From Novosphingobium lentum NBRC 107847 (lineage in GTDB: Bacteria; Pseudomonadota; Alphaproteobacteria; Sphingomonadales; Sphingomonadaceae), in NCBI RefSeq assembly GCF_001590965.1, contig NZ_BCTW01000003.1, positions 1-64,000 on the forward strand: DNA of 64,000 nt. Direction: 5' to 3'. Every line of letters starts with the position of its first letter. The first letter of the stretch is position 1. The notes under the pieces were generated by a model. It was not told where the DNA came from. It ran no database searches and saw nothing but the letters and a program-made list of their open reading frames with translations. A program made the position numbers and the translations under genes. Shown here piece by piece: positions 1 through 64,000 of the stretch.

Positions 1-67
1 TCAGCTGGGTCCTCGCCGTCTCGCCCTCGGCGTTCGCGGCGGTGATCGTTCCGGTATCGCAGGCCAT
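1..67 (-). CDS. Partial CDS, N-terminus of an unidentified protein
   Basis: Only the first 22 codons are present; the gene runs off the left edge. The ATG at 67 has a strong ribosome binding site (GGGAGG, 7 bases upstream), which is the main reason to believe it. The visible peptide begins MACDTGTITA and shows no signal peptide. It is divergent from the cytochrome c gene at 236, so the two share the 168-base region between them. Function cannot be judged from this fragment. Confidence 0.45.
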   Translation of the reverse strand, partial: MACDTGTITAANAEGETARTQL

Positions 68-160
68 GTCGTATCCTCCCGGCGGTCTGTCGTTCACGTT
101 CGCCTAGGGCGCAGCACGGTCCGGTGCCATAGCACTTTGGTCAAATCGCGGTGACGGCGT

Positions 161-179
161 GGCTCTAAAGTGCAATGTC
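161..179 (+). promoter_or_regulatory. Candidate regulator site 1 of the PQQ island
   Basis: GGCTCTAAAGTGCAATGTC lies 56 bases before the cytochrome c start and matches the motif seen before the alcohol and aldehyde dehydrogenase genes (core CTAARGTnC followed by AAT). An inverted copy, GCACTTTGG, lies at 132-140. Together they could form a dyad for a dimeric regulator. This is inferred by comparison within the window only. Confidence 0.5.
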
Positions 180-235
180 GGACCGGTGCGCTGCATGCCA
201 AGACACCCCGCACAACGAGCTGAACCGAGGATGCC

Positions 236-850
236 ATGCGCCTGATCTCCATTTCCGCGTTCGCCGCGCTCGCGCTGGCTGGGTGTTCGGGCCAAGTGCC
301 CGACACCAGCGCCACCGACGAGGCGACCGCAACTGCCGACAGCACCGCCGCTGCACCGGACGCCGCGTCGGACGTCGCCACGCCTGCGCCCGAGGCTTCG
401 GCCAGCGCATCGCCGTCACCGAGCGCATCGGCCTCGCCGAGCGCGACGCCCGGCGCCAACGCTTCGACCCCCGCCGCAAAGACCGCCGGGGCCGCCAAGG
501 CTGTCGCCACGCTCGCACCCGTTGCCGCGCCGACGAAACTCGCGGCTGCCGCAGTCACCCCGCCACCCACGTTCGCGCGGTGCGCGGTGTGCCACAACGC
601 AGAAAAGGGCGCGGGCGACAAGATCGGCCCCAATCTCTACGGCATCTACGGCACCAAGGCGGCGGCCGTCGGCAGTTACGCTTTCTCCGATGCGCTGAAG
701 GGTGCGGGCCTGACGTGGAACGAGGCGACGCTCGACACCTGGATATCCGGACCGATGGCGATGGTGCCCGGCACGCGGATGAGCTTTCCCGGCATCAAGG
801 ATCCGGCCAAGCGCGCCGAGATCATCGCGTTCCTCAAGGCGTCGCGCTGA
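236..850 (+). CDS. Lipoprotein-type class I cytochrome c
   Basis: A 204-residue monohaem cytochrome c. The N-terminus is a lipoprotein signal with lipobox LALAGC (Cys17), so it should be anchored in a membrane facing the periplasm. Residues 20-110 form a low-complexity linker rich in Ala, Ser, Thr and Pro. The haem motif CAVCH is at 116-120 and the probable Met ligand lies in PGTRMSFPG near the C-terminus. It resembles cytochrome c2/c-556-like electron carriers. Beside a quinoprotein dehydrogenase cluster, with a site like those upstream of the dehydrogenases, it could accept electrons from that enzyme and pass them to the oxidase. The linker looks like a tether. The exact partner is inferred. 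Confidence 0.85.
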   Translation: MRLISISAFAALALAGCSGQVPDTSATDEATATADSTAAAPDAASDVATPAPEASASASPSPSASASPSATPGANASTPAAKTAGAAKAVATLAPVAAPTKLAAAAVTPPPTFARCAVCHNAEKGAGDKIGPNLYGIYGTKAAAVGSYAFSDALKGAGLTWNEATLDTWISGPMAMVPGTRMSFPGIKDPAKRAEIIAFLKASR

Positions 851-863
851 GCGACCAACCGGC

Positions 864-3128
864 CTAGAACCGCGCGGCCACCGACACCCGCAGGCGGCGC
901 GGCGCCCCAGGGGCGTAGGCGCGCGGGTTGGTGGCGCCGGGGGCTTCGGCCAGCACGACAGCGCCGGTTTGCGCGAACGTGCCGAACGTGGCGTAACGCT
1001 TGTCGAACAGGTTGGTGACTTGCGCGGTCACCGCCAACCCGCTGCTCCAGCTGCGCCGCAGCCGCAGCCCGGCAATGGCAAAGCCGGGCAGCGGGGCGTT
1101 GGCATTGCTTTCGTCGCCCACCAGCACCTGGCCCGATTGCGCCTCGATCGACAGCCCGGCAAGCCATCCGTCGCGCTGGTAACTGACGTCGAGATTGGCC
1201 GAGTGGCGTGGCAGGCCGGGCAGTCGTGCTCCTGGGGACACCGAAATCGTGCCATCGGGGTCGGCGGCGGGATTGTTGGGGCTGCTGGCAACGAAGCCGT
1301 CGCGAAAGCGTGCATCGGTGAAGGCGTAGCCCGCGCTAACCTGCCAACCGCCGCGCTGCCACCGGGCGCTCAGTTCCACGCCCTGCCGCCGGCTGCGTCC
1401 GCCGTTGACGAAAAAGGCGCGGCCGCTGATCGTCGAGGCCACGCGGCGGATGTCGTCGCTGGTGTCGGTGCGCCACAGCTCGACATGCCACGACAGCGCG
1501 TCGCCGGTGTGGCGCACGCCTGCGCTCCAGTGGCGCGCGATCACCTGCCTGAGCGGCGGGTCGGCGACGAAGAAGCTGGCGAGTGCGCACGGCGCGGCGG
1601 GGTCGGCGCACGACAGTTCGGCCGGGGTCGGCGTGCGGCTGGTGGTGGCAAAGCCGGCATGGAGTTCGATGGCCGGGGCGGGGGTGTAGTCGAGCTCGAC
1701 CGAGGGGTTGAGCCGCGCGAAGCGGTGGCTGCCGTTCAGCGCGGTGCCGAGCTGGTCGTCGAGCGTCACGCGGTTGACCGCCCAGCGCGCGCCGGCCTCG
1801 AGCCGCAGCGTCGCGGTGAGCGGCAGCGCGACTTCGCCGAACAGCGAGGTGTCGCGCAAGTGCGAGGCGACGTCGACCGGGGTGATCGCGCCGTCGGCGG
1901 TGGACAGCACCGTACCGCCATCGGGTCCGATCGCCCCAATCGCGCGATCCGCGCCGAGTGATCCCAGCGCGGCGACCGCGCGGAAGCGCGTGTCGGCGCG
2001 TTCATGGACCATCCCCAGCGCGATGCGGCGGGTGCCCTTGTCGGTCTCGCTGGTGGACAGCCACTGCACGCTGACGCCGCCCGAAGTGGTGTGTTCATCA
2101 CCGCGATTGAGCACGCCGTAGGCGGGGATCGCGGGATCGAAAGCGACCGGGTGCCCGGCGGGATCGAGCAATGGCGATGCCGCGCCCGCATCACCGGTGG
2201 CGCACAGCGTGGCCGGATTGCCGGGGCAGGCGTCGAACTCGGCCAGGTCGCCGCTGCCGCTGGTGCGATGCAGGTGGGCGAGGTGGACGCTTCCCTCGAT
2301 CCGGTTGCCCCGGCCCAGATCGACCCACGGCTGCAGCGCGATCCGGGCATAGCGGCTGCGGGTGGTGTCGGGCTGGGTGAACACGGCGACATACCGCGCC
2401 GCGAGCAGCTCGACCGGCGCCACCCCGTCGCCGCCCAGCCGCGTGTCCGCTGCGTTGGCGCGCAGGGCAAAGCCCCAGTTCGCGCCATCGTGGGTCAGGG
2501 TCGTGCCCAGCCGGTACAGCCGCGAAGCGCTGGCGTCGCGCCAGCCGGGATCGCGGATCGCGTCGCCTGCGACCAGCACGCTGTCGGACCCGCGCGTCAC
2601 GCCGATGCTGGCGCTGCCGCCAACGCCGCCGATCGAATCGCCGTTCACCGACGCGCGCACGCCGGGCAGGTCGCGCGCGGAGGCGCTTTGCAGCAGCACC
2701 ACGCCGCCCAGCGCGTTGCGGCCATAGACCGGGCTGGCGGCGCGCAGTTCGGCGCGGACGAGCATCGCTTCGGGCAGGAGATCGAGCGCCAGCGTATCGC
2801 CGAACGGTTGGTTGAAGCGGATGCCGTCGAGATAGACCGCCAGCCCCTGTTCGGTGCCTTGCACCGCGCTGGCGCCATAGCCGCGCCAGATCACGCCCTG
2901 CTGCCATTCGTTGCCCTCGGCATCGGCCAGCGTGACGCCCGGGGCCTCGCGGCGCAGCGCGGCTGCCAGATCGCTGCGTGCGCCCGCCATGATGGCGGCG
3001 GCGTCGATCCCGCTGGCCTCCTCGGCATCGATTGCGCCACCCGGCGCGGTGACCACGATCGGGGCAGGGCTGGGTGCGGGTGCGTCGGCGACCGTCAGCG
3101 CCGCCGCCAGCACGGCGACAGGCAGCAT
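864..3128 (-). CDS. TonB-dependent outer-membrane receptor
   Basis: A 754-residue receptor with a signal peptide starting MLPVAVLAAAL, a plug domain (about residues 30-160, with VYLDGIRFN and VYGRNALGG) and a long beta-barrel ending in Phe, as expected for BAM-assembled barrels. The frame is open further upstream, but the ATG at 3128 overlaps the stop of the cytochrome b gene by one base (TGATG), so translation is probably coupled and the longer reading is an artefact. It is the last gene of a receptor / cytochrome b / receptor operon. Transport substrate is not visible. Next to a PQQ-enzyme island, PQQ or a metal chelate such as a lanthanophore is a reasonable guess. Confidence 0.88.
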   Translation of the reverse strand: MLPVAVLAAALTVADAPAPSPAPIVVTAPGGAIDAEEASGIDAAAIMAGARSDLAAALRREAPGVTLADAEGNEWQQGVIWRGYGASAVQGTEQGLAVYLDGIRFNQPFGDTLALDLLPEAMLVRAELRAASPVYGRNALGGVVLLQSASARDLPGVRASVNGDSIGGVGGSASIGVTRGSDSVLVAGDAIRDPGWRDASASRLYRLGTTLTHDGANWGFALRANAADTRLGGDGVAPVELLAARYVAVFTQPDTTRSRYARIALQPWVDLGRGNRIEGSVHLAHLHRTSGSGDLAEFDACPGNPATLCATGDAGAASPLLDPAGHPVAFDPAIPAYGVLNRGDEHTTSGGVSVQWLSTSETDKGTRRIALGMVHERADTRFRAVAALGSLGADRAIGAIGPDGGTVLSTADGAITPVDVASHLRDTSLFGEVALPLTATLRLEAGARWAVNRVTLDDQLGTALNGSHRFARLNPSVELDYTPAPAIELHAGFATTSRTPTPAELSCADPAAPCALASFFVADPPLRQVIARHWSAGVRHTGDALSWHVELWRTDTSDDIRRVASTISGRAFFVNGGRSRRQGVELSARWQRGGWQVSAGYAFTDARFRDGFVASSPNNPAADPDGTISVSPGARLPGLPRHSANLDVSYQRDGWLAGLSIEAQSGQVLVGDESNANAPLPGFAIAGLRLRRSWSSGLAVTAQVTNLFDKRYATFGTFAQTGAVVLAEAPGATNPRAYAPGAPRRLRVSVAARF

Positions 3129-3652
3129 CACAGCATCCGGCGCAACACACCGTCGCGCACGACGAAGCGGTGGTGCACCGCGGCCCCGATGTGGAGCGCC
3201 AGGAGCGCGACGAACAGCCAGCCCATCAGCTCGTGGCTTTCGTGGCTGACCGCGAAGGCAGTGCTGCCCTTGGTCACCGGCAGGCGCGGCACGCCGAACA
3301 GGCCGAACCACGTCAGCGGGTAGGTTCCGGCGGACGACATCGCCCATCCGGTCAGCGGCATCGCGATCATCAGGCCATAGAACAGCGCATGGACCGCATG
3401 GGCGGCGCGGCGCTGGTGCAGGCCCATCGTGTCGGGCCAGCCGGGCATCCGCCACTTCAGCCGCCAGCCCAGCCGGACCAGCGACAGGGCAAGGATCGTC
3501 AGCCCGCTCGCCTTGTGGAACGGCATCGGCTGCCACACCGGCTTCAGCGCATCATGGAACAGGCCGGTAAGCAGGTTCGCGACGATCAGCGCGGCGATGA
3601 TCCAGTGCAGCGTGCGCGCAAGCCGGTTATAGCGGGCGACGGAACCGTTCAC
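3128..3652 (-). CDS. Cytochrome b561-family membrane protein
   Basis: A 174-residue four-helix membrane cytochrome b with His residues placed as haem ligands: LHW near residue 17, FHKASG near 45, and SHESHE and ALHIGAAVHH in the last third. I chose the GTG at 3652 because it overlaps the upstream receptor stop as GTGA, while the ATG 27 bases earlier would overlap more deeply and lacks a clear ribosome site. It is sandwiched between two TonB receptors with overlapping stops on both sides, so the three are co-translated. Members of this family shuttle electrons across or near the inner membrane. Here it may reduce imported metal or serve the periplasmic dehydrogenase chain (inference). Confidence 0.85.
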   Translation of the reverse strand: MNGSVARYNRLARTLHWIIAALIVANLLTGLFHDALKPVWQPMPFHKASGLTILALSLVRLGWRLKWRMPGWPDTMGLHQRRAAHAVHALFYGLMIAMPLTGWAMSSAGTYPLTWFGLFGVPRLPVTKGSTAFAVSHESHELMGWLFVALLALHIGAAVHHRFVVRDGVLRRML

Positions 3653-5730
3653 CGCACCCTGACCTTGATCCCCGCCCACAGCGTGCGCGGGGTGCCGAGG
3701 TCGATCGAGCCGCCCTGGTTGCGGGTGACGATGTCCGCGCCGGTCAGGTTTTCTCCGCGCAGCACGATCGCGAACGGACCGGCGACGGGCACTTCGAGAT
3801 AGGCGTCGATGGTGGTGGCGGGCGGCAGGCTGTCGACTTGCAGGTCATCCTCGTACTGCAGGCCGGTGTGGCGCAGCGTGGCGGCCAGCGTCCAGTCGTC
3901 GCGCGGGTGCCATGACAGCGTGGCGCTCATCGCGATTTTCGGCGTTTGCGCGGGGCGCTTGCCATCAAGCGCGGCGGACGCGCCGCTTGCCTCGACCTTG
4001 GCGTCGGTCAGCGCCAGCGACCCGTCCAGGCCGACGCGGCCCACGCGCAGCGCCGCGCCGAATTCCAGCCCGCGCGCGCGGATCGCATCGACGTTGAAGC
4101 GCTGGCGGGTGATCGTGGTGGCGGTGGAGGCCAGCGTGACGTTGGCGATCGCATCGAGCACCTTGTTGTCGAACGCGGTGGCCGACAGCGTCAGCGCGGG
4201 GAAGGGCTTTACATCGACGCCCGCCTCGAACCCGCGCAGGCGCTCGTTGCGCAAGGCGGCGTTGGCGCGGGTGGTGGTGGTGATCACGGTCTTGGAACCA
4301 GCCCCTGTCGCGGCCAGCGCGAACGTGCGGTACAGTTCGTTCAGCGTCGGCTGGCGCATGCCGGTGTAGGCCGACGCGCGCAGCGACAGGCCGGGCAGCG
4401 GGGTCAACACCGCGCCGCCGCGAAAGCTGCCCTGCCAGCCCGCGCGATCGGGGTAGGCGACGTCGCCGGTGACGACGCCCGCGGCCGTAGTGGTGCGCAA
4501 GTGGCCCGCCGAGATCGTCCAGCGATCGGCGCGCGCGCCTGCGGTCAGCACCAGCGCACCGAACGTCCAGTCATCCTGCACGAACAGCCCGACATCGCCG
4601 TTGCGCCCGCCGGCGGCGCGCCGCGCGGTGATCGCGCCGGTGGCGGGGTTGTACGCATCCTCGCGCCCTTCGCCGCTGGCGTTGCGCCAGTCCGCGCCCA
4701 GCCGCAGCACATGCCCGCCACCCACGGGCGGACGCAGTTCGATCTTGCCGCCGACGCCGGTGGAGGGCGTGGCATGCTGGTCCAGCGTCTTTTTGAAGCT
4801 GGTCGAGCTGATCACGATATTGGTGAAATTGCGCGCCTGGATATAGCCGAGCACGTCGAACTGCCATGGCCCGTGCCCGACCACGCGCAAGCTGGCGTCC
4901 TCGCCGCTCGAGGTGCTGTCGGCCCCGGCAAAGCGCAGCGTGCGGTGGTCCGAAAAGCCCAGACCCCGCGCCTGCAGCTCGATCGTGTCGGTCAGCGGAG
5001 CGACCCCACGGATGCCCACGGACCAGCTGTCGTACTTCGACTTCACGCTTAGCGGCACGCGCTGGCTGGAGGGCGTGGTCCAGAACCCCTGGCCGCGATC
5101 CCAGCGGCCCGAGACGACCGCAAAGCCGCTTCCGATGGTGGGCGCGAACGTGCCCGAAAGCTCGGTCTCGCCGCGATCGTCGACGAGCGCGCTCGCACCG
5201 AGCAGGCCCAGTTGCGCGGCATCGGCGCTGGCGAGGTCGATCGTGCCCGCAACCGCGCCCGCACCGAACGCGCCCGATCCGCCGCCGCGCGTGACCCGGG
5301 CCGAGGCGAGGCGTTCGGGCGCAATCGCGCTCAGCGGGATCGAGCCGAAGAATGGATCGGCCATCGGCACCCCGTCGAGCAGCACCAGCGTGCGGCTGCT
5401 CGCATTGCCGCCCAGCGCGCGCAAGGTCACCCCTTGCGCCGATGGGTTGGCGGCGCGGCTGTCGGAGCGGCGGAACTGCTGGAAGCCCGCGACCGACGAC
5501 AGCGCGTCCTCGATCCGGCCCGATGCGGTGGCGGTCAGCCGGTCGCGCGCGATCGTCTGCAGGTCATAAGCGGGCGCTGCCGGCGTGTCGGGCAGGCCGG
5601 TCCCGGTCACGACGATCTGCGGCGGCGATGCCTCGTCTGCATGCGCGGCAACGGGCAGGGCGCTCAGGGCGGCGGCCAGCAGCTTCAGCCGGGCGTGGGT
5701 GCGGGGGTTGCGGCAGTCAGGAAGGGGCAT
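3649..5730 (-). CDS. TonB-dependent outer-membrane receptor
   Basis: A 693-residue receptor. After a basic N-terminus there is a hydrophobic signal segment ending AHA-D near residue 32, then a TonB-box-like PQIVVTG, a plug (to about residue 165, with LVLLDGVPMADPFFG) and a barrel ending IKVRVR. The C-terminal residue is Arg, not the usual aromatic. Size and plug resemble vitamin B12/YncD-like receptors; YncD-type proteins (PqqU) import PQQ, which would suit this neighbourhood, but similarity cannot be measured here. It heads a three-gene operon with cytochrome b561 and a second receptor. The ribosome site before the ATG is weak. Confidence 0.88.
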   Translation of the reverse strand: MPLPDCRNPRTHARLKLLAAALSALPVAAHADEASPPQIVVTGTGLPDTPAAPAYDLQTIARDRLTATASGRIEDALSSVAGFQQFRRSDSRAANPSAQGVTLRALGGNASSRTLVLLDGVPMADPFFGSIPLSAIAPERLASARVTRGGGSGAFGAGAVAGTIDLASADAAQLGLLGASALVDDRGETELSGTFAPTIGSGFAVVSGRWDRGQGFWTTPSSQRVPLSVKSKYDSWSVGIRGVAPLTDTIELQARGLGFSDHRTLRFAGADSTSSGEDASLRVVGHGPWQFDVLGYIQARNFTNIVISSTSFKKTLDQHATPSTGVGGKIELRPPVGGGHVLRLGADWRNASGEGREDAYNPATGAITARRAAGGRNGDVGLFVQDDWTFGALVLTAGARADRWTISAGHLRTTTAAGVVTGDVAYPDRAGWQGSFRGGAVLTPLPGLSLRASAYTGMRQPTLNELYRTFALAATGAGSKTVITTTTRANAALRNERLRGFEAGVDVKPFPALTLSATAFDNKVLDAIANVTLASTATTITRQRFNVDAIRARGLEFGAALRVGRVGLDGSLALTDAKVEASGASAALDGKRPAQTPKIAMSATLSWHPRDDWTLAATLRHTGLQYEDDLQVDSLPPATTIDAYLEVPVAGPFAIVLRGENLTGADIVTRNQGGSIDLGTPRTLWAGIKVRVR

Positions 5731-5786
5731 GGGCGATCAATTTCCGATGGGCTTGGCCAGGACAGGTTCGGGCGGCCGTGTCACCA

Positions 5787-5809
5787 CGACCGCCCGACGG
5801 GGCCGGTCG
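5787..5809 (-). terminator. Possible hairpin after the porin gene
   Basis: CGACCG and CGGTCG pair around an 11-base loop between the porin stop and the downstream receptor start. The stem is short and has no U tract, so it is a weak terminator candidate. Confidence 0.25.
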
Positions 5810-5855
5810 ACATGCCCATAGGCGCGGCGACCGTCTGCTTCCAGCGGGGAGAGCG

Positions 5856-7265
5856 CTAGAAGAACAGGATTCCACCCACGGCCAGTGCGTTGCTGGCGGC
5901 TTCGTTGCCGTTGTGCGCCTCGGACTTGGTGTGGATGTATTCGCCGATCAGCGTGACCCAGCTGGTCAGGCCGTAGCGCAGCTGACCCACGTAACTCGAA
6001 TTCTTGTCGAGCAGCGTCGGGTTGGCGACGGCGTCGGCGGCGTTGGCATAGTCGAGGTAGCTCGCGCCGTAACTGCCGCCGAGGCCCAGCTTGCCCAGCG
6101 TGACCAGCGCCTGGCCGTAGAACCCGTGGCTCTTGCGCGGGTTGCCGAACGCATCGGTGTCGAACAGGTTGAGCACGGTGGTGCCCAGCCCCTTGCCGTC
6201 ATAGTAATAGCCGGTCAGCGCGACCGGGCCGACGGTGATCTTGGCACCTGTATCGAAGCCGCGACCGGTGTAGCTGGTCAGGCCCGCGCCCAGCGTATCG
6301 TGCTTTTGGGTAATGCCCGACAGCCACAGCCGCGCGCCGATGTCACCGAACTTGCCGTCATAGGTGATCTTGCCCTGGAAACCGGGGCTCTTGTTGCCCT
6401 GTGCCGGCGCGGACAGCGATTCTAACGGCTGGAACACGCCGAACTGAGCCTGCAGACCGCCCAGGTTGGGCGTGGAATACGTGATCTGCGGCTGGAAGTC
6501 GGTGTAGATGTAGCCGATGCCGATGCGGCCGAGCGTGGTGTTGCCGGGCGCGACATTGCCGCCGGGGCTGCCCGACGATAGCAGCGTAATGTCGTTGAGA
6601 ATGCCCTCGGACCCGAACAGCCCGATGTCGCGTCCGATCTTGAGTTCGCCCAGGCCGTGACGGCCGATGGTCATGTAGGTCTGGCGGAAATCGATCCCGG
6701 CGGTGCCCAGCGCGGTCGGCTGGCCGCCGTTGTTGGCGCCGAGCGCGCCGTAGGCGGTGCTGTTGATGCCGGGGTACATGCCAAAGTGCGCGCCGATGTC
6801 CCAGCCGCCCTGCGTGGTCGATACCTCGACCTTGAGGAAGCCCGGCAGCAACCCGTTGCGCACCGCGCTGCTGTTGTTGCCGCCGACCGCCGCAACCCCG
6901 CCGACGACTGCGGTGGTGGCGCTGGCGGTGGCGGGATTGTCGTGGACGTAGAACCCGTTGACCGATCCCGAGAAGCGGATCGTGGCGCCGCCGGCTTCGA
7001 AGCCGATGCCGCTTTCGGTCATGTGGACCACGCGCTTGTCGTTGAGCGCGGCTTCGGCTTGCGCCATCGCCGGGGCAGGCGCGGCGGCGGCCTTGGCCTG
7101 GTCGGCCATTTCCTGCTGCATCAGCTCGTTGTAGTCCTCGTCGCTGAGGATGCCCTTCTCGTGCAGGCGCTTGAGCAGCGCCTCGCTGGTGGACGCCTGG
7201 GCGGCCGTGGCGGTCAGCGCCAGTGCGGCGGTGGCGGCGCAGGCCAGCAGGTAGTTGCCTCTCAT
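5856..7265 (-). CDS. Outer-membrane porin
   Basis: About 469 residues. A signal peptide ending near AAQA is followed by a short coiled segment (LLKRLHEKGILSDEDYNELM) of the kind seen at the start of phosphate-selective/OprO-like and other alphaproteobacterial porins, then a glycine- and aromatic-rich barrel ending GGILFF. Three ATG codons occur in tandem (7271, 7268, 7265). The run GGGGG abuts the first, so the third gives the best spacing. It stands alone with its own promoter region, which carries two copies of the island motif at 7332-7364. It may let the alcohol substrate or cofactor into the periplasm (inference). Confidence 0.8.
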   Translation of the reverse strand: MRGNYLLACAATAALALTATAAQASTSEALLKRLHEKGILSDEDYNELMQQEMADQAKAAAAPAPAMAQAEAALNDKRVVHMTESGIGFEAGGATIRFSGSVNGFYVHDNPATASATTAVVGGVAAVGGNNSSAVRNGLLPGFLKVEVSTTQGGWDIGAHFGMYPGINSTAYGALGANNGGQPTALGTAGIDFRQTYMTIGRHGLGELKIGRDIGLFGSEGILNDITLLSSGSPGGNVAPGNTTLGRIGIGYIYTDFQPQITYSTPNLGGLQAQFGVFQPLESLSAPAQGNKSPGFQGKITYDGKFGDIGARLWLSGITQKHDTLGAGLTSYTGRGFDTGAKITVGPVALTGYYYDGKGLGTTVLNLFDTDAFGNPRKSHGFYGQALVTLGKLGLGGSYGASYLDYANAADAVANPTLLDKNSSYVGQLRYGLTSWVTLIGEYIHTKSEAHNGNEAASNALAVGGILFF

Positions 7266-7331
7266 CATCATCCCCCTTCGGATTTTTATCGTTGCGGTGT
7301 CGGGGGATGATGCGACAGCGGGGCAGCGGCT

Positions 7332-7364
7332 GAAATTGGACTTTGGGCAGTGGTACTTTAGGCC
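7332..7364 (-). promoter_or_regulatory. Candidate regulator sites 2a and 2b of the PQQ island
   Basis: On the minus strand this segment reads GGCCTAAAGTACCA, then two bases, then GCCCAAAGTCCAATTTC. Both parts match the CTAARGTnC core. They lie 67-99 bases upstream of the chosen porin start, in the same orientation as the sites before the dehydrogenase genes. Confidence 0.5.
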
Positions 7365-7398
7365 GACGCGCGTCGGGCAGGGGTGCGCGCAACCGCGA

Positions 7399-8370
7399 TC
7401 AGGGCGCGATGGCCACGCCCCATGGGCCGCCGCCCGCCGGAACCGTGGCGACCACCTTCATTGCGGCGAGATCGACCACGCTGACGTCGTCGCTCAACCC
7501 GTTGGCGACGATCGCCGTGCGGTCGCCCTCGGCCAGCGCGAGGTGCCACGGCCGGTTGCCGACCTTGACGTAGCCGCGCACCGCGCCGCTTGGCACATCG
7601 ACCACCGCGATCGCGTTCGACCGGCCCAGTGCGACGATCGCGGTCTTGCCGTCCTGCGTGAAGCGGATGCCGCAGGGCAGCACTTTGTAGGCGGGCGCAT
7701 CGGGCGGCACGAAGTCGATGGTGCGCACGATCTTGCGCGTGGCGACGTCGACGACGTGGACTTTCTGCCCGGCCTCCGCCGCGATCCACAACTGCGTGCC
7801 ATCGGGCGTGAACTCGACATGGCGCGGGCGCGCCTCGGTCTCGGTGGTGGCCACCGGCGTGTGCGTGGCCAGATCGATCCACGCGACAGTCGAGTCTTCC
7901 TCGCTGGTCACGACCAGCCATTTCGCGTCGGGGCTTTCGGCGACGCCCTCGGGCTCCTTGCCCACCGGCACCTGCCACGCAACGGTGCGGTTGGCGAGGT
8001 CGATGGCGGTGACGGCGGCGTCATCCTCGTTCGCCACGAACAGCAGCTTGCCGTCGCGCGAAGGGAAGAACTGCTCGGGATCCTGCCCCGATGGCAGCGA
8101 GGACATCAGGTGCCCGTCGGCGCGGTCGCGCACTTCGACCGCGTTGTCCTGGCCCACCGCGACGAACACCGCTTTGCCGTCGCGCGACAGGGCAATGCCG
8201 CGCGGGCGGCGCCCGGTCGGCCAGGTCGCGATGACCTTGCCGCTGGGTACGTCGATCACGGTGACCGAATTGCCGCGTTCGTTGGAAATGTAGGCGGTTT
8301 CGGCGGACGTCCGGGGCGTGCCCGCCACCAGCGCCGCGACTGTACCGGCGATGAACAAATGTGTCCTCAT
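7399..8370 (-). CDS. PQQ-catabolism-associated YVTN beta-propeller protein
   Basis: A 323-residue periplasmic protein: a signal peptide (MRTHLFIAGTVAALVAG) followed by about seven YVTN-type blades, each with repeats like NSVTVIDVPSGKVIATWP and GIALSRDGKAVFVA. Proteins of this shape are a known companion of PQQ-dependent alcohol dehydrogenase and quinoprotein ABC gene sets. Their biochemical role is not settled. It is transcribed away from pedF, sharing a promoter region that contains the island motif. A general YVTN protein is the only alternative; the context favours the PQQ-associated subgroup. Confidence 0.82.
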   Translation of the reverse strand: MRTHLFIAGTVAALVAGTPRTSAETAYISNERGNSVTVIDVPSGKVIATWPTGRRPRGIALSRDGKAVFVAVGQDNAVEVRDRADGHLMSSLPSGQDPEQFFPSRDGKLLFVANEDDAAVTAIDLANRTVAWQVPVGKEPEGVAESPDAKWLVVTSEEDSTVAWIDLATHTPVATTETEARPRHVEFTPDGTQLWIAAEAGQKVHVVDVATRKIVRTIDFVPPDAPAYKVLPCGIRFTQDGKTAIVALGRSNAIAVVDVPSGAVRGYVKVGNRPWHLALAEGDRTAIVANGLSDDVSVVDLAAMKVVATVPAGGGPWGVAIAP

Positions 8371-8395
8371 TCCAGCAAACTAGGCCTCCCACAGC

Positions 8396-8411
8396 GCAAT
8401 TGTACTAGACC
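8396..8411 (-). promoter_or_regulatory. Candidate regulator site 3 of the PQQ island
   Basis: Minus strand GGTCTAGTACAATTGC, 25 bases before the beta-propeller start. The TAGTAC element recurs 11 bases further upstream (TAGTAC, plus-strand GTACTA at 8415-8420). It matches the AGTnCAATTGC half of the sites before the alcohol and aldehyde dehydrogenases. It lies between divergent genes and could serve both. Confidence 0.45.
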
Positions 8412-8533
8412 ATGGTACTATGTCCGGCAGGGGCGGGTTTGCCTAGTTTGGCCCGATACCGGCAGTGACCGGCACGGGAAACGAACGGGTCGTGGCGCAA
8501 ATGCGCAAGCCCTCGATAAAGGATGCCTGGGCA

Positions 8534-8968
8534 ATGACCCCCAAATTCGGACGAGTAGCGCTGATCGTGGCGGGAACGCTGGCGTCGCTCAGCGTCGGCT
8601 CGCAACTGATGGCGCACGGCAACGTCACGCCGCAGCCGGTCGACACCACCGCACTGCCCGAGATCGGCGAGGCGTGGCTGACGCACAATCCCTATCGCGG
8701 CAATGCCAAGGCGATCGAGATCGGCGAATCCGCCTATGGCCAGAACTGCGCGCGCTGCCACGGGCTGCAGGCGATGTCGGGCGGGATCGCGCCCGATTTG
8801 CGCTATCTCGAACTGGGCGACACCGGCGACGAATGGTTCGTCCAGCGCTACCAGCACGGCTCCAGCCACGACGGCAAGGTCTACATGCCGCCGCTGGGCG
8901 AAGTGCTGGGCCAGAAGGCCGGCTGGGCGATCCGCAGCTGGCTTGAAACCAAGCATCTGGAAGATTGA
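8534..8968 (+). CDS. pedF: Cytochrome c-550, PedF type
   Basis: A 144-residue monohaem cytochrome. The frame is open from 8465, but the ATG at 8534 is followed by a proper signal peptide (VALIVAGTLASLSVGSQLMA) and preceded by AAAGGA, so I prefer it. Haem motif CARCH, and a Met ligand in VYMPPLG. The sequence around GGIAPDLRYL and RYQHGSSHDGK is characteristic of the c-550 proteins encoded beside quinoprotein ethanol dehydrogenases. It should take electrons from the PQQ enzyme in the periplasm. Its stop is one base before the start of the binding-protein gene, so the two are co-transcribed. Confidence 0.87.
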   Translation: MTPKFGRVALIVAGTLASLSVGSQLMAHGNVTPQPVDTTALPEIGEAWLTHNPYRGNAKAIEIGESAYGQNCARCHGLQAMSGGIAPDLRYLELGDTGDEWFVQRYQHGSSHDGKVYMPPLGEVLGQKAGWAIRSWLETKHLED

Positions 8969-8969
8969 G

Positions 8970-9827
8970 ATGATCTCGCGGCGGGGGCTGCTCGGATCGG
9001 TCGCGGCGTCGCTGGTATTGTCCATCGTCCCCGCGCGCATCGCCGCTGCGCCGCTGGCCAAAGTCAGGGACCTCGGCGTGCTGCGCGTGGCGGTGTATCA
9101 GGACAACCGGCCGTGGTCGTGGAGCGCGGATGGCGCGGTGAAGGGCATCGACGCCGACTTGGCGCGCGCCATCGCAGCGGAGCTGGGCGTGCGCGCCGAC
9201 GTGGTCGCGTTCCTCGCCGGCGACGACATGGGCGACGATTTGCGCAACACCGTGTGGCGCGGCGGATTGCTGGGCTTCCAGCCGTGCGACGCGATGATGC
9301 ACGTGCCGTTCGACCACAAGCTGCAGCTCGATAACGACCAGGTCGCGATCGTCGCGCCGTATTACCGCGAGAGCTTCGCCGCGGTCTGCGGCAACGAGCA
9401 GTCCGATTGCGAAGTGCCGCCGCCGCAGTTCAAGGGTCGGCGGCTGGCGGCCGAAGTCGATTCTATCCCCGACATGTACCTGATGGGCGGGTTCGGTGGC
9501 GTGCTGCGCGGCGATGTCGTCCACTTCCGCAGCGGCTACGATGCCGTCGCCGCGATCGGACAGGACAAGGCCGATGTCGCGGTCGCCACGCGGGCACAGG
9601 TCGAGGCGGCGACCCACGATCTCGCCAATCCCGCGATCAAGCGCCGCACCAGCCCGCTTCAGGCGATCATGTCGCCGGGCTGGGATATCGGGCTGGCGGT
9701 CAAGGAAAACAGCCGCACGCTGGGCGATGCGATCGAGGCGATCCTTGCGAAAATGACCGCCGACGGCCGGCTGGCCGCGATGTTCGCGCAGCACGGCGTC
9801 ACCTGGCGCGCCGCGCTCGCCGGCTGA
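8970..9827 (+). CDS. Quinoprotein-associated periplasmic substrate-binding protein (XoxJ/MoxJ-like)
   Basis: A 285-residue protein of the family 3 (amino-acid-type) solute-binding fold. It has a twin-arginine-like N-terminus (MISRRGLLG) and signal peptide, then LRVAVYQDNRPWSW and GIDADLARAIAAELG. No ABC permease or ATPase is nearby. This family occurs beside methanol and ethanol dehydrogenases (MoxJ, XoxJ) where it is thought to assist maturation or cofactor loading and not import. Here it lies between pedF and the alcohol dehydrogenase, supporting that reading. The start follows the pedF stop by one base. Confidence 0.82.
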   Translation: MISRRGLLGSVAASLVLSIVPARIAAAPLAKVRDLGVLRVAVYQDNRPWSWSADGAVKGIDADLARAIAAELGVRADVVAFLAGDDMGDDLRNTVWRGGLLGFQPCDAMMHVPFDHKLQLDNDQVAIVAPYYRESFAAVCGNEQSDCEVPPPQFKGRRLAAEVDSIPDMYLMGGFGGVLRGDVVHFRSGYDAVAAIGQDKADVAVATRAQVEAATHDLANPAIKRRTSPLQAIMSPGWDIGLAVKENSRTLGDAIEAILAKMTADGRLAAMFAQHGVTWRAALAG

Positions 9828-9873
9828 ATTGCTGCGCCCTGCGGCATTCCATGCTGCGCAACATCGCGCATGC

Positions 9874-9893
9874 TTGGCCTAAGGTCCAATTGC
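9874..9893 (+). promoter_or_regulatory. Candidate regulator site 4 of the PQQ island
   Basis: TTGGCCTAAGGTCCAATTGC, 97 bases before the alcohol dehydrogenase start. It differs at only one position out of 20 from the site before the aldehyde dehydrogenase gene (18323-18342), in the same orientation relative to the gene. Such a long match between two promoters is strong evidence for a shared regulator. Confidence 0.65.
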
Positions 9894-9990
9894 TGCAACC
9901 CCTGCACCCGATAGGGTCTCATCCATGGAAAACAGGCCGCACCGGCAAGCAGTTCCGGAACGATGCAGTCACCATCACAGGAGGGACACC

Positions 9991-11751
9991 ATGAAGGGCA
10001 AGTTCAAGAACGGCATCACCGGCAGCATGGCCAGCATCGCCACGCTCGGCCTGCTGATCGCCGCACCGCTGCAGGCTGCCGACGGACCGACCGCGCAAGA
10101 CCTCGTCAACGATGCCGGGTCGACCGGCGACGTGCTGACTTACGGCATGGGCCCGCAGGCGCAGCGGTTCAGCCCGCTGGCCAAAGTCAACGCCGACAAC
10201 GTCAAGTCGATGGTCCCCGCGTTCGCGGCTTCGCTCGGCGGGGAAAAGCAGCGCGGCCAGGAATCGCAGCCGCTGGTCTATGACGGCACGATCTACGTGA
10301 CCGGATCGTACTCGCGGCTTTACGCGTTCGATTCGCACACCGGCGAAAAGAAGTGGGAATACGACGCGCGTCTGCCTGACGGGATCATGCCGTGCTGCGA
10401 CGTGGTCAACCGCGGTGCCGCGATCATGGGCGACAAAGTGCTGTTCGCCACGCTCGACGCGCATCTCGTGGCGCTCAACCGCCATACCGGCAAGGTCGTG
10501 TGGAACAAGGCGATCGCCGATTACCAGGCGGGCTATTCGGCCACCGCCGCGCCGCTGATCGTGCGCAACATGGTCATCACCGGCAACTCGGGCGGCGAAT
10601 TCGGCGCGGTCGGCGCGATCCAGGCGCGCAACGTCGATACCGGCGAGCTGATCTGGGAACGTCCGGTGATCGAAGGCCACATGGGCATGCTCAACGGCAA
10701 GCCCAACGGCATCACCGGCAAGACCAATGCCAGCTGGCAGGGCGATTTGTGGAAGACCGGCGGCGGCGCGACGTGGCTGGGCGGGACATATGACCCCGAC
10801 ACCAACCTGATCTTCTTCGGCACCGGCAACCCCGCGCCGTGGAACAGCCACTTGCGCCCCGGCGACAACCTCTACACCGCCTCGACGCTGGCGCTCGACC
10901 CCGACACCGGGGTGATCAAGTGGCACTACCAGACCACCCCGCACGACGGCTGGGACTTCGACGGGGTGAACGAATTCATCCCGTTCGACGCCACGATGGC
11001 CGGCAAGCCGATGAAGCTGGGCGCCAAGGCCGATCGCAACGGCTACTTCTACGTCATCGACCGCACCAACGGACACCTGATGGGCGCCAGCAAGTTCGTG
11101 ATGGAAACCACCTGGGCCAACGGTATCAACCTGAAGACCGGGCGGCCCAACTTCGTCGACGCCAACCGCCCGGGTCCGCCCAACGGCAGCGAAAAGGGCA
11201 CTTCGGTGTTCTCCAGCCCCAGCTTCCTGGGCGGCAAGAACTGGATGCCGATGGCCTATTCCAAGGACACCGGGCTGTTCTACGTGCCCTCCAACGACTG
11301 GGGCATGGACATCTGGAACGAACCGATCGCCTATAAGAAGGGCGCGGCCTATCTCGGCGCCGGCTTCACCATCCGCCCGGTGGCGCCCGATCACATCGGC
11401 GCGTTGCGCGCGATGGACCCCAAGACCGGCAAGATCGTGTGGGAATACAAGAACAAGGCTCCGCTGTGGGGCGGCGTGCTGACCACTGCGGGCAACCTGG
11501 TGTTCACCGGTACGCCCGAAGGCTATCTCAAGGCCTTCGATGCCAAGACCGGCACCGAACTGTGGAAGTTCAACACCGGGTCGGGCGTGGTCGGATCGCC
11601 GATCACGTGGGAACAGGACGGCGAGCAGTATGTCGCGGTCATGTCGGGCTGGGGCGGCGCGGTGCCGCTGTGGGGCGGCGAAGTGGCCAAGACGTTCAAG
11701 GACATCAGCCAGGGCGGCGCCCTGTGGGTGTTCAAACTGCCGAAGAGCTGA
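9991..11751 (+). CDS. exaF: PQQ-dependent alcohol dehydrogenase, ExaF/PedH type (predicted lanthanide-dependent)
   Basis: A 586-residue periplasmic quinoprotein with a signal peptide cut near LQA-AD and eight PQQ propeller repeats. The ATG at 9991 follows GGAGGGACACC. Visible active-site parts: the adjacent Cys135-Cys136 pair that forms the vicinal disulphide over [18 protein letters not shown], and HDGWDFDG with catalytic Asp322. Asp324, two residues on, is the extra ligand found in lanthanide enzymes (XoxF, ExaF, PedH); calcium enzymes have Ala or Ser there. The region following it is typical of the ExaF/PedH branch more than of XoxF. It oxidises primary alcohols and perhaps aldehydes, passing electrons to cytochrome c. 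No pqq synthesis gene is in the window. Confidence 0.9.
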
Positions 11752-11758
11752 TCGTGTC

Positions 11759-11790
11759 TGGCGGCGCGAGGGCTTTTCCTTGCGCCGCCA
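11759..11790 (+). terminator. Hairpin terminator after the alcohol dehydrogenase
   Basis: Perfect 9-bp arms TGGCGGCGC / GCGCCGCCA, extended inside by AGG/CCT, lie eight bases after the stop and before the response-regulator start. No clear U tract follows, so some readthrough into the regulator is possible. Confidence 0.55.
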
Positions 11791-11805
11791 CAACTGGCAG
11801 ATAAC

Positions 11806-12486
11806 ATGAACGCCATGGCCCTTGTCCCCGACCTTTCCCACGCTCCCGCTCCCGAAAGGGTGCTGATCGTCGACGATCACTCGCTGGTGCGCGACGGGTT
11901 GCGCAGCGTGCTGGCGGTCAGCTTTGCGGGTTGCGAAATATTCGAGGCGGCCAATTTCGCCGAGGCGAGCGCGATCCTGCAGGCGCAGGACGACATCGAC
12001 CTCGTGCTGCTCGATCTCAACATGCCCGATGTTTCGCGCCTTTCGGCGCTTCAGGCGATGCGCGAGAACTGGCCGGCCACGCCGGTGGTGATGGTTTCGG
12101 GCACCCTCGACCGCGCCACAGTGCGCGAAGCGCTGGCTGCAGGAGCCGCCGGGTTCGTGCCCAAATCGCTGAAGCGCAACGACATCGTCGAGGCGCTGCG
12201 CCACGTCATGGCGGGCGAGATCTACGTTCCCGAAATCCTCGACGCGGACGATCCCGGCTCGCGTGAGGAAGCCTCGATCAACGGCCGCATCGAAACGCTC
12301 ACACCGCAGCAGCGCGTGGTGCTGGGCCACCTCGTCAACGGCAAGCTCAACAAGCAGATCGCGTTCGAGCTCGACGTGTCGATGACCACGGTCAAGGCGC
12401 ATGTCTCGGCGATCCTGCAGAAGCTCAACGTGTTCAGCCGCACCCAGGCGGTGATCCTCGCCAACCGCGTGGGGTTTACGGGATAA
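11806..12486 (+). CDS. NarL/LuxR-family response regulator
   Basis: A 226-residue two-domain regulator. The receiver domain (about 17-135) has the acidic pair Asp23-Asp24, phospho-acceptor Asp70 in LLLDLNMPD, and Lys in GFVPKS. The LuxR helix-turn-helix (about 160-222) contains LTPQQRVVLGHLVNGKLNKQIA. It resembles ErdR/AgmR-type regulators that control quinoprotein ethanol oxidation in pseudomonads. It sits directly after the dehydrogenase and faces the hybrid kinase gene, the likeliest phosphodonor. The repeated CTAARGTnC sites in the island are candidates for its targets. The start has no strong ribosome site; the ATG at 11815 is an alternative. Confidence 0.87.
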   Translation: MNAMALVPDLSHAPAPERVLIVDDHSLVRDGLRSVLAVSFAGCEIFEAANFAEASAILQAQDDIDLVLLDLNMPDVSRLSALQAMRENWPATPVVMVSGTLDRATVREALAAGAAGFVPKSLKRNDIVEALRHVMAGEIYVPEILDADDPGSREEASINGRIETLTPQQRVVLGHLVNGKLNKQIAFELDVSMTTVKAHVSAILQKLNVFSRTQAVILANRVGFTG

Positions 12487-12489
12487 TCT

Positions 12490-12512
12490 GAGTTTCAGTT
12501 TCACTGAAACTC
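12490..12512. terminator. Bidirectional hairpin between convergent regulator and kinase genes
   Basis: GAGTTTCAGT and ACTGAAACTC are perfect inverted 10-bp arms with a 3-base loop (TTC), starting four bases after the response-regulator stop. The symmetrical A/T content suits termination in both directions; an operator role is less likely between convergent genes. Confidence 0.6.
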
Positions 12513-12531
12513 GTGCGGGCCGGTGCCGCCT

Positions 12532-12547
12532 CCAGCCGTTAGGCTGG
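12532..12547. terminator. Second hairpin between the convergent genes
   Basis: CCAGCC-GTTA-GGCTGG forms a tight stem followed by AAAAG. It is nearer the kinase stop at 12556 and probably ends that transcript. Confidence 0.45.
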
Positions 12548-12555
12548 AAAAGACT

Positions 12556-14811
12556 CTAACCCGATTCCCCGCTCAGCATCGTGCGCATCAGCGCGCGCAG
12601 TTGCGCGGGCTTGACCGGCTTGTTGAGCAGCGGGAAGCGTGCGGCCGCGATCCGGGCTTTCACTTCCTCGCTGCGGTCGGCGGTGATCACCACGCCCGCC
12701 AGCTCGCGTCCGGCCAGCTTGCGCAGCGCGGCGATGGCATCGTCGCCGCGCGCGTTGTCGTCGAGATGGTAGTCGGCGATGACGAGGTCGAGCGGGCCTT
12801 GCGCCGCGGCAATCGCCGCCGGATCGCCCGGTCCGCGCGCCACCAGCACGGTGTGGCCCCAGTTCTCCAGCAGCGCGCGCATGCCTGAAAGGATCGCGTC
12901 GTCGTTGTCGATGATCAGCACCACGCCGCCTTCCAGCCGACCCAGCGCGGCGCGGCGCAGCACCGGATCGCGCGTACCGGCCTGCGCATCGCCGCGCGGA
13001 ACGCGGATCGCGAACGTCGATCCTTCGCCGGGGACAGACGTGACCAGCACTTCGTGCCCCAGCATCGTGCTCGCCCGCCGCACGATGGCCAGGCCCAGGC
13101 CCTTGCCCGGAATGCGGTGATCGCTTTCCAGCCGACGGAACTCCTCGAAAATCAGGTCGAGGTTGGCCGGATCGATGCCCGGCCCGGTATCGCTGACCGC
13201 GATGCGCACGTGATCGCCTTCGTCGTCCACCCGCACCGAAACGACGCCCGACGAGGTATAGCGCACCGCGTTCGACAGGAAGTTCTGCAGGATGCGGCGC
13301 AGCAGCCGCACGTCGCTTTGCACCCAGGTTCCCGTTTCCGGAATTTCGAGCGTCAGCCCTTTGCCACGAGCGAGCGCCGCGATTTCGATGCGCAGCGCGG
13401 TGAGCAGCTGGTCGAGCTCGATCGAGCCGATTTCGGGCTGGATCGCGCCGGCATCGAGATGGGAAATCTCGAACAGCGTTTCGAGCAGGTCTTCCACCGA
13501 ATCGAGCGCCACCCCGGTCTGCCGCACCAGCGCACGCGTCGGCAGCGCCAGCCGCCGCTCGCCCAGCGCGGCGACGAACAGCCGCGCGGCGTTGAGCGGT
13601 TGCAGCAGGTCGTGGCTCGCGGCGGCAAGGAAGCTGGTCTTCGATCGGTTGGCGTGTTCGGCAGCGGTCTTGGCCGAAAGCAGCGCGGCTTCGACCGAAC
13701 GACGCTCTGCTACTTCGGCTTCCAGTTCCGTCGTGCGTTCGGCGACGCGGCGTTCGAGCGTACCGGCGGCTTCGCGCAGCGTTTCCTCGTAATGCAGCCG
13801 ATCGGTCACGTCGTCGAAGCTGAATGCCATGCCGTCTGGCGCGATCGGGGTCGAGCGGATCAGGAACTGGCGGCCGCCCAGCCTGCACTGCGCCTCGATC
13901 CGTTCGCTGCCGCTGCGCCAGGCGACCACGTCCGCGCGCTCCAGCATCAGCGTGCCGCAATACGCGACAAGCCGTTCGTGCGTGCCGATCGTGTCGCGCT
14001 GGCCCGCTGGCAGGCCGAGCAGGCGCTCCAGCCCCTCATTGTGTGCCACCAGCCGCCGCTGCGCGTCATAAAGGCAAACGCCTTCGGACAGCGTGTCGAG
14101 CGTGGCCTGCAGCGCCACGTTGCGTTCGGCCAGTTCGCGCGCACGTTCGCGCGCATCCTCGGCCTTGACCTCGGTTATGTCGGTATAGATGCCGACGGTG
14201 CCGCCTTCGGTGGTGCGGATCTCGCTGATCTGGACCCAGCGCCCGTCGGTCAGCGCCTGGATGTGGACGCCGTTGGCCACGACGTGGCGCGCGACCCGTT
14301 CGGCAACCCAGCGGTCGGGTGATCGCAGCGCGCCGACCGGGCGCTGGCCCCGCGCAACCGCTTCGGCGACTTCGGAAAACTGCGGCGGATCGCCCGAAAG
14401 TTCGGCGATTTCCGGCCAGAAGCCCTGGTAGGCCTTATTGCACATCACCAGCCGGTCCTGCGCATCGAAGAGCACAAAACCGTCAGACAGCGATTCGATC
14501 GCGTCGCGCAAGCGGACCCGCGCCGCGTCGGCATCGCGGTGCGCCACGGCCAGATCGGCGTTGGCGGCGTTGAGGCTGGCAAGCGCCTCCTCAAGCTCGG
14601 TGGTGCGCGCGCGGACCATCGCCTCAAGCGAGATCGCGGTCTCGAACATCGAGAATGCACTGCCCTGCAGGTCGCTCGACCGTTCGACCCGGTCGATCAG
14701 CGCGGCGTTGATCCGGTCAAGCCGGCGCACCCGTTCTTCCAGCTCGGCGATGCGGGCCTGTGCCGGATCGGAGGCGGGCTGGGGCCGGGGGGTGATCGGG
14801 TGCGCTGCCAT
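12556..14811 (-). CDS. PAS-domain hybrid histidine kinase, NahK/ErcS-like
   Basis: A 751-residue soluble hybrid kinase without membrane helices. Order: coiled coil (about 15-100), two PAS domains (about 100-215 and 230-350, each with a GF/GV-L-FDA/YDA motif), HisKA with His400 in ASHDLLQPLNA, HATPase (about 500-605, with NAVRY and DTGPGID) and a C-terminal receiver with VLIIDNDD and Asp in LVIADYH. The HDLLQPL box and layout match NahK/ErcS-type kinases. The upstream FIST gene ends in a TGATG overlap with this start, so sensor and kinase are made together. It probably controls the response regulator at 11806 or another partner (inference). Confidence 0.87.
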   Translation of the reverse strand: MAAHPITPRPQPASDPAQARIAELEERVRRLDRINAALIDRVERSSDLQGSAFSMFETAISLEAMVRARTTELEEALASLNAANADLAVAHRDADAARVRLRDAIESLSDGFVLFDAQDRLVMCNKAYQGFWPEIAELSGDPPQFSEVAEAVARGQRPVGALRSPDRWVAERVARHVVANGVHIQALTDGRWVQISEIRTTEGGTVGIYTDITEVKAEDARERARELAERNVALQATLDTLSEGVCLYDAQRRLVAHNEGLERLLGLPAGQRDTIGTHERLVAYCGTLMLERADVVAWRSGSERIEAQCRLGGRQFLIRSTPIAPDGMAFSFDDVTDRLHYEETLREAAGTLERRVAERTTELEAEVAERRSVEAALLSAKTAAEHANRSKTSFLAAASHDLLQPLNAARLFVAALGERRLALPTRALVRQTGVALDSVEDLLETLFEISHLDAGAIQPEIGSIELDQLLTALRIEIAALARGKGLTLEIPETGTWVQSDVRLLRRILQNFLSNAVRYTSSGVVSVRVDDEGDHVRIAVSDTGPGIDPANLDLIFEEFRRLESDHRIPGKGLGLAIVRRASTMLGHEVLVTSVPGEGSTFAIRVPRGDAQAGTRDPVLRRAALGRLEGGVVLIIDNDDAILSGMRALLENWGHTVLVARGPGDPAAIAAAQGPLDLVIADYHLDDNARGDDAIAALRKLAGRELAGVVITADRSEEVKARIAAARFPLLNKPVKPAQLRALMRTMLSGESG

Positions 14812-15959
14812 CAGCGGCCGATCGCCAGCCCGCTCAGCGTCTGGTTGATGTGCGCGGCGCGGAACTGTTCGCCATACGTATTGAAGCCGACCAGCCGCCG
14901 CTCGCTGTAGATGCGCGAAACCTGGTGGCCCAGCTGGCGGTTTTCGGCATCGATGCGGTTGAGCACGCAGTCGAAACCGATGACATGATCGATACCGCCC
15001 ACTGCCGCATCGACCTCGTCGAACAGGCTGTGGAGGCTTTTGACGCGGTCGACCGGTTCACCCACCGACAGCACGATGCCGTTGTCGATCGCGCAATAGA
15101 ACGTCAGGCTGCCATCAGGGTTGGCCGACTGGATCGAGCGCACGTGGTATTGCCCGCCCGCGCGGACCATCGGCGGGTGCGCGGCGAAAAACGCGGCGTC
15201 AAGCGGCTCGCCCGGCCGGCCCGCCAGCGCGCGGTATTCATCGGCGGCAGGCATCGCGTTGATTTCATAGACCACACGCGCCTGCGGGTCGCTTCCGGTG
15301 ACGATCATCTTGGCTGGCCCCGGACGGTAGTGGTGGGCCGAAAACACATGCATCGGGCGCAAGCTGGACAGGATCGCCACAACCGCCGCATCCTTCAGGA
15401 ACTGTCCGTTGACGAAGATCCCGGTCTCGCGGAACAACATGCCGTCGCCCGACGATCCGCCGACCATCACCGTGTCGCCCAGCGCGTCCTGGACGGTCAT
15501 CGTCAGCAGTTCCTCGCGGTGCGACAGGCCATCGACAAGGAACAGCGCGGCGTGGTTGGCCTTGTCGCCCAGTTCGCGCGCGCGCTGCACCGCGCCTGCG
15601 GCCAACTGGCGGATCGCGGCGCGGCCCGCTTCGACATCGAACCCGTCGAGATCGTCGAAACAGTGCACCGCCATGCGGAACGCGTCGGCGGGAAAGCCGA
15701 TGAACACCAGGCTGTCGCTGTCATAGCCGCGCTCGCTCAACTCGCCCGCGCTGGTGCAGCCGATCAGCGGAAAGCCGCCAAGATGCCGGGCGATGGCGGC
15801 GCTCAGCCGGTCGCGGTCATAGCTGTGCGAGCAGAACAGCAGCCCGCCAGCGAGCGCGCGTGTGCCCAGCCCGGCAGCAACATCGGCCACCGCGCGGTCA
15901 GGATCCGGATCGTGCGATGAGACGACCACCAGGCCATCGTCGCAAAGGCTCTGCGCCAC
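14811..15959 (-). CDS. FIST-domain sensory protein, NosP-like
   Basis: A 382-residue protein with FIST N (about 15-215) and FIST C (about 225-365) domains: GLLFCSHSYDRDRL, PLIGCTSAGE and GGSSGDGMLFRETGIFVNG are typical. The start codon is GTG with GGGAG upstream. In Pseudomonas a haem-binding FIST protein (NosP) encoded beside NahK senses nitric oxide and modulates the kinase, within the ethanol-oxidation locus. The same pairing here, with overlapping genes, suggests a similar job. Haem binding is not demonstrable from sequence alone; small-molecule sensing by FIST proteins more broadly is the fallback. Confidence 0.82.
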   Translation of the reverse strand: MAQSLCDDGLVVVSSHDPDPDRAVADVAAGLGTRALAGGLLFCSHSYDRDRLSAAIARHLGGFPLIGCTSAGELSERGYDSDSLVFIGFPADAFRMAVHCFDDLDGFDVEAGRAAIRQLAAGAVQRARELGDKANHAALFLVDGLSHREELLTMTVQDALGDTVMVGGSSGDGMLFRETGIFVNGQFLKDAAVVAILSSLRPMHVFSAHHYRPGPAKMIVTGSDPQARVVYEINAMPAADEYRALAGRPGEPLDAAFFAAHPPMVRAGGQYHVRSIQSANPDGSLTFYCAIDNGIVLSVGEPVDRVKSLHSLFDEVDAAVGGIDHVIGFDCVLNRIDAENRQLGHQVSRIYSERRLVGFNTYGEQFRAAHINQTLSGLAIGR

Positions 15960-15973
15960 AACTCTCTCCCGCA

Positions 15974-15990
15974 GTGGCGGTTTGCGCCAC
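15974..15990 (-). promoter_or_regulatory. Dyad upstream of the FIST-kinase operon
   Basis: GTGGCG-GTTTG-CGCCAC, a perfect 6-bp dyad 15 bases upstream of the FIST start. It is either a regulator site or a leader hairpin; nothing else in the window matches it. Confidence 0.3.
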
Positions 15991-16051
15991 GACTTTGTTC
16001 TCGATCGCGGGGGCTTCTTGATGGACCCTTCCGCTCAATCTTCCCTAGCCT

Positions 16052-16070
16052 TTTGCGCGCGTTGCGCAAA
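16052..16070 (-). terminator. Hairpin after the DUF779 gene
   Basis: TTTGCGC and GCGCAAA pair around GCGTT just beyond the DUF779 stop at 16075. Read on the minus strand the right arm ends in A residues, so it lacks a classical U tract but is well placed. Confidence 0.45.
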
Positions 16071-16074
16071 GCGT

Positions 16075-16530
16075 TCACCCGGCGGCGGCGCTGTCACCGC
16101 GCGGCGGTTCGCCCGCTGCGTCCAGCGCGGCCGCTTCGGCATCGTCGAACACGCGGCTGCGCACGATGAACCGCACGCCTTCGGGGGCTTCCAGGCTCAT
16201 GCCCGCGCCGCGACCGGGGACGACGTCGATCGTGATTTGCGTGTGGCGCCAGTATTCGAACTGCGACAGGCCGATCCACACCGGTGTGTCGTCCGCGATG
16301 CGGCCCAGCAGCACATCGCTGCCGCCGACGCGGAATTCGCCGCGGGCGAAGCACATCGGTGCCGAGCCATCGCAGCAGCCGCCCGACTGGTGGAACATCA
16401 GCGGGCCGTGGGTTGCCTGCAGCCGCGCGATCCATTCGGCGGCCAATGGCGTGACCAGCACGCGCGGCGGCGGGCCCGTTTCCGGACCCGCCGCCTGAAC
16501 GATTGTGGTGGTGCCAGATGGGTTGCTCAC
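16075..16530 (-). CDS. DUF779 protein, aldehyde-dehydrogenase partner
   Basis: A 151-residue protein with the DUF779 signature: LMFHQSGGCCDGSAPMC, with a Cys-Cys pair, followed by GSDVLLG and FEYWRHTQITIDVV. DUF779 genes are nearly always beside acetaldehyde or chloroacetaldehyde dehydrogenase genes, as here, downstream of the ExaC-like gene. The molecular role is not established; the conserved cysteines suggest metal binding or protection of the dehydrogenase. A strong hairpin separates it from the upstream gene, which would lower its expression relative to the enzyme. Confidence 0.85.
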   Translation of the reverse strand: MSNPSGTTTIVQAAGPETGPPPRVLVTPLAAEWIARLQATHGPLMFHQSGGCCDGSAPMCFARGEFRVGGSDVLLGRIADDTPVWIGLSQFEYWRHTQITIDVVPGRGAGMSLEAPEGVRFIVRSRVFDDAEAAALDAAGEPPRGDSAAAG

Positions 16531-16547
16531 GGCGCGCCGCCGGGTTG

Positions 16548-16583
16548 CCGGGGGCGGACGCTGGAGAGAACGTCCGCCCCCGG
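16548..16583 (-). terminator. Strong hairpin between aldehyde dehydrogenase and DUF779 genes
   Basis: CCGGGGGCGGACG pairs perfectly (13 bp) with CGTCCGCCCCCGG around a 10-base loop. It is the most stable simple hairpin I noticed in the window. It may terminate most transcripts or act as an mRNA-stabilising processing element between the two genes. Confidence 0.6.
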
Positions 16584-16723
16584 ACCCCGCCGCGCCGCCG
16601 CCACGACCGGTCCCCCGACCGAGCTAGCAACCGGGCAGTCGACCCGACCGGCCAGAGCGACCCGAATGGGCTGGCCGATGCGAGATCGTGGCAGAGGGTG
16701 CCCATCGGGGGCGGCGGGGCGCA

Positions 16724-18244
16724 TCAGAAGAAGCCAAGCGCCTTCGGGCTGTAGCTGACCAGCATGTTCTTGGTCTGCTGGTAATGATCGAGCATCATCT
16801 TGTGGTTCTCACGCCCGATGCCCGATTGCTTGTAGCCGCCGAACGCCGCGTGCGCCGGATAGGCATGGTAGCAGTTGGTCCATACGCGTCCGGCCTGGAT
16901 TGCGCGGCCGAAACGGTAGCAGGTGTTGGCATCGCGGCTCCACACGCCCGCGCCAAGGCCGTACAGCGTATCATTGGCGATCGACAGCGCCTCGGCATCG
17001 TCCTTGAACTTCGTCACCGCGAGCACCGGCCCGAAGATTTCCTCCTGGAACACGCGCATCTTGTTGTGGCCTTCGAGCACGGTAGGCTTGACGTAATAGC
17101 CCTGTGCCAGCTCACCCTCGTGCGTGTGGCGCGATCCGCCGGTCAGCACTTTGGCGCCTTCGCGCTGGCCGATGTCGATGTACGACAGGATCTTCTCTAG
17201 CTGGTCGTTGGAGGCCTGCGCACCGATCATCGTCGATGGATCGAGCGGGCTGCCCAGCCTGATCGCCTCGACCCGCGCGATCGCGCGTTCCATGAACCGG
17301 TCATAGATCGATTCGTGCACCAGCGCGCGGCTGGGGCAGGTGCAGACCTCGCCCTGGTTGAGCGCGAACATCGCGAAGCCTTCCAGCGCCTTGTCGAAAT
17401 AATCGTCATCGGCGGCCATCACGTCGGCAAAGAAGATGTTGGGGCTCTTGCCGCCCAGTTCCAGCGTGCAGGGGATCAGGTTCTCGCTGGCATACTGCAT
17501 GATCAGGCGGCCGGTGGTGGTCTCGCCGGTGAACGCGATCTTGGCGATGCGCTTGTTGCTGGCCAGCGGCTTGCCTGCCTCGATGCCGAAGCCGTTGACG
17601 ATGTTGAGCACGCCCGGCGGCAGCAGATCGCCGATCAGTTCGGCCAGCACCATGATCGACATCGGGGTCTGTTCGGCGGGTTTGAGCACCACGCAGTTGC
17701 CGGCGGCGAGCGCGGGGGCGAGCTTCCACACCGCCATCAGGATCGGGAAGTTCCACGGGATGATCTGGCCGACCACCCCGAGCGGTTCGTGGAAGTGATA
17801 GGCCACGGTGTCGTGGTCGATCTCGGAAATCGAGCCTTCCTGCGCGCGGACGCAGCCGGCGAAGTAGCGGAAATGGTCGATCGCCAGCGGGATGTCGGCG
17901 GCGGTCGTCTCGCGGATCGGCTTGCCGTTGTCGATCGTCTCGACCATCGCGATCAGGTCGAGGTTGTCCTCCATCCGCTGCGCGATCCGGTTGAGGACGA
18001 TGGCGCGTTCGGCAGGCGAGGTGCGGCCCCACGCATCCTTGGCCTTGTGCGCGGCATCGAGCGCCAGCTCGATATCCTCGGCCGTGCCGCGCGCCACCTG
18101 GCACACCGGCTGGCCGGTCACCGGCGAGATGTTGTCGAAATACTGGCCGCGCACCGGCGCAACCCAGTCGCCGCCGATGTAGTTGTCGTAGCGGTCGCGG
18201 ATCATCGCGGCGCCCGCAAACTTGTTCATCGCCTGCTCGAGCAT
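16724..18244 (-). CDS. exaC: NAD-dependent aldehyde dehydrogenase, ExaC/AldB type
   Basis: A 506-residue aldehyde dehydrogenase of normal length. Cofactor and catalytic motifs: [28 protein letters not shown], general base Glu in LELGGKSPN, and catalytic Cys301 in NQGEVCTC. The pattern, including CTCPSR, matches ExaC/AldB acetaldehyde dehydrogenases. The ATG at 18244 has AAGGAGAGG upstream. In the ethanol pathway it oxidises aldehyde from the periplasmic quinoprotein to acid in the cytoplasm. A regulatory site nearly identical to that of the alcohol dehydrogenase lies 78 bases upstream of the start. Confidence 0.92.
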
Positions 18245-18322
18245 GGAAGTCCTCTCCTTGGCCGACTCTGCGCCGGCCCGATCCCAGTGGTGAGGGCACG
18301 CTGCCCGTGCGGGCGGGCGGCG

Positions 18323-18342
18323 GCAATTGCACCTTAGGCCAA
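18323..18342 (-). promoter_or_regulatory. Candidate regulator site 5 of the PQQ island
   Basis: Minus strand TTGGCCTAAGGTGCAATTGC, 19 of 20 bases identical to the site at 9874-9893. It lies 78 bases before the aldehyde dehydrogenase start. The rest of the 18245-18509 gap shows no other gene. Confidence 0.65.
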
Positions 18343-18494
18343 GTCGCGACGATGCTGGTCGGTTACAGCCGCACTATCCGCAGCCGCAGGGCATTGGTGA
18401 TGACGCTGGGTTTCAACGATCATCCGAGCCGGGGTTGCTGCGTCGATATGCGGGCACATCGTGCCAAGCACGCCGGGTTAGGCGATCAGTCAGC

Positions 18495-18511
18495 AAACCG
18501 GCAATCGGTTT
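18495..18511 (-). terminator. Possible hairpin at the end of the P450 operon
   Basis: AAACCG and CGGTTT pair around a six-base segment overlapping the stop codon of the 18510 gene. Short and weak. Confidence 0.25.
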
Positions 18512-19649
18512 ACAGCAGGCTCCAGCCCTTTTCGCCCCGCGCGCAGGCTTCGTAGGCGTCGGGCTCGAGCGGCTGGAGGATGCCGGTGGTTTCCTCTCCG
18601 TCGCAGCGGATGCGGCAGTGGTGTTCATCCAGCCCGCGCAGGCGCAGCCGCACGGCAGGGTCTGTAAGATCGAAACGATCGCCCTGAACCACATTCTCGC
18701 CGATAAAATCACCTTGCCAGATCGTTCCGTCGGGGGATCCGCCGTACAGGCCGCTGGTCATGTAAACGGTCTGGTTGCCGATCCGCTCGTAGTGGACGCG
18801 CTTCACGCTGCCGTCGTCGAGCGTGTAGTCGATTTCCCCTTCGAGGAAGACCTTGGTATCGGGTTCGAAGCGCAGCCGGCGATCGACCTTGCGGACTTTG
18901 CCATGCCGGGCGCGCGCATCGCCGTAGCGGTACAGCACGATCGGTCCCCAGATCGCGAAATCGGCAAACTGGACCCAGTTGCCGCCGATCCAGCCGGCCT
19001 TGGGCGCCGTGCCATCGGCCTGGAAGCGCGGTCCGCCGACGCCGCGTCCGATGCCCCAGTGCCGGTCGCGCGTGCCGCGTCCTTCGGCGCGTGAAAGCTC
19101 GATCCGTTCGTTGCCGACCTGGACCCAGCCGTGGACTTCGCCGAAGCTTTCGAACCCGGCCGTGACGTGGCGCTGTCCGCCGGCCGGCGTGCCGTGGTCC
19201 AGCGATCCGTAGGCGGCGCGGTACATCTGGCGATGGGTGTCGTACCAGGTCAGGTCGAAACCGATGCCCATCGCGTTTTGGGCAAGAACGTGGCGCCACT
19301 CGCGCATGCCCGAAACGATGGTGGGCTGGATCGGGCCGACGTGGATGTTGCCGCGGTTGGCGCCGATGCGGCGGAACGCGCGCACCGCCGTCTGCACCCC
19401 GCGCAAGGTCACGATGGCATAGGCCTCGGCCGTGTCGAGGTTGGGATAGAAACTGCCGCCGGTCGCGACCATCAGATCGCCGGTCTGGTCGTGGAACACG
19501 TTCCAGTGCCGCTCGAAAAAGCGCGGGTCGGTGGTGTAGGCGACGCGGATCGGATCGGGCGTCTGGTGGATCAGGTGATCGTCGAGCGGGGACAGCGGAA
19601 ACTGCTCGGCAAAGTGGCCATCGGCCTCGAACGCCCAATCGTGTGTCAT
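18510..19649 (-). CDS. Conserved protein of unknown function in a P450 operon
   Basis: A 379-residue soluble protein that I cannot assign firmly. It is rich in aromatic residues and in paired strands such as HGWVQVGNERIEL, KVFLEGEIDYTLDDG and GNQTVYMTSGLYGG, which suggests a large beta-barrel or lipocalin/AttH-like hydrolase or carrier. Uncharacterised proteins with this look recur in sphingomonad and actinobacterial steroid or aromatic gene clusters. There is no signal peptide. It is the third gene of the TetR-P450 operon, starting 13 bases after the P450 stop, so it may handle the same hydrophobic substrate. Confidence 0.75.
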   Translation of the reverse strand: MTHDWAFEADGHFAEQFPLSPLDDHLIHQTPDPIRVAYTTDPRFFERHWNVFHDQTGDLMVATGGSFYPNLDTAEAYAIVTLRGVQTAVRAFRRIGANRGNIHVGPIQPTIVSGMREWRHVLAQNAMGIGFDLTWYDTHRQMYRAAYGSLDHGTPAGGQRHVTAGFESFGEVHGWVQVGNERIELSRAEGRGTRDRHWGIGRGVGGPRFQADGTAPKAGWIGGNWVQFADFAIWGPIVLYRYGDARARHGKVRKVDRRLRFEPDTKVFLEGEIDYTLDDGSVKRVHYERIGNQTVYMTSGLYGGSPDGTIWQGDFIGENVVQGDRFDLTDPAVRLRLRGLDEHHCRIRCDGEETTGILQPLEPDAYEACARGEKGWSLL

Positions 19650-19662
19650 GCCGGGGCGTTCG

Positions 19663-20889
19663 TCATTTCAGGCGCAACGGCAGCCGGGTGGGGCCGCGCG
19701 TGACCATCGAATTGATCCAGTCGATCGACCCGGTCGGTTCGGCCATCTCGATGCTGGAATAACGTTCGAGCAGGGCATTGAGCACGATCTGCCCTTCGAT
19801 CCGTGCCAGTGGCGTGCCCAGGCAGAAATGCGGCCCTTTGCCGAACGCCATGTGCGGATTGGGATTGCGCGTGATATCCAGCGTGTCCGGATCGTCGAAC
19901 ACGTCGGCATCGCGATTGGCGGACAGCAGCATGAAGAACACCCGCTCACCGGCGGTGAGTTGCTTGCCGCCCAGTTCGGTGTCTTCCTTCACGATGCGGC
20001 CTATCGACAGGATCGGGCTGTCGTAGCGCAGGAATTCCTCCACTGCCGTCACCATCCTGCCGGGGTCGGCGCGCAAGGCGGCCGCCGCATCCGGATTGTG
20101 CGCCAGCGCCATCAGCGAATTGTTGATGAGGTTGGCGGTCGTCTCGTGCCCGCCGTTCAGCACCATCATCAGGCAGCCGACAAGCTCGTCGTCATTCAGG
20201 CGGTGCCCCTCGACTTCCGAGAAGACCAGCTGCGACAGCATGTCGGTGCCCGGTTCGATCCGCCGCCGCGCGATCAGTTCCTTGAACAGCGTTGCCATGG
20301 CGTGCGCGCCGCGCCGGGCGCGCTCATACTTGTCGGGCACGCCGCGCGCGCTGCCGATGAACAGCATCATGTCGTCCGACCACCCCTTGACCTCGAGCAG
20401 CCGGGTGCGATCGACGCCCATCAGTTCCATCACCACCATGCCGGGCAGCAGGATCGAAAAGTTGGGCAGGATGTCGATCACATCGCCCTGCGGCATACGG
20501 TCGAGCAGCATGTGGGTGAGGCTCGACACGGTATCGCGCATCGCCTCGAACGTCGGCAGGTTCAGCACTTGTGCCATGTGCCGCCGCAACCGGGTGTGAT
20601 CGGGCGGATCGCGGAACACCATCCAGCTGTTGAGATAGCGCAGCACTTCCTCGGCAGATGTCAGCGCAGCGGCGGGCAGGTGCTTGCGCACGCCGCCCAG
20701 CCGTTCGGCCGAATAGACCTCGCTGTCGGTCAGCGCGTCGGTGATATCGTCATAACCGGTGACCACCCAGCCCGACATCGGCTCGCTCCAGTGCACCGGG
20801 TCTTCCTCGCGCAGGCGCGCAAAGATCGGATGCGGATTGCGCAGCGTGGCCGGATCGGCGGGGTCGTAAGTCAGTTCATCGACACTCAT
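19663..20889 (-). CDS. Cytochrome P450
   Basis: A 408-residue soluble bacterial P450. The I-helix motif NGGHETT carries Glu249-Thr250 as the acid/alcohol pair for oxygen activation. The ERR triad region and the haem loop FGKGPHFCLG with Cys356 are intact. It presumably hydroxylates the cluster's hydrocarbon-like or acid substrate. The nearest electron partners are the ferredoxin at 47689 and the flavin/iron-sulfur reductase at 24990; neither is adjacent. It is co-transcribed with the TetR gene upstream and the unknown gene downstream. Confidence 0.93.
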   Translation of the reverse strand: MSVDELTYDPADPATLRNPHPIFARLREEDPVHWSEPMSGWVVTGYDDITDALTDSEVYSAERLGGVRKHLPAAALTSAEEVLRYLNSWMVFRDPPDHTRLRRHMAQVLNLPTFEAMRDTVSSLTHMLLDRMPQGDVIDILPNFSILLPGMVVMELMGVDRTRLLEVKGWSDDMMLFIGSARGVPDKYERARRGAHAMATLFKELIARRRIEPGTDMLSQLVFSEVEGHRLNDDELVGCLMMVLNGGHETTANLINNSLMALAHNPDAAAALRADPGRMVTAVEEFLRYDSPILSIGRIVKEDTELGGKQLTAGERVFFMLLSANRDADVFDDPDTLDITRNPNPHMAFGKGPHFCLGTPLARIEGQIVLNALLERYSSIEMAEPTGSIDWINSMVTRGPTRLPLRLK

Positions 20890-20902
20890 GGCGAAATCGG
20901 CT

Positions 20903-21553
20903 CTAGCTTGAGGGAAGCGGCCGCAGCCGCGAGAAGATCAGGTCCAGCTGTTCCGCCAGGATCGCATCGCGCGGCCGGTCCCGGAACGCGTAGCCCTTGA
21001 GCGCGCGCATGTGCGACAGCAGGATGATCTCATGCGCCAGCAGCCGGTCATCGACCGCGCGAAATTCATCCACCGCCACCCCGGCGCGGATCAGGTCGCT
21101 GAAATATTCGGCGAGGTGGTGCTCCTCGCTGCGGTAGCGCTTCTTGGCCGTTTCGCTGAACGACTGGTATTCGCGATAGGCGACGAGGATCGACGCGGAG
21201 GAATCCCAGTGGCGCAGCCAGTACACGCGGATCGCCGCGTCCAGCTTTGCCGGTACGCCCTGGACTTTGCCGGCGGCCGCTTTCATTTCTTCGAGCAAAT
21301 CGAGATTGATCTCGTCACAGACCATTTCGAGCAGGTCGCTTTTGGTCGAGATGTGCCGGTAAAGTCCGCCGATGCTCATCGACGCGCGTTCGGCCACCTC
21401 GTTCACCGAAATGGCGTCGAAACCGCGTTCCTGGATGAGTTGCATGACCACTTCGGACAAATGACGGCGGCGTTGGCGCGCACGTTCCTGGCGGACTCCG
21501 CGCGGTTTGCCGGTATCCTGCCCATCCTCGATCTTCTTGGGCCTTACCGCCAT
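20903..21553 (-). CDS. TetR-family regulator (regulon A)
   Basis: A 216-residue TetR regulator. The helix-turn-helix (about 30-75) reads ERGFDAISVNEVAERASMSIGGLYRHISTKSDLL. The frame is open to 21646, but the ATG at 21553 is preceded by GGGA and lies just past the palindrome at 21568-21583; the longer reading would place the operator inside the coding region. As first gene of a TetR-P450 operon it is probably autoregulated. Four copies of the palindrome occur at promoters of neighbouring catabolic genes, defining a local regulon. The ligand is likely a pathway acyl-CoA or the substrate. Confidence 0.88.
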   Translation of the reverse strand: MAVRPKKIEDGQDTGKPRGVRQERARQRRRHLSEVVMQLIQERGFDAISVNEVAERASMSIGGLYRHISTKSDLLEMVCDEINLDLLEEMKAAAGKVQGVPAKLDAAIRVYWLRHWDSSASILVAYREYQSFSETAKKRYRSEEHHLAEYFSDLIRAGVAVDEFRAVDDRLLAHEIILLSHMRALKGYAFRDRPRDAILAEQLDLIFSRLRPLPSS

Positions 21554-21567
21554 GATTGTCCCGTAAA

Positions 21568-21583
21568 ATGAGCGAGCGCTCGC
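21568..21583. promoter_or_regulatory. Regulon A operator 1 (TetR-P450 promoter)
   Basis: ATGAGCGAGCGCTCGC, containing the perfect 12-bp palindrome GCGAGCGCTCGC. It lies 15 bases upstream of the TetR start and downstream of the probable -10 box. It matches the other three copies at 21726, 28985 and 29134. Confidence 0.65.
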
Positions 21584-21593
21584 GAGATGGAAA

Positions 21594-21622
21594 GCTATGC
21601 CAAACGACCGGCACTTCGTCAA
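21594..21622 (-). promoter_or_regulatory. Probable sigma-70 promoter of the TetR-P450 operon
   Basis: Minus strand TTGACG, 17-base spacer, CATAGC. The operator follows about ten bases downstream, a position suited to repression. Confidence 0.45.
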
Positions 21623-21693
21623 CCAAGCACGAGAAATTGTCCGCATGCACCGGATTTGTGAGCGGTGTGATAAAGCACTTCGTCTGCATCGCG

Positions 21694-21722
21694 TTGACGA
21701 TCCGGATCGGCGAGACTATAAA
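21694..21722 (+). promoter_or_regulatory. Sigma-70 promoter of the acyl-CoA synthetase gene
   Basis: TTGACG, 17-base spacer, TATAAA. This is one of the best promoters in the window and is followed after three bases by a regulon A operator. Confidence 0.65.
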
Positions 21723-21725
21723 AAG

Positions 21726-21741
21726 TGAGTAACCGCTCGCA
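21726..21741. promoter_or_regulatory. Regulon A operator 2 (acyl-CoA synthetase promoter)
   Basis: GTGAGTAACCGCTCGC, directly downstream of the -10 box TATAAA. It shares GAG at positions 3-5 and GCTCGC at the end with the other operators. Confidence 0.6.
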
Positions 21742-21789
21742 AAATACACGATGAGCTTGGACTGACGTCCTAAGGGGTTGAGGAAGCGC

Positions 21790-23358
21790 ATGGCATTGCC
21801 GGTCTACGAACACGATCACTTATGCGTGGATGCCATCGCCCACAACGCGCGTTTCTACCGCGCGCGGACGGCAGTGGTGTGCGGGCCGGACCGGTTGACG
21901 TGGCAAGAGCTGGACCGCAAGGTGAACCAGACCGCCAATGCGCTGATCGGGCTGGGCTGCACCAAGGGCACCAAAGTGTGCATGTTCATGCCCAACGCGA
22001 TCGAATCGTTCGTGCTGTTCTGGGGAACGGTGAAAGCCGGGGGCGTGATCGTGCCGCTGAACCTCATGCTCGATGGCGCGTCGCTGGCGCGGCTGGCCAC
22101 GGCATCGGAGGGCGTGCTGATCTTCGCCAACGCCGGTTCGCGCGCGCAAATCGACGCGGTGCGGGGCGAACTGCCGAATATTCGGGCCGACGGGTTCTAC
22201 CTGTTCGGCGGTGCCGCTGCCAAAACCGCCGATGGCTGGGCCGATGCCGACGCGCTCGTCGCGGCCGCGTCTCCGGCGCCGCCGCCGGTCAAGGTGGATG
22301 CTGCCGATGCGATGACGATCATCTACACATCGGGCACCACCGGCACGCCCAAGGGCATCGAACACAGCCACTTCGGCCGGCTCAACTATGCTTATGGATT
22401 CGGTGCGGGGCTGGAGATCGGTCGTTACTCGGTCGCGATCTGCGCGACGCCGATCTATGCCTCGGGCACGTGGATCACGATGCTGCCAACGCTCTACAAC
22501 GGCGGCAAGATCGTGCTGCTGCCCAAGTTCACGCCGGCTGCGTTTCTCGATGCCGTGGCCGATGAAGGCGGCACCCACAGCTTCATGGTCCCGGCGATGT
22601 ACGTGTCGATCCTGCAGCATGCGGACCGGTCGCGCGACGCCTCCACGCTCAAGGTGCTGGTCAGCGCGGGCCAAACCATGACGATGGCGACGCGCGAGCA
22701 GCTCGCCGCGCGTTTTCCCGCAGCGGGTATCTACGAAGTCTACGGGATGACCGAAGGGTTCTTCACCATCGCCACGCCTGCCGATTTCGCGCGCGGCAAG
22801 CGCAACACCGTCGGCATGCCGGGCTTTCTCGAAGACATCCGCATCGTGGGCGAGGATGACGCCGAATTGGCCACCAATGCGACCGGCGAGATCGTCGCTT
22901 ACGGTCCCGGCATGATGAACGGCTATTATGGCCGGCCCGATCTCACCGAGGAGACCGTGTGGGTCAGTCCTGCCGGCCGTACCTATCTGCGCAGCGGCGA
23001 TCTGGGCCACATCGATGACGATGGCTTCCTCTACGTTTCGGGCCGGAAGAAGGACATGATCAAGTCCGGCGGCATCAACATCTATGCGGTCGATATCGAG
23101 GAAGTGCTGATGGCGCACGAGGCGGTCGGCGAAGTCGCGGTGATCGGCATTCCCGACGAGCGCTGGACCGAAACGCCGATTGCGGTGGTGGCGTTGCGGC
23201 CGGGCAGTGCGCTGGGCGAAGACGAACTGCTGACATGGACCAATGCGCGTCTCGCCAAGTACCAGCGCCTGACACGCGTGGTGTTCGCCGACGATTTCCC
23301 CCGCGCCACGTACGGCAAGATCCAGAAGGACAAGCTGCGCGAGACGTATGGCGGGTAG
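21790..23358 (+). CDS. Acyl-CoA synthetase / acid-CoA ligase
   Basis: A 522-residue ANL-superfamily adenylating enzyme. Motifs: P-loop YTSGTTGTPKG, YEVYGMTEG, YLRSGDLGHID, and the hinge/catalytic region SGRKKDMIKSGG with the C-terminal Lys in YGKIQKDKL. I place the start at the ATG at 21790, after GAGGAAG; a TTG start at 21778 is possible. It activates a carboxylic acid to its CoA thioester in the cytoplasm. It is divergent from the TetR-P450 operon and has its own operator, so it belongs to regulon A. The acid is unknown; its siblings lie at 39910 and 45633. Confidence 0.9.
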   Translation: MALPVYEHDHLCVDAIAHNARFYRARTAVVCGPDRLTWQELDRKVNQTANALIGLGCTKGTKVCMFMPNAIESFVLFWGTVKAGGVIVPLNLMLDGASLARLATASEGVLIFANAGSRAQIDAVRGELPNIRADGFYLFGGAAAKTADGWADADALVAAASPAPPPVKVDAADAMTIIYTSGTTGTPKGIEHSHFGRLNYAYGFGAGLEIGRYSVAICATPIYASGTWITMLPTLYNGGKIVLLPKFTPAAFLDAVADEGGTHSFMVPAMYVSILQHADRSRDASTLKVLVSAGQTMTMATREQLAARFPAAGIYEVYGMTEGFFTIATPADFARGKRNTVGMPGFLEDIRIVGEDDAELATNATGEIVAYGPGMMNGYYGRPDLTEETVWVSPAGRTYLRSGDLGHIDDDGFLYVSGRKKDMIKSGGINIYAVDIEEVLMAHEAVGEVAVIGIPDERWTETPIAVVALRPGSALGEDELLTWTNARLAKYQRLTRVVFADDFPRATYGKIQKDKLRETYGG

Positions 23359-23366
23359 CCGGGCCG

Positions 23367-24968
23367 CTACAGCCCCGCGATCGTCAGCAGCGAGCCGGTC
23401 TCGTCGCCGCCGATCGCGATCCTGCCGTCGGGCAGGGCGGCAATGTCGGCAAACGGCAACAGCGGCCCCGGCATCAAACCGGCAATCCCCGGCAGAACGT
23501 TGATCTTCATCCCGCTGTGTGCGCCAACCGGCAGGCCGGTGGCCACGACGCTGTTTGCACTGCCGTCGCCCGCAATCGCGTGTAGTTGCCCGGTGCCGCG
23601 ATCCAGCGCGTAGATCGTGCCGTTTGCGGCGGTCACGCCATGCGGATCGGACAGACCGTCGAGCACCACCGATTGCTCGCCCGGCGTCAGATGGAGCACA
23701 CGGCCCGCGCCGGCTTCGGACACGATGGCCGAGCCATCGGCGTTGACGTGCACGCCGGTCGGCCGATCGAGCCCGCTGGCCAGCGTGGACACGCTGCCGT
23801 CGGGTGCGATCGAAAGTACGCGGCCAGCACCGGCCTCGCACACGATCACCGTGCCGTCTGCGGCGCAGGCAAGGCCCATCGCCTGATCCAGTCCCTCAAG
23901 CAGGGCAACGGCTTCGCTGCCGGGAACAAAGCGCGTGACCTGGCCTGCGCTGTTGGTCGAAAGGATCGCGCCGTCGCCCGCCACCGCCGCGCCGCGCACG
24001 TATCCCGGAAAGCCGTGATGGAGCAGCATGGCGGGCCGCTCGACCGTGCCCGCGCCATCGATCATGGCAAAGCTCATGCCATCGGCCACGACGAGCTTGC
24101 CTGCTGCGTCGCAGGCCATGCCGAACGGGCCGCACAAGCCGCCCGTCACCGCCTGCCGCTGCTGCCCGTCCGGCGCGATTTCGACCACGCCACCGTCGGT
24201 GAAGTGCGACACGAACATCCGCCCGTCGGGCGCGAACGCGAGGTTGTCGATGCCAAAGGCGACGCGCGCCAGTTCGCTCGTCCGCCCCGTTGCGGGATCG
24301 ATGCGGGTCACCTTGCCGCTGCCCGATTCGACCACGAACAGCCGACCCGCGGCGTCCCATTTCACGGCGGTGGGAATATCCAGCCCGCCCACGACTTTCT
24401 CGGGCACGCCGTTTTCCAGCGCGACGCGCCACACTTCGCCCAGCGGCACCAGCGGGAAGTACAACATCCCGTCCGGGCCAAGGCACAGCGCGTTGGGCAT
24501 CATCAGGTTGGACGCGATCAGGCGCGGGGGGGAGCCATCGGCATAAAGCTCCCAGATCCGCCCTTCGGGATTGAACTCGCTCATGAAAATGCGGTCGCCG
24601 TGCACGGTTACGCCGTTGGCCACGGGAACATCGCCCGCGATCACCTCGATCTTGCCGTTGGGGCGGATCGCGCTGACCCGCGCGCTCATCACTTCGGTGA
24701 TGAACAGGTTGCCGTGGCTGTCGAACGCCAGATCATCGGGCGCGACGATCGCGCCGCCGGCGCCGGAAATCACCTCGGCGATGCCGCTGGTGAGGTCCAC
24801 CGCGCTGACTTGCCCACCGAACGCCTGCGCCACATACAGCCGCCCGTCCGGTCCCCAGCGCATGCCGTTGGCGCCGATCAAGGCCGCCGGTCCGACCAGA
24901 GTCTCGATCCTGCGACCGGGAGCGGCAGGCGGGTTGGCGGATGGTTGTCCCAAGCGATCGCGTGACAT
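23367..24968 (-). CDS. NHL/SMP-30-like beta-propeller protein
   Basis: A 533-residue protein of about ten repeats of the type MRWGPDGRLYVAQAFGGQVSAV or VSEAGAGRVLHLTP, i.e. an NHL or SMP-30/gluconolactonase-like propeller. No signal peptide is visible, so it is probably cytoplasmic. Such folds include lactonases and other hydrolases; after the Baeyer-Villiger step predicted in this cluster a lactonase would be useful, but calcium-binding catalytic residues cannot be confirmed by eye. It is the last gene of the six-gene operon that begins at 28881. The ATG is preceded by AGAGGA. Confidence 0.75.
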   Translation of the reverse strand: MSRDRLGQPSANPPAAPGRRIETLVGPAALIGANGMRWGPDGRLYVAQAFGGQVSAVDLTSGIAEVISGAGGAIVAPDDLAFDSHGNLFITEVMSARVSAIRPNGKIEVIAGDVPVANGVTVHGDRIFMSEFNPEGRIWELYADGSPPRLIASNLMMPNALCLGPDGMLYFPLVPLGEVWRVALENGVPEKVVGGLDIPTAVKWDAAGRLFVVESGSGKVTRIDPATGRTSELARVAFGIDNLAFAPDGRMFVSHFTDGGVVEIAPDGQQRQAVTGGLCGPFGMACDAAGKLVVADGMSFAMIDGAGTVERPAMLLHHGFPGYVRGAAVAGDGAILSTNSAGQVTRFVPGSEAVALLEGLDQAMGLACAADGTVIVCEAGAGRVLSIAPDGSVSTLASGLDRPTGVHVNADGSAIVSEAGAGRVLHLTPGEQSVVLDGLSDPHGVTAANGTIYALDRGTGQLHAIAGDGSANSVVATGLPVGAHSGMKINVLPGIAGLMPGPLLPFADIAALPDGRIAIGGDETGSLLTIAGL

Positions 24969-24989
24969 GCGTTGTTCCTCTTCCAGACC

Positions 24990-25931
24990 TCAGACGTCGA
25001 GCACCAGCCGTGGCGAAAGAGCGCGCGAACAGCACACCATGATCCGCTTGCCCTCTGCGCGCTGTTTCGGGCGCAAGAAGGAATCGCGATGGTCGGGTTC
25101 GCCATCGAGCAGCTTGGTCACGCATGTGCCGCAGGTGCCTTCGTTGCACGAGCGGGGAATGTGCACGCCCACCGCTTCCAGTGCATCGGCAATGGTCTGG
25201 TCGGCAGGCACCGCCACGACGATGCCCTTGCGCTTCAGTTCCACCTCGAAGGCGCTGTCGATGATGCCCGGCGCCTGTTCCTTGGGCCGGAACCGTTCGA
25301 TCTGCAGCGCATCCTCGGGCCAGCTGGCGCACCATGCCTCGACCGCCTTGATCAGCGGCTCGGGTCCGCAGCAATAGACGACTTTGCCGGGTCGATATGC
25401 GCCGATGAAGCCCGCCAGATCGAGCAGGCCATGCGCGTCCTCTGGCCGGACCGCCACGTTCTCGCCATGGCGGGCCAGCCGTTCGAGGTACGCCATGCTG
25501 CCCCCCGTACGGCCACCGTAGAGCATTCGCCAGCGCTTGCCCTGCCGGTCGAGCGCTTCGGCCATCGTCAGCAGCGGGGTAATGCCGATACCGCCAGCGA
25601 TCAGCAGGGTTTCCTCCGCCGCGACCAGCGGGAAGTTGTTGCGGATCGCCTCGATGGTCAGCGTGTCACCCGGTGCAACGGCGTCATGCAGCCGCTCCGA
25701 TCCGCCCCGGCTGGCCGGTTCGCGCAACACCGCAAAATTGAGCATCTGCCGATCAGCCGGATCGCCGCACAGCGAATACTGGCGCGACAGGCCGGGGGCG
25801 AGCACGACGTCGATGTGGGCGCCGGGCTGCCATTCGGGAAAGTCCGCGCCGCTGTCGCGCTGCAGCACGAACGACTTCACCCCGGATGCTTCCGTGCGGA
25901 TTTCGGCGATGCGCGCGGTGAAGGCGGTCAT
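24990..25931 (-). CDS. Phthalate-dioxygenase-type reductase (FMN + 2Fe-2S), VanB-like
   Basis: A 313-residue oxygenase reductase of class IA layout: flavin domain (about 1-100, RQYSLCGDP), NAD domain (about 105-225, LIAGGIGITPLLTMAEAL and YCCGPEPL) and a C-terminal plant-type ferredoxin with CNEGTCGTC plus a later Cys in MVCCSR. Such reductases feed Rieske monooxygenases (VanA, KshA and relatives). It is the only one in the window, so it may serve the three Rieske oxygenases encoded 25-36 kb away and perhaps P450s. Its start overlaps the DUF6285 stop by ATGA. Confidence 0.9.
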   Translation of the reverse strand: MTAFTARIAEIRTEASGVKSFVLQRDSGADFPEWQPGAHIDVVLAPGLSRQYSLCGDPADRQMLNFAVLREPASRGGSERLHDAVAPGDTLTIEAIRNNFPLVAAEETLLIAGGIGITPLLTMAEALDRQGKRWRMLYGGRTGGSMAYLERLARHGENVAVRPEDAHGLLDLAGFIGAYRPGKVVYCCGPEPLIKAVEAWCASWPEDALQIERFRPKEQAPGIIDSAFEVELKRKGIVVAVPADQTIADALEAVGVHIPRSCNEGTCGTCVTKLLDGEPDHRDSFLRPKQRAEGKRIMVCCSRALSPRLVLDV

Positions 25932-26317
25932 GGCGCGTCGCCCACGAACACGGAGTCACGCGCCGCCATACGGCGGAACAACGCTTCGATTTCGGCCGTC
26001 GGCTCCACCGCTTCGAGGCGCTCGTGAAGCGCAAGATTGTGCGCAGCCAGCGCGCGCAATTCCGGGTCGTTGTAGCCCGTTGGAGGTGCAGCGTCGGCGG
26101 CGTGCGGTATTCGATCCCCCAGCACCGCTTCGATATCCGCCGTGTCGGCCACCAGATGCGCCTGGGCCAGATCCCACGTCCGCTCGAGCCGACCGAGCAA
26201 GTGCAGCGCGGCCTTCAACTGCGCCTGCGCCGGTCCGCGGGGCAGGGCAGGCAGCACCGTCTCGGTCAGGCCCTTGCGCAAGCCTGCCAGCAGGTCGCCC
26301 GTGCTAGGCCGCTGCAT
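25928..26317 (-). CDS. Small helical protein, DUF6285-like
   Basis: A 129-residue mostly helical protein beginning MQRPSTGDLL. The ATG at 26317 has GGGAGG eight bases upstream. It overlaps the APH-like gene by 14 bases. I recognise the arrangement: a short DUF6285 protein next to an APH-family phosphotransferase is recurrent in actinobacterial and sphingomonad catabolic operons, often with an acyl-CoA dehydrogenase. Its function is unknown; it may be a partner subunit of the kinase-like protein. Confidence 0.7.
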   Translation of the reverse strand: MQRPSTGDLLAGLRKGLTETVLPALPRGPAQAQLKAALHLLGRLERTWDLAQAHLVADTADIEAVLGDRIPHAADAAPPTGYNDPELRALAAHNLALHERLEAVEPTAEIEALFRRMAARDSVFVGDAP

Positions 26318-27311
26318 CGCATACCTCCCAATCGGTGCTGTCGATCCAGTCCAGCGACCGTCGCACGCAGTCCGCCACTTTCGATGCGCGATCGATATGC
26401 CGCAAGTTGCTGGTCCCGCCCGAGGCAAAGCTGTGCGCCGCCGATACCGAGATCGTGGCGAACTTCACCTCGCTGAAGATGCGGTAGAACAATACCGAGG
26501 GGCGCGGCAGCGTGAAGCCTGCCGCTGTTTCATAGTCGGCAACGAAATCGTCGAGCGGCACGAACTTCGCCGGGCTCCACAGTGCGCGATAGATCCAGCC
26601 GATGTCCTCCGCCGGATCGCCGATATGCGCCATTTCCCAATCGAGCAGCGCATTGACGCGGCGTGCCTCGAACAGGAAATTGCCGGGCCGCAGATCGCCA
26701 TGGACGAGGGACAGGCGCGCCGGGGTCGGGACATGCGCCTTGAGCCAGCGGAACAACCAGGCGAGCACCGGCAGCGGCTCCAGCCGGTGTGCGCGGAAGG
26801 TCGCCTCCCAGCGCTCGATCTGCGCGAGCGCCGGATGGGCGGATGGCGTTGTCAGCCCAGCCGCAGCCCAGTCGAACCGGTGCAGCGTGGCCGTCGCCTC
26901 CGCCAGATCGAGCGTCAGCACCTTGCCGATCGCGGCGTCCTGCTGCGCAAGAAATTCGACCGCGCCTGCCGATCCGCCAATTCGTTCGAGCACGAGGGCA
27001 GGGCCACCGGTCACTGTTCCCGCCGCGTCGAGCGCGATGGCAGCCGGCGCGCACACGCCAGAACCATTGAGCGCCTGCAACACGCCAAACTCCGCCACGG
27101 TGTCGGAATCGACGTGCTTGGCCGCGATCTGGCTCAGCAGGATGCAGGGGCGGGTGGTGCCATCGGCCCACCGCGCATCGAACGACCAGGCGCGCCGCGC
27201 ATTGCCGCCGGACAGCGCCACGAGGTTATCCACCCGCACGGCGCCTTTGCCGGAGGCGAGCAACGTCTCCAGCGCAGCCTCCATCCGCGCGGTGTCCGCT
27301 TCAGGTGTCAT
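26304..27311 (-). CDS. APH-family phosphotransferase-like protein
   Basis: A 335-residue aminoglycoside-phosphotransferase/choline-kinase fold protein. The N-lobe has LSGGNARRAWSFDA; catalytic LVHGDLRPGNF and metal-binding LLDWEMAHIGDP are intact. Members in catabolic operons are not resistance enzymes; related domains are fused to ACAD10/11 acyl-CoA dehydrogenases and phosphorylate 4-hydroxy acids in lipid catabolism. That role, phosphorylating a hydroxyacyl-CoA intermediate, is plausible here. Its start overlaps the SDR stop (ATGA). Confidence 0.85.
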   Translation of the reverse strand: MTPEADTARMEAALETLLASGKGAVRVDNLVALSGGNARRAWSFDARWADGTTRPCILLSQIAAKHVDSDTVAEFGVLQALNGSGVCAPAAIALDAAGTVTGGPALVLERIGGSAGAVEFLAQQDAAIGKVLTLDLAEATATLHRFDWAAAGLTTPSAHPALAQIERWEATFRAHRLEPLPVLAWLFRWLKAHVPTPARLSLVHGDLRPGNFLFEARRVNALLDWEMAHIGDPAEDIGWIYRALWSPAKFVPLDDFVADYETAAGFTLPRPSVLFYRIFSEVKFATISVSAAHSFASGGTSNLRHIDRASKVADCVRRSLDWIDSTDWEVCDAAA

Positions 27312-28072
27312 CGCGTGCCCGATGCAACCCGGATCACTTCGCCGGTGATGGCGTCGGACTGCGGTTCGAGCAGGAACGCGATCATTTCGGCTTCGTCCTC
27401 CACCGTGGCGAACTTGCCCAGCGCGGTCGCGGCGAGATGGCGATCGACATAGGCACCGCCGAACGTTTCGGTCACCTTGGGGCTGAACACCAGACCGGGC
27501 GCCACGGCGTTGACGCGGATGCCGTCCTTGCCCAGCAGCAGGCTGAGCGTCTGGGTGAGGGCGACGACCGCCGCCTTTGCCGGATTATACGCCACATCGC
27601 CCAGATCGTGGCGATTGGCGAACGCGGCAAGCGACGCGATGTTGACGATCTTGCCATAGCCTTTGGCCTTGAAGTGCGGTTCGCTGTGCTTGGCCATCAG
27701 GAATGCGGTATCGACGTTGACCTGAAACGTGCGGCGGAAATAGCCGAGTTCGATCTGCGCGATCGGCCGGTCCATCGATTCGGCCACGATGTCGATCATC
27801 CCGCCCGCAACGTTGGCGAGACCGTGGAGGCTACCGAACTGGTCAAGGCAGCGATCGACCGCCGCCTTGGCGGACTCATCGTCCGAAAGATCGGCGCGGA
27901 ACGTCGCGACCTTGCCGGGCAGCCCGGCGCAGCTTTCCACGAACGCATCGAGCCGGCGCTGGCTGATATCGACGCCCAGCACATTGGCGCCAGTGCGCAG
28001 CAGGCGTTTCGCGGTCGCCCCGCCGATGCCGCCGGCGGCGCCGGTGACGATATAGGTTCTGGTCTCGGACAT
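27308..28072 (-). CDS. SDR-family oxidoreductase
   Basis: A 254-residue classical short-chain dehydrogenase: TGAAGGIGG nucleotide motif, NVAGG, catalytic Ser in IVNIAS and YNPAK as the YxxxK pair. The frame extends to 28309 but the ATG at 28072 gives a normal SDR N-terminus, nine bases after the upstream stop. It would oxidise a hydroxyl to a ketone, or act as 3-hydroxyacyl-CoA dehydrogenase after the preceding enoyl-CoA hydratase. Confidence 0.88.
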   Translation of the reverse strand: MSETRTYIVTGAAGGIGGATAKRLLRTGANVLGVDISQRRLDAFVESCAGLPGKVATFRADLSDDESAKAAVDRCLDQFGSLHGLANVAGGMIDIVAESMDRPIAQIELGYFRRTFQVNVDTAFLMAKHSEPHFKAKGYGKIVNIASLAAFANRHDLGDVAYNPAKAAVVALTQTLSLLLGKDGIRVNAVAPGLVFSPKVTETFGGAYVDRHLAATALGKFATVEDEAEMIAFLLEPQSDAITGEVIRVASGTR

Positions 28073-28080
28073 GGTGGATC

Positions 28081-28881
28081 TCAGACGTAGGAGAGGGGAT
28101 TGAATTCGGGCGCGCGTTTTTCCTTCAGCGCATCGAGCCCTTCGCGCGCTTCGGGGCTGGTGAAGCCGAGGATGCCGAACGCGAGCGACGCCTCGAACGC
28201 GGGCCAGTGCGCCTTGATCCAGTTGTTGAGCGACAGCTTGGTCCAGCGGATCGCGGCGGGCGCGCCCTTGGCAAGCTTTTCGGCGATTTCGATCGCGCGC
28301 GGCACGCAATCCTCATCGGGCACGCAGAAGCTGACCAGCCCGATCCGCTCGGCTTCTTCGGCCGGGATCGCCTCGCTGGTCATCAGGTAGTATTTGGCCT
28401 TGGCCATGCTGGTCAGCAGCGGCCAGATCGCCACCGCGTGATCGTCTGCCGCCACGCCCAGCACGGTGTGCCCATCGACCAGCTTCGCCGATTTCGCCGC
28501 CACCGAAATGTCCGCGAGCAGCGCCACGGCCAGTCCGCCGCCCGCCGCCGCGCCGTTGATCGCGGACACAATCGGTTTGCTGCAGTTGAGCATCCCGTCG
28601 ATCATCGAGCGCGCATCCTTCCACATCTTGCAGCGGAAATCGTGGTCGGCGATGATGTTCTCGATCATGTCGAAATCGCCGCCGGCCGAGAATGCGCGGC
28701 CTTCGCCCGTCACGACCACCGCGTTCACGTCGGGGTCCTTGTCGATCAGCGCCCAGATGTGGCCAAGGTCATGATGCAGCTGAAAGTCCATCGCGTTCAT
28801 CTTGCCGCGCGAAAGCGTGATTCGAAGCACCCGCGCCACGGGCCAGTCGAGCTTGAGGCTGGCGTAGTCGGGATACGTCAT
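28081..28881 (-). CDS. Enoyl-CoA hydratase/isomerase (crotonase family)
   Basis: A 266-residue crotonase. Oxyanion motifs FSAGGDFDM and INGAAAGGG are present. At the usual catalytic-glutamate position the sequence reads TVLGVAADDHAVAIWP, i.e. Asp-Asp-His instead of the canonical Glu, as in a subset of divergent hydratases. It is the first gene of the six-gene regulon A operon and has a promoter with a near-perfect TATAAT 96 bases upstream. Hydration or isomerisation of a ring- or chain-derived enoyl-CoA is likely. Confidence 0.87.
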   Translation of the reverse strand: MTYPDYASLKLDWPVARVLRITLSRGKMNAMDFQLHHDLGHIWALIDKDPDVNAVVVTGEGRAFSAGGDFDMIENIIADHDFRCKMWKDARSMIDGMLNCSKPIVSAINGAAAGGGLAVALLADISVAAKSAKLVDGHTVLGVAADDHAVAIWPLLTSMAKAKYYLMTSEAIPAEEAERIGLVSFCVPDEDCVPRAIEIAEKLAKGAPAAIRWTKLSLNNWIKAHWPAFEASLAFGILGFTSPEAREGLDALKEKRAPEFNPLSYV

Positions 28882-28976
28882 GGCCGCTGACCTGTGTGCA
28901 GCCCTGCCGATAATGCGCCGATCATCCCGATTCTCCCGCTGGCCGGCGGTTGCTGCCGCCTGGCTCGATGCTCAAT

Positions 28977-28982
28977 ATTATA
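28977..28982 (-). promoter_or_regulatory. -10 box of the 28881-23367 operon
   Basis: TATAAT on the minus strand. The -35 is poor (TTATTG at 17 bp spacing, across the operator). The regulon A operator at 28985-29000 fills the spacer, so repressor and polymerase binding should exclude each other. Confidence 0.5.
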
Positions 28983-28984
28983 AA

Positions 28985-29000
28985 GCGAGCGAACGCTCTC
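28985..29000. promoter_or_regulatory. Regulon A operator 3 (six-gene operon promoter)
   Basis: GCGAGCGAACGCTCTC, in the spacer of the leftward promoter. It lies in the 302-base intergenic region between the crotonase and monooxygenase genes, which otherwise holds only the second operator and promoters. Confidence 0.6.
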
Positions 29001-29103
29001 AATAATCAACGGCATATCGTGATGGGTGCGGTCAAGTCAAGTGCTGCGATCGTGCCGCTTGGCAACGCTAACGGCCCAATATTACGGTTTTCCGGAGACG
29101 CGC

Positions 29104-29133
29104 TTGACAGCGGTCGTGGTGCGAGCAATAAAT
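29104..29133 (+). promoter_or_regulatory. Sigma-70 promoter of the Baeyer-Villiger-type monooxygenase
   Basis: TTGACA, 18-base spacer, ATAAAT, followed at once by a regulon A operator. It is 51 bases upstream of the start codon. Confidence 0.5.
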
Positions 29134-29149
29134 GCGAGAGATTGCTCGC
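29134..29149. promoter_or_regulatory. Regulon A operator 4 (monooxygenase promoter)
   Basis: GCGAGAGATTGCTCGC, directly downstream of the -10 box and 35 bases upstream of the start. Confidence 0.6.
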
Positions 29150-29183
29150 TATAAGAGCGCCTGAATGACGTTGAGGAGTGGAA

Positions 29184-30830
29184 ATGCCTGATCTGGCCAG
29201 TGCGCGGCAACCTGCGGCGGAATTCGATGCGATCATCATCGGCGCCGGTTTCGGAGGCTTGCGCGCCTTGCATGAAACGCGCCGGCTTGGCCTATCTACG
29301 GCCCTGTTCGATGCAGGCTCGGATGTCGGCGGCACGTGGTACTGGAACCGCTATCCCGGCGCGCGGACCGACAGCGAGGCATGGGCCTATTGCTATTCGT
29401 TCTCGAAGGAACTGCAGGACGAATGGGACTGGCCCGAACGCATGCCGACCTGGGACCAGGTGCAGGCCTATCTGGCGCACGTCGCGAACAAGTTCGACAT
29501 GCGCAAGGACATCCGTTTCGGCACCACGGTCGAATCCTGCATTTATGACGAAGCGGCCAATCGCTGGGATATTTCGACCAGCGACGGGCAGGTCTATCGC
29601 TGCAAATACTTCATCAGCGCGGTCGGATGGTTCGCCATTGCCTGCCAGCCGCCGTTCGGCGGGCTCGAGAGGTTCAAGGGCGAATGGTACATGTCGTCCA
29701 AATGGCCCAAGCAGCAGGTCGATTTTGCAGGCAAGCGCGTCGGCATCGTCGGCAGCGGGTCTACAGCAGTGCAGATCCTTCCCGTGGTGGCCAAGGCGGC
29801 GGCGCATGTCACGATGTTCCAGCGCACGCCGAACTATGTGCTGCCCGGCCGCAACCATCCGCTCGACGATGTCGATCGCCAGTCGATCAAGGACAATTAC
29901 GACGCCATCTGGCAGCAGGTCCGCCGTCAGGTGTTCGCGTTTCCGATGGAAACTTCGGCGCTGACGTTCGACGATGTCGACGATGCGCAGCGCCAGCAGA
30001 TTTTCGAGGCCGGGTGGGAAGCGGGCGGCTTCCGTTTTCTGTTTGAAACCTTTGCCGATATCCTGACCGACAAGCGCACCAACGCCGCCGCTGCCGAGTT
30101 CGTGCGCGCCAAGATCCGGTCGCTGGTCAAGGATCCGGCGACGGCCGAACTGATGTGCCCGAAGTATCCGATCGCGCTGAAGCGGCCGCCGCTGGGCAAT
30201 TTCTTCTACGAAAGTTTCAACCGCCCCAACGTGCGGCTGGTCGATGTCAGCGAGCATCCGCTGCTCGAGGCGACCGAGAAGGGCTTGCGCACGGCGGTTG
30301 AGGAGCACGAGCTCGACATCATCATCTTCGCGATCGGGTTCGACGCGGTGACGGGGCCGCTGACGCATATGGACGTGCGCGGGCGCGGCGGCGAACTGAT
30401 CCGCGACAAGTGGGACGCCGGTCCGCGCACCCATCTGGGCATCGCGGTGGACGGTTTCCCCAACATGTTCATCATCACCGGCCCGCAATCGCCGTTTTCC
30501 AATGTCCCGCCCGTGGTCGATGCCGCGGTCGACTGGATCGGCCGGATCATCACCAAGGCGCGGGCCGAAGGCGCCGAAGCGATCGAGGTGCGGCCCGATG
30601 CGGTCGATGGGTGGGTGCAACTGATGCAGGAACTGCTCGACAGCACGCTGCTGGGCGCCGCGACCGAGCTCAAATCGTGGTTCATGGGCGCCAACATCCC
30701 GGGCAAGGCGCATGCGCCGCTGCATTATTTCGGCGGGGCAGCGGGCTATTTCGACGAGCTCAAGGCATCGCGCGACGCCGACTTTGGCGAGTTCGTGTTC
30801 GAGCATGCACGATCGACCGCACCCGCCTGA
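29184..30830 (+). CDS. Flavin-dependent Baeyer-Villiger-type monooxygenase
   Basis: A 548-residue class B flavoprotein monooxygenase. It has an N-terminal FAD motif GAGFGG, RYPGARTDSE, and a second Rossmann motif VGIVGSGSTA. The type I BVMO fingerprint is FxGxxxHxxxWP; here residues 164-175 read FKGEWYMSSKWP, so His is replaced by Met170. The ATG at 29184 follows GAGGAG; an upstream in-frame GTG is less likely. It would insert oxygen next to a cyclic ketone to give a lactone or ester, or act on a related substrate given the altered fingerprint. It has its own regulon A promoter. Confidence 0.88.
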   Translation: MPDLASARQPAAEFDAIIIGAGFGGLRALHETRRLGLSTALFDAGSDVGGTWYWNRYPGARTDSEAWAYCYSFSKELQDEWDWPERMPTWDQVQAYLAHVANKFDMRKDIRFGTTVESCIYDEAANRWDISTSDGQVYRCKYFISAVGWFAIACQPPFGGLERFKGEWYMSSKWPKQQVDFAGKRVGIVGSGSTAVQILPVVAKAAAHVTMFQRTPNYVLPGRNHPLDDVDRQSIKDNYDAIWQQVRRQVFAFPMETSALTFDDVDDAQRQQIFEAGWEAGGFRFLFETFADILTDKRTNAAAAEFVRAKIRSLVKDPATAELMCPKYPIALKRPPLGNFFYESFNRPNVRLVDVSEHPLLEATEKGLRTAVEEHELDIIIFAIGFDAVTGPLTHMDVRGRGGELIRDKWDAGPRTHLGIAVDGFPNMFIITGPQSPFSNVPPVVDAAVDWIGRIITKARAEGAEAIEVRPDAVDGWVQLMQELLDSTLLGAATELKSWFMGANIPGKAHAPLHYFGGAAGYFDELKASRDADFGEFVFEHARSTAPA

Positions 30831-30838
30831 CGGGCGGG
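30822..30838. terminator. Hairpin between convergent monooxygenase and NorF-like genes
   Basis: CCCGCC and GGCGGG pair around TGACG, overlapping the monooxygenase stop. Suitable as a bidirectional terminator though without a U tract. Confidence 0.4.
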
Positions 30839-30863
30839 CGGATGGAAGCGGGCAGCCGCGTCG

Positions 30864-31124
30864 TCAGGCCAGATGCCAGCCGATCATCAACACGGTGATC
30901 GCGGTGATCCACAGCCGATAAAGCCAGCGCCACTGCGGTTCGGCGCGGCCGGCTTCCATGTAGTTGGTCAGCACCAGTTCGCTCTTGATTGCAGCGATCA
31001 GGAAGATCGCGGCGATCGCGAACCGGGCGTGGGCCGATTCCTCGGCGAGCAGGGTCGAACCGATGGTCATGCCGACCAGGATCAGCCACACAGTCGAGAG
31101 GCGGGGCAGCCAGCGCCCGCTCAT
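30864..31124 (-). CDS. Small membrane protein, NorF / cytochrome oxidase subunit IV-like
   Basis: An 86-residue protein with three predicted helices (about 7-25, 32-52 and 66-84), containing AAIKSELVLTNYMEA, typical of the prokaryotic cytochrome oxidase subunit IV/NorF family. The ATG at 31124 overlaps the upstream NorE-like stop as ATGA, so the longer open frame is ignored. No haem-copper catalytic subunit or nitric oxide reductase gene is in the window, so the pair is probably recruited to another membrane enzyme. Confidence 0.8.
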   Translation of the reverse strand: MSGRWLPRLSTVWLILVGMTIGSTLLAEESAHARFAIAAIFLIAAIKSELVLTNYMEAGRAEPQWRWLYRLWITAITVLMIGWHLA

Positions 31125-31729
31125 CGCGCACCGGCGAGATAGAGCATCGGGAAGATGAACAGCCACAGCATATCGACGAAGTGCCAGAACAGGCCGACGT
31201 TCTCGATTTTCTTCTGATACAGCGCGGTGCCGCCTTCGTCCGCCAGCCGCGTGGCGCAGTGGCCGATGAACGCCAGACCGCCCAGAACATGCAGGAAATG
31301 CAGGCCGGTGATCAGGAAGTAGAACGTGAAAAAGCCGTTGGTCACCGGCGTGAGCCCGTGGGACAGCTTGCCGCAATATTCCCACAGCTTGTTGGCGACA
31401 AACGCCAGGCCGAACAGCGCGGCCAGGTTCAGGCGCATTCTGGCCCGGTCCATTTGCCGCGCGCGCACGGCGTGGACGGCCTCGGCCATGCACCACGAAC
31501 TGGTCAGCAGCATCAGCGTGCCGGCAAGGCCCGCCAGCGGCAGCAGCTGCGCTTGCGATCGCGCGAACAGCGCGGGCAACCGCGCGCGTTCGCTGAGGTA
31601 AACAAGGAAGAACATCGCGAACACGATCATGTCGATGAACACGAACGTCCAGATCCCGCTGGTGCCGGGATGGCGCGGATCGGTATCGCTGGCCGGTATG
31701 ACCGGTGCGGAGGCGGGGGTCAGGTCCAA
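31121..31729 (-). CDS. NorE / cytochrome c oxidase subunit III-like membrane protein
   Basis: About 202 residues with five helices; GIWTFVFIDMIVFAMFFLVYLSE and FYFLITGLHFLHVLGG are hallmark subunit III/NorE segments. An ATG at 31771 lies inside a strong hairpin and lacks a ribosome site, whereas the TTG at 31729 is preceded by AGGAAACGTCT; I prefer the TTG. It lies between a six-helix membrane protein and a NorF-like protein. The three form an operon under the regulon B operator at 32648, implying a membrane role in the catabolic pathway, not respiration of NO. Confidence 0.82.
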   Translation of the reverse strand: MDLTPASAPVIPASDTDPRHPGTSGIWTFVFIDMIVFAMFFLVYLSERARLPALFARSQAQLLPLAGLAGTLMLLTSSWCMAEAVHAVRARQMDRARMRLNLAALFGLAFVANKLWEYCGKLSHGLTPVTNGFFTFYFLITGLHFLHVLGGLAFIGHCATRLADEGGTALYQKKIENVGLFWHFVDMLWLFIFPMLYLAGAR

Positions 31730-31757
31730 AGACGTTTCCTGAAGCGGGAAAGCCAAA

Positions 31758-31787
31758 GCCCGGCCCGGCATTTCTGCCGGACCGGGC
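31758..31787 (-). terminator. Intercistronic hairpin upstream of the NorE-like gene
   Basis: GCCCGGCCCGGCA and TGCCGGACCGGGC pair over 13 bp with one mismatch around TTTC. It lies between the six-helix gene stop and the NorE-like start and could partly terminate or stabilise the transcript. Confidence 0.5.
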
Positions 31788-31820
31788 CGATGGCGCGACC
31801 CATGGCCACTTGCGAACGGA

Positions 31821-32561
31821 TCAGGCGGTCTGCAGCCGTCCGGCTGCGCGTGCCTGTTCCGCCGGAGAGCGGTAAACGTGCTTGAGAACGTAGAAGTTGT
31901 AGACCGAAAAGAACGCGAACAACCAGGTCATGAAGATGATCCAGTAGTTGAACAGACCCCCGACGGCGAACGGTCCATCTGCCGCAAACGGCATGATCAC
32001 CAGCGCGACGAAAGCGACGCCGATCGCGATGGAGGCCCAGCCAGCCCATGCCGGGAACATCGTCTGGCGCTTGTTGAGCACGGTCCACAGTCCCAACCCG
32101 ACCATCTGCATCGTGGTGATCATGTAGGTGCAATCGAAGATGATCCAGGTGAAGGTGTGCACCATCTTGATCGTTGCGGGGTCGACCTGGTGCACGAGCA
32201 ACGAGCAGGCGGCCCACATCGCCGGACAGAACGCCAGCAGCCAGCCGGTGAGGATTCCGCCAGCCAGTTCAAGGAAGGTGAAGACGCTGTAATTGCCCGA
32301 CTCGTCGCGCATGAGCGAGGCCAGCAGGCACGACCAGATCGTGTAGAACAGGCCGAACGTGGCCGCGCCGATCATGCCGGGGCCGATGCTGGGATACTTG
32401 CCGTAGTATTCCGACACGAGCTGATCGGGGGTCATGCCCATCATGTTCGGCGGTGGAAGGTTATGCCCCATCACCGACCAGAAGCAGATGAATCCGGCCA
32501 CAAAAATCGGGCCACACCATGCAAGCCCGCGCTCGACGGCCTTGACTGCACGCTCTTCCAT
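31821..32561 (-). CDS. Polytopic membrane protein of unknown function
   Basis: A 246-residue integral membrane protein with about six helices (near 12-33, 65-85, 95-120, 130-160, 173-192, 205-230). Polar or charged residues are few; notable are HNLPPPNMMGMTPDQLVSEYYGKYPSIGPG in the first loop and a HTFTWIIFDCTYMI helix. I do not recognise a named family. The ATG at 32561 follows AAGGA. The gene is first in an operon with NorE- and NorF-like genes, so it may be the main subunit of an unusual membrane complex. Alternative: a transporter. Confidence 0.8.
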   Translation of the reverse strand: MEERAVKAVERGLAWCGPIFVAGFICFWSVMGHNLPPPNMMGMTPDQLVSEYYGKYPSIGPGMIGAATFGLFYTIWSCLLASLMRDESGNYSVFTFLELAGGILTGWLLAFCPAMWAACSLLVHQVDPATIKMVHTFTWIIFDCTYMITTMQMVGLGLWTVLNKRQTMFPAWAGWASIAIGVAFVALVIMPFAADGPFAVGGLFNYWIIFMTWLFAFFSVYNFYVLKHVYRSPAEQARAAGRLQTA

Positions 32562-32647
32562 TGCTGCTGTCCTTCTCCCATCGAGCGCCAGGGTTATGCC
32601 GGGCACTCGCAGCTGTCATGAAACTGCCTCCGGTCGGGCCTCGGGCA

Positions 32648-32665
32648 AAAACAACTGTTCGTTTT
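32648..32665. promoter_or_regulatory. Regulon B operator 1 (membrane-protein operon)
   Basis: AAAACAACTGTTCGTTTT, 16 of 18 positions symmetrical. On the minus strand a TTGACA lies at 32692-32697, giving a promoter that overlaps the operator. It precedes the 32561 gene. Confidence 0.65.
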
Positions 32666-32765
32666 AATAGTGTGCTGTGCATTGTCGTCGATGTCAACGC
32701 AGGAGTCTGCCATCCTGCGCGCTGGATTTTGGCCGGAGTTTGGTTCGGATTCGTCCAGCCACAAG

Positions 32766-32797
32766 CCGGATGCCATCGCTGTTGCGACGGCATCCGG
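32766..32797 (-). terminator. Terminator of the TonB receptor gene
   Basis: CCGGATGCC and GGCATCCGG pair perfectly, extended by TCGC/GCGA inside after one mismatch, with a TGTT loop. It lies 22 bases beyond the receptor stop. Confidence 0.6.
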
Positions 32798-32818
32798 ACC
32801 GTTGTCATCCGGCGATCA

Positions 32819-35284
32819 TCAGAACTTCACGCTGATTTCGAAGCCATACATGCGCGGAGCGCCGATCAGCGCGGCGTTTTCGCCGGTAACGCTCGAAAGC
32901 GAGATGCCGCCGGTGTAGAACTTCTTGTTGGTCAGGTTGTTGACATAGGCCGCGGCGCTGACCTTGGAACCGAACAGCTCATTCCATTCGAAGCGGGCCT
33001 TGACCAGGGCGTACTTGCCAAGGCGGGTGCCCGGCGCGGTGGTGTTGGCCAGGTTGCTGTAATAGAACGAGCTTTGCGCATAGACTTCACCACGCAGGGC
33101 CAGTTCACCCTTGTCGTCGGGCAGATTGGTGGAAGCACGGAACCACGCCGATCCGGAATACTTCGGCGTATCGCCGTAAGGACCGAAGAAGAATGTGCCG
33201 AACGTGGGTGTCACCACCTTGTTGCTGGTGTACTTGGCATCGGTGTACGTGAAAGCCCCGCCGAACTGGAGCCAGTCAGCCGGGCGCACCGATCCGTCAA
33301 TCTCGATACCGCGCACCCGCGCATGCGGCACATTGACCGCGATCGCCGAAATGCCGAAGTACGGCGAGCGCTGGACGTTGCTGATTTCCTGATCGTAGAT
33401 CGCGATATTCAGGACAGTGGGAACGCTTCCCAGAACGCCCGAATACTTGGCACCCAGTTCGAAGTCATATGTGGTTTCGGGGTCGAACGCTTCGGGATAG
33501 CAAGCCTTTGGATTGGCGGCGAACGCCGGACAGGTCACGCTCGAAATCGGATTGGCCACCGCAGGTGCCGTTCCGTTGAAACCGCCCGTCCGCCAGCTGC
33601 CGCGCTGGTTGAAATACACCAGCAGGTCGGGCGTCACCTTGTAGTCCAGTCCGAACAGCCAACTGGGCTTGGACGCGCTCTTTGACGCTGTCGCGACGGT
33701 CGCGCTGTTGATGCCGGTGGGATCCGGATACGAGATACTGATATCGTCCTTCGTATAGCGGATACCGGCGGAGACGTTCAGCCGGGGCAGCAACTCGTAG
33801 CTCAGCTGGGCGTAAACGGCCTTTGACTTGTCCTTCTGTTCGAAGTCGTAGGCGCCCTGAAACCCGAAAGCACCCGGAACCGAACCGACGAGCAGATCGC
33901 CGATCACATCGAGTGGAATGCGGCTGAAGTCCTTCTGCTGGGAGATGAACGCGCCGGCGACGTACTTCAGTTTGCCGTCCAGCGCGGTCCCGGAAATCTG
34001 CAGTTCATCCGACCACTGCTTGGTCCCGTAGGTATATCCGCCGTTGTAGCTCGCGCCGCCCGGGATCGGGCCGGACGGCACGCCGATGGTCAGCCAGGAA
34101 TACGGTGCGCCGGCAAGATCGGTGTTGTCGACCGACAGCACGCGGTTGTAGCCGAAGATGTTCTTGATCGTGGCATCACCCAGCTTGAGCGACGTCGTGT
34201 TCGAGATGAAGTCCTGCGTGGCGTCGTGCTTGCTGTCCTGTGTCGGGGCGACATCGTAGAAACCGAACTTGCCGGTCTGGTAGCCGGCGATGAACGATCC
34301 GATGCCGCTGATGCCGTATTTCGAAAGGAAGGCGGCGACAGCGGGGCTGGCGTTGCCGAGAACGACACCGGCAGGATAGAAGTCCGCGAAGTTTGTGGTC
34401 AGCGCCCTGGTCGAACCGTCGCCCGGGAAGGTATAGGTTCTGGGTGCGCCATTGGCACCGTTGGCATTCTGGATCTTCAGGCTCGTGCTGTAGCCACCGT
34501 ATTCGCCGCGCTGGTACACGAACACGTTCTCGAAGCCCGAACCTTCCGGCTTGATCAGAACGCTGACGCGACCGACCTTGTCGTCGAGCGAACCCAGCTT
34601 GTTGCCGTGGACCAGATCGTTCTGGAAACCGTCGCGCTGCTGGGTCTTGCCGGCAAGGCGGATGGCGAAGCTGGACCCGAGCGGAATGTTGATCGCGCCT
34701 TCGGCTTCACGATTGCTGTAGTTGCCATATCCAGCGGTCAGGTAACCGCCGAAATCCGACGTGGGCTTGGCGGTTTCGTACAGCACCGCGCCGCCCGTGG
34801 CGTTGCGGCCGAACAGCGTGCCTTGCGGGCCCTTGAGCACCTGGATCGATTGCAGGTCGAAGAACGACGTGGCGGTGGTTCCGCCCACGGGCACGTTGTT
34901 GGAATAGGCGACCACGGCGGGTGAGGAATAGGAGAACGAGTCCACCGACTGGCCGCGGATCGAATAGTTGAGCTGGTTCGACGATGTGGTCGAGCGCACG
35001 GTCAACCCCGGGGTGGCGACCTGCAGATCCGCTTCCGAGGCGATGCGCTGTTCGGTCAACGCCTTGGTGCTGAACGCGGCGACCGCAACCGGAACATCCT
35101 TCAGCTTTTCGTCGGTCCGGCGCGCCGTCACCACGATCGTATCATCGGGGACCGCGGTCTTGGCCGAATCGGCTGCGTCCGCCGCATCGGCGGCAAAGGC
35201 GGGGGTTGCACAGGCGCAAAAGGCGGCCAGTGCCGCTCCTGAAAGAATGCGCGATCGAATCTGCGAATGGATATGCCTGTGCAT
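32819..35284 (-). CDS. TonB-dependent receptor of the catabolic cluster
   Basis: An 821-residue receptor: signal peptide ending TPAFA-A, TonB-box-like DTIVVTARR, plug (to about 230, with GTLFGRNATGG) and barrel ending ISVKF. The ATG at 35284 follows GGGAGGAAAATC. The open frame runs to 35380 only because the operator palindrome is translatable. FGRNATGG-type receptors are abundant in sphingomonads and often sit by catabolic genes. Control by the regulon B operator suggests it imports the cluster's bulky hydrophobic substrate. It is monocistronic with a good terminator. Confidence 0.9.
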   Translation of the reverse strand: MHRHIHSQIRSRILSGAALAAFCACATPAFAADAADAADSAKTAVPDDTIVVTARRTDEKLKDVPVAVAAFSTKALTEQRIASEADLQVATPGLTVRSTTSSNQLNYSIRGQSVDSFSYSSPAVVAYSNNVPVGGTTATSFFDLQSIQVLKGPQGTLFGRNATGGAVLYETAKPTSDFGGYLTAGYGNYSNREAEGAINIPLGSSFAIRLAGKTQQRDGFQNDLVHGNKLGSLDDKVGRVSVLIKPEGSGFENVFVYQRGEYGGYSTSLKIQNANGANGAPRTYTFPGDGSTRALTTNFADFYPAGVVLGNASPAVAAFLSKYGISGIGSFIAGYQTGKFGFYDVAPTQDSKHDATQDFISNTTSLKLGDATIKNIFGYNRVLSVDNTDLAGAPYSWLTIGVPSGPIPGGASYNGGYTYGTKQWSDELQISGTALDGKLKYVAGAFISQQKDFSRIPLDVIGDLLVGSVPGAFGFQGAYDFEQKDKSKAVYAQLSYELLPRLNVSAGIRYTKDDISISYPDPTGINSATVATASKSASKPSWLFGLDYKVTPDLLVYFNQRGSWRTGGFNGTAPAVANPISSVTCPAFAANPKACYPEAFDPETTYDFELGAKYSGVLGSVPTVLNIAIYDQEISNVQRSPYFGISAIAVNVPHARVRGIEIDGSVRPADWLQFGGAFTYTDAKYTSNKVVTPTFGTFFFGPYGDTPKYSGSAWFRASTNLPDDKGELALRGEVYAQSSFYYSNLANTTAPGTRLGKYALVKARFEWNELFGSKVSAAAYVNNLTNKKFYTGGISLSSVTGENAALIGAPRMYGFEISVKF

Positions 35285-35329
35285 GATTTTCCTCCCTCTC
35301 GCGCCCGCCTTGCCGGTCGTGACGTCAAT

Positions 35330-35347
35330 AAAACAACTGTTTGTTTT
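35330..35347. promoter_or_regulatory. Regulon B operator 2 (TonB receptor promoter)
   Basis: AAAACAACTGTTTGTTTT, nearly perfect inverted repeat, 45 bases upstream of the receptor start and just downstream of its promoter. Confidence 0.7.
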
Positions 35348-35351
35348 GTGG

Positions 35352-35380
35352 TTTGTGATCGCAATCACGGTCGCTGTCAA
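35352..35380 (-). promoter_or_regulatory. Promoter of the TonB receptor gene
   Basis: TTGACA, 17-base spacer, CACAAA on the minus strand. The -35 is perfect and the -10 weak; the operator follows directly. Confidence 0.45.
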
Positions 35381-35400
35381 GCCGAATACCGAAGCGAAAA

Positions 35401-36570
35401 TCAGTCCGAGCGAGCGGTTTTGCGGGCGGTGATGCCCGAAAGTATTGCGGCGCGATCTTCATCGAGACGAGGGGCCGATTTTCGCAGCGCCGAACCGTCC
35501 GGATCGATCGGCAGGCGAATCGAACCGAGCGCATCATCGGCAATGCCGGTGAACAGATTTCGTTCGGCAACCACCGGCAGCGCGCAGGCGTCGGCCACAG
35601 AATTTACCCGACCTGCGGATATTCCGGCGGCGGCAAGGATGGTGAGCCACTGCGCGACGGTTGCCGTGGCGATGCGGCTGCCGATCAGCCGGTCGAGGTC
35701 CGCGCGATTTTCCAGCCGCGCCGCCATGGTGGCAAAGCGGGGATCATCGACGGCCCCGGGCAAATCCAGCGCCGCACACAACCGGGGGAACTGCGGTTCG
35801 CTCGCCGTGGCGATCAGCAGTTCGCCGTCGCTGGCGCGCCACACCCCGTAGGGCGCGGCGCTGGGGGCGCCGGCCCCGAGCTTGCGCGGCTCGGCACCGG
35901 TGGCCAGAAAGCCCAGCAGCTGGTGATTCATCAGGTTGAACGCGGTGTCGATCAGCGCGGGCCGGACGTGTTCGCCGCCGCCCTTGCCATTTTCGGCGCC
36001 ATCCGCCCTGCGCTTGAGCGCGGCCATCAGGCCCATCGCGCCCCACATGCCCGTGGTCAGGTCGAGCACCGATGGCGCGATCCGCACGGTGGCGTCGCCT
36101 TCGTTTCCGGTAAAGCTCATCAACCCGCTCACCGCCTGGACCAGCGCGTCATAGCCCGGCATCGTGCTGCCGATCGGCCCGTCGCCAAACGCGCTGACCG
36201 AACAGACGATGACTTCGGGATTGCGGCGAGAGAAGGCGGCAAAAGTCAGCCCCAGCTTCTCGCCCACGCCGGGCGGAAAACTTTCGATCACCACGTCTGC
36301 GGTTTCGACCAGCTCCATCAGCGTTTCGCGGTCTGCCGCATCGCGGTAATCGAGCAGGATGCTGCGCTTGTTGCGATTGACCGCGCGGAACACGGTGGCC
36401 AGCCCATCGACATACGGCGGCAACCCACGCGTATCGTCGCCTGCCGGCGCCCGTTCGACCTTGATCACGTCGGCGCCCATGTCGCCCAGGATCATCGCGG
36501 CATAAGGCCCGGCGAAATTGGTCGCGAGATCGAGCACGCGCAGGCCGGAATAAGTCTCCGCCAGGCTCAT
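35401..36570 (-). CDS. CaiB/BaiF-type (class III) CoA-transferase
   Basis: A 389-residue class III CoA-transferase: LRVLDLATNFAGPYAAMILGDMGADVIKVE at the N-terminus, RNKRSILLDYR, and MPGYDALVQAVSGLMS are typical. The catalytic Asp is probably in SVLDLTTGMWG near residue 160. It moves CoA between acyl-CoA and a free acid of the pathway. The ATG at 36570 overlaps the upstream DUF59 stop (ATGA), so the longer frame to 36612 is not used. It is the last gene of the nine-gene regulon B operon starting at 43640. This family also includes racemases. Confidence 0.88.
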   Translation of the reverse strand: MSLAETYSGLRVLDLATNFAGPYAAMILGDMGADVIKVERAPAGDDTRGLPPYVDGLATVFRAVNRNKRSILLDYRDAADRETLMELVETADVVIESFPPGVGEKLGLTFAAFSRRNPEVIVCSVSAFGDGPIGSTMPGYDALVQAVSGLMSFTGNEGDATVRIAPSVLDLTTGMWGAMGLMAALKRRADGAENGKGGGEHVRPALIDTAFNLMNHQLLGFLATGAEPRKLGAGAPSAAPYGVWRASDGELLIATASEPQFPRLCAALDLPGAVDDPRFATMAARLENRADLDRLIGSRIATATVAQWLTILAAAGISAGRVNSVADACALPVVAERNLFTGIADDALGSIRLPIDPDGSALRKSAPRLDEDRAAILSGITARKTARSD

Positions 36571-36875
36571 GCCGCGCGCACCCGGTCGGGCGTCCACAGT
36601 TTGTCGAGGCATTGCACGACGCGGACCGAGGTCACGCCATCGAGTGGCCCGATTTCATCCGCGATAAAGCGTTGCATCGCGTTGAAGTGGACGCACCCCG
36701 GGTCGGTCAGGCACAGCGTGACCGTGACCGCGCCGCCCTCGTCGATATCCACCGCATCGACCAGACCCATGCCGGCCAGGCTGGTGGGTTTGCGCATCGC
36801 GATGCTGCACGGCTCGGGAATGGAATCGAGCGCGGCATGGATTTGCGCCAGCAGCAGATCGCGCGGGTCCGTCAT
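36567..36875 (-). CDS. Small DUF59/MIP18-like protein
   Basis: A 102-residue protein of the MIP18/PaaD/SufT type: short helix, AVTVTLCLTDPGCVHFNAM with the conserved Cys, then ITSVRV-like strand (here VTSVRVVQCLD). Related proteins assist iron-sulfur assembly. Its start overlaps the amidohydrolase stop and its stop overlaps the CoA-transferase start, both ATGA, so it is translated with them. It may mature the cluster's Rieske oxygenases or ferredoxin, or serve the adjacent amidohydrolase-like protein (inference). Confidence 0.75.
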   Translation of the reverse strand: MTDPRDLLLAQIHAALDSIPEPCSIAMRKPTSLAGMGLVDAVDIDEGGAVTVTLCLTDPGCVHFNAMQRFIADEIGPLDGVTSVRVVQCLDKLWTPDRVRAA

Positions 36876-37933
36876 CCGCGGATGCCGCTCCACGGCTGGG
36901 GAATGCCGGCGCGGCGCGCGCGGGCGAAGTCATCATCGGCGGTCGAAGCGAGCAGCGCGGCCTCGTCGATATCGTACAGCGCCATGGCATTGCGGCCCAT
37001 GATGTTGCACTTGTCCGCATCGGTCAGCTGGCGAATGCCGAACTCCTCGCAGTGCGTGTCGGCGAACTGGTATTTGCGGAAACCCTCGATCAGCGGAAGC
37101 GGGTGGGCGAGGTTGTTGCCGCTGGCGAACAGCAGGCGATCCGATCCCACTTCGGTGATCAGCTTGCCCAGCACCTTGTCGAACACGCGCGGGCGGGTGA
37201 GCAGGTACGAAAACGTGGTTTCCAGCGTCAGGAACAGGTTTTCGTGACGCTTCATCAGCTCGATCGTTTCATCGAGGAACGCGGTGCCGCCGTGGACCAT
37301 CTCGAACGACATCTCGGGAAAACGCGCCAGAGGTGAGCCGAGATCGTCGATGTCGAACGCGGAACGCGGCGCCGGTTCCAGCCACAGCGCCTTGTGCACC
37401 GCGACGCGACGCAACCCGTTGTCGCGGCAATATTCGAGGAACGGCGTGGCCCAGTCCTTGCCATCCATGCGCCAGCCCTGACCGATGCCGTCATAGAAGA
37501 ACGCGGGGTACAATTTGACCCCGTCGATCGCGAACAGGTCTTGCTGGCGCTTGATCTCGTCGATCGCGGTGGCGACGATCGGCGTGCCGACCGTGCCCAG
37601 CATGCTGACGCGGTGCGGGTACTGCTGGCGGAACGCCGCGCATTTTTCGGGCAGGGTGATCTCGCCCAGCCCGAAGCCGAGGTTGGGCAGCGAATGCAGC
37701 ACGGCGTAATCGACCGGGCTTTCGACAAACTCTGCGCGGCCGACAACGTCGAACGAAATGTCGCGGAAAAACTCGTCGGGCTGGAGAATGAAAGCGGCGT
37801 TGGCTGCATTGTACGACAGCTTGTGCGAGGCATAGACCGCGTCGATCTGCGGCTGCGCCAGTGGGTTCTGGTTTTCCGGGGACATGTTCCACGGATGCAC
37901 CACCGCATCGACGATGATCATGTCGTCGATCAT
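36872..37933 (-). CDS. Amidohydrolase-2 family protein with altered metal site
   Basis: A 353-residue TIM-barrel protein related to ACMSD/LigW-like decarboxylases and hydrolases. The N-terminal ligand motif, normally DxHxH, reads DAVVH (Asp9, Val11, His13), and the C-terminal GSDRLLFASGNN lacks the usual metal or catalytic Asp of FGSDxP. Other motifs (GVKLYPAFF, MVHGG, and a late CNIMGRNAM) are kept. It may use fewer metal ligands, or be metal-free as some cyclic-ketone hydrolases of this superfamily. It is coupled to the upstream crotonase gene by ATGA. Confidence 0.8.
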   Translation of the reverse strand: MIDDMIIVDAVVHPWNMSPENQNPLAQPQIDAVYASHKLSYNAANAAFILQPDEFFRDISFDVVGRAEFVESPVDYAVLHSLPNLGFGLGEITLPEKCAAFRQQYPHRVSMLGTVGTPIVATAIDEIKRQQDLFAIDGVKLYPAFFYDGIGQGWRMDGKDWATPFLEYCRDNGLRRVAVHKALWLEPAPRSAFDIDDLGSPLARFPEMSFEMVHGGTAFLDETIELMKRHENLFLTLETTFSYLLTRPRVFDKVLGKLITEVGSDRLLFASGNNLAHPLPLIEGFRKYQFADTHCEEFGIRQLTDADKCNIMGRNAMALYDIDEAALLASTADDDFARARRAGIPQPWSGIRG

Positions 37934-38736
37934 GGTTTGGACTTCCGGTTGTAGACCGGCGCGCGCTTTTCGATTGCGGCGTTCACGCCTTCACGCAGAT
38001 CGTCGCTGTAAGTCAGCGCGGCGACTGCCCAGAAACTGGCGTTCATCGAACCGGCAAGGTCCATGTGCCAGCTTTGGCGCAACTGCTGCTTGGTCGCCTC
38101 AATCGCGAGACGGGGGCGTTCGGCGATGCGGGCGGCAAGCGCCACGGCCGCATCTCCCAGCGCATCGGGTGCGACCACGCTGTTGACCAGCCCGATTGCC
38201 AACGCGCGCTCGGCATCCAGGATATCGCCGGTCAGCGCCATTTCTGCGGCCAGCCCGCTGCCCACCAGCCGGGGCAGGAAATAGGTGCCGCCGTTGCCGG
38301 GGTTGAGCCCCAGCTTGATATAGGTCTCGCCCATCTTGGCGGCGGTCGAGGCGATGCGGATATCGCAGGCGAGCGCGAGGTCCAGCCCGCCCGCCGTGGC
38401 CCCGCCATTGATCGCGGCGACCACCGGCAACCGGCTCGACACCAGCTTTTGCGTGACCGGCCACAACACACGCGCGTTGTAGGGTTCCTGCGCGACAGCG
38501 TGTTCTTCGGCCAGATAGCGGCGGAATTCGATGAGGTCGGCCCCGGCGCAGAACTGCTTGCCCGCGCCGGTCAGCACCAGCACGCGGATGTCCTGGTTCG
38601 CTTCCAGCGCGTTGAGCGCATCGATCAGGTCGGCGGCCATTTCGGGCACGACGCCGTTGCCCCGGTCGGGCCGGTTGAGCGTGATCCGGGCGACGCCGTC
38701 GGCCGGGAAATCGAGCAGGATGGTGTCGTAGGCCAT
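37930..38736 (-). CDS. Enoyl-CoA hydratase (crotonase family)
   Basis: A 268-residue crotonase with FCAGADLIEF and INGGATAGGLDLALACD oxyanion elements and GLNPGNGGTYFLPRLVG at the catalytic loop. ATG at 38736, seven bases after the thiolase stop. The frame is open to 38784 but that overlaps the thiolase gene. It hydrates or isomerises an enoyl-CoA intermediate. Eighth-last to seventh gene logic is not implied; its neighbours on both sides are a thiolase and the amidohydrolase-like gene. Confidence 0.88.
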   Translation of the reverse strand: MAYDTILLDFPADGVARITLNRPDRGNGVVPEMAADLIDALNALEANQDIRVLVLTGAGKQFCAGADLIEFRRYLAEEHAVAQEPYNARVLWPVTQKLVSSRLPVVAAINGGATAGGLDLALACDIRIASTAAKMGETYIKLGLNPGNGGTYFLPRLVGSGLAAEMALTGDILDAERALAIGLVNSVVAPDALGDAAVALAARIAERPRLAIEATKQQLRQSWHMDLAGSMNASFWAVAALTYSDDLREGVNAAIEKRAPVYNRKSKP

Positions 38737-38743
38737 GGCTGCG

Positions 38744-39913
38744 TCAGGCCTTGCGTTCGAGGATGGTGGCGATCGCCAGCGCATAAGCCCCGTCGAGCCA
38801 GCCGCCGCCGTTGACGCTCATCGCCAGCTTCGCGCCTTCGACCTGCCGCGCACCGGCATGGCCGCGCAGTTGCGTGACCAGTTCGACCAGCTGGGCGCAA
38901 CCGGTCGCGCCCAATGCGTGGCCCCGGCTGAGCAGCCCACCGCTGGTGTTGACCGGTGTTGCGCCGCCCAGTTGCGTCACGCCATCACGCACCAGCCCGA
39001 ACCCTTCGCCTTCGCCGCACAACCCGATTTCCTGATACTGCATCAGTTCGGCAGGGGCGGCGGCGTCGTGCAGTTCGAGCATGTCGAAATCCCGGGGTCC
39101 GGCAGAAGCCCAAGCATAAGCCTTGCGCGTGGCGTCGCCAACGGGCGATCCGGCGGCACCCGATGCAATCTGGCAGGCGCGCACGACAATGGCGGGCACG
39201 CCGAGTTCGGCCGCGACCTTTTTCGAACAGACCAGCACGGCGGCTGCGCCGTCGGTCAGCGGCGAACACATCGCCAGCGTCAGCGGCGCCACGATCATGC
39301 GGCCGTTCATGACATCCTCGACCGTCTGCGGTTTGCGCATCTGCGCCAGCGGATTGTCCATCGCATGGCGGCGGTTCTTGACCGCGACGCGCGCGAAATC
39401 GGTCGCGTCGGCGCCATAGCGGTCGAGGTAGCCTTGCGCGACGGCGGCGTAATAATCCATCAGCAGCGAATTGGCGCTGATCGTGCCCGGCTCGACCTCA
39501 CCGATATCCTCGATGTCGGTCGATCCGCGCAGCGCGTTGAACGCGCGGCTGCGGTCGGGATGATGCATCTGTTCGGCGCCCACTGCCAGCGCGACTTCGA
39601 CGCAGCCGCTGGCCACGGCCTCTACCGCAAGGCTGAACGCCGATCCGCCCGAGGCGCAGGCGTTCTCGACATTGATCAGCGGCAGATGGCCCAGCGGATG
39701 GCCACGCAACGCGACCTGCCCGCGGATCATCTCCTGCTGGGTAACGATCCCGGCGATGGCATTGCCGAAATAGATCCGCTCGATCCGGTCCATGGCGATG
39801 CCCGCATCGGCGATGGCGCCTTCGATCGCCTCAAGCGCCATGCTGCGGATGCCGCGACCCGGCTGCGCGCCGAACTGGGTCATCCCGACCCCGGCAATGG
39901 TGACCTGCTTCAT
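38744..39913 (-). CDS. Thiolase-family acyltransferase (SCP2-like)
   Basis: A 389-residue thiolase-fold enzyme with nucleophile Cys86 in NACASGG, HDAAAPAE, and RGHALGATG near the C-terminus. The second catalytic Cys of degradative thiolases is not evident in the last segment (NGGGWLDGAYA), placing it with SCP2/SCPx-like thiolases. It probably cleaves a 3-ketoacyl-CoA. It overlaps the acyl-CoA synthetase stop by ATGA. Confidence 0.87.
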   Translation of the reverse strand: MKQVTIAGVGMTQFGAQPGRGIRSMALEAIEGAIADAGIAMDRIERIYFGNAIAGIVTQQEMIRGQVALRGHPLGHLPLINVENACASGGSAFSLAVEAVASGCVEVALAVGAEQMHHPDRSRAFNALRGSTDIEDIGEVEPGTISANSLLMDYYAAVAQGYLDRYGADATDFARVAVKNRRHAMDNPLAQMRKPQTVEDVMNGRMIVAPLTLAMCSPLTDGAAAVLVCSKKVAAELGVPAIVVRACQIASGAAGSPVGDATRKAYAWASAGPRDFDMLELHDAAAPAELMQYQEIGLCGEGEGFGLVRDGVTQLGGATPVNTSGGLLSRGHALGATGCAQLVELVTQLRGHAGARQVEGAKLAMSVNGGGWLDGAYALAIATILERKA

Positions 39914-41514
39914 ATCGTTGCCACCGGCTTTGCGGCGCTTCGTGCGCCCGATCCGCCGCCGATGCGCCCGTCGTGGCCCTGCCAGTAGGCATCGCGCACT
40001 TCGCGGCGCAGAACTTTGCCATAGCCGCTGACCGGCAGCGCATCGACGAAATCCACCGCCTTGGGCTTTTTGTAGCCCGCCAGATGTTCGCCGCAGAAGG
40101 CGATCACGTCGGGCGCGGTCAGGCCTGAGCCGGGCCGGGCGACGACGACGGCATGAACCGCCTCGCCCCAGTAATCGTCAGGGATGCCGAACACGACGCA
40201 TTCGGCGATTTGGGGATGAAGGATGAGCACTTCCTCGACTTCGCGCGGATAAATGTTGTTGCCGCCGGAAATCACCATGTCCTTCGCGCGGTCGAGCAGG
40301 AACAGAAAGCCCTGGTCGTCGAAGAAGCCGATGTCGCCGGTGTGCAGCCAGCCGCCGCGCAGCGCTTCGGCAGTGGCTTCGGGGTTGTTCCAGTAGCCCG
40401 GCATGACCACGTCGCCGCGGGTCACCACTTCGCCGGGCTGGCCGGGGGGGAGGGGCTGGTCGTTCTGGTCGACGCAATGCGCCTCGACGTCGGTACGCAC
40501 TTGTCCGGCCGAGCCGATGCGCGGATCGTCCGCCGCAAGCAGCGCGGTGTGGGCCGCCGCGCTCAGCCCGGTGATGGTGATCGGCGCTTCGCCCTGACCG
40601 TAAAGCTGGACGAAGATCGGCCCGAACGCGGCCATCGCCTGCTTCAGCTGATCGACATAGATCGGCGCGCCGCCATAGCAGATCGCCTTCAGCGAGGAGA
40701 GATCGTGTCGTCCGGGCACGAAGTCTTCCAGCAGCTTGATGATCTGCGTCGGCGCCATGAACGCGACATGCGATACTTTCAGCTGCTCGACCGTGGCGAA
40801 CAGGCTTTCCGGATCGAAGCTGGGCGAATCGTAGATCGCGTTGGTCGCGCCGCGCGCCACGGCGGGCAGGGCGACGATCCCGCTGCCGTGCGACATCGGC
40901 GCACAATGCAGCACCATTTCGCCCGGCTGGATATTATGCAGGTCCGCCAGATAGTTCATGATCACGCGCGCAACCATGCGGTGGTTCCACATCGCGCCCT
41001 TGGGCTTGCCGGTGGTGCCCGATGTGTAGAACAGCCAGCACAAGTCTTCGGGTGCGGCATCGTCGGCGCAGGGCAGGGCATGGGCCGGATCGAGCAGCGC
41101 TTCGAAACCGAGCGCACCCTCGACCGGATCGGTGCAGACGCGATGCGCAAGGCCACCGAACAGCCCCGCGTTGGCGCGGATGCCTTCATCGTACTCGGCC
41201 CCGTGGACCAGCAATTTCGCGCCGGCATTCTCGATGATCCACGCCATTTCGCGCGGATGCAGCCTTGCGTTGACCGGCACCACGATCAACCCGGCGGCAA
41301 AGCAGCCGTAGATCACCTCGAGGATGCGCGGCGAATTGGCGAGGCAGAACGCCACCCGGTCCCCCGGCGCGCAGCCCAGCGCGCGCAAGTTGCCGCCCAC
41401 CGCCAGCGCGCGGTCATGGAACTCACGATAGGTCCGGCGTTCCTCGCCGTGCAGCAACGCCAGCCCATCGGGGCGCTGGCGGGCCGATTTTTCGAGGAAA
41501 GCGAACGTGTTCAT
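39910..41514 (-). CDS. Acyl-CoA synthetase / acid-CoA ligase
   Basis: A 534-residue ANL enzyme with FYTSGTTGKPKGAMWNH, LYGQGEAP, WLHTGDIGFFD and DRAKDMVISGGNNIYP motifs; the catalytic Lys is in GYGKVLRREV. ATG at 41514 chosen; the extra N-terminal stretch from 41589 is not ANL-like and overlaps the DUF35 gene. It is one of three CoA ligases in the window and lies inside the MaoC-to-CoA-transferase operon, so it activates an acid fed to that module. Confidence 0.9.
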   Translation of the reverse strand: MNTFAFLEKSARQRPDGLALLHGEERRTYREFHDRALAVGGNLRALGCAPGDRVAFCLANSPRILEVIYGCFAAGLIVVPVNARLHPREMAWIIENAGAKLLVHGAEYDEGIRANAGLFGGLAHRVCTDPVEGALGFEALLDPAHALPCADDAAPEDLCWLFYTSGTTGKPKGAMWNHRMVARVIMNYLADLHNIQPGEMVLHCAPMSHGSGIVALPAVARGATNAIYDSPSFDPESLFATVEQLKVSHVAFMAPTQIIKLLEDFVPGRHDLSSLKAICYGGAPIYVDQLKQAMAAFGPIFVQLYGQGEAPITITGLSAAAHTALLAADDPRIGSAGQVRTDVEAHCVDQNDQPLPPGQPGEVVTRGDVVMPGYWNNPEATAEALRGGWLHTGDIGFFDDQGFLFLLDRAKDMVISGGNNIYPREVEEVLILHPQIAECVVFGIPDDYWGEAVHAVVVARPGSGLTAPDVIAFCGEHLAGYKKPKAVDFVDALPVSGYGKVLRREVRDAYWQGHDGRIGGGSGARSAAKPVATI

Positions 41515-41524
41515 GCCGGTACGG

Positions 41525-41929
41525 TCAATCGGCTGCGCGGCGGAAGATGGCGCAAGGCCGCCGTTGGGCCTCTGCGGCGCCCGGTGCAACGAATTCGACC
41601 CGGTCGTCGCAACTGTACGCGGACCAGTCGTCCGGCGCGCTGGCCTCGAGACGGGCGAGAAGCTGCACGCCTTCGTCCAGCTTCACCACGCCGATGGCAT
41701 AGGGCAGGTCGCCGTCGAACCCTTCGGGCGCGCCCTGACGCAACACGCAGAAGCTGTGCAGCGTGCCTTTGCCGCTGGATTTGGCCCAGCCAAGGTCATC
41801 GGACTGGCAGTGCGGACAGGCATAGCGCGGCCACATGTTGGGCTTGCCGCACGAGTTGCAGTTCTGGATCAGCAGTTCGCCCTGGCCGAGCCCGGCGCGG
41901 AATTCGCTGACGATGCGGGGTGTTTTCAT
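41525..41929 (-). CDS. DUF35 OB-fold/zinc-ribbon protein
   Basis: A 134-residue protein with the zinc ribbon CNSCGKPNMWPRYACPHC (residues 24-41) followed by an OB fold (about 45-125). DUF35 proteins pair with thiolase-like Ltp2 aldolases, as in ChsH2-Ltp2 of steroid side-chain degradation, where this domain holds the aldolase active. The gene starts three bases after the thiolase-like gene stop, which fits that pairing. Confidence 0.9.
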   Translation of the reverse strand: MKTPRIVSEFRAGLGQGELLIQNCNSCGKPNMWPRYACPHCQSDDLGWAKSSGKGTLHSFCVLRQGAPEGFDGDLPYAIGVVKLDEGVQLLARLEASAPDDWSAYSCDDRVEFVAPGAAEAQRRPCAIFRRAAD

Positions 41930-41932
41930 GGT

Positions 41933-43159
41933 TCAGGCCCCCAGCTTGGTGCGTTCGAGCAGCAGGATTTGCGCATCCATGTAGCTGCCACCCGACCCGC
42001 CGATGATGGCGCGCTCGCAATCCTCGACCTGCCGCTTCGACGGTGCGCGGTGGAGCAGCTGGCGGATGCCTTCGACCAGCAGCGCGGTGCCGCCGCCGAC
42101 GCCGGTGTGCCCTGCCGAAAGCAGTCCGCCGTTGGTGTTCATCGGCAGCTTGCCGCCGGGATCGCCGTTACCGGCCGCAAACCAGCGCGCGCCTTCGCCC
42201 TTTTCGGCGATGCCGATGCCTTCAAGCGCGATCGTGGTGACAGCGGCGTAGCTGTCATAGATTTCTGCGATGTGGGCATCGTGGGGACCCCAGCCGGACT
42301 GGTTCCACGCGCGTTCCGCCGCCAGCGGCCAGCCGAGCACGGCCTGGTCGGCTTCCTGGCTGAGGCAATAATGGCTAACGCAGCCGCCCGATCCGGCGAC
42401 GCGCACGCCGTGGCTGATCCCGCGACGCCGCGCGTTGCCTGCGCTGGTCATCACGAAGGCGCAGGCGCCATCGGCCATCGGCGGGCATTCGTAGCTGTGC
42501 AGCGGATCGGCGACCATGCGCGAGGCGAGGATCTGCTCGACCGCCAGCGGCTTGGTGTAGAACATCGCGTTTTCGTTGAGGTTGGCCCAGTTGCGCAAGG
42601 TGACGCAGACCGAAGCCATTTCCGCCGGCGTGCTGCCCGATGCATGCATGTAGCGCCGCGTGATCATCGCGCCGATCGCGTTGAACTGGATCCCGGTGGG
42701 CAGTTCCCATTCGCCGGGGATGCCGTTCTTGGACAGCATCGTGATCATCTCGTTGAGATCGGCCGAACCCCAGCGTTCGCACTGCAACACCAGCACGTTC
42801 TGCGCGTGGCCCGTGGCGATCAGGCCATGCGCCGCGCGTACCGCGTTATCGCTGGTCGATCCGCCCGAATGGACCATGTAGCTCGATTTGGCCGAGCCGT
42901 GGATGCCCAGTTCCTCGACCATCCGCGAGAACACCAGATCGGCCTGGTCCGCCGCGCCATGCAGGTTCGGGATCAGCAGGATGGTGTCGATGTCGCGCGG
43001 GACCATGCCGGCGTCGTTCAACGCCAGGATCGCGACGCGCGTCAGCGCTTCGATGAAGCCGCGGTCGGGGAACTTGCCGGTCGGGATTTCCCCGATGCCG
43101 ACGAACACCGGATCGTTGTCCGCGTTGGGCGTGACGTGAAGCTGCCAGTTCTCGGCCAT
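41933..43159 (-). CDS. Thiolase-like protein, probable Ltp2-type retro-aldolase
   Basis: A 408-residue thiolase-fold protein lacking the nucleophilic cysteine: the usual NxCxSG loop reads SSYMVHSGGSTS (about 92-103). The AEIYDSYAAVTTIALEGIGIAEKGEGA block and NTNGGLLSAGHTGVGG are kept and carry the Tyr residues used by Ltp2-like aldolases. With MaoC four bases upstream and DUF35 three bases downstream, the trio matches the hydratase-aldolase-DUF35 arrangement of steroid side-chain cleavage: hydrate an enoyl-CoA at a branched carbon, then retro-aldol cleavage. Substrate here is unknown. Confidence 0.85.
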   Translation of the reverse strand: MAENWQLHVTPNADNDPVFVGIGEIPTGKFPDRGFIEALTRVAILALNDAGMVPRDIDTILLIPNLHGAADQADLVFSRMVEELGIHGSAKSSYMVHSGGSTSDNAVRAAHGLIATGHAQNVLVLQCERWGSADLNEMITMLSKNGIPGEWELPTGIQFNAIGAMITRRYMHASGSTPAEMASVCVTLRNWANLNENAMFYTKPLAVEQILASRMVADPLHSYECPPMADGACAFVMTSAGNARRRGISHGVRVAGSGGCVSHYCLSQEADQAVLGWPLAAERAWNQSGWGPHDAHIAEIYDSYAAVTTIALEGIGIAEKGEGARWFAAGNGDPGGKLPMNTNGGLLSAGHTGVGGGTALLVEGIRQLLHRAPSKRQVEDCERAIIGGSGGSYMDAQILLLERTKLGA

Positions 43160-43163
43160 GCGA

Positions 43164-43640
43164 TCAGCCCTCCATCCGCCGCCGCTTGGCGAGCATCGTC
43201 TGCAAGAAGGTCATAACTTCGTCTCCCGACTGGTTGCGGACCGAATACTCGACCGCCAGCGTTCCATATTTTGGCCCCGTCGCGTCCACCGAGGCGACCG
43301 TCGCGACGACATGCAGCGTGTCGCCCGCAAACACCGGCTTGGTTGCCTTCAGCCCGGTGATCTCGACCAGCGCGACGATGGCGTCGCCGTAAAATCCGCT
43401 CAGCCCGACGAGCCCGACCGCCAGCGAGAAGGTCAGCGGACCATGCGCGATGCGCTGGCCAAAGCGGTTGCCGGCCATGAACGCGGCGTCGGTGTGGAGC
43501 TGGTAGTGATCGCCGGTCAGTCCGGCGAATGTCGTGATGTCGCCAATATCGACCGTGCGGCCGCGCGTGGTCATCACATCGCCGGATTCGAAATCCTCGA
43601 AGCATTTATCCTGCGGATCGGAAAAGGTACGCGCTGTCAT
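43164..43640 (-). CDS. MaoC-like (R)-specific enoyl-CoA hydratase
   Basis: A 158-residue hot-dog-fold hydratase. The catalytic loop reads FAGLTGDHYQLHTD, with Asp and His kept and the usual Asn-Pro replaced by Tyr-Gln; RIAHGPLTFSLAVGL follows. It is the first gene of the long operon and has an excellent promoter with an operator at the -10 box. Role: hydration of an enoyl-CoA ahead of the Ltp2-like aldolase. Confidence 0.88.
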   Translation of the reverse strand: MTARTFSDPQDKCFEDFESGDVMTTRGRTVDIGDITTFAGLTGDHYQLHTDAAFMAGNRFGQRIAHGPLTFSLAVGLVGLSGFYGDAIVALVEITGLKATKPVFAGDTLHVVATVASVDATGPKYGTLAVEYSVRNQSGDEVMTFLQTMLAKRRRMEG

Positions 43641-43668
43641 GATACCGCCACAGCCATCTCACCCTCAA

Positions 43669-43686
43669 AAAACAAGCGTTTGTTTT
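43669..43686. promoter_or_regulatory. Regulon B operator 3 (MaoC operon)
   Basis: AAAACAAGCGTTTGTTTT, symmetrical except at one position pair or none depending on the centre (GC central dinucleotide). It overlaps the -10 box of the leftward promoter. Confidence 0.75.
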
Positions 43687-43712
43687 CTACGTTGACCTGC
43701 GTGACCTGTCAA
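43684..43712 (-). promoter_or_regulatory. Promoter of the MaoC-to-CoA-transferase operon
   Basis: TTGACA, 17-base spacer, TAGAAA on the minus strand, the best promoter of regulon B. The operator begins within the -10 box, a classic repression layout. Confidence 0.65.
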
Positions 43713-43743
43713 GCGTTGCGCGTTGGCAAAAGTACAGAATTTC

Positions 43744-44340
43744 CTAGGCGAGAACCCCGCCCAGCAGCGTTCCGGCCATCAGTTCGCCAACCTCGTGAGG
43801 CTTCAGCTGGCCGTCGGGTGAAAGCCATTCGGGCGTCCAGTTGAGCGCGCCGAGGATGCTGAGCACCGCGATCCGCCGGTTGAGATCGGCGCGGAACTGT
43901 CCGGTCGCCATGCCCTGCTCGATCACCGAGATGAAACAGCGTTCGTATTCGCGCCGCCGCTCGATCGCCAGCGGCAGGTTGTCCGGTCCCAGGAACCGCC
44001 ACTGGTGGAACACCACCAGCGATCGTTCGGGATTGTCCGCGACCACTTCGACATGCGCGACGATCATCGCGCGCAACCGCTCGATCGGAGAGCCGGTGGC
44101 CCCGACCATCGGTTCGACCGCAGCGATGAAGCGGTGAATCCCGTCGCTGACGATATCGACCAGCAGGGCTTCCTTGCTGGCGATGTGCGCATAAAGGCTG
44201 CCGGGCAGCACGCCCACCGCGTTGGCGATGTCGCGCATCGAGGTGCCGCTGAAACCCTGCTTGCCGAACAGGCGCACCGCCACATCGCGAATGGCATCGC
44301 GCGGTCCCGATGGTACTTCGACAGGCTTGGCTTCGTTCAT
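43744..44340 (-). CDS. TetR-family regulator (regulon B)
   Basis: A 198-residue TetR regulator; the helix-turn-helix (about 15-60) contains GFSGTSMRDIANAVGVLPGSLYAHIASKEALL. The C-terminal half resembles the KstR2/acyl-CoA-responsive kind, judged only by general appearance. It starts 39 bases after the acyl-CoA dehydrogenase stop and is read from the promoter at 45574-45615, which holds an operator, so it is probably autoregulated. Six copies of the same 18-bp palindrome mark its likely regulon. A CoA-ester ligand is probable. Confidence 0.87.
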   Translation of the reverse strand: MNEAKPVEVPSGPRDAIRDVAVRLFGKQGFSGTSMRDIANAVGVLPGSLYAHIASKEALLVDIVSDGIHRFIAAVEPMVGATGSPIERLRAMIVAHVEVVADNPERSLVVFHQWRFLGPDNLPLAIERRREYERCFISVIEQGMATGQFRADLNRRIAVLSILGALNWTPEWLSPDGQLKPHEVGELMAGTLLGGVLA

Positions 44341-44379
44341 GATCTTGTCCGGATTTTCGCAATCAGCAGCATCTGCCCA

Positions 44380-45516
44380 TCACAGGCCCATCGATTTTGC
44401 AATGATACTTCGCAGGATTTCGTTGGTTCCGCCACCGACCATGCCGTGCTTGGCCTCGCGGAAATAGCGTTCCATGTGATATTCGGGAAGCTGCGCATAG
44501 CCGCCCAGCGCCTGCATGCCGTTGAACGCGATCTGGAACAGCGTCTTGGCCGCGAACAGCTTGGCCTTGGCGACATCGCCGGCAGCCTTTTCCCCGCGCG
44601 ACAGCTTGTCCGCCGCATAATACACCATCAGCCTTGCGGCGGAGAGTTCGGTCTCGTCGTCGGCCATGCGGTGCTTGAGCACCTGGAACTGCGACAGCTT
44701 CTTTCCGAACGCCTCGCGGTCGGTCAGGTAACGCTTGGTGTCATCCAGCGCGGTGCGCGCGTTGCCGACTTGCGAGGCGGCGATGCTCAGCCGTTCCAGG
44801 TCGAGATGTTCGCCGATGTACTGCCAGCCTTTGCCCACTTCGCCCAGGATGGCGCTTTTGGGAATGCGCAAGTCGTCCATGAAAAACTCGGTCGTGCCCA
44901 GGCTCTTGCGCACCAGGGTGTTCATCTTCTTGATGTGCAGGCCGGGCGTATCGTTGGGCACCAGGAACAGGCTGAACCCGCCGTAGCGGTCCTGGCTGGT
45001 GCGGGCGAGGATGGCGATGGTCGTGTCTGGCAAATGCGCGCCCGAGCACCACACCTTGTTGCCGTTCAACACCCACTCGTCACCTTCGAGCCGCGCGGTC
45101 GAGCGACCACCGGCCGCGTCCGAACCCGATTGCGGTTCGCTGATCGAGATCGAGAACTTGGATTCGCCGCGCAGGAACGGCGGGATATAGCGCTCCTGCT
45201 GTTCGGGCGTGCCGTGGCGACAAATGTTGGTGACGGTGAACATCGATGTCATGATGCAGGCGGCGGTATCGAGGCTGTACTTGCCGATGCCTTCGCAGAA
45301 GATCGCGAACATCACCGGATCGGTCGCCATGCCGCCCAGTTCCTCGGGAATGAGCAGGCCCAGCCAGCCCATTTCGCCCATCTTGCGGTAGACGTCCTCG
45401 GGAAATTCGCGCGAAAGATCGTGTTCGAGCGTATAATCCTGCCCGACTTCATTGACCATGAAGTTCTGGACGACATCGTTCCACATGCGCTGTTCGTCGT
45501 TGAAACCGAAATCCAT
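44380..45516 (-). CDS. Acyl-CoA dehydrogenase
   Basis: A 378-residue flavoprotein of the ACAD family: FSISISEPQSGSDAAGG (substrate/FAD loop), WVLNGNKVWCSGAH, and the C-terminal GGTNEILRSIIAKSMGL. ATG at 45516 has GAGG upstream; the extra 10 codons are not ACAD-like. It introduces the enoyl double bond that the MaoC or crotonase enzymes then hydrate. It is co-transcribed with the TetR gene, divergent from an acyl-CoA synthetase. Confidence 0.92.
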   Translation of the reverse strand: MDFGFNDEQRMWNDVVQNFMVNEVGQDYTLEHDLSREFPEDVYRKMGEMGWLGLLIPEELGGMATDPVMFAIFCEGIGKYSLDTAACIMTSMFTVTNICRHGTPEQQERYIPPFLRGESKFSISISEPQSGSDAAGGRSTARLEGDEWVLNGNKVWCSGAHLPDTTIAILARTSQDRYGGFSLFLVPNDTPGLHIKKMNTLVRKSLGTTEFFMDDLRIPKSAILGEVGKGWQYIGEHLDLERLSIAASQVGNARTALDDTKRYLTDREAFGKKLSQFQVLKHRMADDETELSAARLMVYYAADKLSRGEKAAGDVAKAKLFAAKTLFQIAFNGMQALGGYAQLPEYHMERYFREAKHGMVGGGTNEILRSIIAKSMGL

Positions 45517-45565
45517 CGCCTGCCTCGATCGTGTGTATCCCTGCAAACCGCCGCGAAGCAGTGGA

Positions 45566-45594
45566 TTGCCCCTAAAACAAACGTTCGTTATGAT
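45566..45594 (+). promoter_or_regulatory. Promoter of the acyl-CoA synthetase at 45633
   Basis: TTGCCC, 17-base spacer, TATGAT. The regulon B operator fills the spacer. On the other strand TTGACT at 45608-45613 offers the -35 of the divergent dehydrogenase promoter, so one operator could control both directions. Confidence 0.5.
45574..45591. promoter_or_regulatory. Regulon B operator 4 (divergent dehydrogenase/synthetase promoters)
   Basis: AAAACAAACGTTCGTTAT, the least symmetrical copy of the six, lying between divergent genes. Confidence 0.6.
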
Positions 45595-45632
45595 AACCCC
45601 GAGACCGAGTCAATCGGGATGAGGAGTGATAC

Positions 45633-47354
45633 ATGCACGCAGCCGCGCAACGTCGCGCCGATCTGGCAACGCGCTTTCCCGTATGGGAATCGTTGACCAT
45701 CAGCGGCGCGCTCGATCGCGCTGTCGCGACATATGCCGAACGTCCGCTGGTCATTACAGAATCGGGACAGTGGAGCTATCGCAATATGGCCGACTGGTCG
45801 CGGCGGATCGCGTCGGGGATGATCGCGATCGGGCTGGCGCCGGGCGATCACGTTGCGCTCGATCTGGCCAACTATCCCGAATTCGTCGCGTTGAAATTCG
45901 CGATAGCGCGTGCGGGCTGCGTCTGCATTCCGTGCAACTTCATGCTGCGCGGAAGCGAGCTGCGCTACGTGCTCGAACAGTCCGATGCGAAGATGCTGGT
46001 CACCATGGACCGTTTCCGGGGGCATGATTATCTCGCCGACCTCGTGCGGCCTGCCGCGCTGGCGCATGTCGTGGCGTTTCCTACGGGTGAGGGCGCGTAC
46101 AGCGGCAGCGCCAACCTCACGCTCGCCGCGCTTGAAGCCGCCGCCACGCCCGCCAGCGATGCGGAACTTCTCCGGCGTGAGTCGGTGGCCGATCCCGCTG
46201 GCCTGTCCGACATCATCTACACCTCGGGCACCACGGGCCGCTCAAAGGGTGTGATGCTGACGCACGATATGGTGATGCGCGCGGCGTTCTCGTCCGCAGT
46301 GACGCGCGCGTTCGAGGATGGGCGGCGCATCCAGTTTGCGCTGCCGATGTACCACGTGTTCGGCTATGTCGAATGCCTGATCGCGACGATGTTCGTCGGC
46401 GGTGCGATCCTGCCGCAGCTGGTGTTCGATGCCGCCGCGATGCTCGATCTGGCCGAAACCGCCGGGGCCAGCGAAATGGTCTGCGTGCCGATGATGACGC
46501 ACAAGCTGATCGACCTGGCCCGCACGCGCGGGTTCGATTCCAGCCGCTTTGTGTGCATGTTCAACAGCGGCGGCACCAACGTTCCCTCGGTGTGGGACGA
46601 TATCGTGGCCGTGCTCGGCGCGCGCGAAACGGTCACCGCTTACGGCATGACCGAAACCACCGCATCGACCACCTGCACTTTGCCCGAGGATGGGCGCGAA
46701 CGCCTGCTGGCAAGCAACGGCGCGCCCAAGCTGCCGAGCGTGGCCGGTGACCCGGCGCTGGGCGGGCGCGTGGCGGTCTATCGCGTGATCAACCCGGTTT
46801 CGGGTGAGGAGATGCCGCCCGGCAACGAGGGCGAACTGGTGGTTCGCGGACCGATCGTGACCAAAGGCTACTACCGCAAGCCCGAGGAAACCGCCGCCGC
46901 CTTCACCTCCGACGGTTGGCTGCGCACCGGCGATGTGGGCCGGCTTTCCCCGGACGGCTATCTTTCGCTGACCGGGCGGATCAAGGAAAGCTATCGCTGT
47001 AACGGCGAGATGGTGATGCCGCGCGAGATCGAGGAACTGTTCGACGATCACCCGCACGTGGCGCAGGCGCTGGTCGTGGGCATTCCCGATCCGCGTGTCG
47101 GCGAGGCGGGTTGCCTGTGCATCGTGCCCCGGGACGCAGTGGATGCCGATCCCGCAGCGCTGCTCGCGCTCTGCCGGGAAAAGCTGGCGCGGTTCAAGGT
47201 TCCCCGGCATGTCGTGGTGCTGTCACCAGAGGAGATTCCGCTGACGATCACCGGCAGGCCGCAGAAGTTCAAGCTTGCCACGCTTGCCGCCCAACGTGTG
47301 GCGACAAAGACCGCTTCCGCTCAAGAAACAACCCTGACAGGAGAGACCAGATGA
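45633..47354 (+). CDS. Acyl-CoA synthetase / acid-CoA ligase
   Basis: A 573-residue ANL enzyme: IIYTSGTTGRSKGVMLTH, AYGMTETTAS, WLRTGDVGRLS, and GRIKESYRCNGEMVMP at the hinge, with Lys in RPQKFKL near the end. Note the hinge reads KESYRCNGE in place of the common KDxIxxGG. It activates a carboxylic acid intermediate. ATG at 45633 follows GAGGAG. A 95-residue ABM-like gene overlaps its stop (ATGA). Confidence 0.9.
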   Translation: MHAAAQRRADLATRFPVWESLTISGALDRAVATYAERPLVITESGQWSYRNMADWSRRIASGMIAIGLAPGDHVALDLANYPEFVALKFAIARAGCVCIPCNFMLRGSELRYVLEQSDAKMLVTMDRFRGHDYLADLVRPAALAHVVAFPTGEGAYSGSANLTLAALEAAATPASDAELLRRESVADPAGLSDIIYTSGTTGRSKGVMLTHDMVMRAAFSSAVTRAFEDGRRIQFALPMYHVFGYVECLIATMFVGGAILPQLVFDAAAMLDLAETAGASEMVCVPMMTHKLIDLARTRGFDSSRFVCMFNSGGTNVPSVWDDIVAVLGARETVTAYGMTETTASTTCTLPEDGRERLLASNGAPKLPSVAGDPALGGRVAVYRVINPVSGEEMPPGNEGELVVRGPIVTKGYYRKPEETAAAFTSDGWLRTGDVGRLSPDGYLSLTGRIKESYRCNGEMVMPREIEELFDDHPHVAQALVVGIPDPRVGEAGCLCIVPRDAVDADPAALLALCREKLARFKVPRHVVVLSPEEIPLTITGRPQKFKLATLAAQRVATKTASAQETTLTGETR

Positions 47355-47638
47355 TCCTCGAACGCGCCGAAATCAACGTCAAGGACGGCCAGGAAGCGGC
47401 ATTTGCCAGCGCCATGGATACGCGCGGGCTGGCGATCCTGCGTGCGGCGGCAGGGTGTCATTCGGCCGTGCTGGGGCGCGGCGTCGAAAACCCCGGCAAG
47501 TTCATCCTGCTGCTCGAATGGGATTCGGTCGACGCGCATGTTGCGCTGACCAAGACGCCCGCGTTCGACGAATTCAAGGCGCTGGTCGGCCCGTTCTTCG
47601 GCGGACCGTCGAACATGGAACACTTCGATATGGGGTGA
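47351..47638 (+). CDS. Antibiotic-biosynthesis-monooxygenase (ABM) fold protein
   Basis: A 95-residue dimeric alpha+beta-barrel protein: ILERAEINVKDGQEAAFASA start, a central FILLLEWDSVDAHVA strand and HFDMG end are typical of ABM domains. Members oxidise small aromatics or act as stress or isomerase proteins; catalysis cannot be assigned. Start ATG overlaps the synthetase stop, so it is co-translated. Confidence 0.83.
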   Translation: MILERAEINVKDGQEAAFASAMDTRGLAILRAAAGCHSAVLGRGVENPGKFILLLEWDSVDAHVALTKTPAFDEFKALVGPFFGGPSNMEHFDMG

Positions 47639-47649
47639 TGGCAGCGGAG

Positions 47650-47678
47650 CGGCAGGGGCTTCAGTTCGGCCCCTGCCG
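47650..47678. terminator. Bidirectional terminator between ABM and ferredoxin genes
   Basis: CGGCAGGGGC and GCCCCTGCCG pair perfectly over 10 bp with a nine-base loop, 12 bases after one stop and 11 before the other of the convergent genes. Confidence 0.65.
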
Positions 47679-47688
47679 GCCTTGCGGC

Positions 47689-47889
47689 CTATTCCTCGAC
47701 GATCGTGATCGCGCGTTCCGGGCAGGATTTCATGCCCAGCAGCGCGGTCTTTTCCTCGCCCGCCGGAACCTCGATTTCGCTGCCGCGATCGACGTTGTAA
47801 CCGTCGTCGTCCAGCCGGAACACGTTGGGCGCGTACTTGGCACAGCGGCCATGGCCGGTGCAGTTTTCGTCGTCGATTTTCATGCGCAT
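47689..47889 (-). CDS. P450-type ferredoxin (3Fe-4S or 4Fe-4S)
   Basis: A 66-residue ferredoxin with CTGHGRC at residues 10-16 and a late Cys in KSCPERAI near residue 56. The second Cys of a 4Fe-4S set is replaced by His, the CxxHGxC pattern common in P450 partner ferredoxins of the 3Fe-4S type. It is last in the P450 / hydrolase / ferredoxin operon and should deliver electrons to the P450 at 48701. Its own reductase is not adjacent. Confidence 0.9.
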   Translation of the reverse strand: MRMKIDDENCTGHGRCAKYAPNVFRLDDDGYNVDRGSEIEVPAGEEKTALLGMKSCPERAITIVEE

Positions 47890-47919
47890 CGTTTTCGTCC
47901 CTCTCCGATTTTCGGCCGG

Positions 47920-48696
47920 TTAGCCCTTCAGACGCGACAGCAGATCCACCGCCGCCAGCGCTTCCAGCCCGAGGCCGAGGCTGAGGCCTTCGTCCATCAG
48001 TCGCTTGTATTTCTGCGTCAACGCGACCCGGGCATAGCGCAACGCAAGGTCGGTCTTGCCCGCGAACATGTGCGCGATCTCCAGCGCGCGGCCCAGCACG
48101 TCACCCGCCGGATGCACTTCGCCGACCACGCCGTGCGTCAAGGCTTCCGCCGCCGTCAGTTCCTGATTCATCAGCAGGAAATAGCGCCCCCGGTTGGGGC
48201 CCAGCACATGCGTCCACACCACATGCGCGCCGTCGCCCGGCACGATCCCGCCCACGAAGTGCGGGGCATCCTGGAAGATCGTGGTGTCCGCCGCGATCAC
48301 GATGTCGGACATCACCGGGATTTCCGGATGGATGCGCGCCGGCCCGTTGATCGCCGCGATCACCGGCACTTCGATGTCGAGCAGGTTGCCCAGCAGTTTG
48401 CGCCCGTCATAGAACGTGTGGTCCCATTCGGCGGGGGTATTCAGGCTGAAGCTGGCAAAGTCGATCACGTCGCACCACACATCGCCCGTGCCGGTCAGCA
48501 CCACGACGCGGTTTTCGCGGTCGGCGCCGATATCGGCAAAGCAATAGCCCAGTTCCTCGTGGCTTTCCTCGCTCCACACGAACGGGCCGCCGCCGGTGTG
48601 GAACCGCACCAGCAGGACGCCGTCGTCGTGGCGTTCGAACACGATGTTGCGGTAGCGATCCTTGTAATCCGCAAGGCGCGGGGCCAGCCGGCTCAT
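47920..48696 (-). CDS. Crotonase-fold beta-diketone hydrolase, 6-oxocamphor-hydrolase-like
   Basis: A 258-residue crotonase-fold protein whose sequence closely follows 6-oxocamphor hydrolase (CamK) of Rhodococcus as I remember it: DRENxVVxLTGTG, EVPVIAAINGP, HPEIPVMSDIV, GIVPGDGAHVVW and GPNRGRYFLL. The residues assigned to catalysis there (His122, His145, Asp154, Glu244) have exact counterparts His123, His146, Asp155 and Glu245. That enzyme cleaves a bicyclic beta-diketone by a retro-Claisen reaction, without CoA. Start MSRLAP at 48696, five bases after the P450 stop. It points to a bicyclic or polycyclic diketone intermediate in this pathway. Confidence 0.85.
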   Translation of the reverse strand: MSRLAPRLADYKDRYRNIVFERHDDGVLLVRFHTGGGPFVWSEESHEELGYCFADIGADRENRVVVLTGTGDVWCDVIDFASFSLNTPAEWDHTFYDGRKLLGNLLDIEVPVIAAINGPARIHPEIPVMSDIVIAADTTIFQDAPHFVGGIVPGDGAHVVWTHVLGPNRGRYFLLMNQELTAAEALTHGVVGEVHPAGDVLGRALEIAHMFAGKTDLALRYARVALTQKYKRLMDEGLSLGLGLEALAAVDLLSRLKG

Positions 48697-48700
48697 GCGA

Positions 48701-49942
48701 TCACCATACCAGTTCGAGGCTGCGCATCGAGCGCAGGAACCCGGTGACATAGGTTGGCTCGGTCCCGGGCTTGACGCTGAATTCGGGAATGCGCTTCAGC
48801 CATTCCTCCAGCGTCGCGGTCAGTTCCACGCGCGCCAGGTTTGAGCCGATGCAGCGATGCGGGCCGACGCCGAACGTCGAATGCGGGATGCCTTCGCGGC
48901 GCACGTCGATCTTTTCCGGTTCGTCCATGTGACGCGGATCGCGCGAGGCGGCGGCGTACGTGAGCATCACGAACTCGCCTTCGGGGATCGTCGTGCCCGA
49001 GACTTCGACGTCGCGGGTGCAGGTACGGCCCAGCGCCACCACCGGCGGAAAGAACCGCGCATATTCCTCGATCGCGTTTTCGATCAGCGAGGGATCGTCG
49101 AGCAGCAACTGCCGCTGGTCGGGATGCATGGCAAGATGGTGGATCGCCGAGGCCATGACGAATGTCGTCGTGGCAATCCCGCCGAAGGTCAGGTCGACGA
49201 GGATGCTGACTTTATGCGCCCACGGCGATTCGGTGCCGCCTTCATACGTCACGCCGGCCAGGATCGTGTCGATCAGATCGCCGCGCGACGGCTGCGTCTT
49301 GCGCCATGCGAGATGCGTTTCGAGATAGGCGAACACTTCGCCGAAGTACTTGCCCCGGACTTCGGGATCGGGCGCGAACGTGCCTTCTTCCACGCCGTTC
49401 ACCAGCATCGCCAGATCGTCGATCGGCAGGCCCAGGATGTTCTTGAAGAACGCCCAGCCGGGCAGCAGCGCGCCGAATTCGGAGATGAATTCGCATTCCG
49501 CGCGATCGATGAACTTGTCGATCAGCGCGTTGACGTCGTCGCGCACCGGCTGTTCGTAACCGGCCACCGTCCTAGGGCTGAGGTGCGGGTTGAGCACGTG
49601 GCGCCACTTGGTATGGATCGGCGGATCCGATTCCTCGGGCATCAGGTAGGGCAGGCCTTCGGGCCGGTTGGGCATGTAACCCTTGGCCGAACTGAACGTG
49701 CGCCAGTCCTGCGCCGCGCGCCGCACGTCGTCCTGCGTGTTGATGAGGTAATACCCCCGGCCGACCCTGGAATGGACCACGGGGCACTTGCGCACCATGT
49801 AGTTCAGCGTCTCGTCGAACTTGTCGTTGAAGGCAGGATCGTCGAGATCGAAATCGTTGACCAGATCGCGGCCGAAGCGCGCGATCATCTCATCGTGCGA
49901 CGGGGCTTCAAACACCTCGGCCGACGGGGCATCCTCATTCAT
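48701..49942 (-). CDS. Cytochrome P450 with altered I-helix
   Basis: A 413-residue bacterial P450. The haem loop FGVGPHRCIG carries Cys364. In the I-helix the oxygen-activation motif reads FGGIATTT: Thr258 is kept but the acidic residue before it is Ala257. It heads the operon with the beta-diketone hydrolase and ferredoxin, so it probably hydroxylates the ring at the carbon later oxidised to the second ketone. ATG at 49942 has GAGGA upstream and lies 31 bases from a regulon B operator. Confidence 0.93.
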   Translation of the reverse strand: MNEDAPSAEVFEAPSHDEMIARFGRDLVNDFDLDDPAFNDKFDETLNYMVRKCPVVHSRVGRGYYLINTQDDVRRAAQDWRTFSSAKGYMPNRPEGLPYLMPEESDPPIHTKWRHVLNPHLSPRTVAGYEQPVRDDVNALIDKFIDRAECEFISEFGALLPGWAFFKNILGLPIDDLAMLVNGVEEGTFAPDPEVRGKYFGEVFAYLETHLAWRKTQPSRGDLIDTILAGVTYEGGTESPWAHKVSILVDLTFGGIATTTFVMASAIHHLAMHPDQRQLLLDDPSLIENAIEEYARFFPPVVALGRTCTRDVEVSGTTIPEGEFVMLTYAAASRDPRHMDEPEKIDVRREGIPHSTFGVGPHRCIGSNLARVELTATLEEWLKRIPEFSVKPGTEPTYVTGFLRSMRSLELVW

Positions 49943-49973
49943 GGTTGCGCATCCTCACGTGTTCTGTTAGCCC

Positions 49974-49991
49974 AAAACAATCATTTGTTTT
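49974..49991. promoter_or_regulatory. Regulon B operator 5 (P450/Rieske divergent region)
   Basis: AAAACAATCATTTGTTTT between the divergent P450 and Rieske genes. It covers the -10 of the leftward promoter. Confidence 0.65.
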
Positions 49992-50017
49992 TACGGTAGC
50001 CGCAGCCGATCCGTCAA
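49988..50017 (-). promoter_or_regulatory. Promoter of the P450-hydrolase-ferredoxin operon
   Basis: TTGACG, 18-base spacer, TAAAAA on the minus strand, overlapping the operator at 49974-49991. Confidence 0.45.
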
Positions 50018-50092
50018 GCGCAATGCGCAGCCTTCGACGAATTTTACGCTATAGCCATGCCGTACCGACCCTGACCCGAGACCGACGGAGCG

Positions 50093-51250
50093 ATGATGCA
50101 GGCCCCACCAACCGCACAAGCAGCTGCCGACGCAACTGCCACAACAACCGGCAGCCGGGATTCGATTGAACAATATCCCCTCCCGCCGAGCACCGTCGAT
50201 TCGCGATCGTATACCGATCCGGCGCAGTATCGCCGCGAAATCGAGAAGGTGTTCCATTCGGCCTGGCTGCGCGCGTGCCCGGCATCCGACATCGCCAATC
50301 CGGGCGACTGGTCGGTGTTCAGCGAGCTTGACCAGTCGATCGTCATCGCCCGGCAGGACGATGGCAGTGTGCTGGCGTGGCACAACGTGTGCCAGCATCG
50401 CGGCGCGCGGCTGGTCGCCGGCGAATCCGGCCATTGCGAGAGCGGGCGGTTCACCTGCCCGTGGCACGGCTTCATCTACGACCTGACCGGCAAGCTGCGG
50501 TTCGCGCCGATGAAGACCGCGTTCGATCCCGATCGCATCGCCGCCTTGCGCACGCCGCCGGTGCGGGCCGAGGAATACGGCGGGTTCGTGTGGCTGTGCC
50601 TGTCATCCGACACCAAGGACCTCAAGACCTACCTGGGCGACATCGGCACCGAGCTGGACTGGTTCGGGCTTGAGACGTTCGACGTGCGCTATCGCTTCGA
50701 TCTGGTGCTCGACGCCAACTGGAAAGTGGTGGTCGATGCGTTCAACGAGACGTGGCACGTGCCGTTCACGCACCAGGCGACGCTGTCCGAGATCGTGCAG
50801 TGGGGCAAGGCGCGGCTGCGCATCTGCGATCCGCACAGCTGGATGACGATTCCCGTCAAAGGCCTGACCGACCGCCATCCCGACGATGCCGATCACCGCG
50901 CCTCGCACATCACGCATTACCTTGCGTTTCCCAACACCATCTACAGCAACTTTCCCACGCACCTGCAAACCTGGACGATGTGGCCGGCCGGACCGGGCAA
51001 GACCCATTTCGTGGCCTATGGCATGGTCGGCCCGTGCCCCGAAGGCATCAGCGAAGAAAAGTGGGTGCGGCAGAACGATCGTGATTGGCAGAACTTCCAG
51101 GACGTCGCGTCGGAAGATTGCAACATCATCAACGGCTGGGGCACCGTCGCGCATTCGCTGGGGCAGGGCGAATACCTGTTCAACACCGCCGAGGGCCGGC
51201 TCACCGCGTTCCATCGCGAGATCGGGCGCCGCACAGCCGCAGGCGCATGA
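50093..51250 (+). CDS. Rieske-type oxygenase
   Basis: A 385-residue Rieske non-haem iron oxygenase. Rieske ligands CQHRG (about 103) and CPWHGF; mononuclear iron site in VDAFNETWHVPFTH, with the two His kept and Glu at the bridging position usually occupied by Asp. Two ATG codons in tandem start it. It likely works with the reductase at 24990. No small subunit is encoded. It could perform hydroxylation or O-demethylation-like chemistry on the pathway's ring system. The thioesterase gene overlaps its stop. Confidence 0.9.
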   Translation: MMQAPPTAQAAADATATTTGSRDSIEQYPLPPSTVDSRSYTDPAQYRREIEKVFHSAWLRACPASDIANPGDWSVFSELDQSIVIARQDDGSVLAWHNVCQHRGARLVAGESGHCESGRFTCPWHGFIYDLTGKLRFAPMKTAFDPDRIAALRTPPVRAEEYGGFVWLCLSSDTKDLKTYLGDIGTELDWFGLETFDVRYRFDLVLDANWKVVVDAFNETWHVPFTHQATLSEIVQWGKARLRICDPHSWMTIPVKGLTDRHPDDADHRASHITHYLAFPNTIYSNFPTHLQTWTMWPAGPGKTHFVAYGMVGPCPEGISEEKWVRQNDRDWQNFQDVASEDCNIINGWGTVAHSLGQGEYLFNTAEGRLTAFHREIGRRTAAGA

Positions 51251-51675
51251 CGCGCACCCTTGCCGTCGCGCTGGAGTCGTATCCGCTGATAACCGGCGAC
51301 AAAGTGCGGTTCAGCGATACCGATCGCTTCGGCCATGTCAGCAACGCGGTGTTCGGCGTCTATCTTGAAACCGCGCGATCCGAATTGCTGCATGGCGATG
51401 CCGACGATCTGGCCGATCCGGGCTGCCACTTCGTACTGGCCCGCACCGAAATCGATTACCTGCACGAACTGGTCTGGCCGGGCGAGGTTTCCACCGGGCT
51501 GCGCATCCTCAAACTGGGGCGCTCGTCGCTGACGGCGGAGCAGGGGCTTTACCAGCACGGCCACCGCTGCGCGCAGGCGACCAGCACGCTGGTCCAGGTC
51601 GATCCCGCAACCAAATCCGCGCGCGAACTGTCCGAAAGCGTTCGCGCGCGGCTGGGTTTCTACTGCGAAAATTGA
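51247..51675 (+). CDS. 4HBT-type acyl-CoA thioesterase
   Basis: A 142-residue hot-dog-fold thioesterase with RFSDTDRFGHVSNAVF, the 4-hydroxybenzoyl-CoA thioesterase-like signature with the catalytic Asp. The ATG overlaps the Rieske stop (ATGA). It would release an acid from a CoA ester, perhaps to rescue CoA or make a substrate for the oxygenase. Its stop is adjacent to the convergent SDR stop, with no room for a terminator. Confidence 0.87.
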   Translation: MTRTLAVALESYPLITGDKVRFSDTDRFGHVSNAVFGVYLETARSELLHGDADDLADPGCHFVLARTEIDYLHELVWPGEVSTGLRILKLGRSSLTAEQGLYQHGHRCAQATSTLVQVDPATKSARELSESVRARLGFYCEN

Positions 51676-52422
51676 TCAGGCGGCGGTCATCCCGCCGTCG
51701 ATCACGTGTTCCATCCCGGTGATGAACGAGGATTCGTCCGACGCCAGGAACATCACCAGATTCGACACTTCGCTGGGATCGGCCAGTCGCTTGAGCGGAA
51801 TCATCGACAGCGCCTCGCCACCTTCCTCGTCGGTTGCGGCAGCCATCATCGGCGTGCGGATGTAGCCGGGGTGCACTGAATTGCAGCGTACGTTGTTGGG
51901 GCCGTATTCGATCGCGACCTGCTTGGTCATCCCACGTACCGCGAACTTGCTGGCGACATAGGCCAGGTTGGGCGACCCGTAGACCGCGACCATGCCCGCG
52001 ATCGAAGAGATGTTGACGATCGATCCGCCGCCTGCCCGGATCATGCCCGGCAACACTGCCTGCATGCCCAGGAACACGCCGAGCTGGTTGATGTCGCACA
52101 CCGTCTGGAAATCGGCCTGCGCGAGTTCGGTGGTCGGCGCGATCTTGCCGATGATGCCGGCATTGTTGACCAGCACGGTCACCGTGCCGAACTTCGCTTC
52201 GGCCTTGGCCAGAACGTCGGCCCATTGCGCGGCATCGGCGACGTCCTGCTTCACGAAGATCGCATTCTCGCCCAGGCTGTCGGCCAGCTTGGTGCCTGCC
52301 GTATCGTTGACGTCGGTCAGGATGACCTTGGCGCCTTCGGCCACGAACGCCTTGGCATGCGCCTCGCCCATGCCCTGCGATGCACCTGTGATGATCGCAA
52401 CTTTTCCTTCGAGCCTACCCAT
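51676..52422 (-). CDS. SDR-family oxidoreductase
   Basis: A 248-residue classical SDR: TGASQGMG, NNAG, catalytic Ser in NISSIAG, YVASK as the YxxxK pair, and C-terminal VIDGGMTA. The frame opens at 52527 only because the operator palindrome is readable; the ATG at 52422 with AGAGGA upstream is the natural start. Probably oxidises a hydroxyl made by the P450 to the ketone needed by the beta-diketone hydrolase (inference). Confidence 0.9.
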   Translation of the reverse strand: MGRLEGKVAIITGASQGMGEAHAKAFVAEGAKVILTDVNDTAGTKLADSLGENAIFVKQDVADAAQWADVLAKAEAKFGTVTVLVNNAGIIGKIAPTTELAQADFQTVCDINQLGVFLGMQAVLPGMIRAGGGSIVNISSIAGMVAVYGSPNLAYVASKFAVRGMTKQVAIEYGPNNVRCNSVHPGYIRTPMMAAATDEEGGEALSMIPLKRLADPSEVSNLVMFLASDESSFITGMEHVIDGGMTAA

Positions 52423-52476
52423 GTCCCATCCTCTGGCGAATTGTTTGAAGCGTGGATTGTGCACCATGATGCGCAA

Positions 52477-52494
52477 AAAACAAGTGTTTGTTTT
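52477..52494. promoter_or_regulatory. Regulon B operator 6 (SDR promoter)
   Basis: AAAACAAGTGTTTGTTTT, 55 bases upstream of the SDR start. A TATAAA on the minus strand lies immediately upstream of it, acting as -10. Confidence 0.7.
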
Positions 52495-52546
52495 ATAGTG
52501 GGGCGTCGCGTCAAACGCCTCACTCAACCGAAGCTGTGCTTGACCG

Positions 52547-53557
52547 TCACGGCGCCCGGCGTTCGCGCAAGGCCGGCGCGACTTTGGTGGCGTAAAGTTC
52601 GATCCCTTTCATCACCGCCGCAAAGGGCAGGCCGCCGACGTCGGCTTGCCCCAGGAAGCGGGTGATGCCCATCATTTCGCGCATCAGGGACAGCTTGTCG
52701 ACCACCTGTTGCGGGCTGCCCGCAACCAAAGCGCCCATCGGCGAGAGCATTTGCGCATAGATTTTCGGCGGCATCGGCCCGCGAAACAGGGGCTCCAGAT
52801 ACGCGGAATAATAAGGATAGAACCCGACCTGGGTGTCGCGCTCCGATGCCGAGACATGCAGGTGCGCAAAGGCTGCGAGATGCCGTTTCGGCGCGTTGGG
52901 GCCAATCGCGCGGTGGTAGGCCTGGGCGACTTCGGCATAGTCCCGCAAGTCGCCGCCGACCATCGGTATGGCCAGAGCGTAGCCCATTTGCGCGGCGCGT
53001 GTCACGGTTTCGACCCGCCCGGCGCCGATCGATACAGGCAACACGGCTTGCGCCGGTCGCGGGGCGATCTCGGCATCGACCAGCGGCGGCCGGAACCGGC
53101 CCGACCAGCTCACCCGCTCGTTGCGATTGAGCAGGTCGAACAATTGCAGCTTCTCGATGAACAGCGCGTCGTAATCCTTGAGATCGTATCCGAACAGGGG
53201 GAAGTTCTCGGTAAACGCACCGCGCCCGAAGATGATTTCGACCCGGCCTTCGGATACCAGATCGGCGGTGGCGAATTCCTGGAAGGTGCGGACCGGGTCG
53301 GCGGTGCCCAGCGAGGTCGAGGCGCTCGTCAGGCGGATGCGCTTCGTCACGGCGGCCATCGCTGCGATCTGGGTGGCGGTGGCGGAATTGACGTAGCGCA
53401 GCGTGTGGTGCTCGCCCACGCCGATGATGTCGAGCCCTGCGTCATCGGCCAACCTCGCCATCTCGATCATCTGGCGCATGCGCTCGACCGGCGTCGTCTT
53501 CCGGCCGGTGATCGGATCGGTCACCAGATCGCCGAAAGTGTAGATCCCGAGTTCCAA
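52547..53557 (-). CDS. LLM-class flavin-dependent monooxygenase
   Basis: A luciferase-like protein of about 336 residues: LGIYTFGD start, DIIGVGEHHT, RIRLTSASTSLG, DLVSEGRVEIIFGRGAF and GSPQQVVDKL are typical of this F420/FMN family. The start is uncertain: no ATG is suitably placed, and I use the TTG at 53557 preceded by AAAGG; a GTG at 53584 is possible. The frame stays open for hundreds of bases upstream but that part is opposite the SDR gene and is not LLM-like. Substrate unknown. Confidence 0.85.
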   Translation of the reverse strand: MELGIYTFGDLVTDPITGRKTTPVERMRQMIEMARLADDAGLDIIGVGEHHTLRYVNSATATQIAAMAAVTKRIRLTSASTSLGTADPVRTFQEFATADLVSEGRVEIIFGRGAFTENFPLFGYDLKDYDALFIEKLQLFDLLNRNERVSWSGRFRPPLVDAEIAPRPAQAVLPVSIGAGRVETVTRAAQMGYALAIPMVGGDLRDYAEVAQAYHRAIGPNAPKRHLAAFAHLHVSASERDTQVGFYPYYSAYLEPLFRGPMPPKIYAQMLSPMGALVAGSPQQVVDKLSLMREMMGITRFLGQADVGGLPFAAVMKGIELYATKVAPALRERRAP

Positions 53558-53782
53558 TGCCTTGCCTTTCGCGTGAACCGTCACCGCATTGAGCACGCTG
53601 CCCGATGAAGGCCCTAGCGATGGGCAGGTTACCCGGCCGTTCCTGGCCGGACAACTGCGCGCTCGGTCGCAGGAATGGTGCCGCAACGGAATGGGACGAG
53701 CGGCACCGAACCGCTGCAGGTCGAGGGGATGGGACAGTGGCGCAAGCGATCCAGCGGCGGGCGTATCGGCAGGCGTTGCCTT

Positions 53783-54676
53783 GTGGCTGAGGCGGCGCAC
53801 GTCGAGAGCGCGGATCGCCTGCAGGACCGGGTCGCGATCGTCACGGGTGGCAGTTCCGGTATCGGCCTTGCCATCGCGATGCGGCTGGTCGCTGCCGGGG
53901 CGGCGGTAATGATTGCCGGCCGCGACGCCACGACCGGCGCTGCCGCGCGGCAGGCGTTGACGCGATCGGGCGGCGCGGCCGAATTCTTCGCGGCCGACGT
54001 AAGCAGCGAAGCGGCGGTGACGGAACTGGTGGTGCAGACGGCGGCGCGGTTTGGTGCGCCGACGCTTCTGGTCAACAATGCCGGGCCTTCGGGGGACGCG
54101 TTCGGGCTGGGGGCGGTCCACGAACTTCCGGCAAGCGCCTTTGCCGATGCCATGAACATCGGCGCGATGGGTGCGCTGTATTGCTGCCAGGCGGTTCTGC
54201 CGCACATGATGGCGCAAGGTGGCGGCGCCATCGTCAACATTTCGGCGATTGCAGCGGCCCGGGCGATCCCGCTGATGGGGGCTTATGCGATGTGCAAGGC
54301 CGCTCTGGAAGCGCTCGGGCGGCAAGTCGCCAACGACTATGCGCGCCACGGGGTTCGCTGCAACAATCTGGTGGTGGGCACGGTCAGGCCCGGGCCGGGC
54401 GACGTTTCGACGCTGCCGGCCGGGTTCGATCACGCCTCGCTCGACCGCGCCGTCGCGGCGACGACCATGGCCGGGCGGGTCGGCAGCTATGCCGAGGCGG
54501 CCGAGGCTGCGCTGTTCCTGCTGTCTGATCGCAGCCGGTTTATCACCGGCGCCAACTTGCCGGTCGATGGCGGTGCGATCGGCAAGCTTGCCTACCCCGA
54601 TTACAGCGATGCGATGGCCGGGGTGGGCGGCAGCGGCGAACCGTCCCCAAACCCCCAAACAGAAGGCCAGGCGTGA
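53783..54676 (+). CDS. SDR-family oxidoreductase
   Basis: A roughly 297-residue SDR: TGGSSGIG, NNAGPSG, catalytic Ser in NISAIAA, YAMCK as the YxxxK pair, and ITGANLPVDGG. The C-terminal extension (about 25 residues after the usual DGG end) is unusual. The start is unsure: GTG at 53783 gives the usual SDR N-terminus, while ATG at 53729 or 53675 would add 18 or 36 residues. It resembles 2,4-dienoyl-CoA reductase or FabG-like proteins. TGATG overlap with the next gene. Confidence 0.83.
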   Translation: MAEAAHVESADRLQDRVAIVTGGSSGIGLAIAMRLVAAGAAVMIAGRDATTGAAARQALTRSGGAAEFFAADVSSEAAVTELVVQTAARFGAPTLLVNNAGPSGDAFGLGAVHELPASAFADAMNIGAMGALYCCQAVLPHMMAQGGGAIVNISAIAAARAIPLMGAYAMCKAALEALGRQVANDYARHGVRCNNLVVGTVRPGPGDVSTLPAGFDHASLDRAVAATTMAGRVGSYAEAAEAALFLLSDRSRFITGANLPVDGGAIGKLAYPDYSDAMAGVGGSGEPSPNPQTEGQA

Positions 54677-55431
54677 TGTGGCGAGCAACCTTGCTGCTGC
54701 GAAAGCGCAGCGATGTTCCGGCGGGCGTGTTCCAGCAGGCCTGGCTCGATACGATCGCACCGGCGCTGGCCGCAGCCGCATCCCGCGATGGTCGAACGAT
54801 CCGGGCGATCGTCAACGTGGCCCCGGCAACGATCAGCGGCGCACTGCGCGACGTGTTTCCGCCCGCGTTCGACGGCTTGTTCGAACTGTGGTTCGATGAA
54901 CCCGCCGCCGCCGTCGCGGTGCTCGAGATGCTGCGCGCCGATGCAGCGCTGCGCGACCTGGCCCTGCCGGTGATCGACGGGGCGGCTGGCGTGGTCTGGC
55001 TGGCGCAGGCGTTTCCGGTCAAGCCGGAAGCAGGCTCGGCGGTGAAGTTCCTGGCGGGCGGGGACGTGGCGGAGGGCGTTCCGCTGGATGTGGCGCAAAC
55101 GTATTATCGCGACGAGCATCCCCGCGTGGCCCGGACCGCGCCACAAGTATGGGATCCCCTGACGCGCTACACCCAGTTCCATGGCAAGCCAGCACCGGTT
55201 GTGCCGAGCATCGAGTGGCTGGCTGCGGGTCGTTTCGTGCCGATGTGTTCCGACATGGGGTTTGCCCAGATCGGCGATTTCCTGAAGGTCTACGGCTCCG
55301 AAGAATACGCGCGGATCGTCCGCCCCGACGAGCAGAAGTTTTCCCGCCCCGGCGAGATGCTGTCGTTCATCAGCGCGGAGGAGCGGGTGCTGTTCGACAG
55401 GGACGCCGGCGGCGTGGCCGTCGAATCTTGA
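54676..55431 (+). CDS. EthD-like dimeric alpha+beta-barrel protein
   Basis: A 251-residue protein with two tandem EthD-type halves. The second holds AQTYYRDEHPRVARTAP, the EthD-like YxxxHxPL-type motif, and GFAQIGDFLKVYGSEEYARIVRPDEQKF. EthD proteins accompany P450s and other oxygenases but their function is vague. Start ATG overlaps the SDR stop (TGATG), with AAGG upstream. Confidence 0.75.
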   Translation: MWRATLLLRKRSDVPAGVFQQAWLDTIAPALAAAASRDGRTIRAIVNVAPATISGALRDVFPPAFDGLFELWFDEPAAAVAVLEMLRADAALRDLALPVIDGAAGVVWLAQAFPVKPEAGSAVKFLAGGDVAEGVPLDVAQTYYRDEHPRVARTAPQVWDPLTRYTQFHGKPAPVVPSIEWLAAGRFVPMCSDMGFAQIGDFLKVYGSEEYARIVRPDEQKFSRPGEMLSFISAEERVLFDRDAGGVAVES

Positions 55432-55477
55432 CCGGACTGTCCGGCAACACGTGCCAACTTTGGGAGGAACATATCGC

Positions 55478-56503
55478 ATGATCCGCAAGACATCGAAATC
55501 CGCCATCATGGCCGCGATCGCAATGTGTGCGGCGTTGCAGCCGTTCGGCCTGCAGCCATCCATTGCGGCTTCGCCCCGGGCGGGTCGCGCGGTCTGGAAC
55601 CGGCCGGCAGACCTCGAGGCTATCCGCTCGATCGAAAACAGGATGGCGGATACGGCGAATGTTGATGGTCTTGGCAACATCGTGTCCGATCAGGCGGTGC
55701 TGGTGGATGCCTATGTCCCCGCCGTCAGTCGCGGACGGGCCGCCATTCTCGAGGCCTATCGCAAATATCGCGAGACGCTGGCCGGGAGCAAAGGCCGGTT
55801 TACCGAGATGAGCGTGATCTCTACGCCCGGGTTTGCCTGCAGCGCATCGCAGATCCGCTTCGATGTGCCCGCACCGGGACATGGAACGACGCCTGCCGAA
55901 TACCGCAAGCTGGACGTGTTCAAGAAGATCGGCGGTCGTTGGCAGCTGATCCAACAGCATATATCCCAGGCGATCGACCGGAAGACCGGCATGGTTGCAG
56001 CCGGGCCGCTGCCCGTTCGCGGCCCGCTGGCATGGAATGCCGCGTCGCTCAGCCGCAAGGCGATCGATCCGGAGGCCGCACGCCAAGGCATCGTCGACTG
56101 GACCGATAGCGCGCTGCGCGAAGTCGGGCTGGAATCCGCGATGAAATTCTTCGCCCCCGGTCATGACGTCCTGCTGTACGGCGAGTTCAATCCCGGCAAC
56201 ATCCGCACCCGCGCGGAAGTCACCGGGTATTATGGCCCGCTGTACAACAGCTTTTCCGGCCTCCACGTCGTCAACCCGCTGTACGAGGCGGATTCCGATG
56301 GGCTGCTCGGCGCGCAGATCGATACTCAGGACATCGTCATCGACATGAACGACGGCTCGCGACCGCGCCTGTCGATCCGGCAGAGCGATTGTCTGCGGCA
56401 GTACGACGGCAAATGGCAGACGTTCATGGAAATGGTCTCGTACCCGGTCGACCGCGCGACGGGCAAGGCGATGATGCTTTCGCCCGATTTCAAGACGCGA
56501 TGA
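55478..56503 (+). CDS. Exported protein with two SnoaL/NTF2-like domains
   Basis: A 341-residue protein. A signal-peptide-like segment (SAIMAAIAMCAALQPFG) ends near ASPRAG; two NTF2-like domains follow (about 50-170 and 195-330). GGGAGGAAC stands before the ATG at 55478. Secreted SnoaL-like proteins act as isomerases or binding proteins for polycyclic compounds. No catalytic Asp can be pinned down. It is the third gene of the SDR/EthD/SnoaL/APH set. Confidence 0.72.
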   Translation: MIRKTSKSAIMAAIAMCAALQPFGLQPSIAASPRAGRAVWNRPADLEAIRSIENRMADTANVDGLGNIVSDQAVLVDAYVPAVSRGRAAILEAYRKYRETLAGSKGRFTEMSVISTPGFACSASQIRFDVPAPGHGTTPAEYRKLDVFKKIGGRWQLIQQHISQAIDRKTGMVAAGPLPVRGPLAWNAASLSRKAIDPEAARQGIVDWTDSALREVGLESAMKFFAPGHDVLLYGEFNPGNIRTRAEVTGYYGPLYNSFSGLHVVNPLYEADSDGLLGAQIDTQDIVIDMNDGSRPRLSIRQSDCLRQYDGKWQTFMEMVSYPVDRATGKAMMLSPDFKTR

Positions 56504-56538
56504 CCGCAACGTCCGCCGTGCACAAAAGGGGATAAGGA

Positions 56539-57621
56539 TTGGCTGCCGTCGCACAAGACTTAACCGCGTTCTGCGACTGGCTCGACGCGACCGGATGCCT
56601 CGGGCCGCATTGCGCGGTGGTGGGCATCAAGCAGCCCAAGACCGGCTTTTCGGCGGATACCCTGCTGCTCGAAATCGCGACCGATGCTGGCCCGGTCGAC
56701 ATCGTGTTGCGGATCGAGCGGATCGGGCGGCACATGTTCCTTGATTCATCGATGGAACGCCAGGCGCGAATGATGGACCTGCTGGCGCAATCGGGCGTGC
56801 CTGTTCCGACCGTGCTGGGGTGGTCAACAGACCTGTCGATCGTGGGTGCGCCGTTTCTGGTGATGCGCGCGTGCGCCGGGGTCTCGTTGCCGCAGCATCC
56901 CAGCTATCACGTTGCCGGCCCGTTGATGGAGCTGGCGCCATCGCAAAGGGCGCATGCCTGGAACGACGCGCTGGCGGTCATGGCGCGGATCAACCGGATC
57001 GACTGGCGTGCCGGGGGCGGTTTCCTGATGGAACCCGCTTACGGCGCGCCGGGCCTTGACCATTATCTGGGCTGGATTTCGGCGTGGCGGAACATGGTCT
57101 GCCCGGCGGGGCATGCGGTGATCGACGCGGGCATCGCGTATCTGCGCGACAACCAGCCCAGCGGGACGCCCGCCGAGCTGTTGTGGGGCGATTCCAACGC
57201 CGGCAATTTCCTGTTCGGAGCCAATGGCGCGGTGACAGCCGCGCTCGACTTCGAGGCCGCAGCAATCGGTCCGGCCGAAATCGATCTCGGCTGGTGGTTC
57301 GTTGTCGAACGGATGCTCGCCGCTGGCCATCCGCTGCCTGCAGGCATGCCCGATCGCGCGCAGCAGATCGCGCAGTTCGAAAGCGCGCTGGGCCGCTCTG
57401 TGCAAGATTTGCCTTACTACGAGGTACTGGCGGCGCTGCGCATGGCGCTGGTCATGGCGCGGACGGGCGGCCTGCTCATCCAGTCCGGCGCGCTGGCTGC
57501 CGACAATCAGGTCGGGCTGTACAACCCGGCCGCGACCATGCTCGCCGCGATGATCGACAGGACGCACGACGATCGCCTCGATCACTATTTCGCCATGGTG
57601 ATGACGATGAACGCGCGTTGA
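56539..57621 (+). CDS. APH-family phosphotransferase-like protein with altered catalytic motif
   Basis: A 360-residue APH/choline-kinase-fold protein beginning at a TTG (GGGG eight bases upstream). The catalytic loop, normally HGDxxxxN, reads WGDSNAGN (residues 216-223): His is replaced by Trp while the catalytic Asp218 and Asn223 stay. Metal site ALDFEAAAIGPAEIDLGWW is kept. It likely phosphorylates or merely binds a hydroxy acid or CoA ester. Compare the intact paralogue at 26304. Confidence 0.82.
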   Translation: MAAVAQDLTAFCDWLDATGCLGPHCAVVGIKQPKTGFSADTLLLEIATDAGPVDIVLRIERIGRHMFLDSSMERQARMMDLLAQSGVPVPTVLGWSTDLSIVGAPFLVMRACAGVSLPQHPSYHVAGPLMELAPSQRAHAWNDALAVMARINRIDWRAGGGFLMEPAYGAPGLDHYLGWISAWRNMVCPAGHAVIDAGIAYLRDNQPSGTPAELLWGDSNAGNFLFGANGAVTAALDFEAAAIGPAEIDLGWWFVVERMLAAGHPLPAGMPDRAQQIAQFESALGRSVQDLPYYEVLAALRMALVMARTGGLLIQSGALAADNQVGLYNPAATMLAAMIDRTHDDRLDHYFAMVMTMNAR

Positions 57622-57662
57622 CGACGCCATGCGACGGTAGGCGCCACTGGCCGGGGAGGGCT

Positions 57663-58301
57663 CTAACTGGCGGCGCAGTCGCGGTCGCCGTCGATGGCGG
57701 GTTCTCCACACGCTGCGCAGGGAGCGCGTGCCAACCCCAGCGCTTCCACTTCTGCCGCGATAAGCTCGCGCTGGCGGTGGGGGGGCCATTCCGCCGGATC
57801 GTACGTGGCTTGCGTGGCAAGGCCCGAGACGACTACCAAAAGCCGCCGCGCCTGCGTCTCGCGCAATGCGGCGTCTTCCAGTCCCGCCTGCGCCGCGATC
57901 AGTTCGGCGAACAGCGCGCGCGCTTCGCGGCCGCGCAAGCGCTGTTCGGCCATGAATTCGGGATCGGCCATCGCCACGCCCCAGAACGCGAACCATACCT
58001 TCCAGTTGTCGCGCCGCCGCCGGTCGAGCGGCATGATCGCTTCCAGGCAGGTGGCAAGGTCCGCACCGCGCGCCCGGCGGCGGCGCGCCAGTTCGATCGT
58101 TTCCTCCATCGCCAACCGGTACGTTGCCAGCGTCAGTTCGCGCTTGTCGCGGAAGTAGTGCGACACGATTGCGGTCGAGCACCCGGCCTCGCGCGCGATG
58201 GCGCGGATGGTGGTGGCGGCGGTGCCCGATTGCGCGATCAGCCGCGCGGCAATCCGCGTGACCTGCCGCCGCCGCGCAACGTGATCGACGATCGCGGGCA
58301 T
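57663..58301 (-). CDS. TetR/BetI-like regulator
   Basis: A 212-residue TetR protein with helix-turn-helix (about 20-60) TTIRAIAREAGCSTAIVSHYFRDKREL, and a C-terminal BetI-like domain (IVSHYFRDKRELTLAT to WPPHR). It starts ten bases after the Rieske stop, so it is in that operon. The C-terminus carries a Cys-rich tail (APCAACGEP). It is probably a local regulator of the divergent Rieske genes; a clear operator was not identified by eye, though the region 59725-59874 holds inverted CACTCTCCC and GGGAGAGTG. Confidence 0.87.
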   Translation of the reverse strand: MPAIVDHVARRRQVTRIAARLIAQSGTAATTIRAIAREAGCSTAIVSHYFRDKRELTLATYRLAMEETIELARRRRARGADLATCLEAIMPLDRRRRDNWKVWFAFWGVAMADPEFMAEQRLRGREARALFAELIAAQAGLEDAALRETQARRLLVVVSGLATQATYDPAEWPPHRQRELIAAEVEALGLARAPCAACGEPAIDGDRDCAAS

Positions 58302-58311
58302 GGCGCGTGCC

Positions 58312-59724
58312 TCAACTGGCCGACAGCGGCCCCTCGGCCGTGCCGAGGTACGTGTCGAGCGTCTGGTGCATGTGGCGAATACGCGATTCCTGATAGTTGG
58401 CGAACGTCGCGCCGCGCTTTTTCGAACCCTTCATGCCTTCCTGCATCCAGCCCATGTTGCCGGTGTCCTGATCGTAGATCTCGCCCAGCGCGGGATCGAC
58501 GCCCGGCACGCTCGAATAGCTGTCGTCCACGCCGATGCGAACGGCCTCGACCGGATCGGGCCGCCCGCCCGCCGGGATCGGCGCGAGCAGCAGCAGGTCG
58601 AACAGCGCCTTGTCCACGTCCGTCCCCAGCGGGCGGAAGCGGTAGACGATCGGGAATGACGGGGCGAGGAAGAAGTGGCCGTTGGGGAACGCGAAGTAGC
58701 CCACGGTATCGATGATCTCGCTGATCGAGCGATCGTCGACATCCTTGCCCCCGGCCTTGATCACGCCCTTGAAAAAGCTGGCCATGACGGCGCGCGCGTT
58801 GCCGTCCTCGGGTACGGTCAGCGCATCGCCGATGCTGGCGCGATCGCCCAGCACCATAGTGTCGATGATCTCCTGCTGGCTGACCCCACCGCCCGTCGTC
58901 GGGCTGGCCACGCCCGCCAGGCTGAACAGCCGGTTCACGTGCGGCGTGAACGTGTCGTACTGGGTGTTGATGTCGCCAGTACCCTTCTGCAGCTGGTAGT
59001 GCGTGACCGGCGTGTGATAGCTTTCCATGAAGGCTTCGGACGCCACCTTCCAGTTGCACGGTAGCTCCTTCTGCACGTGCAGCGCGACGTAGCGATCGGC
59101 CAGATCGGCGTGCGCGGCGTGATCGGGCAACGGGGCGAGGTACTCCTCCAACGGCATCGCGTTCTCGTCCAGATTGACGAACACGAACCCGGCCCACACG
59201 CTCACGCGGGCTTCGGGCAGGCGACTGTTCGCCTTGTCGACATGCGGGAAGTCCCAGGCGCAGGGCAGGTCCTCCAGCTCGCCCTCGAGGTTCCAGGTCC
59301 AGCCATGGAACGGGCAGGCGAGCCTGGGGCTGTACCCTTCGGTGAAGCTGGGCTTCAGCTTGGTGCCGCGATGCAGGCAGGCGTTGTAATAGGCCTTGAT
59401 CTCGCCTTGCGCGGTCCGCGTGACGATGAGCGAATACGGTCCGATGTCGTACACATAGTAATCGCCCGCGTTGGCGATGTGCTCCTCGCGGCAGGCCCAC
59501 TGCCACGTGCGCGTCCACATCCGCTCCATCTCCAGATCGAAGAATTCGCGTGAGGTGTAGCGCTCGTAGGGAATGTCGCGATCGCCAAGGAAAGTGTAGG
59601 CGTCGAGCTTGTAGGAGGCTGGCTGGCGGTCGGCATCGCCATCGGCGCGGATCACGTCCTGCACAGCAGGGGCGCCGGGGCAGCGTGCGGAGCCGGGCGA
59701 GCCAAAGCGTTCGGGGGCATTCAT
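58312..59724 (-). CDS. Rieske-type ring-hydroxylating oxygenase alpha subunit
   Basis: A 470-residue oxygenase. Rieske ligands CLHRGT and CPFHGW (about 124-147); iron site in FMESYHTPVTH near residue 222. This ESYH signature is common in sphingomonad Rieske oxygenases. ATG at 59724 has GGGAG upstream; the frame extends to 59769 but is not conserved in appearance. The TetR gene follows. It is divergent from a second Rieske gene. Substrate probably an aromatic or ring ketone acid. Confidence 0.9.
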   Translation of the reverse strand: MNAPERFGSPGSARCPGAPAVQDVIRADGDADRQPASYKLDAYTFLGDRDIPYERYTSREFFDLEMERMWTRTWQWACREEHIANAGDYYVYDIGPYSLIVTRTAQGEIKAYYNACLHRGTKLKPSFTEGYSPRLACPFHGWTWNLEGELEDLPCAWDFPHVDKANSRLPEARVSVWAGFVFVNLDENAMPLEEYLAPLPDHAAHADLADRYVALHVQKELPCNWKVASEAFMESYHTPVTHYQLQKGTGDINTQYDTFTPHVNRLFSLAGVASPTTGGGVSQQEIIDTMVLGDRASIGDALTVPEDGNARAVMASFFKGVIKAGGKDVDDRSISEIIDTVGYFAFPNGHFFLAPSFPIVYRFRPLGTDVDKALFDLLLLAPIPAGGRPDPVEAVRIGVDDSYSSVPGVDPALGEIYDQDTGNMGWMQEGMKGSKKRGATFANYQESRIRHMHQTLDTYLGTAEGPLSAS

Positions 59725-59874
59725 GGCCACTCTCCCAAGTGTCTGTTGTCTCAAGAATGCCACCGCCATTTATTTCCAACACCTGTTCTAAAACACAGTG
59801 GCGAGCGACCGGCGTTGGGGAGAGTGTGCTGTCCAGACCCCGGACAAGGGGTGCGGCTTTATTGGAGAGGCCCG

Positions 59875-61233
59875 ATGGCAGACGCCCCCGTTCTCGACGA
59901 TCCCCGGCCCGCCAACCGGCCGCCGTTTCCCGATTCCCCGCTGGGCGGGGCCAAGCCGTTGCGCGGCGACCCGATCAACGGCGAACGCTATTTCGACCGC
60001 GATTTCGCCGCCGCCGAGTGGGCGCAGATGTGGCAGCGCGTGTGGCACGTCGCGGGCCGCATGGCGCAGCTGGAGGAGCCGGGCGACTTCATCGTCCATG
60101 ATTTCCTCAAGCAGTCGGTGCTGGTGATCCGCCAGCACGATGGCTCGGTCCGCGCGTTCCACAACACCTGCCGCCACCGTGGCAACCGGCTTGCGGCAGT
60201 CGAGCAGGGCGGGGTGATCGACGGCGTGCGCTGTGCCTATCACGGCTGGCTCTACGGTCTGGATGGCATGGTCCGTGCGGCGCAGGACCCCGACGATTTC
60301 CCGCAGGGCAGCCCGTGTGGCAAGATCGGGCTCAAGGAAGTGGCCTGCGAGGTGTGGGGCGGGTTCGTGTGGTACTCGTTCGCATCCCAACCGCGCCCGC
60401 TGCTCGATTACCTCGCGCCGATCCCCGATCTGTTCGCCAGCCGCAATCTGGATGAGCTGGTCCGCGTGGTGTGGCTGACGGTGCGCGTGAACACCAACTG
60501 GAAGTTTTCGCCCGACAACTTCAACGAAAGCTATCACCTGCCCACGGTCCACCCGCAGATGCGGCAAATGATCGACGAGGATTACACGAACACGCGGTTC
60601 GACATGTTCCCCAACGGGCACAACCGCATGATCGAGCAAGGCCAGCCCTCGCTGCGCGCCGATTTTCCCAACATGGTCGAGCCGGTGTGGGAGATGATGC
60701 TGGAGCAGTGGGGGCTAGAACCCGCCGCGTTCCAGGGCCGGTCGCGCGACGGGCGCAAGGCGCTGCAACAGGCCAAGCGGGCACTCGGGCCGGACCGCGG
60801 CTGCAGCTATTTCGACGACCTGCACGACGATGAACTGACCGACTATTTCCACCACACCGTGTTCCCCAACGTGACCATCACGGGCACGCCCGACGGGGTG
60901 CATTTCTTTCGCACCGAACCCGATGCGGCAGATCCCGAATGGTGCACGTTCGACTACTGGTATCTCGCGCCGCGCATCGCCGGCGAAACCGAGGTGCCCA
61001 CCGTCTACGGGATGCGTCCTTACGAGGAAGCGGAGCACGAATTCCGCACGTATGGCGACAGCAACGGCGGGCACCTCCTCGGCGATTTCATCGATCAGGA
61101 CTTGTCGGTGGCGGTGGCGCAGCAGGTGGGTTTCCATTCGCTGGGATACGAAGATCCCTATCTCTCAGGCCAGGAAAGCCGCGTGCGGCGGTTTCACGAA
61201 GTGCTCAACGATTACCTGGAAGGACGACGCTGA
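59875..61233 (+). CDS. Rieske-type ring-hydroxylating oxygenase alpha subunit
   Basis: A 452-residue oxygenase. Rieske ligands CRHRGN and CAYHGW; iron site in DNFNESYHLPTVH. ATG at 59875 follows GGAGAGG; a longer frame from 59746 is rejected since it starts within the divergent promoter region. Its stop overlaps the SnoaL start (TGATG). The pair could work as a two-protein oxygenase in which the small protein replaces a beta subunit or acts on the product. Reductase likely supplied from 24990. Confidence 0.9.
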   Translation: MADAPVLDDPRPANRPPFPDSPLGGAKPLRGDPINGERYFDRDFAAAEWAQMWQRVWHVAGRMAQLEEPGDFIVHDFLKQSVLVIRQHDGSVRAFHNTCRHRGNRLAAVEQGGVIDGVRCAYHGWLYGLDGMVRAAQDPDDFPQGSPCGKIGLKEVACEVWGGFVWYSFASQPRPLLDYLAPIPDLFASRNLDELVRVVWLTVRVNTNWKFSPDNFNESYHLPTVHPQMRQMIDEDYTNTRFDMFPNGHNRMIEQGQPSLRADFPNMVEPVWEMMLEQWGLEPAAFQGRSRDGRKALQQAKRALGPDRGCSYFDDLHDDELTDYFHHTVFPNVTITGTPDGVHFFRTEPDAADPEWCTFDYWYLAPRIAGETEVPTVYGMRPYEEAEHEFRTYGDSNGGHLLGDFIDQDLSVAVAQQVGFHSLGYEDPYLSGQESRVRRFHEVLNDYLEGRR

Positions 61234-61652
61234 TGGCATTTACCGGACCGCTGGAAGATCGGGTCGCGATCCACGAACTGGTGGCGAGCTACGGCGATGC
61301 CGTAACGCGGCGCGACGCCGACGACTGGATCGGCAACTGGGCCGAGGACGGCGTGTGGAAGCTGCCCGCGATCCCCGGCATGGAGCGCATCGAAGGCAGC
61401 GCGGCGATCCTGAAAGCCTGGCTCGATGCCATGCCCGGCTGGCCATTCCAGGTCAATTTCCAGCGTTGCGGCGCCATCGTGGTGGAAGGCGAAACCGCGC
61501 ACGGCCACACGTATACCGACGAACTGAACACCGACACCGCAGGCAAGACCGAGCGTTGGCTCAACCGCTATGACGACGAATGGGTCAAGCGCGACGGGCG
61601 CTGGTATTTCGCCAGCCGCAGTCTGGAAGTGCTGGTGATCCGGCCGGGGTAA
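61233..61652 (+). CDS. SnoaL-like/NTF2-fold protein
   Basis: A 139-residue SnoaL_4-type protein: DRVAIHELVASYGDAVTRRDADDWIGNWAEDGVWKLP is the typical helix-strand start, with the Asp/Trp pocket. NTF2-like folds include the beta subunits of ring hydroxylases, though this is shorter. Alternatively a dehydratase or isomerase of the Rieske product. Translationally coupled to the Rieske gene by TGATG. Confidence 0.83.
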   Translation: MAFTGPLEDRVAIHELVASYGDAVTRRDADDWIGNWAEDGVWKLPAIPGMERIEGSAAILKAWLDAMPGWPFQVNFQRCGAIVVEGETAHGHTYTDELNTDTAGKTERWLNRYDDEWVKRDGRWYFASRSLEVLVIRPG

Positions 61653-61664
61653 ATCCTGCCCCGG
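61644..61664. terminator. Hairpin between SnoaL and VOC genes
   Basis: CCGGGG and CCCCGG pair around a nine-base loop across the SnoaL stop codon. Plausible bidirectional terminator for the convergent genes. Confidence 0.4.
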
Positions 61665-61671
61665 GGCGGCG

Positions 61672-62211
61672 CTACCAGCTGAGCTTGCGCAGCGGCTCGC
61701 TGCCATCCCAGTCGACCGAGGCGTCCTTCATCATCTGGAAGAATTCGGGACCGCCGTTGTCGAGCTGCACATATTCGACGATCCCGCCGGGGCCAAAGCC
61801 GGGATCGGCATAGATCACCGCGCCGGCCTCGCCGACCTTGCCCTCGACCACGATCTCGCCGCCGGCAGCGAGTACGGCCTTCTTTGCCACCGCGATGTCA
61901 TCGACCACGATGCACACGTGCTGCACCCGGTCATGCACCGCGTGCTTGCCGGTGTAGTGCGCCGGTGCATCGTTTTCCGGGCGTACCAGCTCGATCTGGA
62001 TGTCGTTCCAGTAGGCGATGGCGACCGAGAATATCGCGTCGGTCGGCTGGCCGTAGCAGGTCATGCCGCCCAGCCTGATGTTCTCGAGCAGGAAGAACGG
62101 GCCGACGCCCATCGTCTCGGTCCAGTAGGTGACCGCCGCGTCGAAATCCGCGGGCAGGTAGGCCTGCTGCATGATCGCGCCGAGGGCGGCGATCGATCCG
62201 GGCTTGGGCAT
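61672..62211 (-). CDS. VOC-family (glyoxalase/dioxygenase fold) protein
   Basis: A 179-residue vicinal-oxygen-chelate protein: QQAYLPADFDAAVTYWTETMGVGPFFL, YWNDIQIELVRPEND, VQHVCIVVDDI, and GPGGIVEYVQL carry the paired betaalphabetabetabeta modules. It could bind a metal via His/Glu residues, but the substrate is unknown. It is the third gene after E1 and E2 of the oxo-acid dehydrogenase set. Confidence 0.83.
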   Translation of the reverse strand: MPKPGSIAALGAIMQQAYLPADFDAAVTYWTETMGVGPFFLLENIRLGGMTCYGQPTDAIFSVAIAYWNDIQIELVRPENDAPAHYTGKHAVHDRVQHVCIVVDDIAVAKKAVLAAGGEIVVEGKVGEAGAVIYADPGFGPGGIVEYVQLDNGGPEFFQMMKDASVDWDGSEPLRKLSW

Positions 62212-62230
62212 CGTTGTCTCTCCGGTAACG

Positions 62231-63649
62231 TCAGGCGAACAGCTGTTCGGGGTCTTCGATCATCGATTTCAGCGTGGCAAGAAACTGGGCGCCCGTCGCG
62301 CCGTCGATCGCGCGGTGATCGACCGACAGGGTGAGCGAAATGCGCCCCTCGAAGCCCATGCTGCCGTCGGCGTGCTCGACCGGCTGACGGCTGGCGGCAC
62401 CCACGGCCAGGATCGCGGCCTGCGGCGGGTTGATGATCGCATCGAACTGCTCGACCCCGAACATGCCGAGGTTGGAGACCGAGAACGTGCCGCCGTCCAT
62501 GTCGTCGTACGCCAGCTTGCCTGCCTGCGCCTTGTCGATCAGCGCGCGCGTCGCTGCCGCCAGCTGGTCGATCCGCATGCGATCCGCCTGCCGCACGATC
62601 GGCGTGACCAGGCCCTTGGGGCTCGCCACCGCGACCGCCACATCGGCGTGGGGGAAGCGATGGATGTCCTCGCCGTGCAGCTGTACGTTGACGTCGGGGT
62701 GACGGACCAGCGCCATCGCGGCGGCCTTGACGAGGTAGTCGTTGACGGAGGCCTTGCAGCCCAGCACGAGGTTGGCGGTCTCGCGCAAGGCCATCAGCGC
62801 GTCGGTCGATGCGCTGACCCGCAAGTAGAAGTGCGGGATCTGCTGCTTGGCCTCGGTCAGCCGCCGCGCCACGACCTTGCGGATCTTGTCGAACGGCTGG
62901 ATCGTCGCGCGGTTCTCCACCAGCGCGAACGGCCCGGCCCCAACCGACGGCGCGGGCTGCGGCACGCGCGCCAGCACGTCGGCCTTGGAGATGCGGCCGC
63001 GCGGGCCGGAACCGGCCAGCCCGGCCAGATCGATGCCATGCAGTGCGGCCAGACGCCGGGCGAGCGGCGAGGCGAAGATCGCGCCGATTTCGGGCGGCAG
63101 CGTCAGCGCACCGCGCGGTGCCGCGCGGCTGTCGGGCCGCAAGGCTTGCACCACGTCCTGATAGGTGATGCGCCCGTTGCGCCCCGATCCCTCGATCGTG
63201 GCGATATCCACGCTTTCGGCCTCGGCCAGCTTGAGCGCTTCGGGGCTGATCGGGCGGTTGGTGACGATCCTGGCCGGGGTTGCCGGGGCAGGGGCCTTGG
63301 CAACCGGAGCAGGCGCGGCACTGGCACCGCCCTTGGCGGCAACCGATGTCTCCGCCGGGCGGAACGCTGCGATGAACGCGTCGATCTCGGCGTCGGTGGC
63401 GGCGGCTTCGGCGAACACCGCCAGCAGCGTGCCCACCGGGTGCGCCTCATCGCCCGCGCCCACCAGCACGCGTTTGGCGACCGCGTCGTATTCGGCCTCG
63501 ACGTCGTTGGTGATCTTGGCGGTCTCGATCAGGCACAAGGTCTGGCCACGCTTGAACGCGTCGCCTTCCTTCACCATCCATTCGGCGATGGTGCCTTCGG
63601 TCATCTCGATGCCCCATTTGGGCATGCAGAACGGGCGGATGTCGGTCAT
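62231..63649 (-). CDS. 2-oxo acid dehydrogenase E2, dihydrolipoyl acyltransferase
   Basis: A 472-residue E2. A lipoyl domain (residues 1-80: MPKWGIEMTEGTIAEW) carries the modified Lys in the motif IETAKITNDV (the usual is ETDKA). An Ala/Pro linker, two peripheral-subunit-binding domains (about 145-180 and 195-230) and a catalytic domain (about 245-470) with LTLSVDHRAIDGATGA follow; the HxxxDG active-site motif is kept. It acylates CoA from a 2-oxo acid or acetoin-like substrate. The double binding domain is unusual. Lies after E1-beta. Confidence 0.9.
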   Translation of the reverse strand: MTDIRPFCMPKWGIEMTEGTIAEWMVKEGDAFKRGQTLCLIETAKITNDVEAEYDAVAKRVLVGAGDEAHPVGTLLAVFAEAAATDAEIDAFIAAFRPAETSVAAKGGASAAPAPVAKAPAPATPARIVTNRPISPEALKLAEAESVDIATIEGSGRNGRITYQDVVQALRPDSRAAPRGALTLPPEIGAIFASPLARRLAALHGIDLAGLAGSGPRGRISKADVLARVPQPAPSVGAGPFALVENRATIQPFDKIRKVVARRLTEAKQQIPHFYLRVSASTDALMALRETANLVLGCKASVNDYLVKAAAMALVRHPDVNVQLHGEDIHRFPHADVAVAVASPKGLVTPIVRQADRMRIDQLAAATRALIDKAQAGKLAYDDMDGGTFSVSNLGMFGVEQFDAIINPPQAAILAVGAASRQPVEHADGSMGFEGRISLTLSVDHRAIDGATGAQFLATLKSMIEDPEQLFA

Positions 63650-63663
63650 GGGTTTCGCCCCTC

Positions 63664-64000
63664 TCAGCGCCAGCCCAAGACCTTGCGTACCGCGGCCTCG
63701 ATCTTGTCGGTCGAGGGGAGGTAGGCGGTCTCGAGCTCGCGCGCGAACGGGATGGGTGTGTGCGGCGGCGTCACCGCCTGCGGCGGCGCCTTCAGGCTGG
63801 AAAACGCCTTGTCGGCGACCAGCGCGCAGATGTCGGCGGCAAGCCCGCAGCGCGGCGGGGCTTCATCGACCACCACCAGCCGTCCGGTGACTTCGACCGA
63901 ATCGAGGATCGCTTCCTCGTCGAGCGGGCTGGTCGTGCGCGGGTCGATCACATCGCAACCGATCCCTTCGGCGGCGAGCTTGTCGGCCACCGCCTCGCAG
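63664..64000 (-). CDS. 2-oxo acid/acetoin dehydrogenase E1 beta subunit, C-terminal part
   Basis: The last 111 codons of a transketolase-C-domain E1-beta subunit; the start is beyond the window's right edge. Visible signatures: GCDVIDPRTTSPLDEEAILDSVEVTGRLVVVDEAPPRCGLAADI. It ends 14 bases before the E2 start, so E1-E2 form one operon. Together with E2 they decarboxylate a 2-oxo acid or cleave acetoin. Substrate range cannot be set from this half. Confidence 0.87.
   Translation of the reverse strand, partial: CEAVADKLAAEGIGCDVIDPRTTSPLDEEAILDSVEVTGRLVVVDEAPPRCGLAADICALVADKAFSSLKAPPQAVTPPHTPIPFARELETAYLPSTDKIEAAVRKVLGWR

Follow-up and report, generated by a model that had tools for sequence, protein, structure and literature searches.

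The 6-oxocamphor route of Rhodococcus consists of hydroxylation, oxidation and hydrolysis, its P450 reportedly being P450camr. Studies of 6-oxocamphor hydrolase (OCH) have dealt with it as an isolated biocatalyst, and, to our knowledge, the fate of its product in Rhodococcus is not settled; the PDB entries 1o8u and 1szo are presumably the OCH of Rhodococcus sp. NCIMB 9784. Further beta-diketone hydrolases are said to be those of Jacoby 2025 and Hashimoto 2024. The camABCDEFG system of Pseudomonas putida opens both rings with Baeyer-Villiger-type monooxygenases (PMC4097962). In the titles and abstract openings covered by the literature search, with the primary OCH papers outside it, no paper was found on a sphingomonad OCH or on genes acting after OCH.

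The window analyzed here is a 64,000-nt stretch of Novosphingobium lentum NBRC 107847 (GCF_001590965.1, NZ_BCTW01000003.1, positions 1 to 64,000, forward strand). The P450-OCH-ferredoxin operon proposed for it in a first-pass annotation is real: the three genes all lie on the minus strand with coordinates unchanged from that annotation, the OCH ATG follows the P450 stop after 4 bases and the ferredoxin ATG follows the OCH stop after 30 bases, and the trio recurs in 8 of the 12 other loci of the same OCH clade (L009-L019 and L026). On the reading developed below, this operon provides the opening stage of a regulon that occurs in two phyla.

48701..49942, minus strand: cytochrome P450, predicted bicyclic-ketone hydroxylase (p450, PF00067, E 7.2e-22; heme motif FGVGPHRCIG)
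47920..48696, minus strand: OCH homologue, predicted beta-diketone hydrolase (ECH_1, E 3.9e-25; likely ATG 48696, listed ORF start 48750)
47689..47889, minus strand: ferredoxin, predicted P450 electron donor (Fer4_15, PF13459, E 7.5e-15; CTGHGRC...CP, three Cys and a His; best solved chain 4id8)
47648..47681, no strand: GC-rich hairpin in the gap where the ferredoxin and ABM genes converge (47631-47692 folds at -31.6 kcal/mol)

Of the 55 window gene models, 3 of which were hand-added to an initial 52, the Pfam scan covered 50 (all but g01, g04, g06, g08 and g09). The hairpin, which has no T run and is absent from the terminator-scan output, is a possible end of the operon.

Judging from alignment, tree and structure model, the 47920 product is an OCH-clade protein. 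It is 59.4% identical to OCH 1o8u over 251 columns of a pairwise alignment (E 1.1e-92 in a search of solved chains), 54.8% to the OCH of Rhodococcus sp. 008 and 49.4% to the Anabaena beta-diketone hydrolase (ABDH; 2j5g, 2j5s), likewise a crotonase-fold diketone hydrolase. The four residues singled out in the first-pass annotation (His123, His146, Asp155 and Glu245, numbered from ATG 48696) are present and align with His122, His145, Asp154 and Glu244 of OCH, which we take to be its catalytic set. In the tree, 13 sphingomonad rows, that of the window included, are sister to two Rhodococcus OCHs (1o8u and L067), forming a 15-row clade (99/94); a placement among ordinary enoyl-CoA hydratases, named at the outset as the result that would speak against OCH homology, did not occur, as these fall apart from the window protein. 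L022 (the window itself), the rows L014, L016, L025 and L035 (presumed twins of L023, L024, L019 and L048, respectively) and the partial matches L045, L046 and L047 were omitted from the tree; in a DNA comparison of the pairs L014/L023, L016/L024 and L019/L025, each pair shared an identical 200-base stretch. The AlphaFold2 model (pLDDT 93.5) has 1o8u and 1szo as its top matches (rmsd 0.8-0.9, with 0.9 for 1o8u; TM 0.93-0.95 by query length), in keeping with the proposed homology. Trp40 and Phe82 of OCH, presumably pocket residues, are kept in all 15 window-clade locus rows (12 distinct loci) and in L067, whereas ABDH has F and L at these places. An ABDH-type, cyanobacterial enzyme was rejected for the 47920 protein because the tree places ABDH in another clade. 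The NCIMB 9784 enzyme comes from another phylum, and the window homologue shares its operon with P450 and ferredoxin genes, its activity and substrate being predictions; we know of no other protein of this clade, apart from NCIMB 9784 OCH, with a known activity.

The P450 has 4dxy as its nearest solved chain (179 bits), with CYP101 chains overall scoring similarly (163-179 bits); its identity, calculated for CYP101D5 8gtl alone, is 33.6% (116 of 345 aligned residues), under the at least 40% that naming convention sets for CYP101 membership. At the place of P450cam Tyr96, it carries Pro, with Tyr one residue further (alignment to 3nv5), and the P450 of Rhodococcus sp. 008 carries Phe. The Tyr of CYP101D-type chains is the camphor-binding residue; since the match to it is missing, P450cam-like camphor binding by the window P450 is unsupported. 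The counterparts in the Rhodococcus sp. 008 OCH cluster are 60.7% (P450) and 47.7% (ferredoxin) identical to those of the window. Two genomes (G088 and G152) encode P450s 55-56% alike outside the OCH neighborhood; these are accompanied by an SDR and a ferredoxin and lack the operator described below.

A window search for the palindrome AAACAA-N4-TTGTTT that tolerated at most 2 mismatches gave 7 sites where 0.41 would be expected, a count of 7 being reached in 0 of 100 shuffles. The 4.4 Mb genome contains four exact copies, all inside the window cluster. The sites, and the regulator predicted to bind them, include the following.

49975..49990, no strand: operator AAACAAATGATTGTTT, P450/Rieske divergent promoter (exact)
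52478..52493, no strand: operator upstream of the SDR (exact)
43670..43685, no strand: operator upstream of the MaoC-aldolase-DUF35-ligase operon (exact)
35331..35346, no strand: operator upstream of the likely TonB receptor start (exact)
32649..32664, no strand: operator upstream of g24 (no Pfam match) and COX3-like g23 (1 mismatch)
45575..45590, no strand: operator between the divergent acyl-CoA dehydrogenase and ligase g37 (2 mismatches)
43744..44340, minus strand: TetR regulator, predicted repressor via the operator (TetR_C_24, E 1.2e-33)

The exact copy upstream of the SDR bears out the regulatory tie ("regulon B") suggested earlier for that gene. The operator count in relatives covered the other 12 loci of the window clade and allowed 1 mismatch at most: a site matching the 45575 operator has 0-1 mismatch in L009, L018 and L019, among others, and within these 12 loci the operator is absent upstream of the P450 in L012 and upstream of OCH in L019. 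Eight of nine P450 promoters, that of the window included, carry an identical operator 26-27 bases past a TTGAC box (spotted by eye, the spacing being measured afterwards) and 47-50 bases ahead of the ATG; a sigma-70 scan found no promoter. The TetR protein matches KstR2 4w97 (E 3.6e-23), with 3dcf scoring slightly above it, and its DNA-binding segment is conserved in the Rhodococcus TetR. KstR2 regulators recognize a CAAG-type palindrome. The KstR2-like TetR of the window would repress every unit through AAACAA-N4-TTGTTT, a pairing that is predicted here. The other genes linked to these sites or lying among them are listed below.

51676..52422, minus strand: SDR, candidate hydroxy-ketone dehydrogenase (adh_short_C2, E 2.1e-65; start picked by eye, listed ORF from 52527)
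50093..51250, plus strand: Rieske oxygenase alpha subunit (PF00848 and PF00355)
47351-47638: ABM-domain gene, directly after the second ligase
45633..47354, plus strand: second acyl-CoA ligase (kept beside OCH in L009, L018, L019 and L026)
44380..45546, minus strand: acyl-CoA dehydrogenase (65.6% to the Rhodococcus sp. 008 gene adjoining OCH)
43164..43640, minus strand: MaoC hydratase (53.5% to the Rhodococcus sp. 008 counterpart)
41933..43159, minus strand: thiolase-fold protein, predicted retro-aldolase (YDSY, no nucleophilic Cys; 63.0% to the Rhodococcus sp. 008 gene)
41525..41929, minus strand: DUF35/ChsH2-type aldolase partner (OB_ChsH2_C and zf-ChsH2; 43.9% to the Rhodococcus sp. 008 counterpart)
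39910..41589, minus strand: acyl-CoA ligase (37.3% to the ligase adjoining Rhodococcus sp. 008 OCH, a weak pair)
38744..39913, minus strand: thiolase-family protein (49.6% to the Rhodococcus sp. 008 counterpart)
37930..38784, minus strand: second crotonase, GGLD...GETY, without both enoyl-CoA hydratase glutamates (58.8% to the Rhodococcus sp. 008 gene)
32819..35284, minus strand: TonB-dependent receptor, probable uptake (PF00593, E 3.7e-31; start picked by eye)

The MaoC/aldolase/DUF35/ligase operon, together with the acyl-CoA dehydrogenase, is part of this regulon and would supply its downstream route, a connection overlooked in the first-pass annotation. That annotation had cited aldolase, Rieske and BVMO genes as context: the aldolase operon is indeed in the regulon and the Rieske gene, a candidate alternative or additional oxygenase, shares the P450 promoter region, but the BVMO promoter carries no operator copy in a window search at up to 2 mismatches. 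As an OTEMO-type camphor enzyme, BVMO 29178 was rejected on the same promoter evidence and on its scores (499 bits to cyclohexanone monooxygenase against 378 to OTEMO). A second palindrome, GCGAG-N6-CTCGC, guessed for the BVMO-side promoters, is at chance level (130 found against 132 expected, up to 2 mismatches).

The 41933 aldolase combines YDSY with a DUF35 gene next door, as Sal/Ltp2 retro-aldolases require; all 10 relatives examined have YDSY as well, and the nucleophilic Cys of SCP2 thiolases is absent from the window protein and from these 10, all with HSGGSTS. Sal and Ltp2, the steroid side-chain aldolases, share with it the thiolase fold, a YD-x-Y/F motif, the missing nucleophilic Cys and DUF35 and MaoC partners, the motif being YDCY in CtSal and YDHF in TcLtp2 (PMC12329534). 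The window protein differs from them in its YDSY, in a His for CtSal Gln352 (GHTG; hand-matched on the alignment) and in a predicted small cyclopentane substrate. At the second-acid places of Sal (Cys304) and Ltp2 (Tyr344), it has Ser and His; the Ser counts against the retro-aldolase role, as CtSal needs Cys there and its C304S variant is dead (PMC12329534).

Plasmid pR8L1 of Rhodococcus sp. 008 (NZ_CP015203.1) is the top-ranked plasmid match for OCH, aldolase and P450 alike. It carries counterparts of the P450, ferredoxin, SDR, OCH, acyl-CoA dehydrogenase, MaoC, aldolase, DUF35, crotonase, thiolase and TetR genes, assigned by best match and shared order (OCH alone by tree), and the same operator in 4 copies against 0.09 expected, all intergenic. 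The layouts differ: Rhodococcus OCH is divergent from the acyl-CoA dehydrogenase operon, whereas in the window it lies between P450 and ferredoxin; the Rhodococcus P450 and ferredoxin come after an SDR, and no Rieske gene is annotated in the 18.7 kb fetched. The window SDR is 58.9% and 44.5% identical to two SDRs of the Rhodococcus cluster, the two rivaling each other for formation of the diketone. We know of no report on growth of Rhodococcus sp. 008 on camphor.

Four of the 397 genomes of the family encode the aldolase (E 1e-120 or better), and all 4 belong to the 5 whose OCH reaches 68% identity or more; one window-clade locus, L010 (Novosphingobium colocasiae KCTC 32255, which has the operon as well), has no aldolase block inside its 10 kb flanks. 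In four of the other 12 loci of the window clade, no P450 adjoins OCH. As a control, the surroundings (∼7 kb to either side) were fetched for 17 out of 25 more distant OCH matches. In these 17 loci, a search at E 1e-10 gave no match to the aldolase, MaoC, DUF35 or TetR, no operator with 0-1 mismatch was found, and a P450-like match was present in 2 only.

Observed gene order, homology, tree position, catalytic residues, shared operators and the Rhodococcus gene set with its operator form the basis on which the operon probably represents the first steps of bicyclic-ketone catabolism, with camphor or a near relative as the likeliest substrate and the rest of the regulon completing the route. From these we infer the substrate and each reaction, including those past the OCH homologue. 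The ferredoxin-fed P450 would hydroxylate the carbon across the bridgehead from the ketone, and the regulon SDR would convert the hydroxy-ketone to a bicyclic 1,3-diketone. The OCH homologue would then cleave a C-C bond of the diketone by CoA-free retro-Claisen hydrolysis, yielding a cyclopentanone acetic acid of the campholinic-acid type. A ligase could load this acid onto CoA, the acyl-CoA dehydrogenase form an alpha,beta double bond and MaoC hydrate it, after which the thiolase-fold aldolase with DUF35 would release acetyl-CoA by a steroid-type retro-aldol reaction. The hydroxylate-oxidize-cleave chemistry put forward in the first-pass annotation is supported and matches the known Rhodococcus 6-oxocamphor route. 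The P. putida camphor pathway likewise has P450 hydroxylation, dehydrogenation to a diketone and later CoA activation, there of a cyclopentene acetic acid (PMC4097962); it is unlike the present prediction of a hydrolase for the first ring opening and an aldolase for chain shortening.

With camphor as the start, these steps would lead to 4,4,5-trimethylcyclopentane-1,3-dione, another beta-diketone, for a second opening. A tentative extension, held with clearly lower confidence, is full mineralization of the bornane skeleton: OCH would open 6-oxocamphor, MaoC, aldolase and DUF35 would produce the dione, and the glutamate-less crotonase 37930 (or OCH again) would open it, the entire unit having passed between Actinomycetota and sphingomonads together with the repressor and operator that belong to it. 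It is rather unlikely, though worth weighing, that the same enzymes and logic serve a non-camphor substrate, either a different bicyclic terpenoid ketone or one ring within a larger terpenoid or steroid. The P450 pocket residue, unlike that of CYP101D-type P450s and differing between window and Rhodococcus, fits such a substrate, as do the resemblance of the aldolase, DUF35 and KstR2-like regulator to steroid side-chain machinery and the Rieske oxygenase, which shares the promoter region and adjoins OCH in three loci without a P450 there (L016, L018 and L026); these points are opposed by the sister relationship of the clade to the camphor-pathway OCH, the retained Trp40 and Phe82, and the lack of steroid-ring genes (KshA/KstD type) among the 50 of 55 window gene models scanned with Pfam. 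That the 47920 protein is an ordinary CoA-dependent crotonase (enoyl-CoA hydratase/isomerase) resembling OCH by chance is very improbable and was rejected, because, for all its ECH_1 membership and a regulon full of CoA enzymes, it scores 314 bits with OCH against 60 bits with the best solved chain beyond OCH/ABDH (3-hydroxypropionyl-CoA dehydratase), none of the 25 of 60 NCBIfam matches listed comes near its cut-off (best 95.5 bits against 292), and tree and fold contradict it.

The "undescribed terpenoid-like pathway" of the first-pass annotation therefore needs dividing: the opening step is known biochemistry, Rhodococcus sp. 008 has the counterpart genes under the same operator, and the downstream genes may be new. 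With camphor or a near relative as the favored substrate, the regulon, which occurs in two phyla, points to a candidate enzyme for every step after OCH, and its regulator and operator could be used for finding further copies. By inference, the route would have a lower oxygen need than the Baeyer-Villiger camphor pathway of Pseudomonas. The sphingomonad OCHs and P450s provide a set for stereoselective chemistry, and if the substrate turns out to be another terpenoid, the operon would still be a ready assay for that substrate.

The crotonase-fold protein encoded at 47920-48696 is a new member of the known 6-oxocamphor hydrolase (OCH) family. Its gene lies between those for a P450 and a ferredoxin, and all three are found where the first-pass annotation had placed this trio (47689-49942):

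48701-49942, minus strand: P450 (Pfam p450)
47920-48696, minus strand: crotonase-fold protein, OCH homologue (Pfam ECH_1)
47689-47889, minus strand: ferredoxin (Pfam Fer4_15)

The intergenic gaps are 4 bases (P450/OCH homologue) and 30 bases (OCH homologue/ferredoxin). The listed open reading frame of the OCH homologue begins 18 codons upstream of 48696, within the P450 gene; a start at 48696 agrees with the OCH alignment and yields the residue numbering of the first-pass annotation. The GC-rich hairpin found 3' of the ferredoxin gene has no T run and is not among the terminators listed by the terminator scan.

In the PDB sequence search, this protein scored 314 bits to OCH (1o8u) and 259 bits to the Anabaena beta-diketone hydrolase (ABDH), with the next-best chain at 60 bits. 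It is identical to 1o8u in 149 of 251 columns (59.4%); the corresponding figures are 54.8% for the Rhodococcus sp. 008 OCH and 49.4% for ABDH. The alignment with OCH retains all four residues previously claimed for the protein (His, His, Asp, and Glu), and the structure modeling proposed along with the alignment bore out the assignment, as the model (pLDDT 93.5) superposes on 1o8u and 1szo at 0.8-0.9 Å. In a phylogeny of 50 rows, the two Rhodococcus OCHs form the sister group of 13 sphingomonad rows, one of which is the window protein (support for the 15-row clade, 99/94), and ABDH falls in a separate clade. The OCH pocket residues Trp40 and Phe82 are retained throughout the window clade (15 locus rows, representing 12 distinct loci) and also in the Rhodococcus row L067; ABDH has Phe and Leu at these places, and of the rows lying further away, L031 and L032 alone carry both residues.

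A single scan of genome contigs with the OCH query yielded 13 loci, 11 of them at 75-83% identity. Among 397 genomes of the family, 26 carry an OCH match, which reaches at least 68% identity in five, including the window's own. Counting copies once, P450, OCH, and ferredoxin genes occur together in 8 of the 12 other window-clade loci (L009-L015 and L017). Three (L016, L018, and L026) have a divergent Rieske gene beside OCH in place of the P450 and ferredoxin genes, and in L019 neither oxygenase gene adjoins OCH; the window (Rieske gene at 50093-51250) and L009 have both. Across these loci, the oxygenase is thus variable and OCH constant, in a sample itself collected via OCH. The two oxygenases may be interchangeable or may act on different substrates. 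Two genomes, G152 (C144:7004) and G088 (C1:1945297), carry OCH without an adjacent P450 and, elsewhere, an SDR-P450-ferredoxin unit (55-56% related) without the operator described below. In L020 (10001-12565), an OCH homologue (48%) adjoins a BVMO 45% like that of the window; the Klebsiella pneumoniae label of this metagenome-assembled contig may be a binning error.

The thiolase-fold protein at 41933, a predicted retro-aldolase, matches at E ≤1e-120 in 4 of the 397 genomes, all belonging to the five with close OCHs; in the fifth (G070), the matching contig, L019, ends after the TetR gene. The aldolase block was not found within the 10-kb flanks of L010. Among the 25 more distant OCH matches, 17 were inspected with about 7 kb of flanking sequence per side. 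These regions had no aldolase, MaoC, DUF35, or TetR match at E 1e-10, and the operator pattern appeared in them just once with 2 mismatches and never with 0-1; P450-like matches (30-31%) were seen in two. In the window, the aldolase operon is followed by genes for a CoA-transferase III, a DUF59/FeS-assembly-type protein, and an amidohydrolase (35401-37933), a set not seen beside this operon in L011-L015 and L017; L009 ends earlier.

The window holds 7 copies of the palindrome AAACAA-N4-TTGTTT (≤2 mismatches) versus 0.41 expected, a count reached by none of 100 shuffles. Genome-wide, at ≤1 mismatch, five of its six places, including all four exact copies, are in this cluster; the reversed pattern gave two places. 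The sites lie upstream of the TonB receptor, COX3-like pair, MaoC-aldolase operon, P450/Rieske promoter, and SDR genes, and the ACAD (acyl-CoA dehydrogenase)/ligase promoter has one with 2 mismatches; the regulon previously proposed to unite the P450 operon and the SDR gene is thus upheld, as the operator precedes both. The site at 43329, within the MaoC gene, is probably a chance match. In 8 of 9 P450 promoters (window and eight loci), the operator reads AAACAAATGATTGTTT, 26-27 bases past a TTGAC box and 47-50 bases ahead of the ATG; it was not found in that of L012. At ≤1 mismatch, 10 of the 12 other loci carry the operator ahead of their P450 or OCH gene, the exceptions being L012 and L019. 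The likely regulator of these units is the TetR protein at 43744, whose best solved relatives include KstR2 (E 3.6e-23), with the unnamed TetR chain 3dcf scoring slightly higher. The COX3-like protein and its partner without a Pfam match (31121-32606) have an operator with 1 mismatch. A second catabolic set (aldehyde dehydrogenase, P450, TetR_C_24 regulator, ligase, SDR, crotonase, and BVMO) occupies 16724-30830; a GCGAG-type palindrome seems common to the promoters at 21725, 28985, and 29134, with a pattern count that is not significant.

Of the 72,556 plasmid records searched, the top-ranked one for OCH (54.8%), aldolase (64.8%), and P450 (60.4%) alike is pR8L1, from Rhodococcus sp. 008. Within about 15 kb it carries OCH, acyl-CoA ligase, ACAD-MaoC-aldolase-zinc ribbon-crotonase, SDR-P450-ferredoxin, TetR, and thiolase genes. 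Global identities between the window and pR8L1, for pairs defined as best matches in shared company (tree placement being for OCH only), are 65.6% (ACAD), 63.0% (aldolase), 60.7% (P450), 58.8% (crotonase), 58.9 and 44.5% (two candidate SDRs), 53.5% (MaoC), 49.6% (thiolase), 47.7% (ferredoxin), 43.9% (DUF35), 39.9% (TetR), and 37.3% (ligase). The DNA-binding segment of TetR (AVGxLPGSLYAHIASKE) is near-identical in the two. The plasmid has four operators (≤2 mismatches) versus 0.09 expected, all intergenic: between thiolase and TetR, upstream of SDR-P450-ferredoxin, and two in the ACAD/OCH promoter. That regulator and operator are conserved together with this gene set strongly supports a single pathway common to the sphingomonad and Rhodococcus clusters, in two phyla; it does not indicate the donor lineage.

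In the proposed pathway, the P450 and ferredoxin would hydroxylate the substrate, an SDR would form the 1,3-diketone, and OCH would add water and cleave the C-C bond. These steps are those of the Rhodococcus 6-oxocamphor route. P450camr carries out stereospecific 6-endo-hydroxylation of (1R)-(+)-camphor, according to a title cited in PMC12195689, and the 1szo title describes OCH complexed with its natural product. A campholinic-type acid would then be converted via its CoA ester, enoyl-CoA, and tertiary alcohol to acetyl-CoA and a cyclopentane-1,3-dione. Two features of the aldolase support this route: where thiolases have their nucleophile, it has Gly, as seen in the alignment with the steroid side-chain aldolase CtSal, and it has a YDSY motif, present in 10 of 10 aldolase relatives examined. 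In PMC12329534, the corresponding motif is YDCY in CtSal (9MYR) and YDHF in TcLtp2; counted against this step is the Ser of the window aldolase where CtSal requires Cys (same source). The aldolase also has His at the place of CtSal Gln352 (matched by hand on the alignment), so its catalytic acid may differ from that of CtSal. The crotonase at 37930-38784 has GGLD and GETY, as do 8 of 8 relatives examined (Rhodococcus included), instead of the two enoyl-CoA hydratase glutamates; a role in the second ring opening is weakly suggested.

Camphor is tentatively the first choice of substrate, at somewhat short of an even chance, with another bicyclic terpenoid ketone as the second choice. The P450 shares just 33.6% identity with CYP101D5, and the Tyr position responsible for camphor binding is not retained (PDB entries 4dxy and 3nv5 are CYP101D2). 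Its I-helix (GGIATTT) is without the acid ahead of Thr that completes the usual acid-alcohol pair; the 14 related P450s in the alignment each have Ala or Ser at the acid place, and g14, an unrelated gene model of the window, has Glu. Oxygen activation in this P450 family may differ from the usual one. The open-access literature searched yielded no account of this regulon with its downstream route, on which a subscription-journal paper is possible. The regulon and its predicted downstream route are predicted to represent a variant of camphor catabolism.
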